This document shows, one piece after another, positions 1 through 37,189 of a DNA stretch of 37,189 bases. Where the stretch lies: IMG/VR virus record IMGVR_UViG_3300008119_001212, positions 1 through 37,189 of that record; one strand, 5' to 3'. The number at the start of each line of letters is the position of its first letter. Position 1 is the stretch's first letter. This DNA is from a virus. A program made the position numbers and the translations under genes. Below the pieces are notes generated by a model. That model was not told the origin of the DNA, did not search any database, and saw nothing but the letters and a program-made list of their open reading frames with translations.

Positions 1-259
1 TTTGGAAACCCCATTCAGCACCATTTGCGTTACTTTTTTTAAGCATAGAGTTAATTGATTCATTACTAGTTGTTCCATCACCCAATTCACTTTCAAAATA
101 TTCATCAGCAAGTTTTCTTATTTCATCCAAATCATAACCATTCTCAATTGCTTGACAGTTTTTGAGTGATAATTTTTTGTATGGTGATTCATGAGTTGTA
201 GCTATGCAACTATCGTGACTATATAATTTATATTCATCACCTAATTTCTTTAAAATCAT
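1..259 (-). CDS. Hypothetical protein, 3' end outside the window
   Basis: An open frame starts with ATG at 259 and runs without a stop to the left edge, giving about 86 residues. It begins MILKKLGDEYKLYSHD and has a charged, soluble composition. The start is supported by a promoter-like motif at 284-294, 24 bases upstream, and a terminator-like hairpin before that. I do not recognise the family. The C-terminus is missing, so length and function cannot be judged. Confidence 0.65.
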   Translation of the reverse strand, partial: MILKKLGDEYKLYSHDSCIATTHESPYKKLSLKNCQAIENGYDLDEIRKLADEYFESELGDGTTSNESINSMLKKSNANGAEWGFQ

Positions 260-283
260 AACCTTTGTTTTATTAATATGTTG

Positions 284-294
284 GAATATACGAA
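284..294 (-). promoter_or_regulatory. Promoter-like motif TTCGTATATTC
   Basis: Coding-strand copy of the recurrent TTYGTATATTC motif, 24 bases upstream of the ATG at 259 and just downstream of a terminator hairpin. Promoter function is inferred from its repeated position before genes in this window. Confidence 0.55.
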
Positions 295-299
295 ATATA

Positions 300-333
300 T
301 TTGAAAAAGCAAAAGCTCCTATTGGAGCTTTAA
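300..333 (-). terminator. Intrinsic terminator
   Basis: On the coding strand an 8-bp stem (AAAGCTCC / GGAGCTTT) with a 4-base loop is followed by TGCTTTTTC. It lies directly after the stop codon of the gene at 336-635 and before the next promoter motif. Confidence 0.7.
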
Positions 334-335
334 AT

Positions 336-635
336 TTACTTTTTTTCTAGTGAAATAAGTGCGTCTCGAACTAATGCGCATGACTCGTACAGCTCATTTT
401 CTTCTAGAATTGGAAGGTTTTGTTTTAATGTGGTGATGAACTCCTTTCTATCTACGGTAATATCGTATATGGTTTGTTCTTGTTCTACCAATACCGATAA
501 AGCATGAAGATGACGTTTGCGCCCTTTTAAATTTGAAAGAATAGTATCCACTAGGGCTTGGGCAATTCTAACATCTTTGTTCGTGATTAATTCTTCAAAT
601 TCATCACTGTTAAATACAATAATTTCGCTTGCCAT
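336..635 (-). CDS. Hypothetical protein (99 aa)
   Basis: A 99-residue soluble protein, mixed alpha/beta by composition, with no membrane segment and no recognisable catalytic motif. Its central stretch (about residues 55-75, YDITVDRKEFITTLKQN) resembles small conserved proteins of unknown function that I recall from T4-like phages. The ATG lies one base after the stop of the upstream 52-codon gene, so the two are probably translationally coupled. A terminator hairpin follows its stop, making it the last gene of its transcription unit. Function unknown. Confidence 0.75.
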   Translation of the reverse strand: MASEIIVFNSDEFEELITNKDVRIAQALVDTILSNLKGRKRHLHALSVLVEQEQTIYDITVDRKEFITTLKQNLPILEENELYESCALVRDALISLEKK

Positions 636-636
636 T

Positions 637-795
637 TTAAAATAAATTTAAAAAACCTGGGTCTATATTTTTCCCCCTAAGTTTTTGGTTTCTATCATCA
701 TCTTTTAGTAACTTAGTACCTAACCTCTCAAGATGTCTTTGCTTTTGCTTCTCGTAGTCATTTACTATTCGTTGGTGTTTCTTTGACGGCTTCAT
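637..795 (-). CDS. Small basic hypothetical protein (52 aa)
   Basis: ATG at 795, TAA at 637-639, 52 residues, starting MKPSKKHQRIVNDYEKQKQR. The first two-thirds is very basic and predicted helical, so nucleic-acid contact is possible but unproven. It fills the gap between two larger genes exactly: it starts 13 bases after the HNH-like gene ends and stops one base before the 99-residue gene starts. That spacing is the main reason to accept so short a frame. No family recognised. Confidence 0.6.
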   Translation of the reverse strand: MKPSKKHQRIVNDYEKQKQRHLERLGTKLLKDDDRNQKLRGKNIDPGFLNLF

Positions 796-807
796 ATTAA
801 TAAATAT

Positions 808-1464
808 TTACTTTTTCCGTGAAACCAATGAATACGGGTCATCTTCAATATTGTCTTCATATAAACCTAATTCCCTCAATTTCTCTAAGTGATATGGGTC
901 AAGCTCCATATTAACTCGCTCGGTATTGTGCGCTCTAGGTTTACCATCCTCTAGTGTCTCCAGTTCAGACTGGGTAAATATGTTTCCAGAAAGTAAGAAA
1001 TAGCAATTGTAACATAACATTTGAACATTTCCCATTCCAAAATGCTTCTTGTTACCATCAACAAAATGCATCAACAATGGTATTTTAAAATCAATTACTC
1101 TTCGTTCATTAAATCCACACGCATAACATTCCTCCTTCAAATAACCGAATTCAATCATCCGGTGTTTCAATTTTTCCGGTGTAAAATATGAAGCATCAGC
1201 CTCACCACTCACAATTTGTGATACGTGAGGTTCTTTTTTTATTCTACCGTAGTCAGTTAATGAATGTTTTGGTATACCTTTACCACTTTGATTCTTATGC
1301 ACCTCAAATAATGATTTTCCGGTTGCTTCATCAACGTATGCTTTCATATACTTTTTCAAGTGTGTATACGAACAGTTTAAATATCTGGCTGCTGATCTAA
1401 CTGATTTGGTTTTATTCATGGCCGCTATGACCATTTCTTTAGTTAAAATACGAGCTACTGGCAT
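808..1464 (-). CDS. HNH-like protein with helix-turn-helix, nuclease centre degenerate
   Basis: 218 residues. The N-terminus (about residues 10-42) contains a helix-turn-helix-like segment, VRSAARYLNCSYTHLKKYM. The middle carries an HNH-type zinc scaffold: CYACG, then MHFVDGN, then LCYNC. In active HNH proteins the core usually reads HHIDGN and ends CPNCH. Here the first catalytic His position is Met and the terminal His is Tyr, so DNA cleavage is doubtful and a binding or regulatory role is plausible. It has its own promoter-like motif 20 bases before the ATG. HNH proteins of this shape are common in T4-like phages. The family call is fairly secure; activity is not. Confidence 0.75.
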   Translation of the reverse strand: MPVARILTKEMVIAAMNKTKSVRSAARYLNCSYTHLKKYMKAYVDEATGKSLFEVHKNQSGKGIPKHSLTDYGRIKKEPHVSQIVSGEADASYFTPEKLKHRMIEFGYLKEECYACGFNERRVIDFKIPLLMHFVDGNKKHFGMGNVQMLCYNCYFLLSGNIFTQSELETLEDGKPRAHNTERVNMELDPYHLEKLRELGLYEDNIEDDPYSLVSRKK

Positions 1465-1484
1465 AATTTTATCTCATTTTATTT

Positions 1485-1495
1485 GAATATACAAA
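1485..1495 (-). promoter_or_regulatory. Promoter-like motif TTTGTATATTC
   Basis: Exact copy of the window's recurrent motif, 20 bases upstream of the ATG at 1464. Its leading T residues are the end of the T-tract of the preceding terminator. Confidence 0.6.
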
Positions 1496-1518
1496 AAAAG
1501 CTTGGTAAAACCAAGCTT
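1493..1518 (-). terminator. Intrinsic terminator fused to promoter
   Basis: Coding strand: AAGCTTGGT / ACCAAGCTT, a 9-bp stem with a 3-base loop, then seven T residues running into GTATATTC. It overlaps the stop codon of the zinc-finger gene at 1517. Confidence 0.75.
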
Positions 1519-1771
1519 ATTGTTCATTTTCTTCTTTTCTATTGATTAAGTCTAAATGTTTTTTACTGACATTTTCGTACTTTTCATATACGTCTGGTTC
1601 CATAAATACTACATCGGTCCAGGTATGGTCTTTGTTTCCGAACATGGTGGTAACTCCACGTTTTGCTCCAGTTGTGGAACAATTAACGCATGTTTTAGTT
1701 CCAGGTAACGCTTTTAACCTCAATGGGTTGATTGCTTCTTTGCAGTGAATGCAAGGTGTTGATTCATTCAT
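1517..1771 (-). CDS. DksA/TraR-like zinc-finger protein (84 aa)
   Basis: 84 residues. The N-terminus has a four-cysteine zinc finger: CIHCKEAI, then a spacer of about 17 residues, then CVNC. The intervening INPLRLKALPGTKTC closely matches the DksA/TraR C4 finger. The long coiled-coil of true DksA is absent, so only the finger is shared. TraR-like phage proteins bind the RNA polymerase secondary channel, but a lone finger may simply bind nucleic acid. It overlaps the upstream gene by 8 bases and is followed by a terminator that overlaps its stop. Confidence 0.7.
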   Translation of the reverse strand: MNESTPCIHCKEAINPLRLKALPGTKTCVNCSTTGAKRGVTTMFGNKDHTWTDVVFMEPDVYEKYENVSKKHLDLINRKEENEQ

Positions 1772-2144
1772 ATTTTTTTAAAAATTTATATAGTTGTTTT
1801 GGGGTTCTAATGTGATGTTCTACTTCATTTTCATCCATCAACCCATATTCCTCACCTTCTGGGGATATTCTATCGAATACCCACCACAAGATTACTGTTG
1901 TTTTAAAATCCCCAAAATTAATATAAAGTAAATTTTCAATTACTTCCATATACATACTGTCGTATGATGATAGATCAATTCCTAAGTCAAAAGCAAAGTT
2001 TGAAGATTCTTCAATTCTAAGCAGGGCGTCAATTAGATGGAAGAAAAACTGTTCTTCTTGTTTTTTTAATGGGATTGTTTTTTCTTTTATTTCCACCCCC
2101 TTTCCCATCAACTCAGATAGGAGTTTTGTTTGATACTTTTTCAT
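1764..2144 (-). CDS. Hypothetical protein (126 aa)
   Basis: A 126-residue acidic soluble protein with no recognised motif. It has a basic, glutamine- and lysine-rich N-terminus and a tryptophan pair in ILWWVFDRISPEG near residue 88. Both ends overlap neighbours: 32 bases with the upstream 61-residue gene and 8 bases with the zinc-finger gene. This argues for one co-translated mRNA. Function unknown. Confidence 0.7.
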   Translation of the reverse strand: MKKYQTKLLSELMGKGVEIKEKTIPLKKQEEQFFFHLIDALLRIEESSNFAFDLGIDLSSYDSMYMEVIENLLYINFGDFKTTVILWWVFDRISPEGEEYGLMDENEVEHHIRTPKQLYKFLKKYE

Positions 2145-2298
2145 ATGCTTTTACATTAAATAGATGAGTAAATTCATCTACTGTCAATTTTTTCATTGAA
2201 GCAAATGTCTCAACAGCCTCCAATTCACTATTTGATTGGATTTTGTTTATCGGTTCTTTCGTCTTATCATGGACGCTAAAATAAAAATATGTTTTCAT
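2113..2298 (-). CDS. Hypothetical protein (61 aa)
   Basis: 61 residues starting MKTYFYFSVHDKTKEPINK. It looks like a small single-domain alpha/beta protein. The beta-strand start followed by SELEAVETFASMKKL resembles small phage proteins of unknown function. The 32-base overlap with the next gene is unusually long, but both frames keep sensible amino-acid composition and the next gene has no better start. Function unknown. Confidence 0.6.
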   Translation of the reverse strand: MKTYFYFSVHDKTKEPINKIQSNSELEAVETFASMKKLTVDEFTHLFNVKAYEKVSNKTPI

Positions 2299-2310
2299 AT
2301 GATGTGGGTT

Positions 2311-2655
2311 TTATTTGTATAATATTTGTATCAAAATTAGTAACACTGATAATGCAAGTGATATTGCTGTTTTAACGGTGATACCTTCATTGAAAAATAT
2401 ACCTACTAGCACAGCATATACGACAATACCTATTCCAAAACCAATGAATCTAGATGGCCATAAAACACCATCCATGGATTCAACTGTATACTTGGTTGCC
2501 CAAATATAAAAATAAGAAATTGGGATTCCAAGTAAAGCAACTAGAAATGTATTTTCTTTAAATGATTTCCACATGAATTGTCCGTTTAACTGGAACCATG
2601 TTACAAATGCAGCTAAAATATAAAATAGTAATCCTATTATTAGTTTTATATTCAT
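2311..2655 (-). CDS. Four-helix integral membrane protein (114 aa)
   Basis: 114 residues with four probable membrane helices at about 4-22, 38-55, 65-86 and 92-112. The size and helix count recall small multidrug-resistance or DMT-type transporters, but I see no diagnostic Glu in the first helix. It overlaps the upstream glycosyltransferase by one base, so it belongs to the glycan island transcript. A role in carrying or flipping a lipid-linked sugar, or in modifying the host envelope, is inference from location only. Confidence 0.7.
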   Translation of the reverse strand: MNIKLIIGLLFYILAAFVTWFQLNGQFMWKSFKENTFLVALLGIPISYFYIWATKYTVESMDGVLWPSRFIGFGIGIVVYAVLVGIFFNEGITVKTAISLALSVLLILIQILYK

Positions 2656-3815
2656 TAGATATGAATTAAATCGTTCTGGTATTCAATTAAACTTACAATA
2701 TGTAATTTAAATATATCCAATTCAAATGTTCCGGTTTCATTGTTATGTTTAATGATTTCGGGCATTTGTTGAAGCATTCTAAAGTTTTCTTGGGTTAAAC
2801 GAGCAGCATCAAATTCAATTGCAATGTCGTTTTCACTTAATGGGTCATTGTTTGTTAAATTAAAGACACGTTTAGATAAATCATATGATGTATTCTGTTG
2901 TTCCTTATCAAGATACTGCGAGTATAACGCGTGTGTATCGTCTTCAATATAGATTCTGTCACACCATGGTTCAAGCGCTTCTAGCAACGCTAAATTGCAG
3001 TTTTTCACAACATAAGCGATGTTATATACAGGAGGGATTATTGGATACTGGAATTCATCATTTTTAATCCATGATTTCCATTTGCGTAAATAATTACGCT
3101 GTGCTCTTTTAGATACTACTTTAAAATAATCATCATCTGTACCTACTTTATCATTCCATCTATGTCCGCGGCATGTTAAATGATAAACAAATGCATCTCT
3201 AGATTGAATTAAATCGTACCCAGCTAATATCCATCTCTGAAATATGTCTGAGTCTTCATATGGAAATGGGGCAAACAGTGGGTCGTGTCCTCCTATGGCT
3301 TGAAAGTCTTTTTTATAGATAATCCAAGGAGCAAACATTCCTCTAGTTGTTTGATCTTTAAATTCAATTTGTGCTTCACCAACAAATGTTTCGAATGCCT
3401 CTATGTTTAATGAATCAGAATCCATTCCAAAATCACGGATAATTTTCTCCTTCCCTTCAGGGTGTAATGGTGGTTCAACTCTAGTACCGCATACAACTGT
3501 TCCTGGTTTAATATGTTTAATTAGGTTTTCAACATAGTTGGGTCCTAAAATCATATCAGCGTGTATGATACCTACAATTTCATTAGTTGCTAATTCGATT
3601 CCTTTATCGTATAAAATGGTATGACCTACACGAGTATCACTTTTAAATAAAATTAACTTACTATGATTTAGAGACTGCATCCATTCCCAAGTACCATCAG
3701 TTGAACCATCATCCAACAGTACAATTTCGGCTTCAGGAGCATGTTTCAAAATAGAAGCATATGCATTTTGGATATGCTGTAGGTTGTTGTACGATGGTAA
3801 TATTAAACTAATCAT
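2655..3815 (-). CDS. Family 2 glycosyltransferase (386 aa)
   Basis: 386 residues. The N-terminal GT-A fold shows the classic start SLILPSYNN, the nucleotide-binding LLDDGSTDGTWEW near residues 33-45, and a DXD-like HADM near residue 84. A further acidic motif FPYEDSDIFQRW near 185 is typical of family 2 enzymes. The final ~140 residues are not part of the core GT-A domain and may bind the acceptor. The start overlaps the upstream glycosyltransferase by 4 bases (ATGA coupling). Sugar and acceptor cannot be read from the sequence. Confidence 0.85.
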   Translation of the reverse strand: MISLILPSYNNLQHIQNAYASILKHAPEAEIVLLDDGSTDGTWEWMQSLNHSKLILFKSDTRVGHTILYDKGIELATNEIVGIIHADMILGPNYVENLIKHIKPGTVVCGTRVEPPLHPEGKEKIIRDFGMDSDSLNIEAFETFVGEAQIEFKDQTTRGMFAPWIIYKKDFQAIGGHDPLFAPFPYEDSDIFQRWILAGYDLIQSRDAFVYHLTCRGHRWNDKVGTDDDYFKVVSKRAQRNYLRKWKSWIKNDEFQYPIIPPVYNIAYVVKNCNLALLEALEPWCDRIYIEDDTHALYSQYLDKEQQNTSYDLSKRVFNLTNNDPLSENDIAIEFDAARLTQENFRMLQQMPEIIKHNNETGTFELDIFKLHIVSLIEYQNDLIHI

Positions 3816-4534
3816 ATGCTATATGTTTCTCCGTGTTTTCTTAATTCGAAATATACGTCTTTAAATTCGGAGTTCAAAAAGAAATTATTCATTCTTGAAT
3901 CTGCTTGCTGACAAAATTCACTTACTCCAATATCAATTTTGTTTTGTTTGAATGTCTGTGAATTTAAGTGACATATGGTATTATTGTCAGATACTACTGT
4001 GTTCCATCCATTTTGTTTTGTAATACATCCTGTATAGAAATCTAATCCCCACCCATATATCAACTCATCTGGGTAGTGTTTGATTTGTTCTAGTACTCTG
4101 CGGTGTATTAGAGGGCATTGGAAATCAACCCAATCCACGTTTCTTAATCCTTTACCCCAATTCCACATTTGTTTCCAATGACATTGCTCTATGGAAGCAT
4201 TGATTACTGATGGTGAGTATACTGTAGCATCTGAATGTTTGGCTTCAGTAATGGATGTGGTTAAGAATGAGGGACCATGAAATATTAGATCATTATTTAA
4301 AAAGTATAAATACTCGTGGTTTGTAGATAAAAAATATTCTAAAACAACATTAAACCCCCCACCAAAGAAAACATTGTTTTCTAAACGATGGGTAGTGGAT
4401 TTTGCTAGTTGTTCTTTAGAACCGTTATCTACTACTACCAATTCACATTGGTTGAAATATGGATCTCTTTTTAATTGATTTACGAGATTATCAGTTAAAT
4501 CTGGCAAATTATGATTGAGTGTGGCTACTAACAT
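3812..4534 (-). CDS. Family 2-like glycosyltransferase (240 aa)
   Basis: 240 residues with a short GT-A domain. It has ATLNHNLPDLTDNLVNQL at the N-terminus, LVVVDNGS near residue 33, and FLNNDLIF near 80 as the metal-binding DXD-type motif. WGLDFYTGC near 160 is the probable acceptor-side acidic motif. It lies between a methyltransferase and another glycosyltransferase with 1-base and 4-base overlaps, so all three are probably made together. The glycan they build is unknown. Confidence 0.8.
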   Translation of the reverse strand: MLVATLNHNLPDLTDNLVNQLKRDPYFNQCELVVVDNGSKEQLAKSTTHRLENNVFFGGGFNVVLEYFLSTNHEYLYFLNNDLIFHGPSFLTTSITEAKHSDATVYSPSVINASIEQCHWKQMWNWGKGLRNVDWVDFQCPLIHRRVLEQIKHYPDELIYGWGLDFYTGCITKQNGWNTVVSDNNTICHLNSQTFKQNKIDIGVSEFCQQADSRMNNFFLNSEFKDVYFELRKHGETYSI

Positions 4535-5175
4535 TATTTAATAAATTTAATACCAATTCCCATTTGGTCGTTTAATACTGAAATTTCTTTGTCTAATTTG
4601 ATATCCGAGTTACAAATAGCCTCATACACACCACAATTTATCGTTGTATTAATTGGTCTAATATCATGAAATAATAACATATCTGTAGCTAGTGGGGCAA
4701 ATTTTTCAATATCATTCATTACTTCATGGTACTTGTGACCTGCATCAATAAACACAATGTTAAAAGATTCCCCTGTTTCCAATACCAAATCTAAAGCATT
4801 TCCAGCCATTGTATCTGAATCGATTAATTCAGCAGTCATGTTTGGTTGTTGGTTAATCCAATCAATAGTTTTGTAAAGTGGTTGGTTATTTGGGTCTTGA
4901 TCAATCATTGTTAAAGTAACATATTTACCTTTAACTCCTAATTGTTTACAAATCTCAACAAATGCAATTCCCCATAATCCTTTCCAAGCACCTACTTCTA
5001 GAAATGTAATTTCCTTTAGATCTTGCCCTGCACTAGAAAAATATTCTCTAATTACTGACAAAGCAGGAAAAAATTCAGATTGAACCTGGGAGCCCTCAAA
5101 TGATATGCTATTATCGTTGGTAATAGATATAGGGCTGTGTACTAGTGAGTAGTTTTCACAAATTGTTTTAAACAT
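4534..5175 (-). CDS. Class I SAM-dependent methyltransferase
   Basis: 213 residues. The SAM-binding motif I is FLEVGAWKGLWGI near residue 58. An acidic motif after strand 2 (MIDQDP) and VFIDAGHKYHEVMNDIEKF near 140, followed by LLFHDI, match the Methyltransf_24 type found in sugar and antibiotic methylation clusters. It sits among glycosyltransferases, so O-methylation of a sugar is the likeliest role. Protein or small-molecule methylation cannot be excluded. Start ATG at 5175 is followed closely by conserved-looking sequence. Confidence 0.8.
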   Translation of the reverse strand: MFKTICENYSLVHSPISITNDNSISFEGSQVQSEFFPALSVIREYFSSAGQDLKEITFLEVGAWKGLWGIAFVEICKQLGVKGKYVTLTMIDQDPNNQPLYKTIDWINQQPNMTAELIDSDTMAGNALDLVLETGESFNIVFIDAGHKYHEVMNDIEKFAPLATDMLLFHDIRPINTTINCGVYEAICNSDIKLDKEISVLNDQMGIGIKFIK

Positions 5176-5196
5176 ATATTTATTTTTAAATTTTAA

Positions 5197-5979
5197 TTAA
5201 TGTTTCCAATTGGATTGGAGGATGATTCCCATATAATATTTTTGTAGTTGGTCTAAACTAACATCTTTCATTTTATCTTCTACCCATTGTTGTTGATAAT
5301 GGTAAACTTTAAATAATGGACCACGAGATATCAATGGTATAACTTTAGAGCGTAACAGCCATTCACCATACCATGTAAATTCAGATCCAGTATGCTGGAT
5401 TAAATGGGAAAAGGTAAGGCCACTTGGTTTAATGTAATTTTCTTCTAATGATTCCCATACTTTTCTGGACCATATCACGGGGGATGGGCCAAAGTCGTGT
5501 GTTACTTGGGTTTGGTTGGAAAATAGGTTTTTGATTGTATGTCTGTCTCTCAAATAGCTTTGATAAGGGTCAAAACCTAAATTATTTCTATCAGCCCATT
5601 CAAATAATTCTCTATGTTCATGGCATATTGTATATGGTGTTTCATTATCAAACATGAAATCACTAATATAGAAATCACGAATAAATTCACTGTCTGAATC
5701 TAGACATACATAATTTTCACACAATCCTAATTTCCAAAATTGGGATTTCACTACTTGCTGACCAATCCAACCTTCACAATTTGAATCGATTTCATTATCA
5801 GGGATTATTTTAATAAAACCATCTTTTAATGTATCTTCAAATAGTTTTACATCATGGTATGGGACTGAAATATAGAATGGGATATTATCTAGATTATGTT
5901 TGGCAATACTATCACGTAATACTACTACTCTATCTAAATCATTTCTATATGACTTGCAATATAAAACTATTTTATGCAT
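5197..5979 (-). CDS. DUF6492-type glycosyltransferase-like protein
   Basis: 260 residues. The pattern GWIGQQVVKSQFWK near residue 72, then YVCLDSDSEF as the DXD motif near 90-99, matches the DUF6492 family, which has a GT-A-like fold and occurs in polysaccharide clusters. Downstream HDFGPSPVIWSRKVW and TGSEFTWYGEW carry further likely active-site acids. It lies five bases from the upstream glycosyltransferase. The fold assignment is from memory of motif order and is good but not certain. Donor and acceptor unknown. Confidence 0.7.
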   Translation of the reverse strand: MHKIVLYCKSYRNDLDRVVVLRDSIAKHNLDNIPFYISVPYHDVKLFEDTLKDGFIKIIPDNEIDSNCEGWIGQQVVKSQFWKLGLCENYVCLDSDSEFIRDFYISDFMFDNETPYTICHEHRELFEWADRNNLGFDPYQSYLRDRHTIKNLFSNQTQVTHDFGPSPVIWSRKVWESLEENYIKPSGLTFSHLIQHTGSEFTWYGEWLLRSKVIPLISRGPLFKVYHYQQQWVEDKMKDVSLDQLQKYYMGIILQSNWKH

Positions 5980-5983
5980 TTTA

Positions 5984-6847
5984 CTATTTTAATCCGTTAA
6001 TCATTCCAACTTCATTGAATATAGGGAGTTTTCCCCACTTAGACAACCATTTTTGAACATTCTTTTGCTCTGATTCGATTTGACGTTGAGATGATTTACC
6101 ATCATTTTCTTCAAGTCTATGTGAACCCCTAGCTCCAAAATGCCATACCAATGATGAACCCGTTAATATAAATTTAAACCCATTGTCTAACATTCTTAAA
6201 AACAAATCCATATCGTCCCAACTTGCTGGGGCAAATATAGGATCGTTTCCTCCGATTTCATCCCAATCTTTTTTACGAATTAAACCTGACACACCTTCAC
6301 CTTTAGGTATTTCGTATGTGTGATTTGATTGCATGAATTCAATTGCAAATTCTTCAAATATATCCGCTCTGAAATCATGGTAATATGCACCCAATATATC
6401 TTTTTCAATTATATAAGTTCCAGGTCTGGATGATGGATTGTTGAACATATTTGGTTCTATTCTGTGGGATGATACCCATAATTTTTCGTTAGGGTAACGC
6501 TCAATCACATCTAGTAATGCTTTGTCCCAATTTTTACCAACGTAAAAATCTGAGTGTAAAAACATGATATATTCTGTTTCAACACGGTCCGCACAAAAAT
6601 TCATTCCACCACCTATACCCACAGGTACTTCGTTTTTTTCAACGAAATAAGTTAGGTTATATTGTGTTGAATTTTGTTCCAACCATTCATCAGTACCATC
6701 AGTACAATTTTCAGCATGAATGATGAATGGGGAATCGCTAAAAAAGCTGTTCTTCCTAACGGAATGAACAGCTAATTTAAGATACTCTAAATTATTGTAT
6801 GTTGATATACAAAATGTAAGTGGTGAATTATTCCCTGTTGTAATCAT
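5984..6847 (-). CDS. Family 2 glycosyltransferase (287 aa)
   Basis: 287 residues. The GT-A core has TFCISTYNNLEYLKLAVHSV at the N-terminus, a conserved ENCTDGTDEWL near residue 46, and MFLHSDFYVG near 95 with HSD as the DXD-type motif. PASWDDMDLFLRML near 208 is the typical acidic and hydrophobic motif of family 2 enzymes. It resembles the enzyme at 2655-3815 in its first 230 residues, so the two may be paralogues. It overlaps the cupin gene by 20 bases. Confidence 0.85.
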   Translation of the reverse strand: MITTGNNSPLTFCISTYNNLEYLKLAVHSVRKNSFFSDSPFIIHAENCTDGTDEWLEQNSTQYNLTYFVEKNEVPVGIGGGMNFCADRVETEYIMFLHSDFYVGKNWDKALLDVIERYPNEKLWVSSHRIEPNMFNNPSSRPGTYIIEKDILGAYYHDFRADIFEEFAIEFMQSNHTYEIPKGEGVSGLIRKKDWDEIGGNDPIFAPASWDDMDLFLRMLDNGFKFILTGSSLVWHFGARGSHRLEENDGKSSQRQIESEQKNVQKWLSKWGKLPIFNEVGMINGLK

Positions 6848-7178
6848 CTTCGAATCTAATTATATCATCTTCACCAGTGTATTTACCATATTGCACTTCA
6901 ATGAACACTAGATCTTTCATTTTACCAGTGTTTTGAATACGATGTTTTTCTCCTGGATGGATAATGGTGATGTTTCCTTTAGCGACTTTAAATTCTTTGT
7001 CGTTTAGAGTGAATATACCATTTCCTTCAACGATAGTCCAGTTTTCTGTTCTTTTCTTATGTAATTGGTAAGATAAACGTTGTCCTGGCGACACAGTGAT
7101 TTTTTTCACTTTGTAGTTTTCACCTTCGGATAAAATTTCAAATTTACCCCATGGTTTGATTTCAATTAATTCCTGCAT
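6828..7178 (-). CDS. Cupin, mannose-6-phosphate-isomerase/GMP C-terminal type
   Basis: 116 residues forming a single cupin barrel. It starts with KPWGKFEIL, continues with SPGQRLSYQLHKKRTENW, in which His41 and Glu46 are likely metal ligands, and then IIHPGEKHRIQN. It ends VQYGKYTGEDDIIRFEDDY. This is the signature of the type II phosphomannose isomerase C-terminal domain, normally fused to GDP-mannose pyrophosphorylase; here it is free-standing. It probably supplies or channels mannose-type sugar for the surrounding glycosyltransferases. Overlaps both neighbours by 17-20 bases. Confidence 0.85.
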   Translation of the reverse strand: MQELIEIKPWGKFEILSEGENYKVKKITVSPGQRLSYQLHKKRTENWTIVEGNGIFTLNDKEFKVAKGNITIIHPGEKHRIQNTGKMKDLVFIEVQYGKYTGEDDIIRFEDDYNRE

Positions 7179-7803
7179 ATAAATTGTTTTGTTTGATTTG
7201 ACGACTTAATGTTTTAGGATGATATAGACACCATTCTTCTTCAAATGGTAATCTGGATATTGTATTGTATCCTTTGATGGTTTCATGTACGGTTCCTTCC
7301 CATCTGATTTTTGGGTCGCGTCTGAAGATGCGAAGTTGTGGATCAGGGAAGTTTATATGGCCCTGTTCATTCATGTTCCACCCCATTTGATTTACATATT
7401 GGTCTATCTCGTTTTCGTCACCTGATAATGTGTTGATTCGAGGAACCCAGTATGCATCGATTGATGGGTTTAATTCCAAGACAGCTGGTAGAGATTGTAT
7501 TAGGTTTAAATGTGGCATTTCATCTGCGTCTAAATTGCAGATAAAGTCTTTGTCACATAAATCGATGAGTTTGTTTTTCCACGAAGCGAAGTCGCGGTTA
7601 AATTGGCCTTTATGCCATGTAAACTCACCATTAATTGAATGGGTACGGAGAAAATTCTCCACCTCGGGATCACCATTTGCTTCATCGTATAAAATGACAA
7701 TATTGTCTTGTGGACGTTTGTGCTGAAGCAAAAAGTGCACTAAACGCTGAACTTCAATAAATTCATTACACACTGTAAGGGAAAATGTAATTGATGGGCT
7801 CAT
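7162..7803 (-). CDS. Family 2-like glycosyltransferase (213 aa)
   Basis: 213 residues. It starts with SITFSLTVCNEFIEVQRLVHFL, has an acidic ILYDEANGD near residue 37, and has ICNLDADEMPH near residue 88 as a clear DXD motif. LRIFRRDPKIRWEGTVHE near 160 matches family 2 enzymes of the SunS/lgtF kind, where this segment closes the active site. It heads the second half of the glycan island. A terminator hairpin and a weak promoter-like motif lie upstream, so it may begin a new transcript. Confidence 0.8.
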   Translation of the reverse strand: MSPSITFSLTVCNEFIEVQRLVHFLLQHKRPQDNIVILYDEANGDPEVENFLRTHSINGEFTWHKGQFNRDFASWKNKLIDLCDKDFICNLDADEMPHLNLIQSLPAVLELNPSIDAYWVPRINTLSGDENEIDQYVNQMGWNMNEQGHINFPDPQLRIFRRDPKIRWEGTVHETIKGYNTISRLPFEEEWCLYHPKTLSRQIKQNNLYAGIN

Positions 7804-7830
7804 ATGTTTTTGTTTTGGTTAAATATATGG

Positions 7831-7857
7831 AAAAAGCCTGGCTGAGCCAAGCTTTTC
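7831..7857 (-). terminator. Intrinsic terminator (repeated GCTTGGC/GCCAGGC type)
   Basis: Coding strand: GCTTGGC, a 3-base loop, GCCAGGC, then TTTTTCC. The same stem recurs at 13256-13272, 15812-15828 and 23167-23183. It follows the stop of the gene at 7861. The downstream promoter-like sequence here (CATATATTT) is a poor match to the consensus. Confidence 0.7.
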
Positions 7858-7860
7858 TCT

Positions 7861-8307
7861 TTATTTAGGTAATATACCAAGTTCTTCCAATGCGCCTATA
7901 AAATCGCGTTCTGGGAAATACTTCACATTTGCCATGTCCGGTCGATGAGTCATATACTCTCCCGGTTTACCTGGAATTGGATGGTTATGTCTATCTGCCT
8001 CTGGTATTTCAACTTGTTTTACTACTGCCCACCCCCAACTGTCTGCTGATGTTCCGCCAGCGTAAATCATACCAAGTTCATTTTTGATTAGGTTTGGGAA
8101 CCATACCAAACCGGTTTCAGGGTCTTTCCATGCTAGCTCTTTGTGTAGCTCAGGTAAAGTGGAAATGGTTTGCTCGTAGAATTCACTGCCTTCAGTTAAC
8201 AATGAATTGGAATAGAAACCACACGATAGAGATAGGTAATTGTATATACCTTTAGATACCTCTGTTTTGTAGCAAAGGTCCCCATTTGTTTTGGGGCAAT
8301 TGATTAT
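7861..8307 (-). CDS. Conserved hypothetical phage protein, start codon unclear
   Basis: The frame is open from 8307 to the stop at 7861 (about 148 residues). The C-terminal part (LTEGSEFYEQTISTLPELH onwards, then ELGMIYAGGTSADSWGWAV) looks like a conserved phage family of unknown function. The N-terminus NCPKTNGDLCYK with a later SCGF looks like a worn zinc ribbon, so coding probably begins well before the first in-frame TTG at 8202. No ATG exists in the open part. An ATG at 8322 in the same frame is followed four codons later by TAA. Initiation at ATA/ATC near 8305, at the TTG, or gene damage are all possible. Confidence 0.55.
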   Translation of the reverse strand: MINCPKTNGDLCYKTEVSKGIYNYLSLSCGFYSNSLLTEGSEFYEQTISTLPELHKELAWKDPETGLVWFPNLIKNELGMIYAGGTSADSWGWAVVKQVEIPEADRHNHPIPGKPGEYMTHRPDMANVKYFPERDFIGALEELGILPK

Positions 8308-8323
8308 TTAGTCGTTTTGCATA

Positions 8324-9616
8324 TTACTGTTCTATTTTTTTAAGTTTAGGTAAAGTCAACTGGATTTGCTTAACTGGTGCTGGGAACGTATCAAGTACGG
8401 ATTTGAATTTGTCTTTCATGTTCTCGAATGAAAAATTGTTTCTAGTGTGGTAACCCTGGCGTTTAGCTAACTCAGCATATTTCTTGTAATTACCAAATAC
8501 ATCCAAAATCACGTTTGATGCCTGTTGCATATCCACGCTAAACCAACTCGCTTCTTTCAAGAGCATAGTATTCGCTGCCGATGAATGGATAGGCGTTAAA
8601 TTACCGCTTAAAAGCGCAGTAAATTCAGGTTTCAAATAATCCAATTGCCCGCTCCATCCAGTGGTGATGATTGGTTTGTTTACGGTTGAAAATTCACACA
8701 ATGTGCGACCCCATCCCTCCCCTTTTGTTAGTGAAATCATACATTTCACTTTCGGGTGGTTGTACAATCGGTTTATTTCCTCATCGGTTAACTCACCATG
8801 CAACAAGTATACGTTTGGAAGTGTGGTTGCGTTTACGGTTTGTTTGATTGCGTGTATACGTTTAAGTATCTCTTCACGGTCAGTATAGGATGCTGAAACA
8901 GTTGTGGTTTTCAAGATAAGTGCAGGAGCATTTTTCTTGTTTTTGAATAATTCAAAAAATAACTTAAGTAGCAAACCAACATTTTTTCTGTCTTCACCGA
9001 TTGGTGTATTTCCTACCCACATTGAGTTGAATAAGTAGCAAAATTTTTCTGGAATCTCACCCAAACTAAATTCTTCTTCATCAACATCGTCTATGATTTT
9101 ATATGTGTTTAGATCAACTCCCTCAAGTAAAGTATCTCCTGGTTTAGTCCATTCGATCAAACCAACGTTTTGGTTTGTTTTCTGGTCTACTTTATGGAAT
9201 TTGCTTGAACGCAAAACATCAATTGTATGTTTTGATGAACCTAGCACTAAATTCATACGTTGACAACCTTCCACCCAATCAGCTGGAGCTATGGTTGATT
9301 CAATTCCTGCGGTAATTCCTACATTATATCCGCCTAAAGGCTGGAATTCACCTGGGATGGTGTGCATGAAGAAAAAATCAGGTTTGTATGTGATTTGTGA
9401 GGTAGGGAGGAAATATTCCTCCAAGAATTTCCACTCTGGGTTAACATCGATGAAATTGGTTGGGGTCTTACCCCAAGCACATGGGAGTATTTTGATATCC
9501 CATTCTTCTCCTTTCAATTCAATCAATGCTTTGGCTATGTTTCTTCCGCACGCCCCATATCCACTAAAAGTAGAAACTGGAGAGTACAGAATGCATGTAG
9601 GTTTGTTTGAGCTCAT
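8324..9616 (-). CDS. GT-B glycosyltransferase, family 4-like (430 aa)
   Basis: 430 residues. The N-terminal Rossmann half starts with CILYSPVSTFSGYGACGRNIAKAL. The C-terminal half holds the family signature TKGEGWGRTLCEFS near residue 290, followed by NKPIITTGWSGQLDYL, which corresponds to the donor-binding E-x7-E region of group 1 enzymes. Full length for the family. It ends two bases before the next frame's ATG-like start, so the pair is tightly linked. Sugar specificity unknown. Confidence 0.85.
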   Translation of the reverse strand: MSSNKPTCILYSPVSTFSGYGACGRNIAKALIELKGEEWDIKILPCAWGKTPTNFIDVNPEWKFLEEYFLPTSQITYKPDFFFMHTIPGEFQPLGGYNVGITAGIESTIAPADWVEGCQRMNLVLGSSKHTIDVLRSSKFHKVDQKTNQNVGLIEWTKPGDTLLEGVDLNTYKIIDDVDEEEFSLGEIPEKFCYLFNSMWVGNTPIGEDRKNVGLLLKLFFELFKNKKNAPALILKTTTVSASYTDREEILKRIHAIKQTVNATTLPNVYLLHGELTDEEINRLYNHPKVKCMISLTKGEGWGRTLCEFSTVNKPIITTGWSGQLDYLKPEFTALLSGNLTPIHSSAANTMLLKEASWFSVDMQQASNVILDVFGNYKKYAELAKRQGYHTRNNFSFENMKDKFKSVLDTFPAPVKQIQLTLPKLKKIEQ

Positions 9617-9625
9617 AACTTTGTT

Positions 9626-11047
9626 TTAGTAAATTAATTTAGTGTTTCTAGTTGTATCTGGAGTATACGAAGTAGCATTCACTAATTCAAACATTTCTCT
9701 AGGTACCCATGTATCAAACAATACATCAATTGCTTTGATGGCACGCTCACCCATGATTTCGCTTGTGAATCCAGCCTCGTTTAATGCCCATTCTCTACCT
9801 GCTAAACCTCTACGTTTTCTCTCACTTGGCTCAAGTGCATATACGTTGAATATTTGCTCTGCTGCATCTTCAGGATTACATCTGTCGCTGCTGATGTATG
9901 GTGTTTTAGGTGAACCCTGGATTGAAATATTTGATGGGAACACCGGGAATGCCCACTCACCATGGTTTTTGTATGTGCCGCGGTGGTTTGAAGGGAAATC
10001 TGCTGTAAAGTCTAACCATTCACCATTTTCGTTTTCAAATCGCATTTGATCTTGCATACCACCTTGAACGTTTGCGATGATTGGATTACCTGCAAGTATT
10101 GCTTCCGTGATAGATAACCCCCAACCCTCATTGTCGCTCAATAATATTTGCGCATCTGTTGAATTGTACAACAAGTTCATGGTTTCTGGTGAATTGCGGT
10201 CAGTTGAGAAATAAATGTTTGATTTATAATCAGCTAACAAATAATCTACTACCGCCACTAAATCCGTTCCATGGTCACTCACTGGTTCAGTGTGTAACAC
10301 AAATGCACATTTTTGTGCTTGCTCAGGTGTTAGTTTATCTAAAAATAAACGGAATGCTAACAATGCATCCGGAATTTGTTTGCGGCGCATGTTTCTGGAA
10401 TTGAAGAATAATGTAAAATCATATTCTTTTCCTTTGAATAATTTATTTTTGAACTCAACTAGCTCAGGTGTTGTTTTGTCTAACGGTTTAAACGTGTTGT
10501 GGTTTAGTCCGTGTGGTAGGTAGGATAGAAGGATTGGTGTGTTTCTATTTGCATCGTTACCGTTGAAATTGTCTATCGCGTTGTCTATGTCAGTGAATGG
10601 TATATCACCTAAAACTACCTTGTTTATGTTTTTGGTTTGTTTTGAAATAGCTAACAACATATCGCATGATTCATAATATGATTTATTAAAGATCGGATAT
10701 GGCACTGGGCTATCCCATATTTGAAGGTAAATCATTGGGACCTGTTTGCGAATCTCATTCTCAATAGCAAATAACCACTCATAGTATCTTGGGTCAGTCA
10801 CAAATAATATAGCATCAGGTTTCTCCGTTTTCAATAATGTGCGTATCAAATTAGCATCACCGTATCCACTTACCGGATACAAAAATGCACAAAAATTGTA
10901 GTGGTGGCATGTGTTTGTTACGAGTTCACGGGCAACAGTAGCTACCCCACTAAATACTCTAACTTAGATGTCGTCAGCGATGAGAAGAATCTTGCGACGG
11001 TATTCTTTCTCAACGTGACGACGAGTTGATTTTAAATTGTTCGACAT
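9626..11047 (-). pseudogene. GT-B glycosyltransferase gene with in-frame TAA and apparent internal deletion
   Basis: An ATG at 11047 opens a frame that gives MSNNLKSTRRHVEKEY then KILLIADDI, a typical start for this phage glycosyltransferase family. It meets TAA at 10964-10966. The same frame continues with VRVFSGVATVAREL, then HHYNFCAFLYPVSGYGD, and stays open to 9626. From memory of the family, about 40 residues are missing between HHYN and YPVSGYG. Two ATTTTTGT copies flank that junction. The C-terminal half is intact, with DNEGWGLSITEAI near the end as the donor motif. The only in-frame start for the long part is TTG (10882) or an internal ATG. Probably a pseudogene; readthrough or a truncated product is possible. 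Confidence 0.7.
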
Positions 11048-11076
11048 ATAACTGGTTTTGGTTTTAATTTTAACGG

Positions 11077-11087
11077 GAATATACTAA
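11077..11087 (-). promoter_or_regulatory. Promoter-like motif TTAGTATATTC
   Basis: Close match to the recurrent motif, 30 bases upstream of the ATG at 11047 of the disrupted glycosyltransferase. This supports 11047 as the ancestral start. Confidence 0.5.
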
Positions 11088-11088
11088 C

Positions 11089-11286
11089 CTATTTTAACCC
11101 ATCCAAGTTAAGGTCAGTATGATTGTGAATGCGTTTACGAAATTCCTCTTCTGTTAAGTAAAGATGCATGGTGCGCTCAGCTAATTTCTGGAAGCTGAAT
11201 TTTCTTTTGATACATTCAAGTCTAAATAATTCGAATAAGTCTTTGTCTACTTTTACGGATGTTAATTGTTGATTTTTCTCGCTCAT
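11089..11286 (-). CDS. Ribbon-helix-helix DNA-binding protein (65 aa)
   Basis: 65 residues. LTSVKVDKDLFELFRLECI fits a beta-strand followed by helix 1, and KRKFSFQKLAERTMHLYL fits helix 2, which is the Arc/MetJ/CopG ribbon-helix-helix layout. The tail TEEEFRKRIHNH is charged. Such proteins act as dimers on DNA, usually as repressors; this one may control nearby phage promoters. It is followed 2 bases later by the promoter-like motif of the disrupted glycosyltransferase. Confidence 0.7.
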   Translation of the reverse strand: MSEKNQQLTSVKVDKDLFELFRLECIKRKFSFQKLAERTMHLYLTEEEFRKRIHNHTDLNLDGLK

Positions 11287-11343
11287 GTTTTTGTATATTT
11301 TAGTGTCATATATACGTATGTAACAAGAATGGGAGATATATGG

Positions 11344-12024
11344 TTATATAATATTCCTCGATTTAATATAAAATTTAAATTCTTTTATCCCATCAGTTGC
11401 TTTAGCTTTAATAGGGATAGTATTTTCAGTTATTTTAACTGCTTCTGGGTCAATATAAAAGATTTCTCCTTTAAATCGCTCTACTAACCCAGCCGCCGGG
11501 TACACGCTTAATGATGTGCCTACAACAACTAATACATTTGCTTCAGATATAATGCGTTGAGCATAATTTAGATGATATGGCATCTCTCCAAACATAACTA
11601 CATTGTGTCTAAGTTGAGTGTTTGATTTAGGGTGAACATCTCCTGTGTTTATGTCAGTGTGACATGGTTCAACATGGTGATAGTTAATATCGCAACTCTC
11701 AAATATATTTCCATGCAAATGGATTACATTAGATGAACCTGCCTTCTCATGTAACTCGTCTATATTGGTTGTGATTACATGAACGTTGTGCTCATATTCT
11801 AAATATGCTATATCCAGGTGTGCTTGGTTTGGCTCGCACTTTTCTACAGTTGCTCTGACTTCATTGAAAAATGACAGGATTTTTTCTTTATGGTAAGGCC
11901 ACGCCCTAACATTACACACTATGTCTGGGTTGTATCGGTTCCAGATGCTGTTTTCTCCGGTTCTAAATGTAGGTATGCCGCTTTCTTCTGATATGCCAGC
12001 TCCGGTAAAAAATACTATGTTCAT
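11344..12024 (-). CDS. Sir2-family NAD-dependent deacylase (sirtuin)
   Basis: 226 residues. The NAD-binding start is FFTGAGISEESGIPTFR (residues 5-21). Then come ITTNIDELHEKAG (usually TQNID), the catalytic HLHGN with its His, MFGEMP, and VVGTSLSVYPAAGL. This is the full sirtuin motif order. The structural zinc Cys-X2-Cys pairs of most sirtuins are not visible, as in some short bacterial forms. Sirtuins remove acyl groups using NAD; in phage or defence settings Sir2 domains may instead consume NAD. The conserved deacylase motifs favour an enzyme acting on host or phage proteins. Its start overlaps the upstream gene by 4 bases. Confidence 0.88.
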   Translation of the reverse strand: MNIVFFTGAGISEESGIPTFRTGENSIWNRYNPDIVCNVRAWPYHKEKILSFFNEVRATVEKCEPNQAHLDIAYLEYEHNVHVITTNIDELHEKAGSSNVIHLHGNIFESCDINYHHVEPCHTDINTGDVHPKSNTQLRHNVVMFGEMPYHLNYAQRIISEANVLVVVGTSLSVYPAAGLVERFKGEIFYIDPEAVKITENTIPIKAKATDGIKEFKFYIKSRNII

Positions 12025-12287
12025 AATTTATGGTTAAAATATTCTACATATTTGTTTCTCACTCTCAGTCCCTGTTTATATGCGGTAAATGTAAAGCTTT
12101 CAGGGGAATCATCAAATACAACAGCAAATTGAGCTACCTCTTCCTCTGTAGCCTCGTTTAGTATTTTCAAATATTCTTCTTCTGTTATGTTGTATGCCAT
12201 TTTAGCTATATTATCGGCCATATCAAATAATGAGCAACTAGTTAAAGGGACTACATCTTTTTCTACTTCGGGTCTTAGTAATTTCAT
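12021..12287 (-). CDS. Hypothetical protein (88 aa)
   Basis: 88 residues, acidic in the middle, with NITEEEYLKILNEATEEEVAQF suggesting helices. No recognised domain. It starts 3 bases after the nuclease gene and overlaps the sirtuin start by 4 bases, so it is translated between them. Whether it partners with the sirtuin is unknown. Confidence 0.65.
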   Translation of the reverse strand: MKLLRPEVEKDVVPLTSCSLFDMADNIAKMAYNITEEEYLKILNEATEEEVAQFAVVFDDSPESFTFTAYKQGLRVRNKYVEYFNHKL

Positions 12288-12290
12288 AAC

Positions 12291-13235
12291 TTAATTATTA
12301 TATGTTGCGCTACATAGGTGTACACCATAAAAGGGACACCATTTACAATTGTCGTTTACTGTAGGTGTATGCTCTACTTTTTTGTATCCAGTTAAATCAA
12401 ATGCCTCGTTTATGAATGCATCGATTGATTGAGTGGCTTTGTTTAGTTTAACTTTGCCGGATGGAGGGGAAAATGTTTGAATGCGACGAATAACGAAATC
12501 CTCGCTTTCGAATAGTTTACGTTTCACAATGAAAAATTCAATTTCAATTTTGTCAATTGGATGATTGAATATCTCGGATATGAATTTCTTGTATAGAATG
12601 AGCTGGAATTGCTTGTTCTCGTCTTTTTTCTGTTTGTCTCCCCACGAATTAGTACTAGTTTTGATATCAATGATTTTGATTGTATCTGTTGGTTCATGGT
12701 ACATTACTACATCCAGGTAACCTTGATATACAACATTGGGTAGAGTTGGGTTTTGAATTTTGGTTACAGGTACTTCACACCCAACTAAATACCATCCACG
12801 TTTGGAGAAATGTTTTGTTTTGTTTTTGGCGAAATCACGGATGATGGCTATACCATCCTCGTAAAATTCACGCAATTGCTCTGGTGTGCAGAAATGCTGG
12901 TTACCGTTTTTCTTGTATTGAGTCTTGTATTCAGCGCGTAGCGCTTCTTCGAACATTTCTGATGTGTTGATGCGGTCCGCCTCGGTTGCGCTTTGCTCGT
13001 ACATTACGGTTAAGTAGTGCTGGATTACCTCGTGTATGGCAGTACCGAATACTGTGTGTATGGTTGAGCTAAATTGCTTGTGTCCCTCCACATAGTTTAA
13101 CGACCATTTCTTCGGACACTCGTTGTACATGGATAATTGCGAGTACGAAATGAGTTTCTCGTTTGCCCAGTCCATTTCCTTCTGTTTGTAGTTGCGGATG
13201 TCCTGTACAATTTGGGGTAGTTTCTTTTTAGCCAT
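12291..13235 (-). CDS. PD-(D/E)XK nuclease, RecB/Cas4-like with Fe-S cysteines
   Basis: 314 residues from the ATG at 13235 (MAKKKLPQ). A longer in-frame start at 13250 is TTG and lies inside the promoter motif, so I reject it. Motifs in order: YSQLSMYNECPKKW with one Cys, FGTAIHE with the motif I His, YQGYLDVV with the catalytic Asp, IIDIKTS as the Asp-x-Lys core, QFQLILYK as motif QxxxY, and CKWCPFYGVHLC near the end. The four cysteines fit the Fe-S cluster of Cas4, AddB and RecB-like exonucleases. It may act in recombination, end-processing or host DNA breakdown. Confidence 0.85.
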   Translation of the reverse strand: MAKKKLPQIVQDIRNYKQKEMDWANEKLISYSQLSMYNECPKKWSLNYVEGHKQFSSTIHTVFGTAIHEVIQHYLTVMYEQSATEADRINTSEMFEEALRAEYKTQYKKNGNQHFCTPEQLREFYEDGIAIIRDFAKNKTKHFSKRGWYLVGCEVPVTKIQNPTLPNVVYQGYLDVVMYHEPTDTIKIIDIKTSTNSWGDKQKKDENKQFQLILYKKFISEIFNHPIDKIEIEFFIVKRKLFESEDFVIRRIQTFSPPSGKVKLNKATQSIDAFINEAFDLTGYKKVEHTPTVNDNCKWCPFYGVHLCSATYNN

Positions 13236-13240
13236 AATCG

Positions 13241-13251
13241 GAATATACAAA
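13241..13251 (-). promoter_or_regulatory. Promoter-like motif TTTGTATATTC, very close to the start codon
   Basis: Exact copy of the motif only 5 bases upstream of the ATG at 13235. If TATATT acts as a -10 element, the mRNA would start at or near the start codon, giving a nearly leaderless transcript. Confidence 0.55.
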
Positions 13252-13278
13252 GAAAGCCTGGCAGAGCCAAGCTTTTTA
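13252..13278 (-). terminator. Intrinsic terminator (repeated type)
   Basis: Coding strand GCTTGGC, 3-base loop, GCCAGGC, then TTTCTTTG leading into the next promoter motif. It follows the gene at 13300-13551. Confidence 0.65.
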
Positions 13279-13299
13279 AGTATTTTATGTAGTACTGGG

Positions 13300-13551
13300 T
13301 TATTTAATTATACCCGCACGCACTTGGAATAGTTTGCGCATTTCTGCTATTTGTTCCGATTGTCCCACAATAGAATCATATGATTCCATACCCAAACATT
13401 CACCTTCAGTGCTTAAACTGATTGCACGTTCAGCAACATTGTGTAAGTCCATATCTGTTTTCGCGTCTTCTCTAGCGTATTCTAATAGACGGATGAATAA
13501 CGGAACGTCTACGGTAATTGTGTCTTTTGGATTCATGTTTTCTAATTCCAT
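13300..13551 (-). CDS. Hypothetical protein (83 aa)
   Basis: 83 residues. ITVDVPLFIRLLEYAREDAK near residues 12-31 followed by LHNVAERAISLS looks like a short, mostly helical protein of a kind I associate with phages, function unknown. It overlaps the upstream 56-residue gene by 10 bases and precedes a terminator. Confidence 0.7.
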   Translation of the reverse strand: MELENMNPKDTITVDVPLFIRLLEYAREDAKTDMDLHNVAERAISLSTEGECLGMESYDSIVGQSEQIAEMRKLFQVRAGIIK

Positions 13552-13712
13552 AATGTTTTTTCAATATCTTTTTTCCAAATTTGTTTCATGCGACCTCTAG
13601 TTAAAAAGTCACACATATCTTCCCACCAATTTATGTAACCTTTTCTAGGATGTACATCTATTTTCCAAGGTTTACCTCCTTTAATTTTCTTTTCTCTTCC
13701 GTAAGGTTTCAT
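13542..13712 (-). CDS. Small basic protein (56 aa)
   Basis: ATG at 13712, TAG at 13542-13544. The protein starts MKPYGREKKIKGGKPWKIDV and has the motif GYINWWEDMCDFLTRGRMKQ. It is rich in Lys, Arg and Trp and looks like a short conserved phage protein of unknown role, perhaps binding nucleic acid. The start overlaps the stop of the upstream 52-residue gene by 4 bases, and its end overlaps the next gene by 10 bases. Four consecutive small genes are therefore chained. Confidence 0.65.
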   Translation of the reverse strand: MKPYGREKKIKGGKPWKIDVHPRKGYINWWEDMCDFLTRGRMKQIWKKDIEKTLWN

Positions 13713-13867
13713 TTTTTCCAATAGTTTACGGCTATTTCCACAGCATCTTTTAATTGTTCAATCAACCCATCTACTTTTGCCTTTTCAGCAGGATCGATTT
13801 CGTTCTCGTTTAGTGTGTTTTTGAACTCTAAATCTTCGAATTTGATTTTAGTATAATCTGGTTTCAT
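13709..13867 (-). CDS. Small hypothetical protein (52 aa)
   Basis: ATG at 13867, TGA at 13709-13711. The protein starts MKPDYTKIKFEDLEFKNTLN and ends VEIAVNYWKK, with a mostly helical charged middle. It shares the MKP start with the next gene but not the remainder. Accepted because it exactly fills the gap and overlaps the next start by 4 bases. Function unknown. Confidence 0.6.
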   Translation of the reverse strand: MKPDYTKIKFEDLEFKNTLNENEIDPAEKAKVDGLIEQLKDAVEIAVNYWKK

Positions 13868-13878
13868 ATATATAAATA

Positions 13879-14220
13879 TTAGCGGGGAGTGTATTCTTGC
13901 AACTTGCGCTCAAAGTCTCTCAATGCACCCGCCATCTCGTATGACTTAATTGCAACTGCAATTTTTTTAAGTTGTTTTACATCGCACAATAATTCATTGT
14001 GTATAGTTTCCATTTTCTGCAGATACAGGATACCATCCATTAATTCCTCACGCAAATGTGTAATGTAGTTTGGGAAGGTCAAGTCTTCACGTTCCAGTCC
14101 AACACCATATTTTTCACGTCCAAATTGTGCGCGTTCGATGAATTTGTCTATGACTGAATCAACAACATGGTCTGTTGATGGGATGGTGCGGTTATTTTGT
14201 TTTTTGGGGTTTTCTTGCAT
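13879..14220 (-). CDS. MazG-like all-alpha NTP pyrophosphohydrolase
   Basis: 113 residues. RAQFGREKYGVGLEREDL followed by HLREELMDGILYLQKM gives the paired helix pattern (EE-x2-D) of phage all-alpha nucleotide pyrophosphohydrolases. The tail IAVAIKSYEMAGALRDFERKL resembles the UvrB/UvrC (UVR) interaction motif, a short helical hairpin. Typical members cleave non-canonical or dATP/dGTP-type nucleotides to the monophosphate. It overlaps the clamp-loader small subunit gene by 29 bases, placing it in the replication transcript. Substrate unknown. Confidence 0.6.
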   Translation of the reverse strand: MQENPKKQNNRTIPSTDHVVDSVIDKFIERAQFGREKYGVGLEREDLTFPNYITHLREELMDGILYLQKMETIHNELLCDVKQLKKIAVAIKSYEMAGALRDFERKLQEYTPR

Positions 14221-14617
14221 TTTTTTCAGGTTTGGTGTTGTCTATGCCCATTTTCAATAGTATTTCGTTCACTCCGGTTTTCCCCAACAATGCCATATAC
14301 TCTACAGCATCGCTTAAACTACATTCGTAGTAGCGAGCGATATGCTCTGCTTCGGGTGGGGTGGAGGTTTTGGTTTTGCCAACCCATTTCAACCACACTT
14401 TGCGTTTTGGAATCAAATTACAGTATGCTGTGTAGATGTACTTTTTCTGGTCGTGTGGTATTTTTTGAACGTAATTGGCTAACTCAATGTAGTCCACATT
14501 CATGGATATGAATTTGTGTATCATGTATGTCTGGAAAGTGCCCCAGTCATTTTCATCGAATGAAGATGCTGGGGATTTTTTTACAGTGATTTGCTCAAGC
14601 CAATCGAATAGGGTCAT
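14192..14617 (-). CDS. gp62: Clamp loader small subunit, T4 gp62-like
   Basis: 141 residues from ATG at 14617 (MTLFDWLEQITVKK). A longer open frame reaches 14740 but its first ~41 residues overlap the upstream gene and read as noise. The middle QTYMIHKFISMNVDYIELAN and the later AYCNLIPKRKVWLKWVGK match the gp62 pattern: a helix bundle, then the conserved basic PxxKR..KW. It joins gp44-like ATPase to load the sliding clamp. The order clamp, loader ATPase, gp62 follows the T4-like order. The start is just after the stop of the 76-residue gene. Confidence 0.75.
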   Translation of the reverse strand: MTLFDWLEQITVKKSPASSFDENDWGTFQTYMIHKFISMNVDYIELANYVQKIPHDQKKYIYTAYCNLIPKRKVWLKWVGKTKTSTPPEAEHIARYYECSLSDAVEYMALLGKTGVNEILLKMGIDNTKPEKNARKPQKTK

Positions 14618-14618
14618 A

Positions 14619-14849
14619 TTACAATGAATAGTCTTTGTATTCGTCACGTAACTCGTGTGGTAATGAATCGACAATGATTTTCTTTGATTCGATATCGTAG
14701 AATACGGGAATCGGAACCAAAGCGTCTTCGTCTTGTCCAAGAATGAACTTGGATATTTTACGTAAAATGTACCCTTGTTGGAAGATTACACCTCCGTCAA
14801 AACCTTCAACTGATGTCGAATTTTTTAAGTCAATTTGTGGTTGTTGCAT
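14619..14849 (-). CDS. Hypothetical protein between clamp-loader genes (76 aa)
   Basis: 76 residues. GGVIFQQGYILRKISKFILG in the first half and PIPVFYDIESKKIIVDSLP in the second suggest a small beta-rich fold. It lies between the two clamp-loader subunit genes with 1- and 13-base spacing, so it is co-expressed with the replisome. I do not recognise it. It is not RegA, which is larger and different in sequence. Confidence 0.65.
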   Translation of the reverse strand: MQQPQIDLKNSTSVEGFDGGVIFQQGYILRKISKFILGQDEDALVPIPVFYDIESKKIIVDSLPHELRDEYKDYSL

Positions 14850-14862
14850 TGTTTATTTGTGT

Positions 14863-15780
14863 TTATATGGTTTCTAAAATACGGGCTATACATGCAAAGA
14901 AGCATATCTCTTTGTCGATCACGCTCGCACTCTGGAATATATGTTCGTTTATTGTGATGATCACGAGTCCTTCGTTTCCAGGTGCATATTTTTCTATGTC
15001 AGTGTATAGCTTTTTGTACAAGCTGTCAAAATCGCTCACCTCACTGTCCGCCACTAACTTACGGATTTCACCGAATGTTTTCGAGTGTTTTTTGGATAAC
15101 AATTGAATTAAATTGTTTTCAGTGTCTGAGTCATTGGTTAATGTTTGGGACAGCGCAAGTTTATTGTCTATAACGTGTTTTTGCACGTTGTTGATAATAC
15201 GACGCAAATCAGGATAGTACGCGTTTATAATCGCAGCTACGTCGCTGATTTCGTACTGTATGTTTTCAGTGTTGAGTATGTTTACTATGTGTTTAGCTAC
15301 GTGTTTTTTGCTTGGGGGTTTCAAATTGTAGTCCTCCAAACGCGAACGCAACGGTTCAATTAAACGTTCTGGGTAATTACCGGTTAATATGAATCGTGTG
15401 TTTAAGCTATATGTTTCGATCATGTTTAGTAGCAACACTTGACCCGCTTGTAGGATATGGGTTGCTTCATCCAGTATGACGATTTTGGGTGCGCTTTTGA
15501 ATGACATTACGGATACGAATGGGAGTATCTCGTTTTTGATGTCCTCGATACCACGTTTATCTGTAGCGTTGATCATGATGTAGTCACAGTCAATGTTGCG
15601 AGCGATGATTTTCGCTAGGGTGGTTTTACCAGATCCTGGTTTACCATGCAAAAATAGGTGCGGTATGTTTTGTTGCTCAATCCAACCCTCTACTTTTTGT
15701 TTGAATGTATCGTCGCATACATAGCCCTCTAATGTTGATGGCCTGTGTTTCTCGTTCATTACATAGTGTTCTGTTTGCAT
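14863..15780 (-). CDS. gp44: Clamp loader ATPase, T4 gp44-like (AAA+)
   Basis: 305 residues. Walker A is GKPGSGKT (46-53), Walker B is VILDEAT (101-107), sensor 1 is FILTGNYPERL, and an arginine-finger-like segment LRSRLEDYNL follows near residue 150. The sensor 2 region contains PDLRRIINNVQ. This order matches RFC/gp44 clamp-loader subunits, which open the clamp with ATP. A promoter motif 16 bases upstream and a terminator before it show it opens a transcript together with gp62-like protein. Confidence 0.88.
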   Translation of the reverse strand: MQTEHYVMNEKHRPSTLEGYVCDDTFKQKVEGWIEQQNIPHLFLHGKPGSGKTTLAKIIARNIDCDYIMINATDKRGIEDIKNEILPFVSVMSFKSAPKIVILDEATHILQAGQVLLLNMIETYSLNTRFILTGNYPERLIEPLRSRLEDYNLKPPSKKHVAKHIVNILNTENIQYEISDVAAIINAYYPDLRRIINNVQKHVIDNKLALSQTLTNDSDTENNLIQLLSKKHSKTFGEIRKLVADSEVSDFDSLYKKLYTDIEKYAPGNEGLVIITINEHIFQSASVIDKEICFFACIARILETI

Positions 15781-15796
15781 AACTTATTTTTGAGTG

Positions 15797-15807
15797 GAAT
15801 ATACAGA
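15797..15807 (-). promoter_or_regulatory. Promoter-like motif TCTGTATATTC
   Basis: Near-consensus copy 16 bases upstream of the clamp-loader ATPase ATG (15780). Confidence 0.55.
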
Positions 15808-15834
15808 GAAAGCCTGGCAGAGCCAAGCTTTTTT
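15806..15834 (-). terminator. Intrinsic terminator (repeated type)
   Basis: Coding strand GCTTGGC, 3-base loop, GCCAGGC, then TTTCTC and the next promoter motif. It follows the gene at 15862-16938. The stem is identical to those at 13256 and 23167. Confidence 0.7.
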
Positions 15835-15861
15835 GATTTAATGGTATGGGAGGTAGTTGGG

Positions 15862-16938
15862 TTAAATATCTTGCCCCCTTTCATTTTCAACAGTTAATTT
15901 CAATTTATTTAATAACACTTCTAAATTATTAGCATATTCTTCGTACCATAATTGTGCGGCACCATGTTTATATTCCGCTTCAGTAATTACACCAGCCAAT
16001 TTTTGCATACGCAAGAATTCCTCGTTTACAGTTGGTGTAGCTTTAAGTGCATACGGAGCAAATAATTTGATTAAATCCAGTTTCACCTGCTGGTTTTTCA
16101 CTTTGTTTATGGTGATTACGTTATTTGAATATTCGAAATTTTTGTCGTATGTGTTTTTTAAACGTTGGATGATGCTGTTGATTTCGGCACGTTTACCTTT
16201 GATTTTTGCTGGATCCAATGTAACTTTAAATGAAACGGTTGCCTCAGATGGTGCTGCTTTAGTTGCGCCAGGTACAGTTTCAGTGTCTTTTGGTTCAACT
16301 TTCAATACAGTGTATTTCACTCCAGCATTGTCCATGATTGTTTTGACTACTTTCTCAAGGTATGCTTTAGTTGCAAACGGGCTGTCTTTTTGTGGGAATG
16401 TGATTTCGTCTCCGTTTACAATGTAGTGAACGCCTTCCTCCATTTTGCCACTGTATTTTTTCAGGTTTGCAGGTGTTTTCAATGGGAAATAGTTTTTTCC
16501 AAATTTACCCACAATCATTTTAGGTAACGCTTTACCGGATAGTGTTTTCAAATATTCCTCGATTGTACCCTCATTTCCTTCTGCTTGCCACGCTGCATAT
16601 CCTTTTTCCGCTTCTTTCAAACCCGCCTCGTATTCTTGTGGTTCACGAGCAGCAATGTCGGCTAACTTGTTTTCTTTTCCTTCATCGTCTAGCTCGTCCC
16701 AGTTTTTCCACGCCGCTCCTGCTTTTTGCGCTGGAATGGATGGGCCAAACATTTTTTTAATGGCTTCCGGGTCACGTAAACTTTGTGCATATGGACCGTA
16801 GTTGTCTATATTGTTTAACGCGTCTATGGCTGCTTGTGTCTCTGTTGATTGGATGGTTAAGTCGTAACTGTTGCGGCCAAGGCCTTTCATTCCATCTTCT
16901 TCTCCATCCATTTCACGGATTATATCGAATAGTTTCAT
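15862..16938 (-). CDS. Hypothetical protein (358 aa)
   Basis: 358 residues, soluble and charged. It has an acidic helical N-terminal half (to about residue 140, rich in Ala and Glu), a central part with VHYIVNGDEITFPQKDSPF and a threonine/proline-rich linker (ETVPGATKAAPSEAT, about 222-236). A C-terminal EEFLRMQKLAGVITEAEYK near 312-330 recurs, in weaker form, in the small gene at 29165 (RKRMRKLAG). I recall that tail from proteins of related phages, possibly as a protein-interaction peptide. It has its own promoter-like motif and sits between the clamp loader and chaperonin genes. Function unknown. Confidence 0.7.
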   Translation of the reverse strand: MKLFDIIREMDGEEDGMKGLGRNSYDLTIQSTETQAAIDALNNIDNYGPYAQSLRDPEAIKKMFGPSIPAQKAGAAWKNWDELDDEGKENKLADIAAREPQEYEAGLKEAEKGYAAWQAEGNEGTIEEYLKTLSGKALPKMIVGKFGKNYFPLKTPANLKKYSGKMEEGVHYIVNGDEITFPQKDSPFATKAYLEKVVKTIMDNAGVKYTVLKVEPKDTETVPGATKAAPSEATVSFKVTLDPAKIKGKRAEINSIIQRLKNTYDKNFEYSNNVITINKVKNQQVKLDLIKLFAPYALKATPTVNEEFLRMQKLAGVITEAEYKHGAAQLWYEEYANNLEVLLNKLKLTVENERGQDI

Positions 16939-16960
16939 ATTTGTATGTGTGTTTATGTAT

Positions 16961-16971
16961 AAATATACAAA
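16961..16971 (-). promoter_or_regulatory. Promoter-like motif TTTGTATATTT
   Basis: One-base variant of the motif, 22 bases upstream of the ATG at 16938 and fused to the T-tract of the preceding terminator. Confidence 0.55.
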
Positions 16972-16998
16972 AAGGTGACGCTGTTAAATAGCGTCACC
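16970..16998 (-). terminator. Intrinsic terminator with the stop codon in its loop
   Basis: Coding strand GGTGACGCT / AGCGTCACC, a perfect 9-bp stem with a 7-base loop, followed by TTTTTG. The TAA of the gene at 16984-17250 lies within the loop (16984-16986). Confidence 0.8.
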
Positions 16999-17250
16999 GT
17001 ATAAATTGTATCTTTTTACAGGTTCAGGTTCGATTGTTTTTTCTTCAGTTCGAATGACATATAGTTTACTGTCGAGTGGAGCTAAACGAAATTCAACTTT
17101 TTCCTGGTTTTTGTCGAACCATGCCTCAAGTGCGTCAGTTAGTGATGGATGTACCACATTCTTAGTGTCGCCTACCAGGATCCACGTATCACCTTTGCCT
17201 TTGATTCTGTTCGCAATTAACTCCAACGTTTCTACTACCTGTGTTTCCAT
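16984..17250 (-). CDS. Hypothetical protein (88 aa)
   Basis: 88 residues. VETLELIANRIKGKGDTWILVG, then ALEAWFDKNQEKVEFRLAPL and KLYVIRTEEK suggest a compact alpha/beta domain. No family recognised. It begins 2 bases after the GroEL stop and so is co-translated with the chaperonin; whether it is a chaperonin partner is speculation. Its stop codon lies in the loop of the terminator that ends the chaperonin transcript. Confidence 0.65.
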   Translation of the reverse strand: METQVVETLELIANRIKGKGDTWILVGDTKNVVHPSLTDALEAWFDKNQEKVEFRLAPLDSKLYVIRTEEKTIEPEPVKRYNLYGDAI

Positions 17251-17251
17251 A

Positions 17252-18886
17252 TTACATCATCATTTGAGATGGATCGTATGCACCGTCTTCCTTCTTGTCT
17301 TCTGGCTTGTCTACGATAACACACTCGGTTAATAAAATAGTACCTGCGATACTGGATCCATTCAATAATGCATTGCGGGTTACTTTGGTTGGGTCAAGTA
17401 TGCCTGCTTCTTTCATGTCTACGATGGATTTTGTTTTGATGTTGTATCCGCTCCATTTCGCGTCTCCATCGCGTAATTGGCGCGATAAAATGATTGAATC
17501 AACTTGATCATATCCAGCGTTGGTTAAGATTTGCTCAAACGGTTTACCGCAAGATTTGTATACGATGTTTTGACCGTAAACGAAATCACTGCTTGCGTCC
17601 TCTGTGAATTTGATGTTTTCTCTAGCGTATAGCAATGCTGTACCACCACCAGGAACAATACCATCTTCCAAAGCACATTTAGTTGCATGCAATGCATCGT
17701 CTACACGGTCTTTCTTTTCTTTCATTTCGGTTTCAGTGTTTCCACCTACGTGCACTAAAGCAACACCACCAACGAATTTTGCCAAACGTTCCTGCAATTT
17801 TTCAGTTTCAAATGGAGTGGTTGATTTATCGATTTGTGCTTCCAATTCCTCAACACGTTTAGTGATTGTTTCCTCTGCACCTTGACCATCCACGATTGTG
17901 GTTTGTTCTTTGGTTACAGTGATTGTACGCGCTTTACCGAACCACTCGTCCTGGAATTTGTCCAATTTCATGCCCTTGTCTTTGTCGAATACGGTACCGC
18001 CAGTCAATACAGCGATGTCTTCCAAAATCAACTTTCTACGGTCACCAAAGTCAGGTGCTTTAACAGCTACTACTTTTAATGTACCACGCATTTTGTTTAC
18101 AATTAGTGTTGCTAGCGCTTCACCGTCAATATCCTCCGCGATGATAAGTAATGATTTTCCAGTGCGAGCTACACCATCTAAAATAGGTAGCAATTCTTTC
18201 ACTTGTGTGAATCTATGGTCAGCGATTAACACTAACGCGTCAGTTAATACAGCTGACATATTGTTGTTGTTGGTAACGAAATATGGTGACTTGTAGCCAC
18301 GGTCAAATTGCATACCTTCAACTACCTCTAAATATGTTTCGCCAGTGCGAGATTCCTCGATGTGTACGATACCTTCACGGCCTACTTTTTCCATTGCTCT
18401 AGCGATCAATTTTCCAGTTTCTGGATCATTGTTTGCAGAAATGGATGCGATTTGCTCCAACTGCTCTTCCGAAGTGATTTTTTCCGAGTTTTGTTTAAGC
18501 GATTCTACTACTTGTTTAACTGCAGCATCGATTCCACGTTTGATTTCAACTGCGTTTCCACCCTCGTTTAAACGTTGCAAACCTTGCTTAACGATTTCAC
18601 GAGCCAATAATGTTGATGTAGTTGTACCATCCCCAGCATTGTCTGCTGTTTTGATTGCTGCTTGTTTGATCATTTGCGCACCCAAGTTCTCGATTGGATC
18701 TTCCAATTCCGAAATGTGTTTCGCGATAGATACACCGTCTTTTGTTGATACAGCAACACCTTCACTGAAGTATACTGTGTTTCTACCTTGCGGGCCTAAA
18801 CTGGATACTACAGCGTCTGCTAATGTATCGATTCCGTTTGCTAATTTTTTACGTGCTTCAGCACCAAGTTTGATTTGTTTACTCAT
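17252..18886 (-). CDS. groL: Chaperonin GroEL (Hsp60)
   Basis: 544 residues, the normal length for bacterial GroEL. It starts KQIKLGAEARKKLANGIDTL, carries the ATP-binding GPQGRNT (31-37) and the catalytic-region GDGTTT (85-90), and has the equatorial GIVPGGGTAL near 408 and AGILDPTKVTRNAL near 490. The C-terminus is DPSQMMM rather than a long GGM tail. It forms the folding chamber that works with GroES. A complete phage-coded GroEL suggests a phage protein, such as the capsid, that the host chaperonin folds poorly. It lies 6 bases after groS. Confidence 0.97.
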   Translation of the reverse strand: MSKQIKLGAEARKKLANGIDTLADAVVSSLGPQGRNTVYFSEGVAVSTKDGVSIAKHISELEDPIENLGAQMIKQAAIKTADNAGDGTTTSTLLAREIVKQGLQRLNEGGNAVEIKRGIDAAVKQVVESLKQNSEKITSEEQLEQIASISANNDPETGKLIARAMEKVGREGIVHIEESRTGETYLEVVEGMQFDRGYKSPYFVTNNNNMSAVLTDALVLIADHRFTQVKELLPILDGVARTGKSLLIIAEDIDGEALATLIVNKMRGTLKVVAVKAPDFGDRRKLILEDIAVLTGGTVFDKDKGMKLDKFQDEWFGKARTITVTKEQTTIVDGQGAEETITKRVEELEAQIDKSTTPFETEKLQERLAKFVGGVALVHVGGNTETEMKEKKDRVDDALHATKCALEDGIVPGGGTALLYARENIKFTEDASSDFVYGQNIVYKSCGKPFEQILTNAGYDQVDSIILSRQLRDGDAKWSGYNIKTKSIVDMKEAGILDPTKVTRNALLNGSSIAGTILLTECVIVDKPEDKKEDGAYDPSQMMM

Positions 18887-18892
18887 ATAACT

Positions 18893-19192
18893 TTATTTAA
18901 TTTTAGATAGAACTGTTTTCTCATTACCTACAAAATACTCTATTCCATCGTGCTCGATTTTAGTGAAGCCCTGTGTTGGTAAAACCACCACATCACCTAC
19001 TTTTAGTACCGTTTCGATGAATGTTCCAGTTACGGTGTGTGAACCTGGTCCAACTGCTACTACTGTTCCTTTTGGGTTTCTATCTTTACCAGCGTCTGGT
19101 ATTACGATAGAGCCATACATTGTTTCTTCTGTCTCTAATGGTTTAACGATAACTGCGTCAAATAGAGGTTCGAAAATCATTTCACTGCTCAT
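18893..19192 (-). CDS. groS: Co-chaperonin GroES
   Basis: 99 residues. FEPLFDAVIVKPLETEETMYG at the N-terminus leads into the mobile loop region YGSIVIPDAGKDRNPKGTVVAVG, and the C-terminus contains VGDVVVLPTQGFTKIEHDG and YFVGNE. This is the classic Cpn10 fold with the GroEL-binding IVIPD. It is followed after 6 bases by groL and overlaps the upstream 122-residue gene by 4 bases, so all three are one transcript. Confidence 0.95.
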   Translation of the reverse strand: MSSEMIFEPLFDAVIVKPLETEETMYGSIVIPDAGKDRNPKGTVVAVGPGSHTVTGTFIETVLKVGDVVVLPTQGFTKIEHDGIEYFVGNEKTVLSKIK

Positions 19193-19557
19193 ATTTCTAC
19201 TTTGTTTAATAAATTATTGATTCCGTCTTTTACTTCATTCCATGTACCGATGTATTCCTGGATAGAGGAATAGTGTCCTTTGTTTACATAGAATTTTTGT
19301 TTTGCGATTGCATTTAATGCATTTTTGAAGCTGCTATAGTATCCAATTACATTTTCAGTGTCTTTCCCAGATGCAACAGCACCTCTGAATCCACGTTTAA
19401 CTGTGGTTTTTTCGATTACGGTGAAATTTGAATTGTCTTTTGAAATGTAAAATGGTTCCATTGCAGGATCCGTGATGATGCACACGTTTGATTGAGTGTC
19501 TACGTTGTTTGTGTCACGAGCCGGACGGCCCTTGCGTTTAGTTGTTGTTTCTACCAT
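19189..19557 (-). CDS. Hypothetical protein, first gene of the chaperonin transcript
   Basis: 122 residues. The N-terminus has KRKGRPARD, an AT-hook-like basic peptide that could touch DNA. The middle PFYISKDNSNFTVIEKTTV and GYYSSFKNALNAIAKQKFY look like a conserved phage family of unknown function. A promoter motif lies 23 bases upstream, and the stop overlaps groS by 4 bases. A regulatory role for the chaperonin genes is possible but only inferred. Confidence 0.65.
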   Translation of the reverse strand: MVETTTKRKGRPARDTNNVDTQSNVCIITDPAMEPFYISKDNSNFTVIEKTTVKRGFRGAVASGKDTENVIGYYSSFKNALNAIAKQKFYVNKGHYSSIQEYIGTWNEVKDGINNLLNKVEI

Positions 19558-19579
19558 AACTATATTTTAAATTATAACT

Positions 19580-19590
19580 GAATATACGAA
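19580..19590 (-). promoter_or_regulatory. Promoter-like motif TTCGTATATTC
   Basis: Consensus copy 23 bases upstream of the ATG at 19557; probable promoter for the 122-aa, groS, groL and 88-aa genes. Confidence 0.55.
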
Positions 19591-19614
19591 AACTGATTGG
19601 CTAAGCCAAATTTA
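19591..19614 (-). terminator. Weak terminator-like hairpin
   Basis: Coding strand TTGGC, TTA loop, GCCAA, only 5 bp, with no long T-tract behind it (CAGTTTTCG). It follows the sliding clamp gene and occupies the slot where strong terminators sit elsewhere. Confidence 0.4.
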
Positions 19615-19628
19615 TTTGATTATACATA

Positions 19629-20363
19629 TTAAAATGTAGTTTTTTCTTTGCGAATTAAATAATATTCGCTGGATGTAGTGGGTGATTTGAATTCGAGTTT
19701 CATTAAGCCTTTGTAACTCAAGTACATTTTACCCTCAGTCATGTCCCTGTTTACGTGCAATATGTTACGGAACGCATCTGAGTTGAATGGGATGGAAACA
19801 TCCGATGGGCTTATGTTAGCGTATACCTGGTATGTGATTTTGTTGTTGTGGCCGTTTTCATCACCAAACGTAAATAGGATAATGTTGTCGCCATTTGCGT
19901 CTTCTCCAGTGGAAATGAGCATGTTGTTTACATCACCTAGTGCACCTTTTGCTTTCACTAGGTTGGCTATGTCCTCTGATTGTATTGTTGCTGTAGCATC
20001 CCATTCAGGTGAGTTTACTGTGCCGACTTTGCCTATGAGGAGGGGGTCTGCTAATGCATACGTTAAGTTAAATGCATTGTCGGCCAAATGGAGTTTGGTG
20101 AATACAGATTTGTTTTTTTCTAGAGTTAGAAGTAAATCACCTGAAGTTATGCTAATTAAGTTAAGTAGTTTTTTAGTGTCGAATATGGCTAAATCACTGT
20201 CTTCTAAATCAAAACCATCGTGTATTACTCTACCGATTACCTCCTTGCTTAAGGACATGAAATCGATTGTGAGTTGCTTGTTGCGAGTGATCCATTTAAC
20301 GGATTCATTTTCACCTAAATGATATTTGTCTATGACTGATTTGAATATTAATTTATTTACCAT
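19629..20363 (-). CDS. gp45: DNA polymerase sliding clamp, T4 gp45-like
   Basis: 244 residues. It starts with KLIFKSVIDKYHLGENESVKW, with LTIDFMSLSKEVIGRVIHDGF and FDTKKLLNLISITSGDLLLTL in the first clamp domain and RNILHVNRDMTEGKMYLS and LKFKS-like LMKLEFKSP near the end. Length and motif order fit the trimeric T4-type clamp (228 aa in T4). It tethers the polymerase to DNA and may also activate late transcription, as gp45 does in T4. Promoter-like motif 18 bases upstream. Gene order polymerase, clamp, loader supports the call. Confidence 0.82.
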   Translation of the reverse strand: MVNKLIFKSVIDKYHLGENESVKWITRNKQLTIDFMSLSKEVIGRVIHDGFDLEDSDLAIFDTKKLLNLISITSGDLLLTLEKNKSVFTKLHLADNAFNLTYALADPLLIGKVGTVNSPEWDATATIQSEDIANLVKAKGALGDVNNMLISTGEDANGDNIILFTFGDENGHNNKITYQVYANISPSDVSIPFNSDAFRNILHVNRDMTEGKMYLSYKGLMKLEFKSPTTSSEYYLIRKEKTTF

Positions 20364-20381
20364 ATAACTTATTTTTGAATA

Positions 20382-20392
20382 TAATATACGAA
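20382..20392 (-). promoter_or_regulatory. Promoter-like motif TTCGTATATTA
   Basis: One-base variant followed by a second TATATTC-like stretch, 18 bases upstream of the clamp ATG at 20363. Confidence 0.5.
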
Positions 20393-20420
20393 TGGAAAGC
20401 TGGGCATCCTAGCCAAAGCT
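20392..20420 (-). terminator. Terminator-like hairpin overlapping the polymerase stop codon
   Basis: Coding strand AGCTTTGGC ... GCCCAGCTTT, an imperfect stem (AGC..GGC with GCC..GCT) around the TAG at 20409-20411. The T-tract is short. It is probably a weaker member of the same terminator-promoter series. Confidence 0.5.
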
Positions 20421-23135
20421 AAAGAAATCGTCCACGAATGTGTTCATGCGTAGCTCCCAACCTATATCGGAGTACAGTGTTTCAAGCTTATTGCGCATGA
20501 TTGAATCAAATAGTCCTTCACGGTCAATGTATTTGTTTATGATTTCGGTTATTTCTGGCATATCGTTGTATCCATTGAATCCGATTACATCGATCTTGTA
20601 TGGGTTTGGTTTGAGTTGTGCGTAGTACATTTTGTCTCCAAGTGAAAATTCCGGGTATTTTGCGGATTGTTTCTTGAACCGAATGAAATCATTCGTGATG
20701 ATGGCGGCTTTAGTGTTAACCGGACATTTTTTCTTGAGTGTCGAGAATAACTCACCTGGCATGGGTGCGCGTTCAATGTACTCGCCTAGTTTTTTAAGTC
20801 CGGTTGGTTTGAGTAGGTGCTTCCAATCTATGGTGTTGAGTGATGATTTAAATGCGAGTACATCTTTGTCTATGTCTGCTTTTGATTTACCGAATAGTAT
20901 GTCCTTGATTACCTTCTCGCCGAAGTTGCGGAATAGGGGAGGGAAGTTTGATTTCATTAAGTCGAGTCCTTTCATTTCGAGTTCCTCAATTTCAACACCT
21001 TCCTTGTTTACAATGTACATTGCATACCTACGTTTACCAGACCAGTATGCCTTTTCCGCAATTACTTCCTGCTTTAACTCGAAGTAATGTTTGTCGCGCA
21101 TGTTGAATAAATCTAAAGTCATACCGTTTAGGTTATTGTTTGCCTGGGATTGCAGCTCATCTGTTAATAGCAACAATTTCTCAATTTTTAACTTACGATT
21201 GTTTATATCCAGGTCTGGATTGCGATGTATGAGTAGATCAGTCAATTCCATGTACAGGGAATCGGTGTCGCTGGCTTTTACATACGGGGTGAGTTCTTTC
21301 CCTACTTGATCGGAAATGTATTTGTTTACAAATATGATGGATTCCTGGGTTAATCTCTGACCACTGTTAGTGATACCCGCAGAGCATATTTTAAATCCAT
21401 CAGTAAAACGCCATGAGTTAATGGCATACGTACCGTAAAGTGCATTTTGTAAGATTTTGAAGGCCATCTGATATAGGTCAAATAACTTATAGTCGTCCCA
21501 TTTTTCCTCTTTTCCTGCTTTCTTTTTAAGTGCACGATAATGTTCACGTTTCAAAAACCAGTCCTCCAATACCTCACACGCTATGCTCTTGATATCGGTG
21601 CGGAAAAATGCCCCACTAGCAGATATGGTCCAATTGTTTTTCTCAATTAGTTCAATTAATTCACCCACCGCAATGGTAGCACCTTTTAATTTATATGTAT
21701 ATTTGTCTAGTTTCTGGATTTTAATGATTTCAGCAGGGTCGCGTTTTTTGAGTTGCTCGAGTGAATTATATTGTTCGTAATTGTTTATAGTTACAATACG
21801 TCCTACCAATGTTTCCACACCCAAATTCAATGATTTGATGATGGATGGGTATAGTGAGGTAAAGTCAAGGTCAGACAAATTTGAATACAAACCTGGTACT
21901 GGATCCAATAAGTAACCACCCGCATATGAATCGCTTTTACGAATTGAATGGGTCTTACGTTGCATATAAGCTCCAGATGTGGTTTGGATAATGGCCATGT
22001 TTCCTTCAAGGCTGTGTATCTTTCCGGAAATGGTAGGGGTACCACGTTGATGTATGACATCGTCCCCAACTTCAAATTCACGTATTGATGGGTTAGTGGT
22101 GGTTGGTTTGTTTGGTGCAACTATGTCCTTTCGTTTCAAATAGGTCAATATAGCGCCCTCATTTAACGCAGTATTGTAGTATATTGACTCATAGGGCGTA
22201 TGACATATATGCGAAATTAATATGGTTAACTCAATGAATTTCAGTTTGTCTTCCAACGCTTCTAGTATTTCAACATCGCGAATGTTGTAGTCTATGTATT
22301 TGTTTGGGTCTTCTCGAAACAATGTATCCAGGTTACCATTGTATTCAATTTTGCCTAACTTGGCGTATTTTTCTCCAATGTCTCCCAACTTGTACGACGG
22401 TTCCTCTTTCATGATGTACTTTTTAAGTAGCAACATGAAATCCAAACAATTGATTAAACCAATGCGAATTGGTGAATTCGGATTGTTTGGGTTCTCGTCA
22501 ATTTTACCGATTGGAGACAAGCGATACACATCATCACCCAAACGTTTTTTAATGCGATAGTACAAGTATGGCATATCGAAATAGTCCGAGTTGAAGCCAA
22601 CACATATGGTTGGATCCATCTGTTCCCATTTGTTTAAAAATTTACGCAACAATGTATTTTCATCGATACATGGTACAACCGATTTACCTTCCGCGGATAC
22701 TTCCTGGATTTGGTTTTGCTTGTCCAAAATGAAACATGTCTTTTCCTTTGTGGTTGCATCAATTAATGCAATTGCGGTTATTTCAGCATTTGCTTCACGA
22801 ATGGTGGTTGGGTTAAGTGCGCCGATGATTTCAATTTCGATATCCAGGTATACCAAATTGTGGTAGGATGGCATATCGTCTGTCTCGTAGTATAAATCGC
22901 GCAACAAAACGAGTTCTTTGTCTATGTCTTTTTCCAAAATGGTGGGGTCCTTCCAATCGTATTTGCCGGAAATGGGGGAACATTTGTCTCCAAATAGGGT
23001 TGTATGCTCACCATATTCGTCTAACTTGTATACGGTTGGGCGGTATTGGAATTTGTTTATGCCACCCTTGTCATCGCGGAGAAAGTAGTGGTATGCGTCT
23101 TCTCCGTTGCGTGAAAAATATACACTTTGAAACAT
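20409..23135 (-). CDS. gp43: Family B DNA polymerase, T4 gp43-like
   Basis: 908 residues. The proofreading exonuclease has YLDIEIE (Asp98, Glu100), GFNSDYFD (Exo II, 180-187) and YNIRD (Exo III, near 283-287). Polymerase motif A is DFTSLYPSII (424-433), motif B is KILQNALYG (560-568), and motif C is SDTDS (622-626), followed by KRRYAMYIVNKEG as the KxY motif. Length matches T4 gp43. Between the exonuclease and motif A, about residues 350-405, an extra stretch FEVGDDVIHQRGTPTISGKI to SIRKSD looks like an inserted small beta-barrel. It replicates the phage genome with the clamp and loader encoded just downstream. Confidence 0.95.
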   Translation of the reverse strand: MFQSVYFSRNGEDAYHYFLRDDKGGINKFQYRPTVYKLDEYGEHTTLFGDKCSPISGKYDWKDPTILEKDIDKELVLLRDLYYETDDMPSYHNLVYLDIEIEIIGALNPTTIREANAEITAIALIDATTKEKTCFILDKQNQIQEVSAEGKSVVPCIDENTLLRKFLNKWEQMDPTICVGFNSDYFDMPYLYYRIKKRLGDDVYRLSPIGKIDENPNNPNSPIRIGLINCLDFMLLLKKYIMKEEPSYKLGDIGEKYAKLGKIEYNGNLDTLFREDPNKYIDYNIRDVEILEALEDKLKFIELTILISHICHTPYESIYYNTALNEGAILTYLKRKDIVAPNKPTTTNPSIREFEVGDDVIHQRGTPTISGKIHSLEGNMAIIQTTSGAYMQRKTHSIRKSDSYAGGYLLDPVPGLYSNLSDLDFTSLYPSIIKSLNLGVETLVGRIVTINNYEQYNSLEQLKKRDPAEIIKIQKLDKYTYKLKGATIAVGELIELIEKNNWTISASGAFFRTDIKSIACEVLEDWFLKREHYRALKKKAGKEEKWDDYKLFDLYQMAFKILQNALYGTYAINSWRFTDGFKICSAGITNSGQRLTQESIIFVNKYISDQVGKELTPYVKASDTDSLYMELTDLLIHRNPDLDINNRKLKIEKLLLLTDELQSQANNNLNGMTLDLFNMRDKHYFELKQEVIAEKAYWSGKRRYAMYIVNKEGVEIEELEMKGLDLMKSNFPPLFRNFGEKVIKDILFGKSKADIDKDVLAFKSSLNTIDWKHLLKPTGLKKLGEYIERAPMPGELFSTLKKKCPVNTKAAIITNDFIRFKKQSAKYPEFSLGDKMYYAQLKPNPYKIDVIGFNGYNDMPEITEIINKYIDREGLFDSIMRNKLETLYSDIGWELRMNTFVDDFFSFG

Positions 23136-23151
23136 AACTTGAATTTTATTG

Positions 23152-23162
23152 GAATATACAAA
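23152..23162 (-). promoter_or_regulatory. Promoter-like motif TTTGTATATTC
   Basis: Exact consensus, 16 bases upstream of the DNA polymerase ATG, fused to the T-tract of the preceding terminator. Confidence 0.62.
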
Positions 23163-23188
23163 AAAAGCCTGGCGGAGCCAAGCTTTTG
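23160..23188 (-). terminator. Intrinsic terminator fused to the polymerase promoter
   Basis: Coding strand GCTTGGC, TCC loop, GCCAGGC, then seven T residues and GTATATTC. This is the clearest example of the terminator-promoter unit. It follows the gene at 23207-23449. Confidence 0.78.
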
Positions 23189-23206
23189 ATGGGATTGTGG
23201 GTGGGA

Positions 23207-23449
23207 TTATTTTTTCGCAGTTGTTGCTTTTGCTTTAGGTGTTTCAGTTACTTCCGCTACTGCTTCAACTACTTCAGCAACTGGTTCAGCTTTGGCTGGT
23301 TTTGCTGCTTTGTCGATTGTGGTTTTAACTTCGTTCAATACCGCCTCTAACTCATTGATTAACGCCATTGTTTCGTTGTATTTGATGTTTGGTTGAGACC
23401 ATTCTGTTGTATGTCTCAAATCTGCTAAAATTTGTTGTGTTGTTCTCAT
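23207..23449 (-). CDS. Small protein with Ala/Lys-rich tail (80 aa)
   Basis: 80 residues. The first 47 form a predicted helical segment (ILADLRHTTEWSQPNIKYNE, then LINELEAVLNEVKTTID). The tail alternates Ala, Lys, Glu, Val and Pro (AAKPAKAEPVAEVVEAVAEV onwards, ending KAKATTAKK), like the flexible tails of histone H1-like or ribosome-linked proteins. The tail suggests a disordered, possibly nucleic-acid-associated region. No catalytic motif. Last gene of the unit before the polymerase terminator. Confidence 0.65.
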   Translation of the reverse strand: MRTTQQILADLRHTTEWSQPNIKYNETMALINELEAVLNEVKTTIDKAAKPAKAEPVAEVVEAVAEVTETPKAKATTAKK

Positions 23450-23460
23450 GTATGTTTGGT

Positions 23461-24012
23461 TTATTTTAATTTACAATTGTTAATTTCGTCTTGTGTGAAG
23501 AATTGCGTTAAGTTCGGGCTGAAGTATTTTACGTTTTTCATGACTTTCATATCATCGCGATATACAACATAACCATCTCCCACTTTCTCGAAGTGGCATG
23601 GACGACCTTGCTGCTTAGAGCGTACTTTAACGGTTTCGATGGCATCCTCTTCGGTCATACATATTTTGGATAAATTAGAGGCTTGCACCTCTGCGTATCC
23701 TTCCAAAAATCTATCTTTCAAACCGAATACCAATGCACCATTTCCAGTGCAGACATATGTGATATCTAACAATGCATCGAATATCCCCACTATATCATTG
23801 TCCGCGATGGATTCTTTCAATTCGTCTAGTTCTTCCTGGATGAAATCAACTACAAACTTTGCGTCATCTGGGTTAATGGTTGGGGTGGTTCTGTTCTGCC
23901 ATTCTTTTCCCATTAACGTATTGAATTCTTCCACTTCCGAAATGAATGGTACATAGTTTGGTTTGTGTAAGCCAACACTGAAATCTGCTAATTGCTGAAA
24001 TATTTTCTTCAT
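23461..24012 (-). CDS. MazG/PRA-PH-like nucleotide pyrophosphohydrolase
   Basis: 183 residues. The core is FVVDFIQEELDELKESIADN followed by IFDALLDITYVCTG, giving the EExxE and DxxxD metal-binding helices of the all-alpha NTP pyrophosphohydrolase superfamily. A C-terminal region with HFEKVGDGYVVYRDDMKVMK is typical of phage phosphoribosyl-ATP-pyrophosphohydrolase-like members. It would clear or convert nucleotides, and its position between folE and the polymerase suggests it tunes nucleotide pools during replication of modified DNA. Substrate unknown. Confidence 0.78.
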   Translation of the reverse strand: MKKIFQQLADFSVGLHKPNYVPFISEVEEFNTLMGKEWQNRTTPTINPDDAKFVVDFIQEELDELKESIADNDIVGIFDALLDITYVCTGNGALVFGLKDRFLEGYAEVQASNLSKICMTEEDAIETVKVRSKQQGRPCHFEKVGDGYVVYRDDMKVMKNVKYFSPNLTQFFTQDEINNCKLK

Positions 24013-24014
24013 GT

Positions 24015-24725
24015 CTATTTTAATTTAATCATTTCCATTACTTCTTGCTTTGCTGTTTTATCATGGTTAGCAAATACACCGGATACCTCAGATGTAACCA
24101 TAGATGCACCTTGATGCTTCACCCCCCTACACGAGACACAATTATGTGCAGAGTCAATTACTACCATAACGCCAATATTTCCTTCGCATATTTTGTTGAT
24201 AGCGTTGTGGATGGCAACGGTTAATTGCTCTTGTATAGCACCGCGGCGACCATACAACTCAACTGTTCTGTTAAGTTTGGATAAACCTATCACTTTCCCA
24301 TCTTTACCTGGGATGTATGCAATATGTACAACACCTTTGATTGTTTGGTGGTGATGTGAGCATTGACTGGTTAATGCTATGTTTTTTTCTAGCACGATGC
24401 CCTGGTACCCGTCGTGTGGGAACGATGTAACTGGTGACATGATATTGTATCGGCCCGCCCATAAATCGTTTACGTATGCTTTAGCGACACGACGCGGAGT
24501 GTTTGATGAATTCGGGTCTTCTTGCCAATTGCAACCCAATGCGGTTAAAAAATTACCGAAATGTACTGTTGCATCTTCGATGATGGCGCTTTTTTCTTCA
24601 TCGTTTAATGAACGGTGCTCACCAGAGTCTAGCAATGCTTTCAATTGTGTGGAAATACCGTTTGCAAATCCAGGTGTTGCAATTTCGAGGTCTTCCACTC
24701 GTACTGTCTTTTCGTTTCTACTCAT
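24015..24725 (-). CDS. folE: GTP cyclohydrolase I (FolE)
   Basis: 236 residues. TPRRVAKAYVNDL, then LTSQCSHHHQTIKGVVHIAYIPG with Cys-His zinc-site residues, GLSKLNRTVELYGRRGAIQEQLT, and SAHNCVSCRGVKHQGASMVTS with the second zinc Cys are all standard GCH I motifs. It converts GTP to 7,8-dihydroneopterin triphosphate, the first step towards preQ0. The usual SxCEHH reads SQCSHHH, a Ser for Glu change next to the metal site. It heads a transcript with its own promoter-like motif and is followed by the MazG-like gene. Confidence 0.93.
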   Translation of the reverse strand: MSRNEKTVRVEDLEIATPGFANGISTQLKALLDSGEHRSLNDEEKSAIIEDATVHFGNFLTALGCNWQEDPNSSNTPRRVAKAYVNDLWAGRYNIMSPVTSFPHDGYQGIVLEKNIALTSQCSHHHQTIKGVVHIAYIPGKDGKVIGLSKLNRTVELYGRRGAIQEQLTVAIHNAINKICEGNIGVMVVIDSAHNCVSCRGVKHQGASMVTSEVSGVFANHDKTAKQEVMEMIKLK

Positions 24726-24743
24726 ATGTTCTTGTTTTTATGT

Positions 24744-24754
24744 AAATATACTAA
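24744..24754 (-). promoter_or_regulatory. Promoter-like motif TTAGTATATTT
   Basis: Variant copy 18 bases upstream of the folE ATG (24725). No strong terminator precedes it here. Confidence 0.45.
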
Positions 24755-24774
24755 ATTGAATTGCGGTATCCAAG

Positions 24775-25275
24775 CTAAACTTTGAAAATGGATGATAAAT
24801 TTCGACAATATCCAATATTGTCTAACCCGTAACCAAACACCCAGTCTTTTTTGATTTCAATACCATATATGAATGGGTAGGTTGGACGCTTACAACGGTA
24901 GCGTTTAAGTAAAGTAACTGCCGTTAACGACGCAGGATTATGCGATTGTAAGTGGGAATAAACAGCGTTCATAGTATTGCCCGTGTCGAAAAAGTCATCA
25001 ACAATATACACGTGTTTTCCAGTCAAATCCATTTCCACGTCTTTGAGTATTTGTATATCGGATTGTTCCTGCCCGTTGTATGATTTAACGCGCATGAAAT
25101 CGCACTGGATATTCAAGTGGGTTTGTCTAACTAAATCGGCGAAAAATACAAATGCGCCGTTCAATAAACACACCATCACTACATTGTTCATGTCTGGCTG
25201 GTGTTTTTTAGTGATGGTGGCACCTATTTTTCGCACGTGGTGGTTGAGGGATGCTTTGCTTATTAATTCGTTCAT
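24775..25275 (-). CDS. Hypoxanthine/guanine phosphoribosyltransferase-like protein
   Basis: 166 residues. VMVCLLNGAFVFFADLVRQ is the loop I region, YNGQEQSDIQILKDVEMDLTGK the flexible loop, and VYIVDDFFDTGNTMNAV the PRPP-binding motif (usually EDIIDTG). KKDWVFGYGLDNIGYCRNL near the end matches the purine-binding and dimer segment of Hpt. It would join guanine or hypoxanthine to PRPP. It sits between folE and queE, so salvage of guanine released by DNA base exchange is an attractive inference. A general nucleotide-salvage role is the alternative. Confidence 0.82.
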   Translation of the reverse strand: MNELISKASLNHHVRKIGATITKKHQPDMNNVVMVCLLNGAFVFFADLVRQTHLNIQCDFMRVKSYNGQEQSDIQILKDVEMDLTGKHVYIVDDFFDTGNTMNAVYSHLQSHNPASLTAVTLLKRYRCKRPTYPFIYGIEIKKDWVFGYGLDNIGYCRNLSSIFKV

Positions 25276-25296
25276 AACTAAATTGTGTTTTGTGGT

Positions 25297-26082
25297 TTAG
25301 ACATAGCGTTCTTTGTTGTATGCGATTATGTGATCGCGTCCTGTCATATTGTATCCTTTCTCCGCACACATTTCAAATACAATAGGATACATGCGAATGA
25401 GTTCCTCTCGGGTATCTCCTGCAGGCATGACGAATGTTTTGTCTCGTGGGATGTTTAATTGTACCCTGAATGCCTCAATTTCAATTAAATTGGTATCGGT
25501 TCCGTCCCACACTGGCTTATAGTGGTAGTCTTTGTGGTATGCTAGGGTTTGTTTAATAGCGCTCACGTTTAGTCTAAATTTGTTGTGTTGGTCGATCATT
25601 TTCTGATCGGTTGGTTTACCTTGTGGTGTAGGTACACCTATTTTAGGCACACTATTGTAAAATTTAGGTGACAATGAAATCAGATCAATTGGGTGATCCG
25701 TAGGTAAAAAATGGGATCCTTCAGTTTCAATAGTAACAAATATATTGTGCTCGCGAGCAAAATGCATTAACTCATTCACTAAATCACCATGCATTGTAGG
25801 GGAACCGCCAGTGATCATCATTTCATGTATCTGTGGATTGTCCTCGTACATTTTGATGATATCGTTGAACGTGTATTGCCCTTTCTCGGGGTGTATGGAG
25901 GTTTGCCATGAATCACACCATCCACCTTCGCCAAACCAACACCTGTGCGTGCATCCAGTGGTACGAACAATGATTGTGGGGCGGCCAACACGCGATCCTT
26001 CAGATTGAACTGCTCGATACAACTCTAGTACCGGTAGTACTTTATTGTAGTCGCTAATGCGACCTAGTTTATTTTCACTCAT
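25297..26082 (-). CDS. queE: 7-carboxy-7-deazaguanine synthase (QueE), radical SAM
   Basis: 261 residues. The start YRAVQSEGSRVGRPTIIVR and MITGGSPTMHGDLVNELM (the GGEP-like motif, here GGSP) are typical of QueE. The radical-SAM cysteines are Cys44, Cys48 and Cys56 in GCTHRCWFGEGGWCDSW, so the spacing is CX3CX7C rather than the usual CX3CX2C. It contracts 6-carboxy-tetrahydropterin to CDG, the third step of preQ0 synthesis. A promoter-like motif is 16 bases upstream, after a terminator. Function is clear; the cluster spacing is unusual. Confidence 0.88.
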   Translation of the reverse strand: MSENKLGRISDYNKVLPVLELYRAVQSEGSRVGRPTIIVRTTGCTHRCWFGEGGWCDSWQTSIHPEKGQYTFNDIIKMYEDNPQIHEMMITGGSPTMHGDLVNELMHFAREHNIFVTIETEGSHFLPTDHPIDLISLSPKFYNSVPKIGVPTPQGKPTDQKMIDQHNKFRLNVSAIKQTLAYHKDYHYKPVWDGTDTNLIEIEAFRVQLNIPRDKTFVMPAGDTREELIRMYPIVFEMCAEKGYNMTGRDHIIAYNKERYV

Positions 26083-26098
26083 ATAACTGTTTTTGATT

Positions 26099-26109
26099 AA
26101 AGATACAAA
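26099..26109 (-). promoter_or_regulatory. Promoter-like motif TTTGTATCTTT
   Basis: Two-base variant 16 bases upstream of the queE ATG, joined to the preceding terminator. Confidence 0.42.
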
Positions 26110-26137
26110 TGGCTCCTTGCGGAGCCAAATGTTTTTT
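26105..26137 (-). terminator. Intrinsic terminator, identical stem-loop at 35081
   Basis: Coding strand TGGCTCC, GCAA loop, GGAGCCA, flanked by AAACATT and TTTG. It follows the YadA-like gene. The stem, loop and both flanks are repeated exactly at 35081-35107. Confidence 0.75.
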
Positions 26138-26154
26138 GAATATGTTTGTTTAGA

Positions 26155-27177
26155 TTAAGCGGTTAATGTGGTTTTTTTCCAACCACCGTTTATGTAAACG
26201 TATAGGTATGAAGTACCACCTACAACTGCAGGTACCATTTCACCTTCTACTCCGGTCCATGCTGGTGCAGCTGATTGAGTTGCTACTACAATTGAACTAC
26301 TGTGTGTAACTTTGAATGCATCTTTACGTGCTACATCACTTGTTCCGTTACCTACAATAAATCTGGATGTTGTGTCACCTTGGGTATTAAATTGGCCAGT
26401 AACGTTTTGATACGAACCACTGGATATAGTAGAGTAACCACTAGCGTGGGATCCTAGGCCTATTGCAATTGTGGAAACACCTTCTGCGTGTGCATATTGC
26501 CCAGATGCAGTGGTTAAATTTCCTTCAGCGTGAGATCCTTCTCCACTAGCGTATGTAGTTGAACCTTCAGCGTGTGAATAATTACCCCATGCCTTTGTAT
26601 TACTTCCTTCTGCATGTGAATACAATCCATTTGATATTGAGGATTGACCTTCAGCGTGTGAATAATTACCGATAGCATTAGTGGATGAACCTTCTGCGTG
26701 CGAGCCCTCCCCAGTTGCTGTTGTAGTGTTACCTTGTGCGTATGCGTATGGACCTATTTTTAATGTGTTGAAACCACTAGTAAAATATGAAGCGGTTTGT
26801 GCTGTTGTAATATATGAAGCTGTAGCAGCAGTTACAACATATGAAGCCGTTTGTGCTAATGTGACATATGATGCCGTTTGTGCATTTTTAACATAAGATG
26901 CAGTTGCAGCATATGATGCGCTAGTTGAAATTGATGATGTTTCAGCGTATGATGAACTAACCTCGTAGTTAATTTCGTATGACGCGCTAATAGCGTATGA
27001 TGCAGTTAATGCTAATGTCGCGTATGAAGCAGTACCAACTACATTTCCTACAAAACCATCAGATGCGGTAAGCGATCCAGTGATAGCGTGCGAGCCTGTA
27101 AAGTAACCGAAATTATTGTCTAATTCGGTATGTGTAAGTGGTCGTTCTACAACGGAACGCAATGTTAAATTTCCCAT
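26155..27177 (-). CDS. YadA-head-repeat surface protein, probable tail fibre/adhesin
   Basis: 340 residues. After LRSVVERPLTHTELDNNFGY, a tail-associated start common in phages, residues ~45-135 carry repeats of TASYV with AQ/AA spacers. Residues ~150-265 carry at least seven SHAEG-type repeats (SHAEGSSTNAIGNYSHAEGQ and similar), the YadA/Hia head left-handed beta-roll. The end, residues ~300-340, has VEGEMVPAVVGGTSYLYVYI, a fibre-tip-like segment. It is probably a trimeric virion fibre that contacts the host. It has no secretion anchor, unlike true autotransporters. It interrupts the preQ0 gene set, so it may be a later insertion. Confidence 0.8.
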   Translation of the reverse strand: MGNLTLRSVVERPLTHTELDNNFGYFTGSHAITGSLTASDGFVGNVVGTASYATLALTASYAISASYEINYEVSSSYAETSSISTSASYAATASYVKNAQTASYVTLAQTASYVVTAATASYITTAQTASYFTSGFNTLKIGPYAYAQGNTTTATGEGSHAEGSSTNAIGNYSHAEGQSSISNGLYSHAEGSNTKAWGNYSHAEGSTTYASGEGSHAEGNLTTASGQYAHAEGVSTIAIGLGSHASGYSTISSGSYQNVTGQFNTQGDTTSRFIVGNGTSDVARKDAFKVTHSSSIVVATQSAAPAWTGVEGEMVPAVVGGTSYLYVYINGGWKKTTLTA

Positions 27178-27234
27178 TTTTTAAGTTTAGTTATACATAT
27201 TGATAAATTTGTGAAAGGTGTGACGGCATGTGGA

Positions 27235-27260
27235 TAAAAATGGCCCCTGTTTGGGGCCAT
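27235..27260 (-). terminator. Intrinsic terminator after the thioredoxin gene
   Basis: Coding strand ATGGCCCC, AAACA loop, GGGGCCAT, then TTTTATCC. A strong 8-bp GC-rich stem directly after the thioredoxin stop. Confidence 0.75.
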
Positions 27261-27263
27261 CTG

Positions 27264-27506
27264 TTAATTTAACATACCACGCAACTGACCTTCTGTCAGC
27301 ACACCCGATTGTTTTCCAACTGGGCGTCCATTTTCCACTACCACAATTGTGGGCACTGAACGAATTCCATGTTCAGATACAAGTTGTGGCTCTTGATCGA
27401 CATCAACGTATCGCACTGGGTATTCCCGGCTTATTGCGTCAATGGTGGGGCGGAATGATTTGCAAGGGTTGCAAAATGTACCGTAAAAGTAAATTAGTTG
27501 TTTCAT
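27264..27506 (-). CDS. Thioredoxin/glutaredoxin-like protein
   Basis: 80 residues, shorter than standard thioredoxin (about 105). It has a strand YFYGTFCNPCKSF with the redox pair Cys12 and Cys15 (CNPC rather than CGPC), VRYVDVDQEPQLVSEHGIRS, and the cis-proline SVPTIVVVENGRPVG. The fold resembles phage mini-thioredoxins that reduce ribonucleotide reductase or act as a general disulfide reductant. It lies between queD and the YadA-like gene and ends at a terminator. Confidence 0.85.
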   Translation of the reverse strand: MKQLIYFYGTFCNPCKSFRPTIDAISREYPVRYVDVDQEPQLVSEHGIRSVPTIVVVENGRPVGKQSGVLTEGQLRGMLN

Positions 27507-27560
27507 TTAATTACATAGTTAATGGTAACGTTACCGAATGTGGTTGATACAGTCCAGTGA

Positions 27561-28025
27561 CTACCCTTCGAATGATGCTGAGTTTCGTTCATGTTCATAT
27601 ACTTCTACTTTAGATACTCTAACACGCCCGTCTGTTTCGGCTTGTGTCCAGTTGTTAATTACATTGTATAAATGTTCAGCGAAACGCTCACATCCTACCA
27701 TAGGTAGTATGCGTAGTTGGATGATTCCGTCTGCATCCATTTGCTTGAAATGCTCTAAGTACGGATCGTCTTCTGCGATGATGGTAGTGTGGTCTAGCAA
27801 GTACGCGAAATAGTCTTTTGGGTTCATACCCTCAATTGTATGTTTTGCGCGTTTTGCTGCACCAAAGTCCATCACCCAATTGCGGTGATCTAGTTCGCCT
27901 TCGAACCATACGCGAAACGAAACCGCATATCCATGGAGAAATTTACAATGAGTACCGTCTGCTCCCCATTGTCTGAAGCATGTAGAGTACCCATCGTATA
28001 ATTTTGATGATGTAAATGTTGACAT
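27561..28025 (-). CDS. queD: 6-carboxy-5,6,7,8-tetrahydropterin synthase (QueD)
   Basis: 154 residues from the ATG at 28025 (MSTFTSSKLYDGYSTCFRQW); an upstream TTG at 28049 lies inside the promoter motif and is rejected. CKFLHGYAVSFRVWFEG has the zinc-binding HxH-type motif (here HCKFLHGY), NWVMDFGAAKRAK the conserved MDF, LLDHTTI the catalytic Asp-His, and CERFAEHLYN with VEVYEHERNSA the final catalytic Glu. It converts dihydroneopterin triphosphate to CPH4, the second preQ0 step. Confidence 0.9.
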   Translation of the reverse strand: MSTFTSSKLYDGYSTCFRQWGADGTHCKFLHGYAVSFRVWFEGELDHRNWVMDFGAAKRAKHTIEGMNPKDYFAYLLDHTTIIAEDDPYLEHFKQMDADGIIQLRILPMVGCERFAEHLYNVINNWTQAETDGRVRVSKVEVYEHERNSASFEG

Positions 28026-28039
28026 ATTGTTTTTTGGTT

Positions 28040-28050
28040 TAATATACAAA
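28040..28050 (-). promoter_or_regulatory. Promoter-like motif TTTGTATATTA
   Basis: One-base variant 14 bases upstream of the queD ATG at 28025. Confidence 0.5.
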
Positions 28051-28061
28051 TTTGTTTTGAG

Positions 28062-28217
28062 CTATACAAGTTCTTCTACAATGCCGATTACCTCGGATAA
28101 TACTAATGTAGATACGGCCATGTTAATGTCTATTAATATCAACACGTATCCGACTATACGTGCTCCGGATTTCACGAAGCTGACGATTTGGTGCATTTTT
28201 GGATCTGGTTGGTTCAT
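28062..28217 (-). CDS. Small membrane protein (51 aa)
   Basis: ATG at 28217, TAG at 28062-28064. The protein starts MNQPDPKMHQIVSFVKSGAR, followed by a hydrophobic helix (IVGYVLILIDINMAVSTLVL) and SEVIGIVEEL. The N-terminal segment QIVSFVKSG looks like a conserved phage small membrane protein of unknown function. It fits exactly between queC (ends 28230) and the queD promoter. Accepted on fit and composition, not homology search. Confidence 0.65.
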   Translation of the reverse strand: MNQPDPKMHQIVSFVKSGARIVGYVLILIDINMAVSTLVLSEVIGIVEELV

Positions 28218-28229
28218 GTTTATGTATGT

Positions 28230-28937
28230 TTAGTAATTGTACCGTGATTTAAATTCGTTCCACCCTTTTGCTCTCAATTCACATGCTGGACAAAATGGGT
28301 CTTCTGGTGTACCTTGTTCTGAGCTGAAACCCCACTCGTGTTGGTATGTTCTCTCTCCGTTGTAGCATGTATGGGATAACTCAATTACGTCCTCTAAACA
28401 TCCCTCGTCTAATGCCAATTTGAATGTGTCTGCTTTGTCTAAGTACATCAATGGTGTTTCGATTGATAAACCAGATTCTTTTTCTCCAAACACACCCAAG
28501 TTCATTACTTCCAGCAATGAATCAACGAAATCACGTCTACAATCGGGATATCCACTATAGTCCGTTTGACAAACCCCGGTTACTAGCGCATCAGCATTGG
28601 TTTTCAACGCATAAACATACGCATTGTATAGAAATATCCCATTTCTACCAGGCACAAATGATGACGGCAAGCCATATTTGTTTACTTGAGATACATCACC
28701 ATTTGATGTAAGTGCACTTTCCGCTAAGTAACCCAACGATTGGTCTAGGTTAACTACCACTTGTTTCACTCCGGTTTTTTCCAATATTTTAATGGACTGC
28801 TCAACTTCGATTGAATGTTTTTGCCCGTACTGGAATGTGATTGCTTCTACTGTTTCGTATCTGTTTAACGCCCAGTGTAAGCATGTAGTGGAATCTTGCC
28901 CACCCGAAAATACTACGATTGCTTTTCCTTTTTTCAT
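28230..28937 (-). CDS. queC: 7-cyano-7-deazaguanine synthase (QueC)
   Basis: 235 residues from ATG at 28937 (MKKGKAIVVFSGGQDSTTC); a longer frame reaches 28970 but lacks a good ATG. SGGQDST near residue 11 is the PP-loop. The C-terminal HTCYNGE, FCPACELRAKGW holds the four zinc cysteines. Central SFVPGRNGIFL and QTDYSGYPDCR are typical of QueC. It makes preQ0 from CDG, ATP and ammonia. No amidotransferase domain is fused. It precedes the membrane gene and queD. Confidence 0.93.
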   Translation of the reverse strand: MKKGKAIVVFSGGQDSTTCLHWALNRYETVEAITFQYGQKHSIEVEQSIKILEKTGVKQVVVNLDQSLGYLAESALTSNGDVSQVNKYGLPSSFVPGRNGIFLYNAYVYALKTNADALVTGVCQTDYSGYPDCRRDFVDSLLEVMNLGVFGEKESGLSIETPLMYLDKADTFKLALDEGCLEDVIELSHTCYNGERTYQHEWGFSSEQGTPEDPFCPACELRAKGWNEFKSRYNY

Positions 28938-28992
28938 ATTATTTTGTTTTATTTTCAAATATAACTCCAAATATTTCTTCTAAATTATCTAA

Positions 28993-29190
28993 TTATTCAT
29001 CTAAACCTTCAAATAAATAGTCTTCTTCATCTATGTATAAATTTTCTAAAATTATTCTTTCAAATGTTAATGAAACCAAATTAAGAAAATCATCCACAAA
29101 TTGAGGTTGATTATCTTTTATGAATTTGAGTGCTTTGTCTAAACGCCTCCCCATCCATACCAAATCACTTAATTCTTCCTCGTAATTCAT
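28993..29190 (-). CDS. Hypothetical protein (65 aa)
   Basis: 65 residues, acidic and helical (MNYEEELSDLVWMGRRLDKA, then FVDDFLNLVSLTFERIILEN, ending DYLFEGLDE). No motif recognised. It overlaps the upstream 60-residue gene by 26 bases and is the last of a run of coupled small genes before queC. Confidence 0.55.
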   Translation of the reverse strand: MNYEEELSDLVWMGRRLDKALKFIKDNQPQFVDDFLNLVSLTFERIILENLYIDEEDYLFEGLDE

Positions 29191-29347
29191 CTGCTATTTT
29201 ATTAATATTATTAACTAATAGGTCTATCTGTGCTTTAACCTCAGGACGAATATTTCCTGAATTTTCATTGATTCCCGCTAATTTACGCATACGTTTTCTT
29301 TCTTCGTATGCTCGAGCGGCAGTTTCACATCTGTTTTCTTGTTTCAT
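29165..29347 (-). CDS. Small helical protein with RMRKLAG motif (60 aa)
   Basis: 60 residues. KQENRCETAARAYEERKRMR then KLAGINENSGNIRPEVKAQI, followed by a helix ending ELRGRIK. The peptide RKRMRKLAGINE resembles the LRMQKLAGVITE tail of the 358-residue protein at 15862-16938, so it may be a shared interaction tag. Starts 4 bases inside the preceding gene and overlaps the next. Confidence 0.55.
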   Translation of the reverse strand: MKQENRCETAARAYEERKRMRKLAGINENSGNIRPEVKAQIDLLVNNINKIADELRGRIK

Positions 29348-29781
29348 ATGTAATTGTTTATAGTTATGCGTTTATTGTTTACTATGTCCCGGGATATATC
29401 CGCAAATATATTTTTCATTTGGTTGTGCAATGCGGGTAAATCATTGTAGTCGATATGGTATGATGGTGTATAGTAATCGGCTTCAACCATGCTAATCAAA
29501 TCTTCCAATTGGTCTATCTCACCCAATGGCTCCACCCACAGCAAATTGAACAGGTCATGTACTTTTAGGGTACCTTTGGAATAACGTTTGATTCCAGCCA
29601 TCCACCCATCAAATTTACCGCGCCAATGATTTTGGTTGCGGGAATCTTTGTACATTAGTATTTTGAGCAATTCCATGCTTGTGTTGAGGCTGATGTCGCG
29701 TACTTTGTCCATAGCATTTTTGCGATGGTATGCTAGCTCAAATATACGTGTTTCCATCAGCATGTCCAACAGTTTGATCAT
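29344..29781 (-). CDS. Hypothetical protein (145 aa)
   Basis: 145 residues. It starts LLDMLMETRIFELAYHRKNA and contains HWRGKFDGWMAGIKRYSKGT near residue 52 and LPALHNQMKNIFADISRDI near 115. Soluble, mixed charge, mostly helical. No family recognised. The ATG overlaps the upstream stop by 4 bases and the stop overlaps the next ATG by 4 bases. Confidence 0.65.
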   Translation of the reverse strand: MIKLLDMLMETRIFELAYHRKNAMDKVRDISLNTSMELLKILMYKDSRNQNHWRGKFDGWMAGIKRYSKGTLKVHDLFNLLWVEPLGEIDQLEDLISMVEADYYTPSYHIDYNDLPALHNQMKNIFADISRDIVNNKRITINNYI

Positions 29782-30059
29782 AATTTGTCTGCTATTTGTT
29801 TTATTGTGGCTAAGTCCTCGTCGCTTAAACGCAAACGTGCCATGGTATCGTTTAGTTTAGATATAGTGTTTAAATATTCTGCGTCAGCGTATGGTAATTC
29901 AATATCATCGACTACTTGGTTTGGTTTAATATAGTCGCTATCGGTTAACCATTCAATGACTTCTTCAATGTCACTGGATGAACAGTTTTCTAAAAATTCA
30001 TCTACGTCAATGTCAATGTCTACATCGACATCAATATTGTATGATCTAATTTCTGGCAT
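29778..30059 (-). CDS. Acidic protein with Asp-x-Asp repeat N-terminus (93 aa)
   Basis: 93 residues. After MPEIRSYN comes a run alternating Asp with Val or Ile (IDVDVDIDIDVDEFLEN, residues 9-25), which would form an extended, strongly acidic strand. The remainder is helical and acidic (EEVIEWLTDSDYIKPNQVVD, then LNDTMARLRLSDEDLATIKQ). The acidic strand could mimic DNA or bind metal, or be part of a protein interface; that is speculation. The ATG is 11 bases after the upstream stop. Confidence 0.6.
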   Translation of the reverse strand: MPEIRSYNIDVDVDIDIDVDEFLENCSSSDIEEVIEWLTDSDYIKPNQVVDDIELPYADAEYLNTISKLNDTMARLRLSDEDLATIKQIADKL

Positions 30060-30070
30060 AGCTATATAAA

Positions 30071-30325
30071 TTAAAATGGTAAATCATAGTCTTGCATATC
30101 ACCTACTGATGGTGCATCATCTGGGTGTGTATCTCCAAAGAATGCGTCCAGGAAATCTTTCGGGTACAAATACACGAATCCAGCGTATGTTGGGTTAGAT
30201 ACAGCGCGTGTTTTTAAGTTCAAACGCAATTTTCTAGCTGCTCCCGCTACTTTTTTTCCAAGTTCAGGTCCAGCTGCTTTACCTAAATAGTCGTACAACG
30301 ACAAAAATGTTTCTCTTGATTCCAT
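30071..30325 (-). CDS. Hypothetical protein (84 aa)
   Basis: 84 residues. FLSLYDYLGKAAGPELGKKV then a basic GAARKLRLNLKTRAVSNPTY and an acidic tail HPDDAPSVGDMQDYDLPF. The acidic DxxLPF end resembles the C-terminal tail peptides by which some phage single-strand binding proteins recruit partners, but no OB-fold is visible. Function unknown. It follows a promoter-like motif 27 bases upstream. Confidence 0.6.
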   Translation of the reverse strand: MESRETFLSLYDYLGKAAGPELGKKVAGAARKLRLNLKTRAVSNPTYAGFVYLYPKDFLDAFFGDTHPDDAPSVGDMQDYDLPF

Positions 30326-30352
30326 AACCTATATTGTTTTATGTATTTGATT

Positions 30353-30363
30353 GAATATACGAA
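30353..30363 (-). promoter_or_regulatory. Promoter-like motif TTCGTATATTC
   Basis: Consensus copy 27 bases upstream of the ATG at 30325; would drive the run of small genes towards queC. Confidence 0.55.
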
Positions 30364-30365
30364 TA

Positions 30366-30396
30366 AAAAATATGGGCTCCAAATTAGAGCCCGTTT
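30366..30396 (-). terminator. Intrinsic terminator with the dpdA stop codon in its loop
   Basis: Coding strand GGGCTC / GAGCCC, 6 bp with a 7-base loop that contains the dpdA TAA (30384-30386), then CATATTTTTTATTCG. Second example of a stop codon inside a terminator loop. Confidence 0.65.
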
Positions 30397-31178
30397 ATTT
30401 CGCGAAATCTACGCACATTGTACTCGAGTAAATCCAGGTTTACATCATCAATGTGTATGTCTTGAAAATTGTTCATGTTTGCCACTGGTTTTTTGGTTAA
30501 GCCCATGTCAGTGTAAATGGAACCCTCAAGTGTGGCCATAACTGGATTTGATGTGTCGATTGATTCGATGAATGGCATGTCTTTGTATAGTCCAAACTCG
30601 TACGGAAATGCAGTACCTAGTAAATGTACACGATCTGAATCACGCAATATGCCCTCTTCTCGCATTCTGGATATGGCTGTGAATCGCCCAATTGCTTTAC
30701 CGAAGTCTTTGTTTGGGTGTGGGCATAGCTCATTGTAGTACGATGCGCCATACGAGAATGCGAATTTCTTGTATCCTAAATCACGGTACGCTTGTACACA
30801 CAGCATTGCCTCGTGCAATGATTTTGCTTGAACTACGGCACATTTTGTGGTTTTGATTGGAACCGGCAATTTTGCCCATCTTCTCGCGTTTACAACTGAT
30901 GCATCGTAGTCTTCCCACACGTCCGGAACAAAAAATGTAGATGGCATTAGTATGTTTGTCCATTTAACTAATGTATTGTCGGGCATCGCATATCCCAATT
31001 CGTGTAAGCTGTTGTCGAGGTATATTTCGACACCGTTCTTTTGACATTTGAAGAAAAATTCACGGTATTTCTTGTTGTCCTCTAGCAAATGCGGAAGAGC
31101 ATATTGCATGTCATTGAATTCGAGGCTCTTTTCAAGTAGTGAAAATGGAGTTTCGTGGCTAACAACTATTTTTTTCAT
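30384..31178 (-). CDS. dpdA: DpdA-type transglycosylase that inserts 7-deazaguanine into DNA
   Basis: 264 residues, shorter than bacterial tRNA-guanine transglycosylase (about 375), with no zinc CxCxxC site. IYLDNSLHELG places Asp55 in the base-recognition position, FAFSYGASYYN and RVHLLGTAFPYEFGLYKDMP match the barrel strand GxP region, and SIDTSNPVMATLEG places Asp208 at the nucleophile position. This order fits phage DpdA, which replaces guanine in DNA with preQ0 or a derivative. The nearby folE, queD, queE and queC genes supply preQ0. A tRNA-acting enzyme is less likely, given the missing zinc domain. The assignment rests on recalled motifs and context. Confidence 0.75.
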   Translation of the reverse strand: MKKIVVSHETPFSLLEKSLEFNDMQYALPHLLEDNKKYREFFFKCQKNGVEIYLDNSLHELGYAMPDNTLVKWTNILMPSTFFVPDVWEDYDASVVNARRWAKLPVPIKTTKCAVVQAKSLHEAMLCVQAYRDLGYKKFAFSYGASYYNELCPHPNKDFGKAIGRFTAISRMREEGILRDSDRVHLLGTAFPYEFGLYKDMPFIESIDTSNPVMATLEGSIYTDMGLTKKPVANMNNFQDIHIDDVNLDLLEYNVRRFREINGL

Positions 31179-31197
31179 ATAACTTTAATTTTTAATT

Positions 31198-31208
31198 GAA
31201 TATACAAA
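31198..31208 (-). promoter_or_regulatory. Promoter-like motif TTTGTATATTC
   Basis: Exact consensus 19 bases upstream of the dpdA ATG (31178), following a terminator. Confidence 0.6.
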
Positions 31209-31234
31209 GGCTCCGTTACGGAGCCTAGGTTTTT
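31205..31234 (-). terminator. Intrinsic terminator before dpdA
   Basis: Coding strand AGGCTCCG, TAA loop, CGGAGCCT, then TTGTATATTC. A strong 8-bp stem whose short T-tract is part of the promoter motif. Follows the gene at 31234-31488. Confidence 0.65.
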
Positions 31235-31488
31235 TAATTTAATGCGTAATTGTGTTCGTAACTTTCCGCGTAATCGTATTCAACGCATCTGAAGCGATCT
31301 GCTCGATAGCCTATCCAGCGCATGCCCCACTTGGTGGTTCCCTCGTTTACTGCGCCTTTAATAATGTATACTCGCTGATCTAACGCGTTCACGTATTCGT
31401 GTTCTACCTCGTACTCCATGTCGAACATGATGTACGCTCCCTCTGGTAGGTTACTGTCATCTACGCACACTACTTTTTTTATCTCCAT
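31234..31488 (-). CDS. Hypothetical protein (84 aa)
   Basis: 84 residues, beta-rich: MEIKKVVCVDDSNLPEGAYI, then YEVEHEYVNALDQRVYIIKG and FRCVEYDYAESYEHNY. It looks like a small SH3-like or beta-barrel protein, but I see no family match. Its start overlaps the lytic transglycosylase stop by 10 bases. Confidence 0.65.
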   Translation of the reverse strand: MEIKKVVCVDDSNLPEGAYIMFDMEYEVEHEYVNALDQRVYIIKGAVNEGTTKWGMRWIGYRADRFRCVEYDYAESYEHNYALN

Positions 31489-32012
31489 TGTATTGTATGA
31501 TTATATATTTTAATTGCATATCCGTTTACACATGGGTGTCCTGAATTGTATGCGCCAAAGGTTGTTTTCCAATCTTTGTATTTGTTGTTTAATTTGCGCA
31601 ATAGTTTCATTGAGGTCATCACATTGTAGTCAATATCGTTGCGTAACTTGTGTGCAGTTACTTTCTCCTTGTTCACACTATATGCGGTTGAAAGCAATAG
31701 TTGCATTGGTCCATACGCACCCGAACCAGAGGATACTGCATGATTGTATGTCCAATGGAATGGCCCATTGTATCCACTTTCACTTTTTGCTATACCGTAT
31801 GCAAATCGTTTCGGTATTTTGAATGAATCAGCGTATCTCTCAATGTGGTAGTACATTTGAAGACACGGTGGGTCTTTGTGTGTGGGTGGGTTTTTGTGTG
31901 TTGGTAGGGTTGTTTTAGTTGAATCCACCGGTGTTTTTGGGTGGGGTTTTCTGAATGCAACTAGTGCCACTAGAACTATAGTGGCTGCTAGTAAAAATTT
32001 GATTTGTTTCAT
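31479..32012 (-). CDS. Lytic transglycosylase (SLT-like), membrane-targeted
   Basis: 177 residues from ATG at 32012 (MKQIKFLLAATIVLVALVAF), supported by a 4-base ATGA overlap with the upstream gene; the longer GTG start at 32063 lies in a promoter-like motif. The N-terminal hydrophobic stretch is a signal peptide or anchor, followed by a Pro/Thr/Lys-rich linker. The catalytic domain has YGIAKSESGYNG with the likely catalytic Glu, SGAYGPMQLLLSTA and WKTTFGAYNSGHPCVNGYA, typical of lysozyme-like SLT enzymes. It cleaves peptidoglycan, probably for lysis. Confidence 0.85.
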   Translation of the reverse strand: MKQIKFLLAATIVLVALVAFRKPHPKTPVDSTKTTLPTHKNPPTHKDPPCLQMYYHIERYADSFKIPKRFAYGIAKSESGYNGPFHWTYNHAVSSGSGAYGPMQLLLSTAYSVNKEKVTAHKLRNDIDYNVMTSMKLLRKLNNKYKDWKTTFGAYNSGHPCVNGYAIKIYNHTIQWR

Positions 32013-32344
32013 TGTTGTGTTGCTTTTTGGTAAATGCGGTATGAGTACATTCTGAATATACACATACCAATTGAGTCTGAATACACCTGGTATTTTCCAG
32101 TTTGCTTATTGATTAACAACAATTCGTTGTTTTCGTCAACAGCAATGGAGATATCCTTTGTAGAACGCATATTGCGATAGGGATTGTCGCGATATGTATT
32201 TTTTGACATCTTGGTGGATAACTCGATTGTATGGGCATACTTGCCCACAAAGAATCCAATTACAATTGCAACCGCAATAATGGCATATTGCTTTACCTTG
32301 TTTAACGTTGCAGCAACGTTTGACTTGTTCAGAACTGTTTCCAT
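32009..32344 (-). CDS. One-helix membrane protein coupled to the lytic transglycosylase
   Basis: 111 residues. One membrane helix at about 20-38 (YAIIAVAIVIGFFVGKYAHT) followed by a soluble domain with RDNPYRNMRSTKDISIAVDE and NNELLLINKQTGKYQVY. Its stop overlaps the transglycosylase ATG. Position and topology suggest a lysis partner such as a pinholin or spanin-like factor, but no family is recognised and the soluble domain is larger than in a typical pinholin. Confidence 0.65.
   Translation of the reverse strand: METVLNKSNVAATLNKVKQYAIIAVAIVIGFFVGKYAHTIELSTKMSKNTYRDNPYRNMRSTKDISIAVDENNELLLINKQTGKYQVYSDSIGMCIFRMYSYRIYQKATQQ
32054..32064 (-). promoter_or_regulatory. Promoter-like motif TGTGTATATTC inside a coding region
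   Basis: Near-consensus copy 41 bases upstream of the transglycosylase ATG, inside the 3' end of the upstream gene. It could give the lysis enzyme extra expression. Coding constraint may also explain it. Confidence 0.35.
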
Positions 32345-32359
32345 TTGTATGTTGATTTA

Positions 32360-32740
32360 TTAGTTACTTGATATGTTTCCAAAGGTCATGATCATGTGCG
32401 TTTGTGGTACAAATTCGCCCCACATGCCTTTGTATGTTACCGCGCGTACCGGTCTGTTGTCTATCCACACATATTCCTGTCCGTCTTTGCATCGTGGCTT
32501 GTCCATGATTAAATTGTGGAATTTGAAATTGTGGTCGTTCAGCCACTGGATAGTTACGGTGCGGTCTTTTTCTTCACGTGCGGTGAAGAATATGATTGTG
32601 TTGCCGTTTTCGAACCATCGGTTAATGTGCTCTACTGCACCATCGTATGGTTTGGCCTCTGGAAATAAATGCGAATCTTCGTTGCGTATGTCGCAACATA
32701 TTGTTCCGTCAATGTCGATAAGTAGTATTTTGTCCTTCAT
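32360..32740 (-). CDS. HAD-superfamily phosphatase-like protein
   Basis: 126 residues. Motif I is LLIDIDGTICCD (nucleophile Asp8 and Asp10), motif II IIFFTAREEKDR (Thr), and motifs III/IV include IMDKPRCKDGQ and YVWIDNRPVRAV (the final Asp). The layout matches short HAD enzymes with no cap, such as phage nucleotide phosphatases or polynucleotide kinase 3' phosphatase domains. Substrate unknown; a nucleotide or sugar phosphate is likely. Confidence 0.8.
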   Translation of the reverse strand: MKDKILLIDIDGTICCDIRNEDSHLFPEAKPYDGAVEHINRWFENGNTIIFFTAREEKDRTVTIQWLNDHNFKFHNLIMDKPRCKDGQEYVWIDNRPVRAVTYKGMWGEFVPQTHMIMTFGNISSN

Positions 32741-32746
32741 GCGTGT

Positions 32747-32812
32747 TTAGTTTGGGTGTCTGGCTATATAGCTCAACAGATATTCGGCTAATACCATTTG
32801 TGTTACCTCCAT
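32747..32812 (-). CDS. Possible very small protein (21 aa)
   Basis: ATG at 32812 to TAA at 32747-32749, reading MEVTQMVLAEYLLSYIARHP plus one Asn. It fits the gap between two genes with 6-base spacing to the next ATG and has a plausible amphipathic helix. There is no independent support, so it may be non-coding. Confidence 0.3.
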   Translation of the reverse strand: MEVTQMVLAEYLLSYIARHPN

Positions 32813-32839
32813 ATAGCTAAATGTTTACGTATAAATATT

Positions 32840-33118
32840 CTACTTGTTTGCTTTGTTAGGGCAACCTTTTTCTCCAAATTTCTCCAATGATATACCACAC
32901 ACACAAGAGCGTGTTGTTACGTTGAATACGCAATTTTTTGCGGATGACTTCTTGTTTTGCAGGTAAATGTGTACCTCAGTGTCAATTGAAGACAATTGCA
33001 CATCTGGGTATACAGTGTGTGAAATGAGTAGTTTGGATGGTTTGCGGCGTGCTGCGCGGCAAAGGAAACCATTTCTGCGCAAAAATAGCAAGAAATAGGT
33101 AAGTGTGTTTCGTTTCAT
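32840..33118 (-). CDS. Hypothetical Cys-containing protein (92 aa)
   Basis: 92 residues. A basic N-terminus with a short hydrophobic stretch (TYFLLFLRRNGFLCRAARRK), then VYPDVQLSSIDTEVHIYLQN and a cysteine-containing end, NCVFNVTTRSCVCGISLEKFG and KGCPNK. The spaced cysteines could bind metal, but the pattern is not one I know. Promoter-like motif 25 bases upstream. Function unknown. Confidence 0.55.
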   Translation of the reverse strand: MKRNTLTYFLLFLRRNGFLCRAARRKPSKLLISHTVYPDVQLSSIDTEVHIYLQNKKSSAKNCVFNVTTRSCVCGISLEKFGEKGCPNKANK

Positions 33119-33143
33119 AACTTTAATTTTTTAATTATAACCA

Positions 33144-33154
33144 CAATATACGAA
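33144..33154 (-). promoter_or_regulatory. Promoter-like motif TTCGTATATTG
   Basis: One-base variant 25 bases upstream of the ATG at 33118. Confidence 0.48.
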
Positions 33155-33164
33155 TGGAGATCTG

Positions 33165-33263
33165 CTAAAACAAGTGTTTTTTAATTCGTTCGATGAGTTC
33201 TTTCACTAGCGCGGCTAACACCACCACTAAACCAACAAACCCGAAATAAATTAGCAATACCAT
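33165..33263 (-). CDS. Very small membrane protein (32 aa)
   Basis: ATG at 33263, TAG at 33165-33167. The protein is one hydrophobic helix (MVLLIYFGFVGLVVVLAALV) followed by a basic amphipathic end (KELIERIKKHLF). It begins just after the tRNA-unit terminator. Single-helix proteins of this size occur in phages as lysis regulators or host-membrane factors. No start-site signal is visible, so confidence is moderate. Confidence 0.5.
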   Translation of the reverse strand: MVLLIYFGFVGLVVVLAALVKELIERIKKHLF

Positions 33264-33276
33264 AAATTGAATTAAA

Positions 33277-33322
33277 TTAAAAACCCCAACCAAAACCCGC
33301 ACGTCTGTGGGTATGGTTGGGG
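33277..33322 (-). terminator. Strong intrinsic terminator of the tRNA transcription unit
   Basis: Coding strand CCCCAACCA pairs with TGGTTGGGG (9 bp), enclosing a further ACCC/GGGT stem, and is followed by TTTTTAATTT. The longest and most stable terminator in the window; it ends the RNA transcribed through the three tRNAs. Confidence 0.82.
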
Positions 33323-33504
33323 GTTGTGCCGGTTATACAATGGTTGCTCGAGCAGTCCATTGCTTTCCCATGCAACGAGAAAGTCCAGTGAGCAGTTCTG
33401 ATGGTGTGACCACAGGATCTGGGCCTGTCAAATGGAATTGACAGGGGAGCAAAAGACACACCCTGGTACGCTGTTCATATGGGTAGCGTGGTGTGTACTG
33501 TCGA
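33323..33504 (-). ncRNA. Candidate structured RNA downstream of tRNA-Thr
   Basis: A 182-base stretch with no convincing ORF lies between tRNA-Thr and the terminator. It contains three separate hairpins: 33457-33462 with 33090-type partner 33490-33495 (CACACC/GGTGTG, with an inner 4-bp stem 33469-33472/33485-33488), a perfect 8-bp stem 33424-33431/33438-33445, and a 6-bp stem 33338-33343/33357-33362 with an inner palindrome. It would be co-transcribed with the tRNAs. I do not recognise it as tmRNA, hammerhead ribozyme or tRNA. Whether it is a functional RNA or a decayed tRNA tract is unknown. Confidence 0.4.
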
Positions 33505-33576
33505 GCCTCTGGCCGGTCACGATCCGACGACCTTTTGATTACAAATCAAATGCTCTACCAGCTGAGCTACAGAGGC
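33505..33576 (-). tRNA. tRNA-Thr (anticodon UGU)
   Basis: 72 bases with a 7-bp acceptor stem GCCTCTG/CAGAGGC, D arm AGCTCAGCTGGTAGAGC, anticodon stem TTTGA/TCAAA around TTTGTAA (anticodon TGT), and T stem GTCGG/CCGGC. The T loop is ATCGTGA instead of TTCRANY: the usual T54 and A58 are exchanged to A54 and T58. No encoded CCA. Reads ACA codons, useful for an AT-rich phage. Confidence 0.85.
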
Positions 33577-33670
33577 AATTTGGGTGGAATCAGACGCGTT
33601 CTGTCCACCGAGACCTCGTCGTTGTGGTTTATTACAACCCAGAGCGTACCGAGACACTATATATTTCAGC
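33577..33670 (-). other. Structured spacer between tRNA-Ser and tRNA-Thr
   Basis: 94 bases with a stem 33583-33588/33604-33609 (GGTGGA/TCCACC) extended by a 4-bp inner stem 33591-33594/33600-33603, and a second hairpin 33621-33625/33634-33638 (GTTGT/ACAAC). It is not a canonical tRNA: no T-arm consensus and the loop lacks T33. Possibly processing signals or a decayed tRNA. Confidence 0.35.
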
Positions 33671-33754
33671 AGAGGAAGCAAGATTCGAACTCGCGATACA
33701 TTGCTGTATGGTGCATTTCAAGTGCACTGGTTTTAGCCACTCACCCATTCCTCT
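33671..33754 (-). tRNA. tRNA-Ser (anticodon UGA)
   Basis: 84 bases, class II tRNA. Acceptor AGAGGAA/TTCCTCT, anticodon stem GTGCA/TGCAC around CTTGAAA (anticodon TGA), a long variable arm with ATACA/TGTAT, and T arm GCGAG TTCGAAT CTTGC. Discriminator G as expected for serine. No encoded CCA. Reads UCA codons. Confidence 0.93.
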
Positions 33755-33765
33755 GTGTATAATTG

Positions 33766-33838
33766 TACTCCGTGCGGGACTTGAACCCGCGCTTCTGCCG
33801 TGAAAGGGCAGCGTGTTAACCGCTTCACTAACGGAGCA
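33766..33838 (-). tRNA. tRNA-Glu (anticodon UUC)
   Basis: 73 bases. Acceptor TGCTCCG/CGGAGTA with one wobble pair, anticodon stem CTGCC/GGCAG around CTTTCAC (anticodon TTC), and T arm GCGGG TTCAAGT CCCGC. No encoded CCA. First tRNA of the unit; reads GAA codons. Confidence 0.93.
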
Positions 33839-34015
33839 TGTGTATGTTTTTGCTGAAAGCACCACCAGAACATACAAACTGTGCCAACCTACGTTTTGGA
33901 GCCGAGTGTGCGGTGAATGAGGATACCTCAATTTCGTTTTACTCACCTAAGTGACCGCCTTGCGCTGCTTACGTTCCCTTGTACTTCGGGCTAATGTTTT
34001 AAATGCGTTTTCAAC
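33839..34015 (-). other. Leader of the tRNA transcription unit, no ORF, some secondary structure
   Basis: About 177 bases between the promoter-like motif and tRNA-Glu. On the coding strand TCAC TTAG GTGA forms one hairpin. The same GGTGA can instead pair with a later TCACC around TGAGG/CCTCA. An AGCC..GA/TC..GGCT stem could enclose the region. The two pairings exclude each other. No protein frame is convincing. May be a 5' leader for processing or a small RNA. Confidence 0.35.
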
Positions 34016-34026
34016 CAATATACGAC
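34016..34026 (-). promoter_or_regulatory. Promoter-like motif GTCGTATATTG, tRNA unit
   Basis: Variant copy of the motif upstream of the tRNA unit and downstream of the AlaRS-like gene. It suggests the RNAs have their own promoter. Confidence 0.45.
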
Positions 34027-34051
34027 ATACATATATGGCAATCACGTTTTT

Positions 34052-34894
34052 TTACAAGAGATCTAAATCTACTCCATGTGTATCGAACCACCATTCCACT
34101 GGCATATCTGGATGTTTAACCACCAATCGCTCATATCGCGCTTTTGCTTTCGCTTGACGTTCCACCTCTTGGGTGAAAAATGGATGCTCCATGGTTCCGC
34201 CCTGTACATACAGTTCACGTAGCAATTTACGCAAAATATACCCTTGCTTTTGTGGTCCAGGTTTGTAGCCCGAGTCGATGATGCGCTCGATTGTTTCTCG
34301 CAGCGTATCCAGCGCTGACTTTACTTGTTCGCCATTTGCCATGAGCTCAAGTCGCTCCATGCCGAATCCAACATCTATGAATTGATCTAACGTGTTAACT
34401 ATGTTGCCTATTTCCACTCCATTTACATAGAATTCGGTACAGTAGCCTCCCATCTCACCATCCGACCAGATACATTCTGTATCTGTGGTGATGTTTAGGT
34501 GTGGATACGCATCGTACATGTGTCTCCACTCGTTTAGTTTGTCGGGGTGAATGGTGATTGTGTCTACTTTGATCTCGAGTACACGGGTGATGAAGTCCAT
34601 CCAAAAGTCAACCGCTTGTTGCATGGTGAGTGCACCAAATGAAAACAAGCCAAGCATGTTGAAGTGTAGAAGGTGTGTACCGTCTCCGATTTCCTCAATG
34701 TCCTGTAAACGTATACATGATTGTATGTTTGCTACAGTTGTGTTGTCCGGGTTTTTGAATTTGTGCTTGAATTGTTGCATACCCGCTGGGCAAAACAATG
34801 TAGTATCATCGTATGGGTTTACTTTGTTGTCGTGCTGGAATGGGATGGAATGCGATTCGCAGTATTGTTGGTACAGTGTGCGGATGTCTTTCAT
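34052..34894 (-). CDS. Stand-alone alanyl-tRNA-synthetase-like catalytic core
   Basis: 280 residues; bacterial AlaRS has about 875. The class II core is visible: DDTTLFCPAGMQQFKHKF, IQSCIRLQDIEEIGDGTHLL (motif 2 region, with Arg), FNMLGLFSFG, CTEFYVNGVEIGNIVNT, and IDVGFGMERL (motif 3; the family usually has VDTGMGLER). KQGYILRKLLREL matches the AlaRS GYVLRR segment. The editing domain and C-Ala domain are missing. It could aminoacylate a tRNA, or another acceptor, with alanine. It lies beside three phage tRNAs, none of them tRNA-Ala. The core call is firm; the activity is open. Confidence 0.82.
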   Translation of the reverse strand: MKDIRTLYQQYCESHSIPFQHDNKVNPYDDTTLFCPAGMQQFKHKFKNPDNTTVANIQSCIRLQDIEEIGDGTHLLHFNMLGLFSFGALTMQQAVDFWMDFITRVLEIKVDTITIHPDKLNEWRHMYDAYPHLNITTDTECIWSDGEMGGYCTEFYVNGVEIGNIVNTLDQFIDVGFGMERLELMANGEQVKSALDTLRETIERIIDSGYKPGPQKQGYILRKLLRELYVQGGTMEHPFFTQEVERQAKAKARYERLVVKHPDMPVEWWFDTHGVDLDLL

Positions 34895-34900
34895 TGCGAT

Positions 34901-35047
34901 TTATTTGTTGTGTTCGCGCATGATTTGATCTAGCGATGGTTTACTCTCGTGGGATACACGGGTTGTTTTCTTTGGTGTGGTGCGGGTAAGGAATGTTAAC
35001 CATCCTTGCAATGTTTCTACTCGTTGTCTTGTTGTTGATTTTGACAT
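34901..35047 (-). CDS. Small basic protein (48 aa)
   Basis: ATG at 35047, TAA at 34901-34903. The protein starts MSKSTTRQRVETLQGWLTFL, is rich in Thr, Arg and Lys in the middle, and ends SHESKPSLDQIMREHNK. It precedes the AlaRS-like gene by 6 bases and has a promoter-like motif 24 bases upstream, so it is probably the first gene of that transcript. No family recognised. Confidence 0.6.
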   Translation of the reverse strand: MSKSTTRQRVETLQGWLTFLTRTTPKKTTRVSHESKPSLDQIMREHNK

Positions 35048-35071
35048 AAATTATTGTTTTAAATTATATGT

Positions 35072-35082
35072 AAACATACAAA
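35072..35082 (-). promoter_or_regulatory. Promoter-like motif TTTGTATGTTT
   Basis: Two-base variant 24 bases upstream of the ATG at 35047, joined to the preceding terminator. Confidence 0.42.
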
Positions 35083-35111
35083 TGGCTCCTTGCGGAGCCA
35101 AATGTTTTTTT
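35079..35111 (-). terminator. Intrinsic terminator, identical stem-loop at 26105
   Basis: Coding strand TGGCTCC, GCAA loop, GGAGCCA, flanked by AAACATT and TTTGTAT. It ends the virion-protein unit at 36208-35127. The same sequence ends the YadA-like gene. Confidence 0.75.
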
Positions 35112-35126
35112 AAGTGTGGGTGTGGA

Positions 35127-35348
35127 TTAATTTAGTTCGGGAACTGTAACTGTGAATTCGGTTGGTTCACCAAGTACAGCCTCAAGTCCCTCTACGTGTT
35201 GAATGTAGTAGAATGAATCTAGTTCTGAATGGTTATAGTTAACCCAATATAGTGTGTCTCCAGTTGGGTTAGGGAAGCCTGCATAAGTTGCTGCTTGCGC
35301 TCTTGCGTCGATTGCTTCTTGTTCTGTTGTGTATGTGTATCCTGTCAT
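35127..35348 (-). CDS. Small tail-associated hypothetical protein (73 aa)
   Basis: 73 residues. YTTEQEAIDARAQAATYAGF, then PTGDTLYWVNYNHSELDSFY and IQHVEGLEAVLGEPTEF. This layout resembles short proteins found beside phage tail-fibre genes. It starts 2 bases after the adhesin-like protein ends and is followed by a terminator. Probably a fibre-associated or chaperone protein; inference from neighbours. Confidence 0.65.
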   Translation of the reverse strand: MTGYTYTTEQEAIDARAQAATYAGFPNPTGDTLYWVNYNHSELDSFYYIQHVEGLEAVLGEPTEFTVTVPELN

Positions 35349-35350
35349 GT

Positions 35351-36208
35351 TTAGTAGATTGTGTAGAATGAGTTAATGTTTGATTCGATACCAGTCTGGT
35401 TAGATGTTTGGTCATTGTTATAAAATACAATTTCTTGTAATGAACATTTTGTTGGGTATAATGAACTGAGGTATTTACCTATACTATTTATGAATGGTGA
35501 GATAGTAGCCGCAGATTGAGTGGAAGGAATTATGTTTCCATTTTTAAACATAGACATTATTCCACTTGAAACTTTTCCTGTTAATAACAATTGACTTGTG
35601 GTTGTGTCAGTTGATGAACTTATTTGATAAAAATTTGTTTTACCTTGCAACACATAGTTGTTTGTGTTCCATAATCCAAATATATACCCATTACCTGCAT
35701 TGTTTGACAATGCGTATAATCTATCTCCTGAAGACGCTCTTTTACCGACAAATGATTGATACGTTGATGCGTTAGAATTTATACTTGAATTCAATACAAA
35801 TTCATCATCCACACCATCAAGTTTAATTGATGGTTTGCTATTTATTAATAAAACAGCTCCAGCACTTACTATTTGTGGCTGATAACCAGCTGTTGTTTGT
35901 GCCGCATTATTACCATTTCCACTTTGGTCGTACCAAACAGAAACAAACCCATTTCCAGCACCAACGAATGACAACAATGATGCAGTATCAAGATTACCAT
36001 TTGCGTCAAACCCAATGTTTTGTGATGTGTTGTCAGAAGAACGCCTAACTGTGATTGCATTACCACTATACGCTGTTCTAAGTTTACGTAATGAATACGC
36101 TGCAGTAGCACCCGTATACGTGTCTAAAAGTAGAGGAGAAGATGATGTTGATGATCCAACTACAGTAGCTGAACGCCATCCCACCTGTCCATTAATTAAT
36201 AATCCCAT
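35351..36208 (-). CDS. Probable virion surface protein, arabinofuranosidase-B-like and LamG-like
   Basis: 285 residues. Residues ~30-115 have AAYSLRKLRTAYSGNAITVR, DNTSQNIGFDANGNLDTASL and FVSVWYDQSGNGNNAAQTTA, the pattern of the alpha-L-arabinofuranosidase B catalytic-domain family that often appears in phage structural proteins. Residues ~120-285 (KLDGVDDEFVLNSSINSNAS onwards) look like a LamG/concanavalin-type jelly roll. Likely binds host or environmental polysaccharide; catalysis is doubtful. First gene of a short unit ended by the terminator at 35079. Confidence 0.75.
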   Translation of the reverse strand: MGLLINGQVGWRSATVVGSSTSSSPLLLDTYTGATAAYSLRKLRTAYSGNAITVRRSSDNTSQNIGFDANGNLDTASLLSFVGAGNGFVSVWYDQSGNGNNAAQTTAGYQPQIVSAGAVLLINSKPSIKLDGVDDEFVLNSSINSNASTYQSFVGKRASSGDRLYALSNNAGNGYIFGLWNTNNYVLQGKTNFYQISSSTDTTTSQLLLTGKVSSGIMSMFKNGNIIPSTQSAATISPFINSIGKYLSSLYPTKCSLQEIVFYNNDQTSNQTGIESNINSFYTIY

Positions 36209-36276
36209 AATGTTTGTTTGGTTTTAAAGTTATTACAAGTATAAATATGGTGAAAAGAGGAAAGGTTCAAACTGTG

Positions 36277-36735
36277 TTAACTTGGCCTGGGTAGATTAGG
36301 TAAGTAGTCAAATATACACGTTTGGTAAGTGCGTTCGAGGTGATGAAAATCGGAGTGGCAATTTTTGCATAGTACCACACATTTTGCTATTTCGTCCCAC
36401 ACTGCACGTTTTCCTTTGGTTTTTGCTAAGGTGCTAACATCACCGTCTTTGGTTGATGGGTCGAGGTGATGGAATTCGAGTAGATAGTACTTGTCGTTCC
36501 CGCATTTTTGACATGTTTGGGATGCCTTGTATTCTTTCAACTCGTTTAATGTTTTCTGGGTGTATGCTTGGGATCGAGAATGGTATCTTTTTTTGTGTTT
36601 GTTGTATGATTTAATGTTGGCGTCTCGTGAACATTGCTTGCATACACGCTGAAGTCCATCTGGTTTGGATTTGTTGCTGGAAAATAATGTGGTTTGCAGT
36701 GTTTCCTTGCATTTTGGGCATGTCTTAGTTTCCAT
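36277..36735 (-). CDS. HNH endonuclease, second tandem copy
   Basis: 152 residues. N-terminal zinc finger CPKC with CKQC (residues 5-37), a second Cys pair CQKCGNDKYY, and the HNH core LEFHHLDPSTKDG followed by LCKNCHSDFHHLERT. All catalytic histidines are present. Closely related to the next gene, with the same domain order. Probably a free-standing homing-type nuclease. Overlaps its neighbour by 11 bases. Confidence 0.85.
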   Translation of the reverse strand: METKTCPKCKETLQTTLFSSNKSKPDGLQRVCKQCSRDANIKSYNKHKKRYHSRSQAYTQKTLNELKEYKASQTCQKCGNDKYYLLEFHHLDPSTKDGDVSTLAKTKGKRAVWDEIAKCVVLCKNCHSDFHHLERTYQTCIFDYLPNLPRPS

Positions 36736-37183
36736 ATTGCGGGTCGTTTAGGTATGTGGCTAAGTTCATGTTTTCAGTGCGTTCCAGATGATGGAATTCA
36801 TAGTGGCAGTTGCGACATAGTGTCACACAAAGTTCAATTTCAGGCAATATATTGACTAATGGTGATTTGAACATAAAGTCAGCTATGTTGAAATTTTTCT
36901 TTGACGGGTCAATATGGTGGAAGTCTAGCACCCAGTATCTACTTTCACCACATGATTTACACGACAATGTACTCTTGTATTTGATGAATTCGTCTACGTA
37001 TTTCTTTTTACGTTTAGTGCTGTCTTCCAGGTATTTCTTTGGATTATTGCGGTATGCTTTTTGCTCATATAGCTTGCAGCAAGCTTTGCATATTCGATAC
37101 AACCCATCTGGTTGTTTCTTGTTGTTGCGAAATAAATCGATTGTTTTTGTTTCGCCACATTTGGGGCAATGTTTTGTTTCCAT
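36725..37183 (-). CDS. HNH endonuclease, first tandem copy
   Basis: 152 residues, paralogue of the downstream gene: CPKCGETKTIDLFRNNKKQP, CKACC, CKSCGESRYW, then LDFHHIDPSKKNF and CRNCHYEFHHLERT as the HNH core. The two copies have the same length and diverge mainly between motifs, so a tandem duplication followed by drift is likely. Starts 6 bases inside the right edge; upstream signals are not visible. Confidence 0.85.
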   Translation of the reverse strand: METKHCPKCGETKTIDLFRNNKKQPDGLYRICKACCKLYEQKAYRNNPKKYLEDSTKRKKKYVDEFIKYKSTLSCKSCGESRYWVLDFHHIDPSKKNFNIADFMFKSPLVNILPEIELCVTLCRNCHYEFHHLERTENMNLATYLNDPQYGN

Positions 37184-37189
37184 TTTGCG

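Follow-up and report, generated by a model that had tools for sequence, protein, structure and literature searches.

The replacement of guanine by a look-alike base in virus DNA is a known way of hiding from bacterial defences. The closest known systems differ in how far this replacement goes: in the Campylobacter phages CP220 (Firehammervirus) and CPt10, 100% of dG is replaced by dADG (PMC8306585), while replacement is partial in the DpdA1 phages CAjan, 9g, VpKK5 and MMDA13, with about 32% of G replaced in CAjan (PMC6884629). In these DpdA1 phages FolE, QueD, QueE, QueC and DpdA have clamp and polymerase genes as neighbours, and in VpKK5 and MMDA13 a Gpt-like domain fused to FolE takes the place of a separate HGPRT. 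Phage CP220 has FolE, QueD, QueC, a DpdA (gp056) and a family B polymerase, lacks QueF, and differs from the locus described here in its scattered genes and in having no phosphoribosyltransferase. Likeness in gene content is also offered by Flavobacterium phage immuto (NC_055915), where QueC, QueD, QueE, a phosphoribosyltransferase, FolE, a MazG-like hydrolase, a DpdA annotated as such and GroES/GroEL lie in one region; however, immuto also has genes for QueF and a formyltransferase-like protein, and its polymerase is of family A.

We analysed a 37,189-nucleotide stretch of virus DNA (the window; IMG/VR record IMGVR_UViG_3300008119_001212), which is a linear fragment of a virus genome. It very probably carries a phage 7-deazaguanine DNA-modification locus, for which guanine recycling is proposed and whose DpdA would be of the type found in Firehammervirus and Immutovirus and not of the DpdA1 subfamily.

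Gene content and order of the locus

As the initial annotation had proposed, full-length ORFs for FolE, QueE, QueD, QueC and a DpdA-type protein occupy the minus strand between positions 24015 and 31178. All four synthesis enzymes were recovered in profile searches, and at the E-values found chance is excluded as a source of these family matches. The order DpdA-QueC-QueD-QueE-HGPRT-FolE-MazG-polymerase is kept among the IMG/VR relatives. The MazG-like/PRA-PH nucleotide pyrophosphohydrolase (23461..24012, minus strand; PF01503, 5e-8) adjoins FolE in many of them too, and the predicted thioredoxin-like protein (27264..27506, minus strand; PF00085, 2e-15), a recurrent neighbour of QueD and QueE, is found in most. 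The family B DNA polymerase (gp43-like; 20409..23135, minus strand), matched by tblastn to T4-like phage polymerases, completes this context.

The enzymes had also been said to keep their main motifs, which is correct only in part. FolE (GTP cyclohydrolase I; 24015..24725, minus strand; PF01227, 2e-43; phrog_2197, 1e-58) retains its C-H-C metal ligands, and the P-loop SGGxDS is intact in QueC, but QueC has three of the four usual C-terminal cysteines, and the two remaining enzymes depart from the expected patterns. The QueE-like radical SAM enzyme (7-carboxy-7-deazaguanine synthase; 25297..26082, minus strand; phrog_2076, 8e-46) has the cluster motif CX3C-X7-C instead of CX3C-X2-C, a spacing common to the phage clade, and the QueD-like 6-carboxytetrahydropterin synthase (27561..28025, minus strand; PTPS, 2e-14; phrog_2389, 5e-37) has HGY, like its clade, where the zinc-site motif of phage 9g reads HGH. 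The QueD motif and the QueE spacing both count against the reading of the locus given above. The QueD ORF extends from 27561 to a TTG start at 28049, although the ATG at 28025 is the preferred start.

The 7-cyano-7-deazaguanine synthase QueC (28230..28937, minus strand; PF06508, 2e-61; TIGR00364 above cut-off) is a short allele of 235 aa, placed by tree with the bacterial type and free of any Gat fusion. In a near-identical phage (G001/L004), the segment corresponding to 28238..29333 (minus strand) is swapped for a distant long QueC allele, as delimited by blastn breakpoints and an alignment of the alleles, while the flanks of the replaced segment are 97-98% identical by blastn. Exchange of QueC between close relatives is modular and brings in a distant allele.

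The DpdA candidate

The candidate DNA guanine transglycosylase (DpdA3-like; 30384..31178, minus strand) reaches the cut-off of no family in Pfam or NCBIfam. A phmmer search of the PDB returned nothing, hhalign gave no alignment with four bacterial TGTs, and a profile search of the PDB found designed TIM barrels only. Since sequence profile comparison failed, the link to TGTs rests on fold and motifs. The AlphaFold (AF2) model (pLDDT 94.8) predicts a TIM-barrel TGT fold, and the structural comparison suggested by the initial annotation gave, as the PDB fold matches listed, TGTs and 7ui4, the solved structure of the DNA preQ0 insertase DpdA, at E-values of 1e-7 to 1e-6. The two aspartates placed earlier at the expected active-site positions are likewise borne out: D55 (in DNS; codon 31014-31016) and D208 (in DTSNP; codon 30555-30557) are invariant in 26 of 26 aligned sequences, and also in CP220 and immuto. 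TGT-type motifs follow one another in order at successive strand ends, with D55 after E52-54, D86 after E81-83, Q117 after E111-116, HLLG at E183-187 and D208 within E204-209; the residues were matched to those of TGTs by this order and not by superposition. The CXCXXC zinc site is absent, but it is clear in only two of the four bacterial TGTs compared and was not taken as defining phage DpdA.

The candidate is 35% identical to CP220 gp056 and only 32% to immutovirus DpdA, over 97-99% of its length (E 1e-31 to 7e-37). This homology places it, as a new addition, in the small DpdA group of CP220 and immuto, the DpdA3 subfamily, for which Cui et al. 2023 reportedly describe complete replacement of dG. 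It also points to gp056, "hypothetical" in its record, as the transglycosylase of the Campylobacter phage.

Phosphoribosyltransferases beside FolE

Between FolE and QueE lies a gene for an HGPRT-family 6-oxopurine phosphoribosyltransferase (24775..25275, minus strand). The initial annotation had missed both this gene and the DpdA subtype. Its match to TIGR01203 (9e-41) scores 139 bits against a cut-off of 150, which the relatives L006 and L040 exceed, and nearly all of its 56 PDB matches are HGPRTs (best 5e-29). The protein shares family and catalytic motifs with bacterial Hpt (hypoxanthine-guanine phosphoribosyltransferase), but its gene belongs to a phage and lies within a cluster of preQ0 genes. 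Its alignment (n = 19) conserves the VDDxxD[ST]G PRPP loop together with base-site and PPi residues, and the Asp that meets the purine N7 in HGPRTs is invariant, which fits guanine, and not a 7-deaza base, as the substrate.

This gene belongs to a wider pattern. Where loci span both QueE and FolE, HGPRT is present in 16 of 21 and a Gpt-type enzyme in 2 more. The latter, unrelated to HGPRT, occupies the same slot in other phages, immuto among them: phages of Vibrio, Sphingomonas and Stenotrophomonas encode it as a fusion with FolE, next to DpdA, and as an unfused protein it adjoins FolE in a Brevundimonas phage and QueE in PA5oct. Genes for preQ0 or DpdA lie near 79 of 80 viral HGPRT loci (FolE within <=300 bp in 55 of the 80) and at 74 of 80 viral Gpt loci, counts in which close relatives were sampled first, as the queries came from the 7-deazaguanine pathway, and beside which a scan of RNA-ligase loci returned only four, too few to serve as a control for the base rate. 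HGPRT and Gpt were never seen together at any of these 80 plus 80 loci.

From these genes we infer a cycle. FolE would perform the first step, from GTP to dihydroneopterin triphosphate, and with QueD, QueE and QueC would lead to ADG or preQ0. After replication, DpdA would cut the N-glycosidic bond of guanine in the DNA of the phage, D208 serving as nucleophile and D55 as acid/base, and would put in the 7-deaza base. The HGPRT-family enzyme would then turn the released guanine, as well as guanine derived from the host, into GMP and so into GTP for FolE, a role that the Gpt-type enzyme would fill elsewhere, free-standing or fused to FolE. We hold it somewhat more probable than its opposite that the enzyme of the window recycles the guanine discarded by DpdA in such a guanine-to-GMP salvage. 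With similarly modest confidence, phage guanine phosphoribosyltransferases may be seen as an overlooked part of 7-deazaguanine DNA modification, HGPRT and Gpt having been recruited independently to return the expelled guanine to GTP. No report of HGPRT with 7-deazaguanine in phages was found in a search of papers outside subscription, and relative to the literature searched the link of HGPRT to this phage system is new.

The phosphoribosyltransferase could instead serve general purine salvage from degraded host DNA and RNA, its adjacency to FolE being a matter of operon convenience. Salvage genes are frequent in phages and sequence cannot tell the source of the guanine, so that this reading keeps some weight; we nevertheless think it rather unlikely, as it would predict many unlinked HGPRT/Gpt copies, against the near-exclusive association with 7-deazaguanine genes and the fusion of Gpt to FolE. 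For the recycling proposal itself, it should be added that no phosphoribosyltransferase was found in the pathway-bearing phages 9g, CAjan, nt-1 and CP220; recycling is therefore not essential, and host enzymes may suffice.

The predicted base and its target

QueF was found neither in the window nor in relatives of 64, 156, 156 and 269 kb, and the weak QueF signals in the L020, L035 and 9g records are best read as cross-matching of FolE. The earlier remark that QueF and a Gat-type partner are absent thus agrees with our searches and with the unfused QueC, although missing genes are weak evidence because the window is a linear fragment. The prediction of preQ0 as the product becomes one option among others: CP220 combines preQ0-type genes and the same DpdA type with the lack of QueF, yet carries dADG, so that dPreQ0 and dADG are both possible. 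PreQ0 would have a little under an even chance of being the base, and ADG is nearly as likely; replacement of dG may be complete, as in the relative CP220. Broad restriction resistance conferred by preQ0, also predicted earlier, sits poorly with the 9g work, in which DpdA alone gave a low plasmid dPreQ0 content (0.3% of G) and the plasmids remained sensitive to EcoRI, protection being seen with dG+ only (PMC6884629). The idea that QueC type foretells ADG or preQ0 was considered and rejected, because both types accompany one and the same DpdA, and the short QueC of CP220 is different again. The swapping alleles nevertheless offer natural pairs for asking which features of QueC set preQ0 versus ADG.

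Enzymes encoded outside the fragment might also carry the final base further (to preQ1, formyl-preQ1, methyl-preQ1 or G+), as the QueF and formyltransferase-like gene beside DpdA in immuto would suggest; the lack of QueF from the four sizeable relatives makes this improbable. Still less probable is a route in which the HGPRT-like enzyme makes a 7-deaza nucleotide which, once reduced and phosphorylated, serves the phage polymerase as substrate, with DpdA secondary. HGPRT, the MazG-like pyrophosphohydrolase and the polymerase are indeed neighbours, and complete replacement of the CP220 kind would suit incorporation during replication; against this, 7-deaza bases carry a carbon where the invariant Asp of HGPRT meets N7, the enzymes beside or fused to FolE stand where GTP enters the pathway and not at its product end, and the cluster includes a DpdA with a predicted TGT fold and conserved catalytic Asp. 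That the pathway raises queuosine in host tRNA, with the TGT-like protein acting on tRNA, is very improbable despite preQ0 being the queuosine precursor and preQ0 genes occurring without DpdA in some phages (PMC6884629), as this protein is homologous to the DpdAs of CP220 and immuto, is 264 aa long compared with about 375, lacks the CXCXXC site and has no QueF in its window. The case for DNA as the target, already made in the initial annotation, is well supported by the DpdA fold and by homology to the only transglycosylase candidate found in CP220, a phage with fully dADG DNA; the supporting argument from anticodons is correct in that none of the three tRNAs (Thr-TGT, Ser-TGA, Glu-TTC) has G34, but says little on DNA versus tRNA because tRNAs other than those of the phage could be targets too.

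On the preferred reading, insertion by DpdA, a broad group of uncultivated phages joins those with a DNA modification that can take the place of all guanines in the genome. A genome of 160 kb with about 39% GC holds roughly 60,000 guanines, and a hundred progeny would require about 6 million exchanges, comparable to or above the GTP pool of the cell. If guanine recycling is true, it would close the stoichiometric cycle that wholesale genome replacement needs, and the cost of replacing guanine throughout the genome would drop sharply.

Gene order of the cluster and its surroundings

The genes at 24015-31178 of this linear virus record of 37,189 bases all lie on the minus strand, and the gene set of the initial annotation was confirmed with three corrections. 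In transcription order, the DpdA candidate (31178-30384) is followed by QueC (28937-28230), QueD (28025-27561), a thioredoxin-like protein, a YadA-head-repeat-like protein (26155-27177; weak match of 6e-4, under the Pfam cut-off), QueE (26082-25297), an HGPRT-type phosphoribosyltransferase (25275-24775) and FolE (24725-24015), and then by a MazG-like hydrolase, a family B DNA polymerase, a clamp-like protein, GroES and GroEL. The statement that each enzyme keeps its main motifs needs correcting for QueD, which carries HGY and not HGH, and for QueE, whose Cys motif is CX3C-X7-C, and the guanine-type phosphoribosyltransferase had gone unmentioned.

Between the YadA-head-like gene and the corresponding position in the near-identical phage, similarity is limited to a short stretch, and the locus of one close relative (L005) contains two QueD-like genes (13339-13758 and 14717-15151), one of them diverged. 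Intergenic repeats of ~38 nt, 66-97% identical, are found at 13240-13277, 15796-15833, 23151-23188, 26098-26135, 31197-31234 and 35071-35108; read on the minus strand, several consist of a short hairpin rich in G+C and then TTTGTAT(A/G)TT, and they are possibly combined terminator and promoter elements. Beside three phage tRNAs (33503-33837), and kept in both the near-identical phage and L005, 34052-34894 encodes a protein of 280 aa whose match to alanyl-tRNA synthetase (PF01411, 1e-21) is confined to the enzyme's N-terminal catalytic part. The window also encodes a SIR2-family protein (11344-12024; PF02146, 5e-33) and, at 2655-10882, a series of glycosyltransferase, methyltransferase and sugar-isomerase-like genes resembling in kind the region past GroEL of Flavobacterium phage immuto. 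Tandem paralogous, HNH-like zinc-motif proteins are encoded at 36277-36735 and 36725-37183; since relatives of the first adjoin QueD/QueE/QueC in two relatives' loci (L018 and L020), this suggests mobile endonuclease genes.

The DpdA candidate and its relatives

No fitting family was found for the DpdA candidate in Pfam or NCBIfam, and its PHROGs matches are families of unknown function only. A tblastn search of 50,697 phage records returned just 18 relatives (32-36% identity over 97-99% of the length), namely immuto, where the protein is annotated as DNA guanine transglycosylase, and Campylobacter Firehammerviruses, where it is annotated as hypothetical. The AlphaFold2 model, built from an alignment of 26 sequences obtained from 44 IMG/VR relatives, is confident (pLDDT 94.8). 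In the structure-based comparison proposed with the initial annotation, the 50 solved-structure matches listed are all tRNA-guanine transglycosylases (TGTs) apart from the DNA preQ0 insertase DpdA (7ui4) at rank 13; among viral predicted structures, it matched a protein of Cellulophaga phiST (TM 0.84) and phage proteins annotated as queuine tRNA-ribosyltransferases, among others. The invariant motifs LDNS (D55), VPD (D86), VVQ (Q117), HLLG (185-188) and DTSNP (D208), located at the ends of successive strands, parallel in order the TGT motifs DSGGFQ, FDE, VQG, YLMG and FDCVLPTR; D55 and D208 would thus be the two catalytic Asp, as assigned by motif order and not by superposition. The DNA-modification call was right: the evidence for a genuine phage 7-deazaguanine DNA-modification locus is good, and the locus adds a new member to the CP220/immuto DpdA group, which Cui et al. 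in 2023 reportedly named DpdA3 and linked to complete replacement.

Homology to the DpdA candidate makes gp056 of Campylobacter phage CP220 (L001, 12001-12777) the likely DNA guanine transglycosylase in Firehammerviruses; it is annotated as hypothetical, and in CP220 its gene lies far from those for QueC and FolE. Campylobacter phages had been classed among the carriers of preQ0 genes without DpdA, and a DpdA-independent route was suggested for them (Hutinet et al., PMC6884629).

Pathway variation and the predicted base

Over much of the cluster the window is ~95-98% identical to the near-identical phage (G001). Between clean breakpoints at 28238-29333 (QueC), the latter has instead a non-matching 795-base segment coding for a distant, longer QueC without the C-terminal Cys cluster. 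At least four switches of QueC type fall on the DpdA tree, and alternative forms also exist for QueE, QueD and the phosphoribosyltransferase; DpdA is the constant part of a modular pathway.

QueF, present in immuto, was not found in the window, in the 64 kb near-identical record or in relatives of 156, 156 and 269 kb. In CP220 and CPt10 DNA, 100% of dG is replaced by dADG (PMC8306585). On these grounds the predicted product is dPreQ0 or dADG, which may take the place of most or even all of the guanine; the preQ0 first proposed stays one of the two, but the sequence favours neither. The accompanying claim of broad restriction resistance is unproven and should not be assumed for dPreQ0, since in a plasmid test dPreQ0 at ~0.3% of G left EcoRI cutting unblocked, whereas dG+ blocked it (Hutinet et al., PMC6884629).

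Guanine phosphoribosyltransferases and proposed guanine recycling

The new element is the association of guanine phosphoribosyltransferases with the phage 7-deazaguanine pathway, a link for which no earlier report was found in the open-access literature searched. The 25275-24775 product is an HGPRT homologue (TIGR01203, 9e-41; best PDB match 5e-29), and an alignment of 19 sequences conserves the PRPP-loop, base-site and pyrophosphate-site residues, together with the Asp that contacts purine N7 in HGPRT catalysis. Since this Asp is conserved, guanine would fit better as substrate than a 7-deaza base. The second type is a xanthine-guanine phosphoribosyltransferase (Gpt; NF006613), and guanine is a substrate common to both families.

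Among 21 DpdA loci spanning QueE and FolE, 16 carry HGPRT, two the Gpt type and three neither. In scans of IMG/VR, 79 of the 80 loci matched by the HGPRT profile had one or more of FolE, QueE, QueD, QueC and DpdA in the flanks retrieved, and in 55 of the 80 FolE lay no more than 300 bp downstream; with the Gpt profile, 74 of 80 loci had pathway genes (several of the six exceptions having sequence on one side only); at no locus of these scans did the two occur together. In isolated phages, Gpt adjoins QueE/FolE in immuto, FolE in a Brevundimonas phage and QueE in PA5oct; phiST has a Gpt match and also FolE, and four further matching records are unannotated. Fourteen Vibrio, Sphingomonas, Stenotrophomonas and Pseudomonas records (one unannotated; three inspected) have a Gpt match within the FolE gene beside DpdA; the fused N-terminal domain carries RGGVP, VDDIIDSG and the WVVFPWE tail of free Gpt proteins, with modest profile support (VpKK5 1e-7, the other inspected records 3e-3 and 1e-2). 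No phosphoribosyltransferase was found in 9g, CAjan, nt-1 or CP220.

FolE consumes GTP, and DpdA would set free one guanine per base inserted. Two distinct guanine-using families occupy one slot, are mutually exclusive and are both tied to FolE, which is read most simply as a salvage loop. Guanine recovered from broken-down host nucleic acids would do as well and would look no different at the sequence level. In the salvage loop, the released guanine would be converted to GMP by the phage phosphoribosyltransferase and to GTP with host kinases, thus feeding FolE.

Follow-up and report, generated by a model that had tools for sequence, protein, structure and literature searches.

The window, the whole stretch of 37,189 nucleotides that was analysed, carries on its minus strand (34052..34894) an intact open reading frame with an ATG start and no internal stop. 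The ORF, its PF01411 match, a structural model and hhalign indicate that the product, a 280-aa protein referred to here as mini-AlaRS, consists of a catalytic domain and a compressed tRNA-recognition domain. Three neighbouring tRNA genes were located by tRNA search on the same strand: tRNA-Glu(TTC) at 33765..33837, tRNA-Ser(TGA) at 33669..33754 and tRNA-Thr(TGT) at 33503..33576. A previous reading made from the sequence alone (hereafter the sequence-only reading) had suggested that the enzyme might act on a tRNA of this cluster. Such charging is unsupported because all three tRNAs, as read from their sequences, lack G3:U70. The same window also encodes a phage GroEL (phrog_5725, 17252-18886) and a Sir2-family protein (PF02146, 11344-12024).

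Fold, active site and domain content

PF01411 (tRNA-synt_2c) was the sole Pfam domain in the 280-aa ORF (E 1.1e-21; 77.4 bits, cut-off 30.3). When the protein was searched against the PDB with phmmer, every match was an AlaRS, the best being 1riq/3htz (E 7e-12). PHROGs had no dedicated family for mini-AlaRS, and its best match there was phrog_28604, of unknown function (E 3.1e-7). An AlphaFold (AF2) model built from 28 family members reached a pLDDT of 90.7 and a pTM of 0.84, and the top twelve matches in a structural comparison of this model were all AlaRS (Z 24.1-22.7). The best of them was 9jc7_A (Z 24.1, 276 residues aligned, rmsd 3.7), and E. coli AlaRS (3hxu) aligned over 278 residues spanning its positions 1-411 (Z 23.9, rmsd 3.7). 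Archaeal AlaRS came next in the ranking (Z 19-20), followed by GlyRS-alpha as the best non-AlaRS fold (Z 15.0), which covered only model residues 1-191 or 1-227. Among viral proteins in BFVD, the best structural matches were giant-virus AlaRS from Terrestrivirus (A0A3G4ZSP6) and Yasminevirus (A0A5K0U818), with 464 and 513 aa and 18-21% identity over the structural alignment. By sequence and modelled fold, the 280-aa protein is an AlaRS of about a third of the normal length.

Profile alignment by hhalign of the mini family (26 rows) with four full-length AlaRS (Salmonella, Rhizobium, Caulobacteraceae and Acinetobacter) was colinear (E 7.6e-26). The stretch from R62 to F86 (34637..34711, minus strand), which we take to be class II motif 2, has a loop four residues shorter than that of full-length AlaRS, and motif 3 was recognized as D174-V-G-F-G-M-E-R181 (34352..34375, minus strand). 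Loss of ATP- or alanine-binding residues, named in the sequence-only reading as an observation that would speak against an AlaRS, was looked for in the alignment. The pocket was found to be kept, with R62, W143, N164, D174, G176, G178 and R181 invariant in 26/26 rows, as is E161. R62 and R181 align with the motif 2 and motif 3 Arg, and W143 and N164 with pocket residues; D174 aligns with the Asp of DTGMG in full-length AlaRS, a position that we take to be that of the alanine-binding Asp. On sequence and model together, the protein has a class II AlaRS fold in which both motif Arg and the alanine-pocket residues are all present.

Residues 188-280 (34055..34333, minus strand) were assigned by structural alignment and hhalign to a compressed tRNA-recognition module. 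Positions 303 and 400, in Salmonella numbering, are the first Asn of PSNENRGY and the Asp of YDTYG; the window protein has P214 at E. coli N303 and D271 at E. coli D400. In other words, the Asp of the pair that reads G3:U70 is present and the Asn is replaced by Pro. Over the 26 rows, the N303 position is N in 14, P in 7, H in 4 and G in 1, and the D400 position is D in 20, E in 3, S in 2 and N in 1; T272 is kept in 26/26 rows and G274 in 25/26. The Pro at the G3:U70-reading Asn counts against aminoacylation, as do the shortened motif-2 loop and the much reduced tRNA-recognition domain; several inserts are also gone. It should be noted that the term 'AlaRS core' in the sequence-only reading was right about the enzyme, as PF01411 and the model indicate, and too narrow about its extent: since the alignment to E. 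coli AlaRS 1-411 runs over the whole length and includes the tRNA-recognition domain, the protein is, on sequence and model, a compact aminoacylation unit with a shortened tRNA-recognition domain and more than a catalytic core. By its modelled domain content it is a mini-AlaRS, spanning E. coli 1-411 with catalytic and tRNA-recognition domains and nothing else. It has the fold, active site and element order of bacterial AlaRS (E. coli 3hxu, A. aeolicus 1riq) along 1-411, but lacks editing and C-Ala and has ~130 residues fewer within the shared part.

Neither PF07973 (editing) nor PF02272 (DHHA1/C-Ala) was found in any of 23 records (the window record and 22 others, out of 56 mini-AlaRS records then known; most of the 23 are fragments), and the same search was positive in 14/14 control genomes. 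With PF01411 above its cut-off, the earlier description of a truncated AlaRS without editing or C-Ala domains is upheld; the canonical four-domain architecture is, as judged from sequence, absent. These counts also bear on the idea that the protein forms one half of a split AlaRS, with a second gene supplying the rest, as in Nanoarchaeum equitans, whose alpha subunit likewise has a catalytic and a partial tRNA-recognition domain and, as described in the available part of PMC10036535, is similar in size and domain content. A gene completing a split AlaRS, which the sequence-only reading had named as evidence against its own view, was not found flanking or distant in the 23 records, nor was a beta subunit, and the D271 end of the tRNA-recognition domain is encoded in mini-AlaRS itself. 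A split enzyme is thus extremely unlikely.

The phage family and its counterparts

The search for homologues in other phages that had been proposed earlier revealed a large phage family, comprising fifty-five viral loci and one phage record of 634,780 bp (LR745206.1), which carries a 54% relative. Full-length relatives are mostly 260-290 aa. The family forms 22 clusters at 85% identity, and members outside the window's own cluster are 45-67% identical to the window protein. A later scan queried with one relative, L048, brought in further members at 43-55% identity to that query, the longest of their contigs measuring 607,744 bp. In one relative (L054 10001-10829, on the 279-kb contig G032), a frameshift and an internal stop interrupt the gene, as would be expected if the gene were a functionless, decaying fragment of a captured alaS. 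Such decay is nevertheless highly unlikely for the window gene, given its intact ORF and the similar length and invariant active site over 22 clusters.

Six mini-AlaRS loci were identified in bacterial genomes. A tree that included four full-length AlaRS placed the mini family on one side of a branch with support 100/100, and the cellular mini copies were scattered among the phage ones; because the outgroup comprised only four proteobacterial sequences, the origin of the family could not be placed from this tree. One bacterial locus (L063) lies on an Armatimonadetes MAG contig of 1,363,254 bp amid ORFs that appear phage-like by sequence (a collagen-like tail-type protein and a glycosyltransferase); a search of this MAG for a full-length alaS gave no match. 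Two candidates for a phage full-length AlaRS were rejected, one being bacterial sequence with purA, hisZ and thrA annotated around alaS (L317) and the other a Salmonella contig (L059). Three full-length AlaRS on unannotated contigs (L314, L315 and L316) were kept out of the phage AlaRS count.

A viral AlaRS reduced to its catalytic and tRNA-recognition domains has been described before. According to the available part of PMC10036535, the Tupanvirus mini-AlaRS (TuAlaRS, 461 aa) charges tRNA-Ala and a microhelix, rescues a yeast knock-out and is G3:U70-specific, yet lacks both the Asn and the Asp readers; there, Antika et al. consider it, to their knowledge, the only natural aminoacylation-domain-only synthetase that functions normally. 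Counting against the window enzyme, poor tRNA binding is reported for E. coli N461, a fragment with a similar layout (same source and scope), and the phage protein would therefore have to be something other than a plain truncation. As far as that text goes, TuAlaRS shares with the window protein the reduced domain content and Pro at the Asn position (P321 in TuAlaRS, P214 in the window), whereas the D400 position is Thr in TuAlaRS and Asp in the window, as in most family rows. The two differ further in length (461 against 280 aa) and in origin, TuAlaRS being derived from the AlaRS of an amoeba host and belonging to a eukaryotic giant virus rather than a phage. Huge phages have been reported to encode many tRNAs and up to 15 synthetases (Al-Shayeb 2020, PMC7162821); 'alanyl' is absent from the main text of that paper, the available part of which describes no reduced AlaRS. 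The available parts of PMC12619734 and PMC10746230 added nothing on AlaRS.

On sequence and model, the window gene encodes a phage mini-AlaRS that is most likely active on tRNA-Ala and is far smaller than that of Tupanvirus, and its family is the smallest natural AlaRS seen in the present analysis. A ~280-aa phage family of 22 clusters would offer much smaller natural minimal enzymes for asking what is the minimum for G3:U70 reading and charging, and how phages manage without proofreading.

Alanine RNAs near the gene

No tRNA-Ala was found in the window, whose only tRNAs are the Thr-TGT, Ser-TGA and Glu-TTC genes described above. The sequence-only statement that no tRNA-Ala lies nearby is correct within the window and does not extend to the family: in two 95%-identical relatives, a tRNA-Ala(TGC) gene lies upstream of the synthetase gene, at 949 bp in L001 and 2430 bp in L002. 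The window extends no further than 2.3 kb upstream of the mini-AlaRS gene, and since both of these relatives have the upstream tRNA-Ala, its absence from the window is most likely an edge effect. In LR745206.1, a tRNA-Ala lies 1.2 kb from the start of the mini-AlaRS gene.

tRNAs were counted in 31 of the 56 mini-AlaRS records then known (for G015, G020 and G023, ARAGORN covered the stretches with tRNA matches, or nearly the whole contig). Any tRNA was found in 24/31, and 16 of these 24 had tRNA-Ala, nearly always with G3:U70, so that 'orphan' synthetase, as the gene had been called, does not apply. G3:U70 was present in 24/27 tRNA-Ala genes read and in none of the other parsed tRNA isotypes; a second tRNA-Ala of L018 was not parsable at 3:70. 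Each of the sister contigs L046, L050 and L056 contributes one of the three exceptions, an 88-nt tRNA whose anticodon was called AGC and which is probably a misassigned long-arm tRNA. In these calls (L046 8555-8642, L050 9338-9425, L056 9326-9413), the pair is U3:A70.

The 16 records with tRNA-Ala exceed the 9.7 of 24 predicted when one in every 20 tRNAs is taken to be Ala (P 0.0013), an enrichment that weakens over the 24 records if Ala is set to 8% of phage tRNAs instead of 5% (P 0.04). When one record per cluster with no more than 14 tRNAs was used, tRNA-Ala was found in 9/14 (P 0.0004 at 1 in 20 and 0.009 at 8%). The TGC tRNA-Ala pattern occurred in 11/24 mini-AlaRS records of at least 40 kb and 2/28 controls (Fisher P 0.0028), where the controls were picked by a tRNA-Asn pattern and belong to other lineages, and the mini-AlaRS records are not mutually independent. 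A search for mini-AlaRS in these 28 control contigs gave no match. In a second control set, 28 DNA-polymerase relatives including L001/L002, tRNAs occurred in only 2/26 gene-less contigs (G034 and G048), none of them Ala, most of these contigs being too short. Counting against a tRNA-Ala partner, no tRNA-Ala was seen in 8/24 tRNA-bearing records. Two of these negatives fit the partner model: the contig G007 ends ~130 bp past a tRNA-Asn, with its sister G008 running on to a tRNA-Ala 2.8 kb further, and G032, with 22 tRNA matches and no Ala among called tRNAs, is the contig with the broken mini-AlaRS. G030, with 27 tRNA matches and no Ala, does not fit.

A second alanine RNA was found in the closest relatives. 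L001 (11138-11316) and L002 (11144-11318) have a permuted tmRNA ~300 bp downstream of the gene (Rfam RF04321; 66.8 and 64.2 bits, cut-off 47), whose acceptor, GGGCGUG/CACGUCC-A-CCA, gives it G3:U70 and whose tag was read by ARAGORN as GNQNHMSIAA. The possibility that these calls are a tRNA-Glu/tRNA-Ser artefact was dropped, as RF04321 supports tmRNA. In the window, tRNA-Glu and tRNA-Ser are spaced by 10 bp and no tmRNA was found, so it is lost or absent there; L002 has >200 bp more, with the tmRNA between. The earlier suggestion that a different molecule is aminoacylated may thus hold additionally for both closest relatives, and the window itself offers no tmRNA for it. That charging tmRNA with alanine for the rescue of ribosomes on phage or host mRNA would be the main job of the enzyme, with tRNA-Ala secondary, is a very unlikely reading. 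The CCA-bearing G3:U70 tmRNA of both 95% relatives and further tmRNAs in G017, G028, G030 and G032 favour it, but RF04321 was above cut-off in 5/24 mini-AlaRS records of at least 40 kb and 3/28 controls (P 0.45), which is no enrichment, and the idea that mini-AlaRS travels with tmRNA was dropped. Viral contigs yielded 70 loci matching the permuted-tmRNA pattern (L332-L401), in 67/70 of which ARAGORN called a tmRNA with diverse tag peptides. Two of the 70 are on the L001/L002 contigs, and mini-AlaRS was not found on the DNA examined for the other 68, which argues further against a tmRNA-centred role.

We consider it very probable that mini-AlaRS is an aminoacylation-only AlaRS serving the alanine RNAs of its own phage family, chiefly tRNA-Ala(TGC). 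The enzyme would make Ala-AMP and pass alanine to RNAs with an acceptor-stem G3:U70, presumably with the acceptor stem as the only part bound. The family's tRNA-Ala(TGC), the gene for which lies just outside the window in the closest relatives, would be the main substrate, and host tRNA-Ala, plus phage tmRNA where present, could serve as further substrates. The supply of Ala-tRNA for phage translation would thereby be kept up during infection, and any proofreading would be left to enzymes of the host.

The bacterial copies bear on another possibility, that the protein activates alanine for a non-tRNA target (a peptide, a small molecule or a protein modification), like some synthetase paralogues. 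In Rhizobium leguminosarum and the Caulobacteraceae MAG, the gene lies away from tRNAs and a separate full-length alaS is present in the genome, which counts against a tRNA-directed role. Set against this are the tRNA-recognition fold, retained to the D400 position with T272, G274 and D271 largely or fully conserved (26/26, 25/26 and 20/26 rows), the linkage to tRNA-Ala and the leader described below, which puts an Ala codon at the control point. A non-tRNA target is therefore very unlikely.

A wrong-frame leader in relatives

The most surprising observation of the analysis is a leader upstream of the synthetase frame in 18/69 relatives, which is absent from the window gene with its plain ATG. 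It opens with a start codon and, after a small number of codons, continues with GAC or AAC, an alanine codon (GCN) and a stop, either at once or within 7 codons; the encoded form is M-x-x-L/R-D/N-Ala-stop, in some cases with 1 to 7 more codons before the stop. The synthetase frame is -1 relative to the leader. In 17/69 genes the region around the N-terminus has no in-frame ATG, GTG or TTG, and all of these but L052 (16/17) have the leader. Among the remaining 52 genes it occurs in two, L045, with no start other than a TTG inside the element, and L417, whose ATG is more distant. Fragments (L057 and L058), a gene in two halves (L064/L065) and a partial gene (L464) were dropped from this count, and two further partial genes (L467 and L468) are outside it.

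The leader alignment included 17 copies (L049 was left off as a duplicate of L048) from 15 lineages, no two of which are >70% identical (median pairwise identity 53%): L048, L045, L060, L061, L043, L044, L046, L009, L018, L034, L409, L417, L448, L460 and L461. Two of them, L060 (Rhizobium leguminosarum USDA 2370) and L061 (the Caulobacteraceae MAG), lie among bacterial genes. ACGC is invariant, and bases -1 and 0 read GG in 13 copies and AA in the other 4. Every copy therefore has GGA or AAA as its -1 codon, on which two-position re-pairing with Asp or Asn tRNA is possible. The alanine codon is GCA in 12 copies, GCC in 4 and GCT in 1. In the synthetase frame the invariant A and C fall on wobble positions, and in the leader frame on second codon positions; as these synthetase-frame wobble bases do not vary and the leader Ala wobble base does, the constraint appears to act on the leader. 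The slip codon is preceded by an ATG at a distance of exactly 12 bases in 13/17 copies, by a GTG at 3 bases in three (L018, L034 and L409) and by a start codon further upstream in L448. A GGAGG-type Shine-Dalgarno sequence precedes the leader start by 5-9 bases in 12/17; the five without it (L009, L046, L050, L056 and L448, from three lineages) have a strong downstream hairpin (z -3.75 to -4.06, from mononucleotide shuffles). By the same measure, hairpins are strong in L009, L046/L050/L056, L448 and L417 (z -2.9 to -4.1) and weak in many other members, and a downstream hairpin is therefore not a family feature. A common non-canonical start for the start-less relatives was rejected because the codon after CGC differs between members (ATT, AAT, ATA-like, CTA, CTG, TTG or AAC).

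In these relatives, then, a start-codon frame overlaps a start-less main frame at a conserved -1 slip site. The arrangement suggests -1 frameshifting at a hungry alanine codon that would raise AlaRS under Ala-tRNA shortage, a form of autoregulation in which, given the Ala codon in the leaders, Ala-tRNA is the likely sensed product. When Ala-tRNA is short, the ribosome would stall at the leader Ala codon, and the P-site tRNA on GAC or AAC could slip one base back onto GGA or AAA and bring the ribosome into the synthetase frame. For the 15 lineages, the window's not among them, we somewhat favour the view that mini-AlaRS is made only upon such a stall. We take the leader to be comparable to that of RF2 (prfB), where a short start-codon frame stops ahead of a main frame reached through a shift and the product relieves the pause; the difference is that the shift in the leader, read from sequence only, would be -1 and at an alanine codon, as opposed to +1 and at a stop codon. 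If this interpretation is correct, mini-AlaRS in these lineages would be an aminoacyl-tRNA synthetase that controls its own level through -1 frameshifting at a hungry codon. It would bear on the open recoding question of starvation-specific trans-frame products: in the available part of their review, Atkins et al. state, for hungry-codon frameshifting giving trans-frame proteins with a starvation-specific function, that 'no examples are known' (Atkins et al., 2016; PMC5009743). Neither a phage mini-AlaRS nor a synthetase under such a frameshift appeared in the titles and abstract openings searched, a body of text with subscription journals and preprints largely outside it. In L001, the six bases directly before the mini-AlaRS ATG, in frame with it, are GACGCA, which might be what is left of the leader in the window's own lineage.
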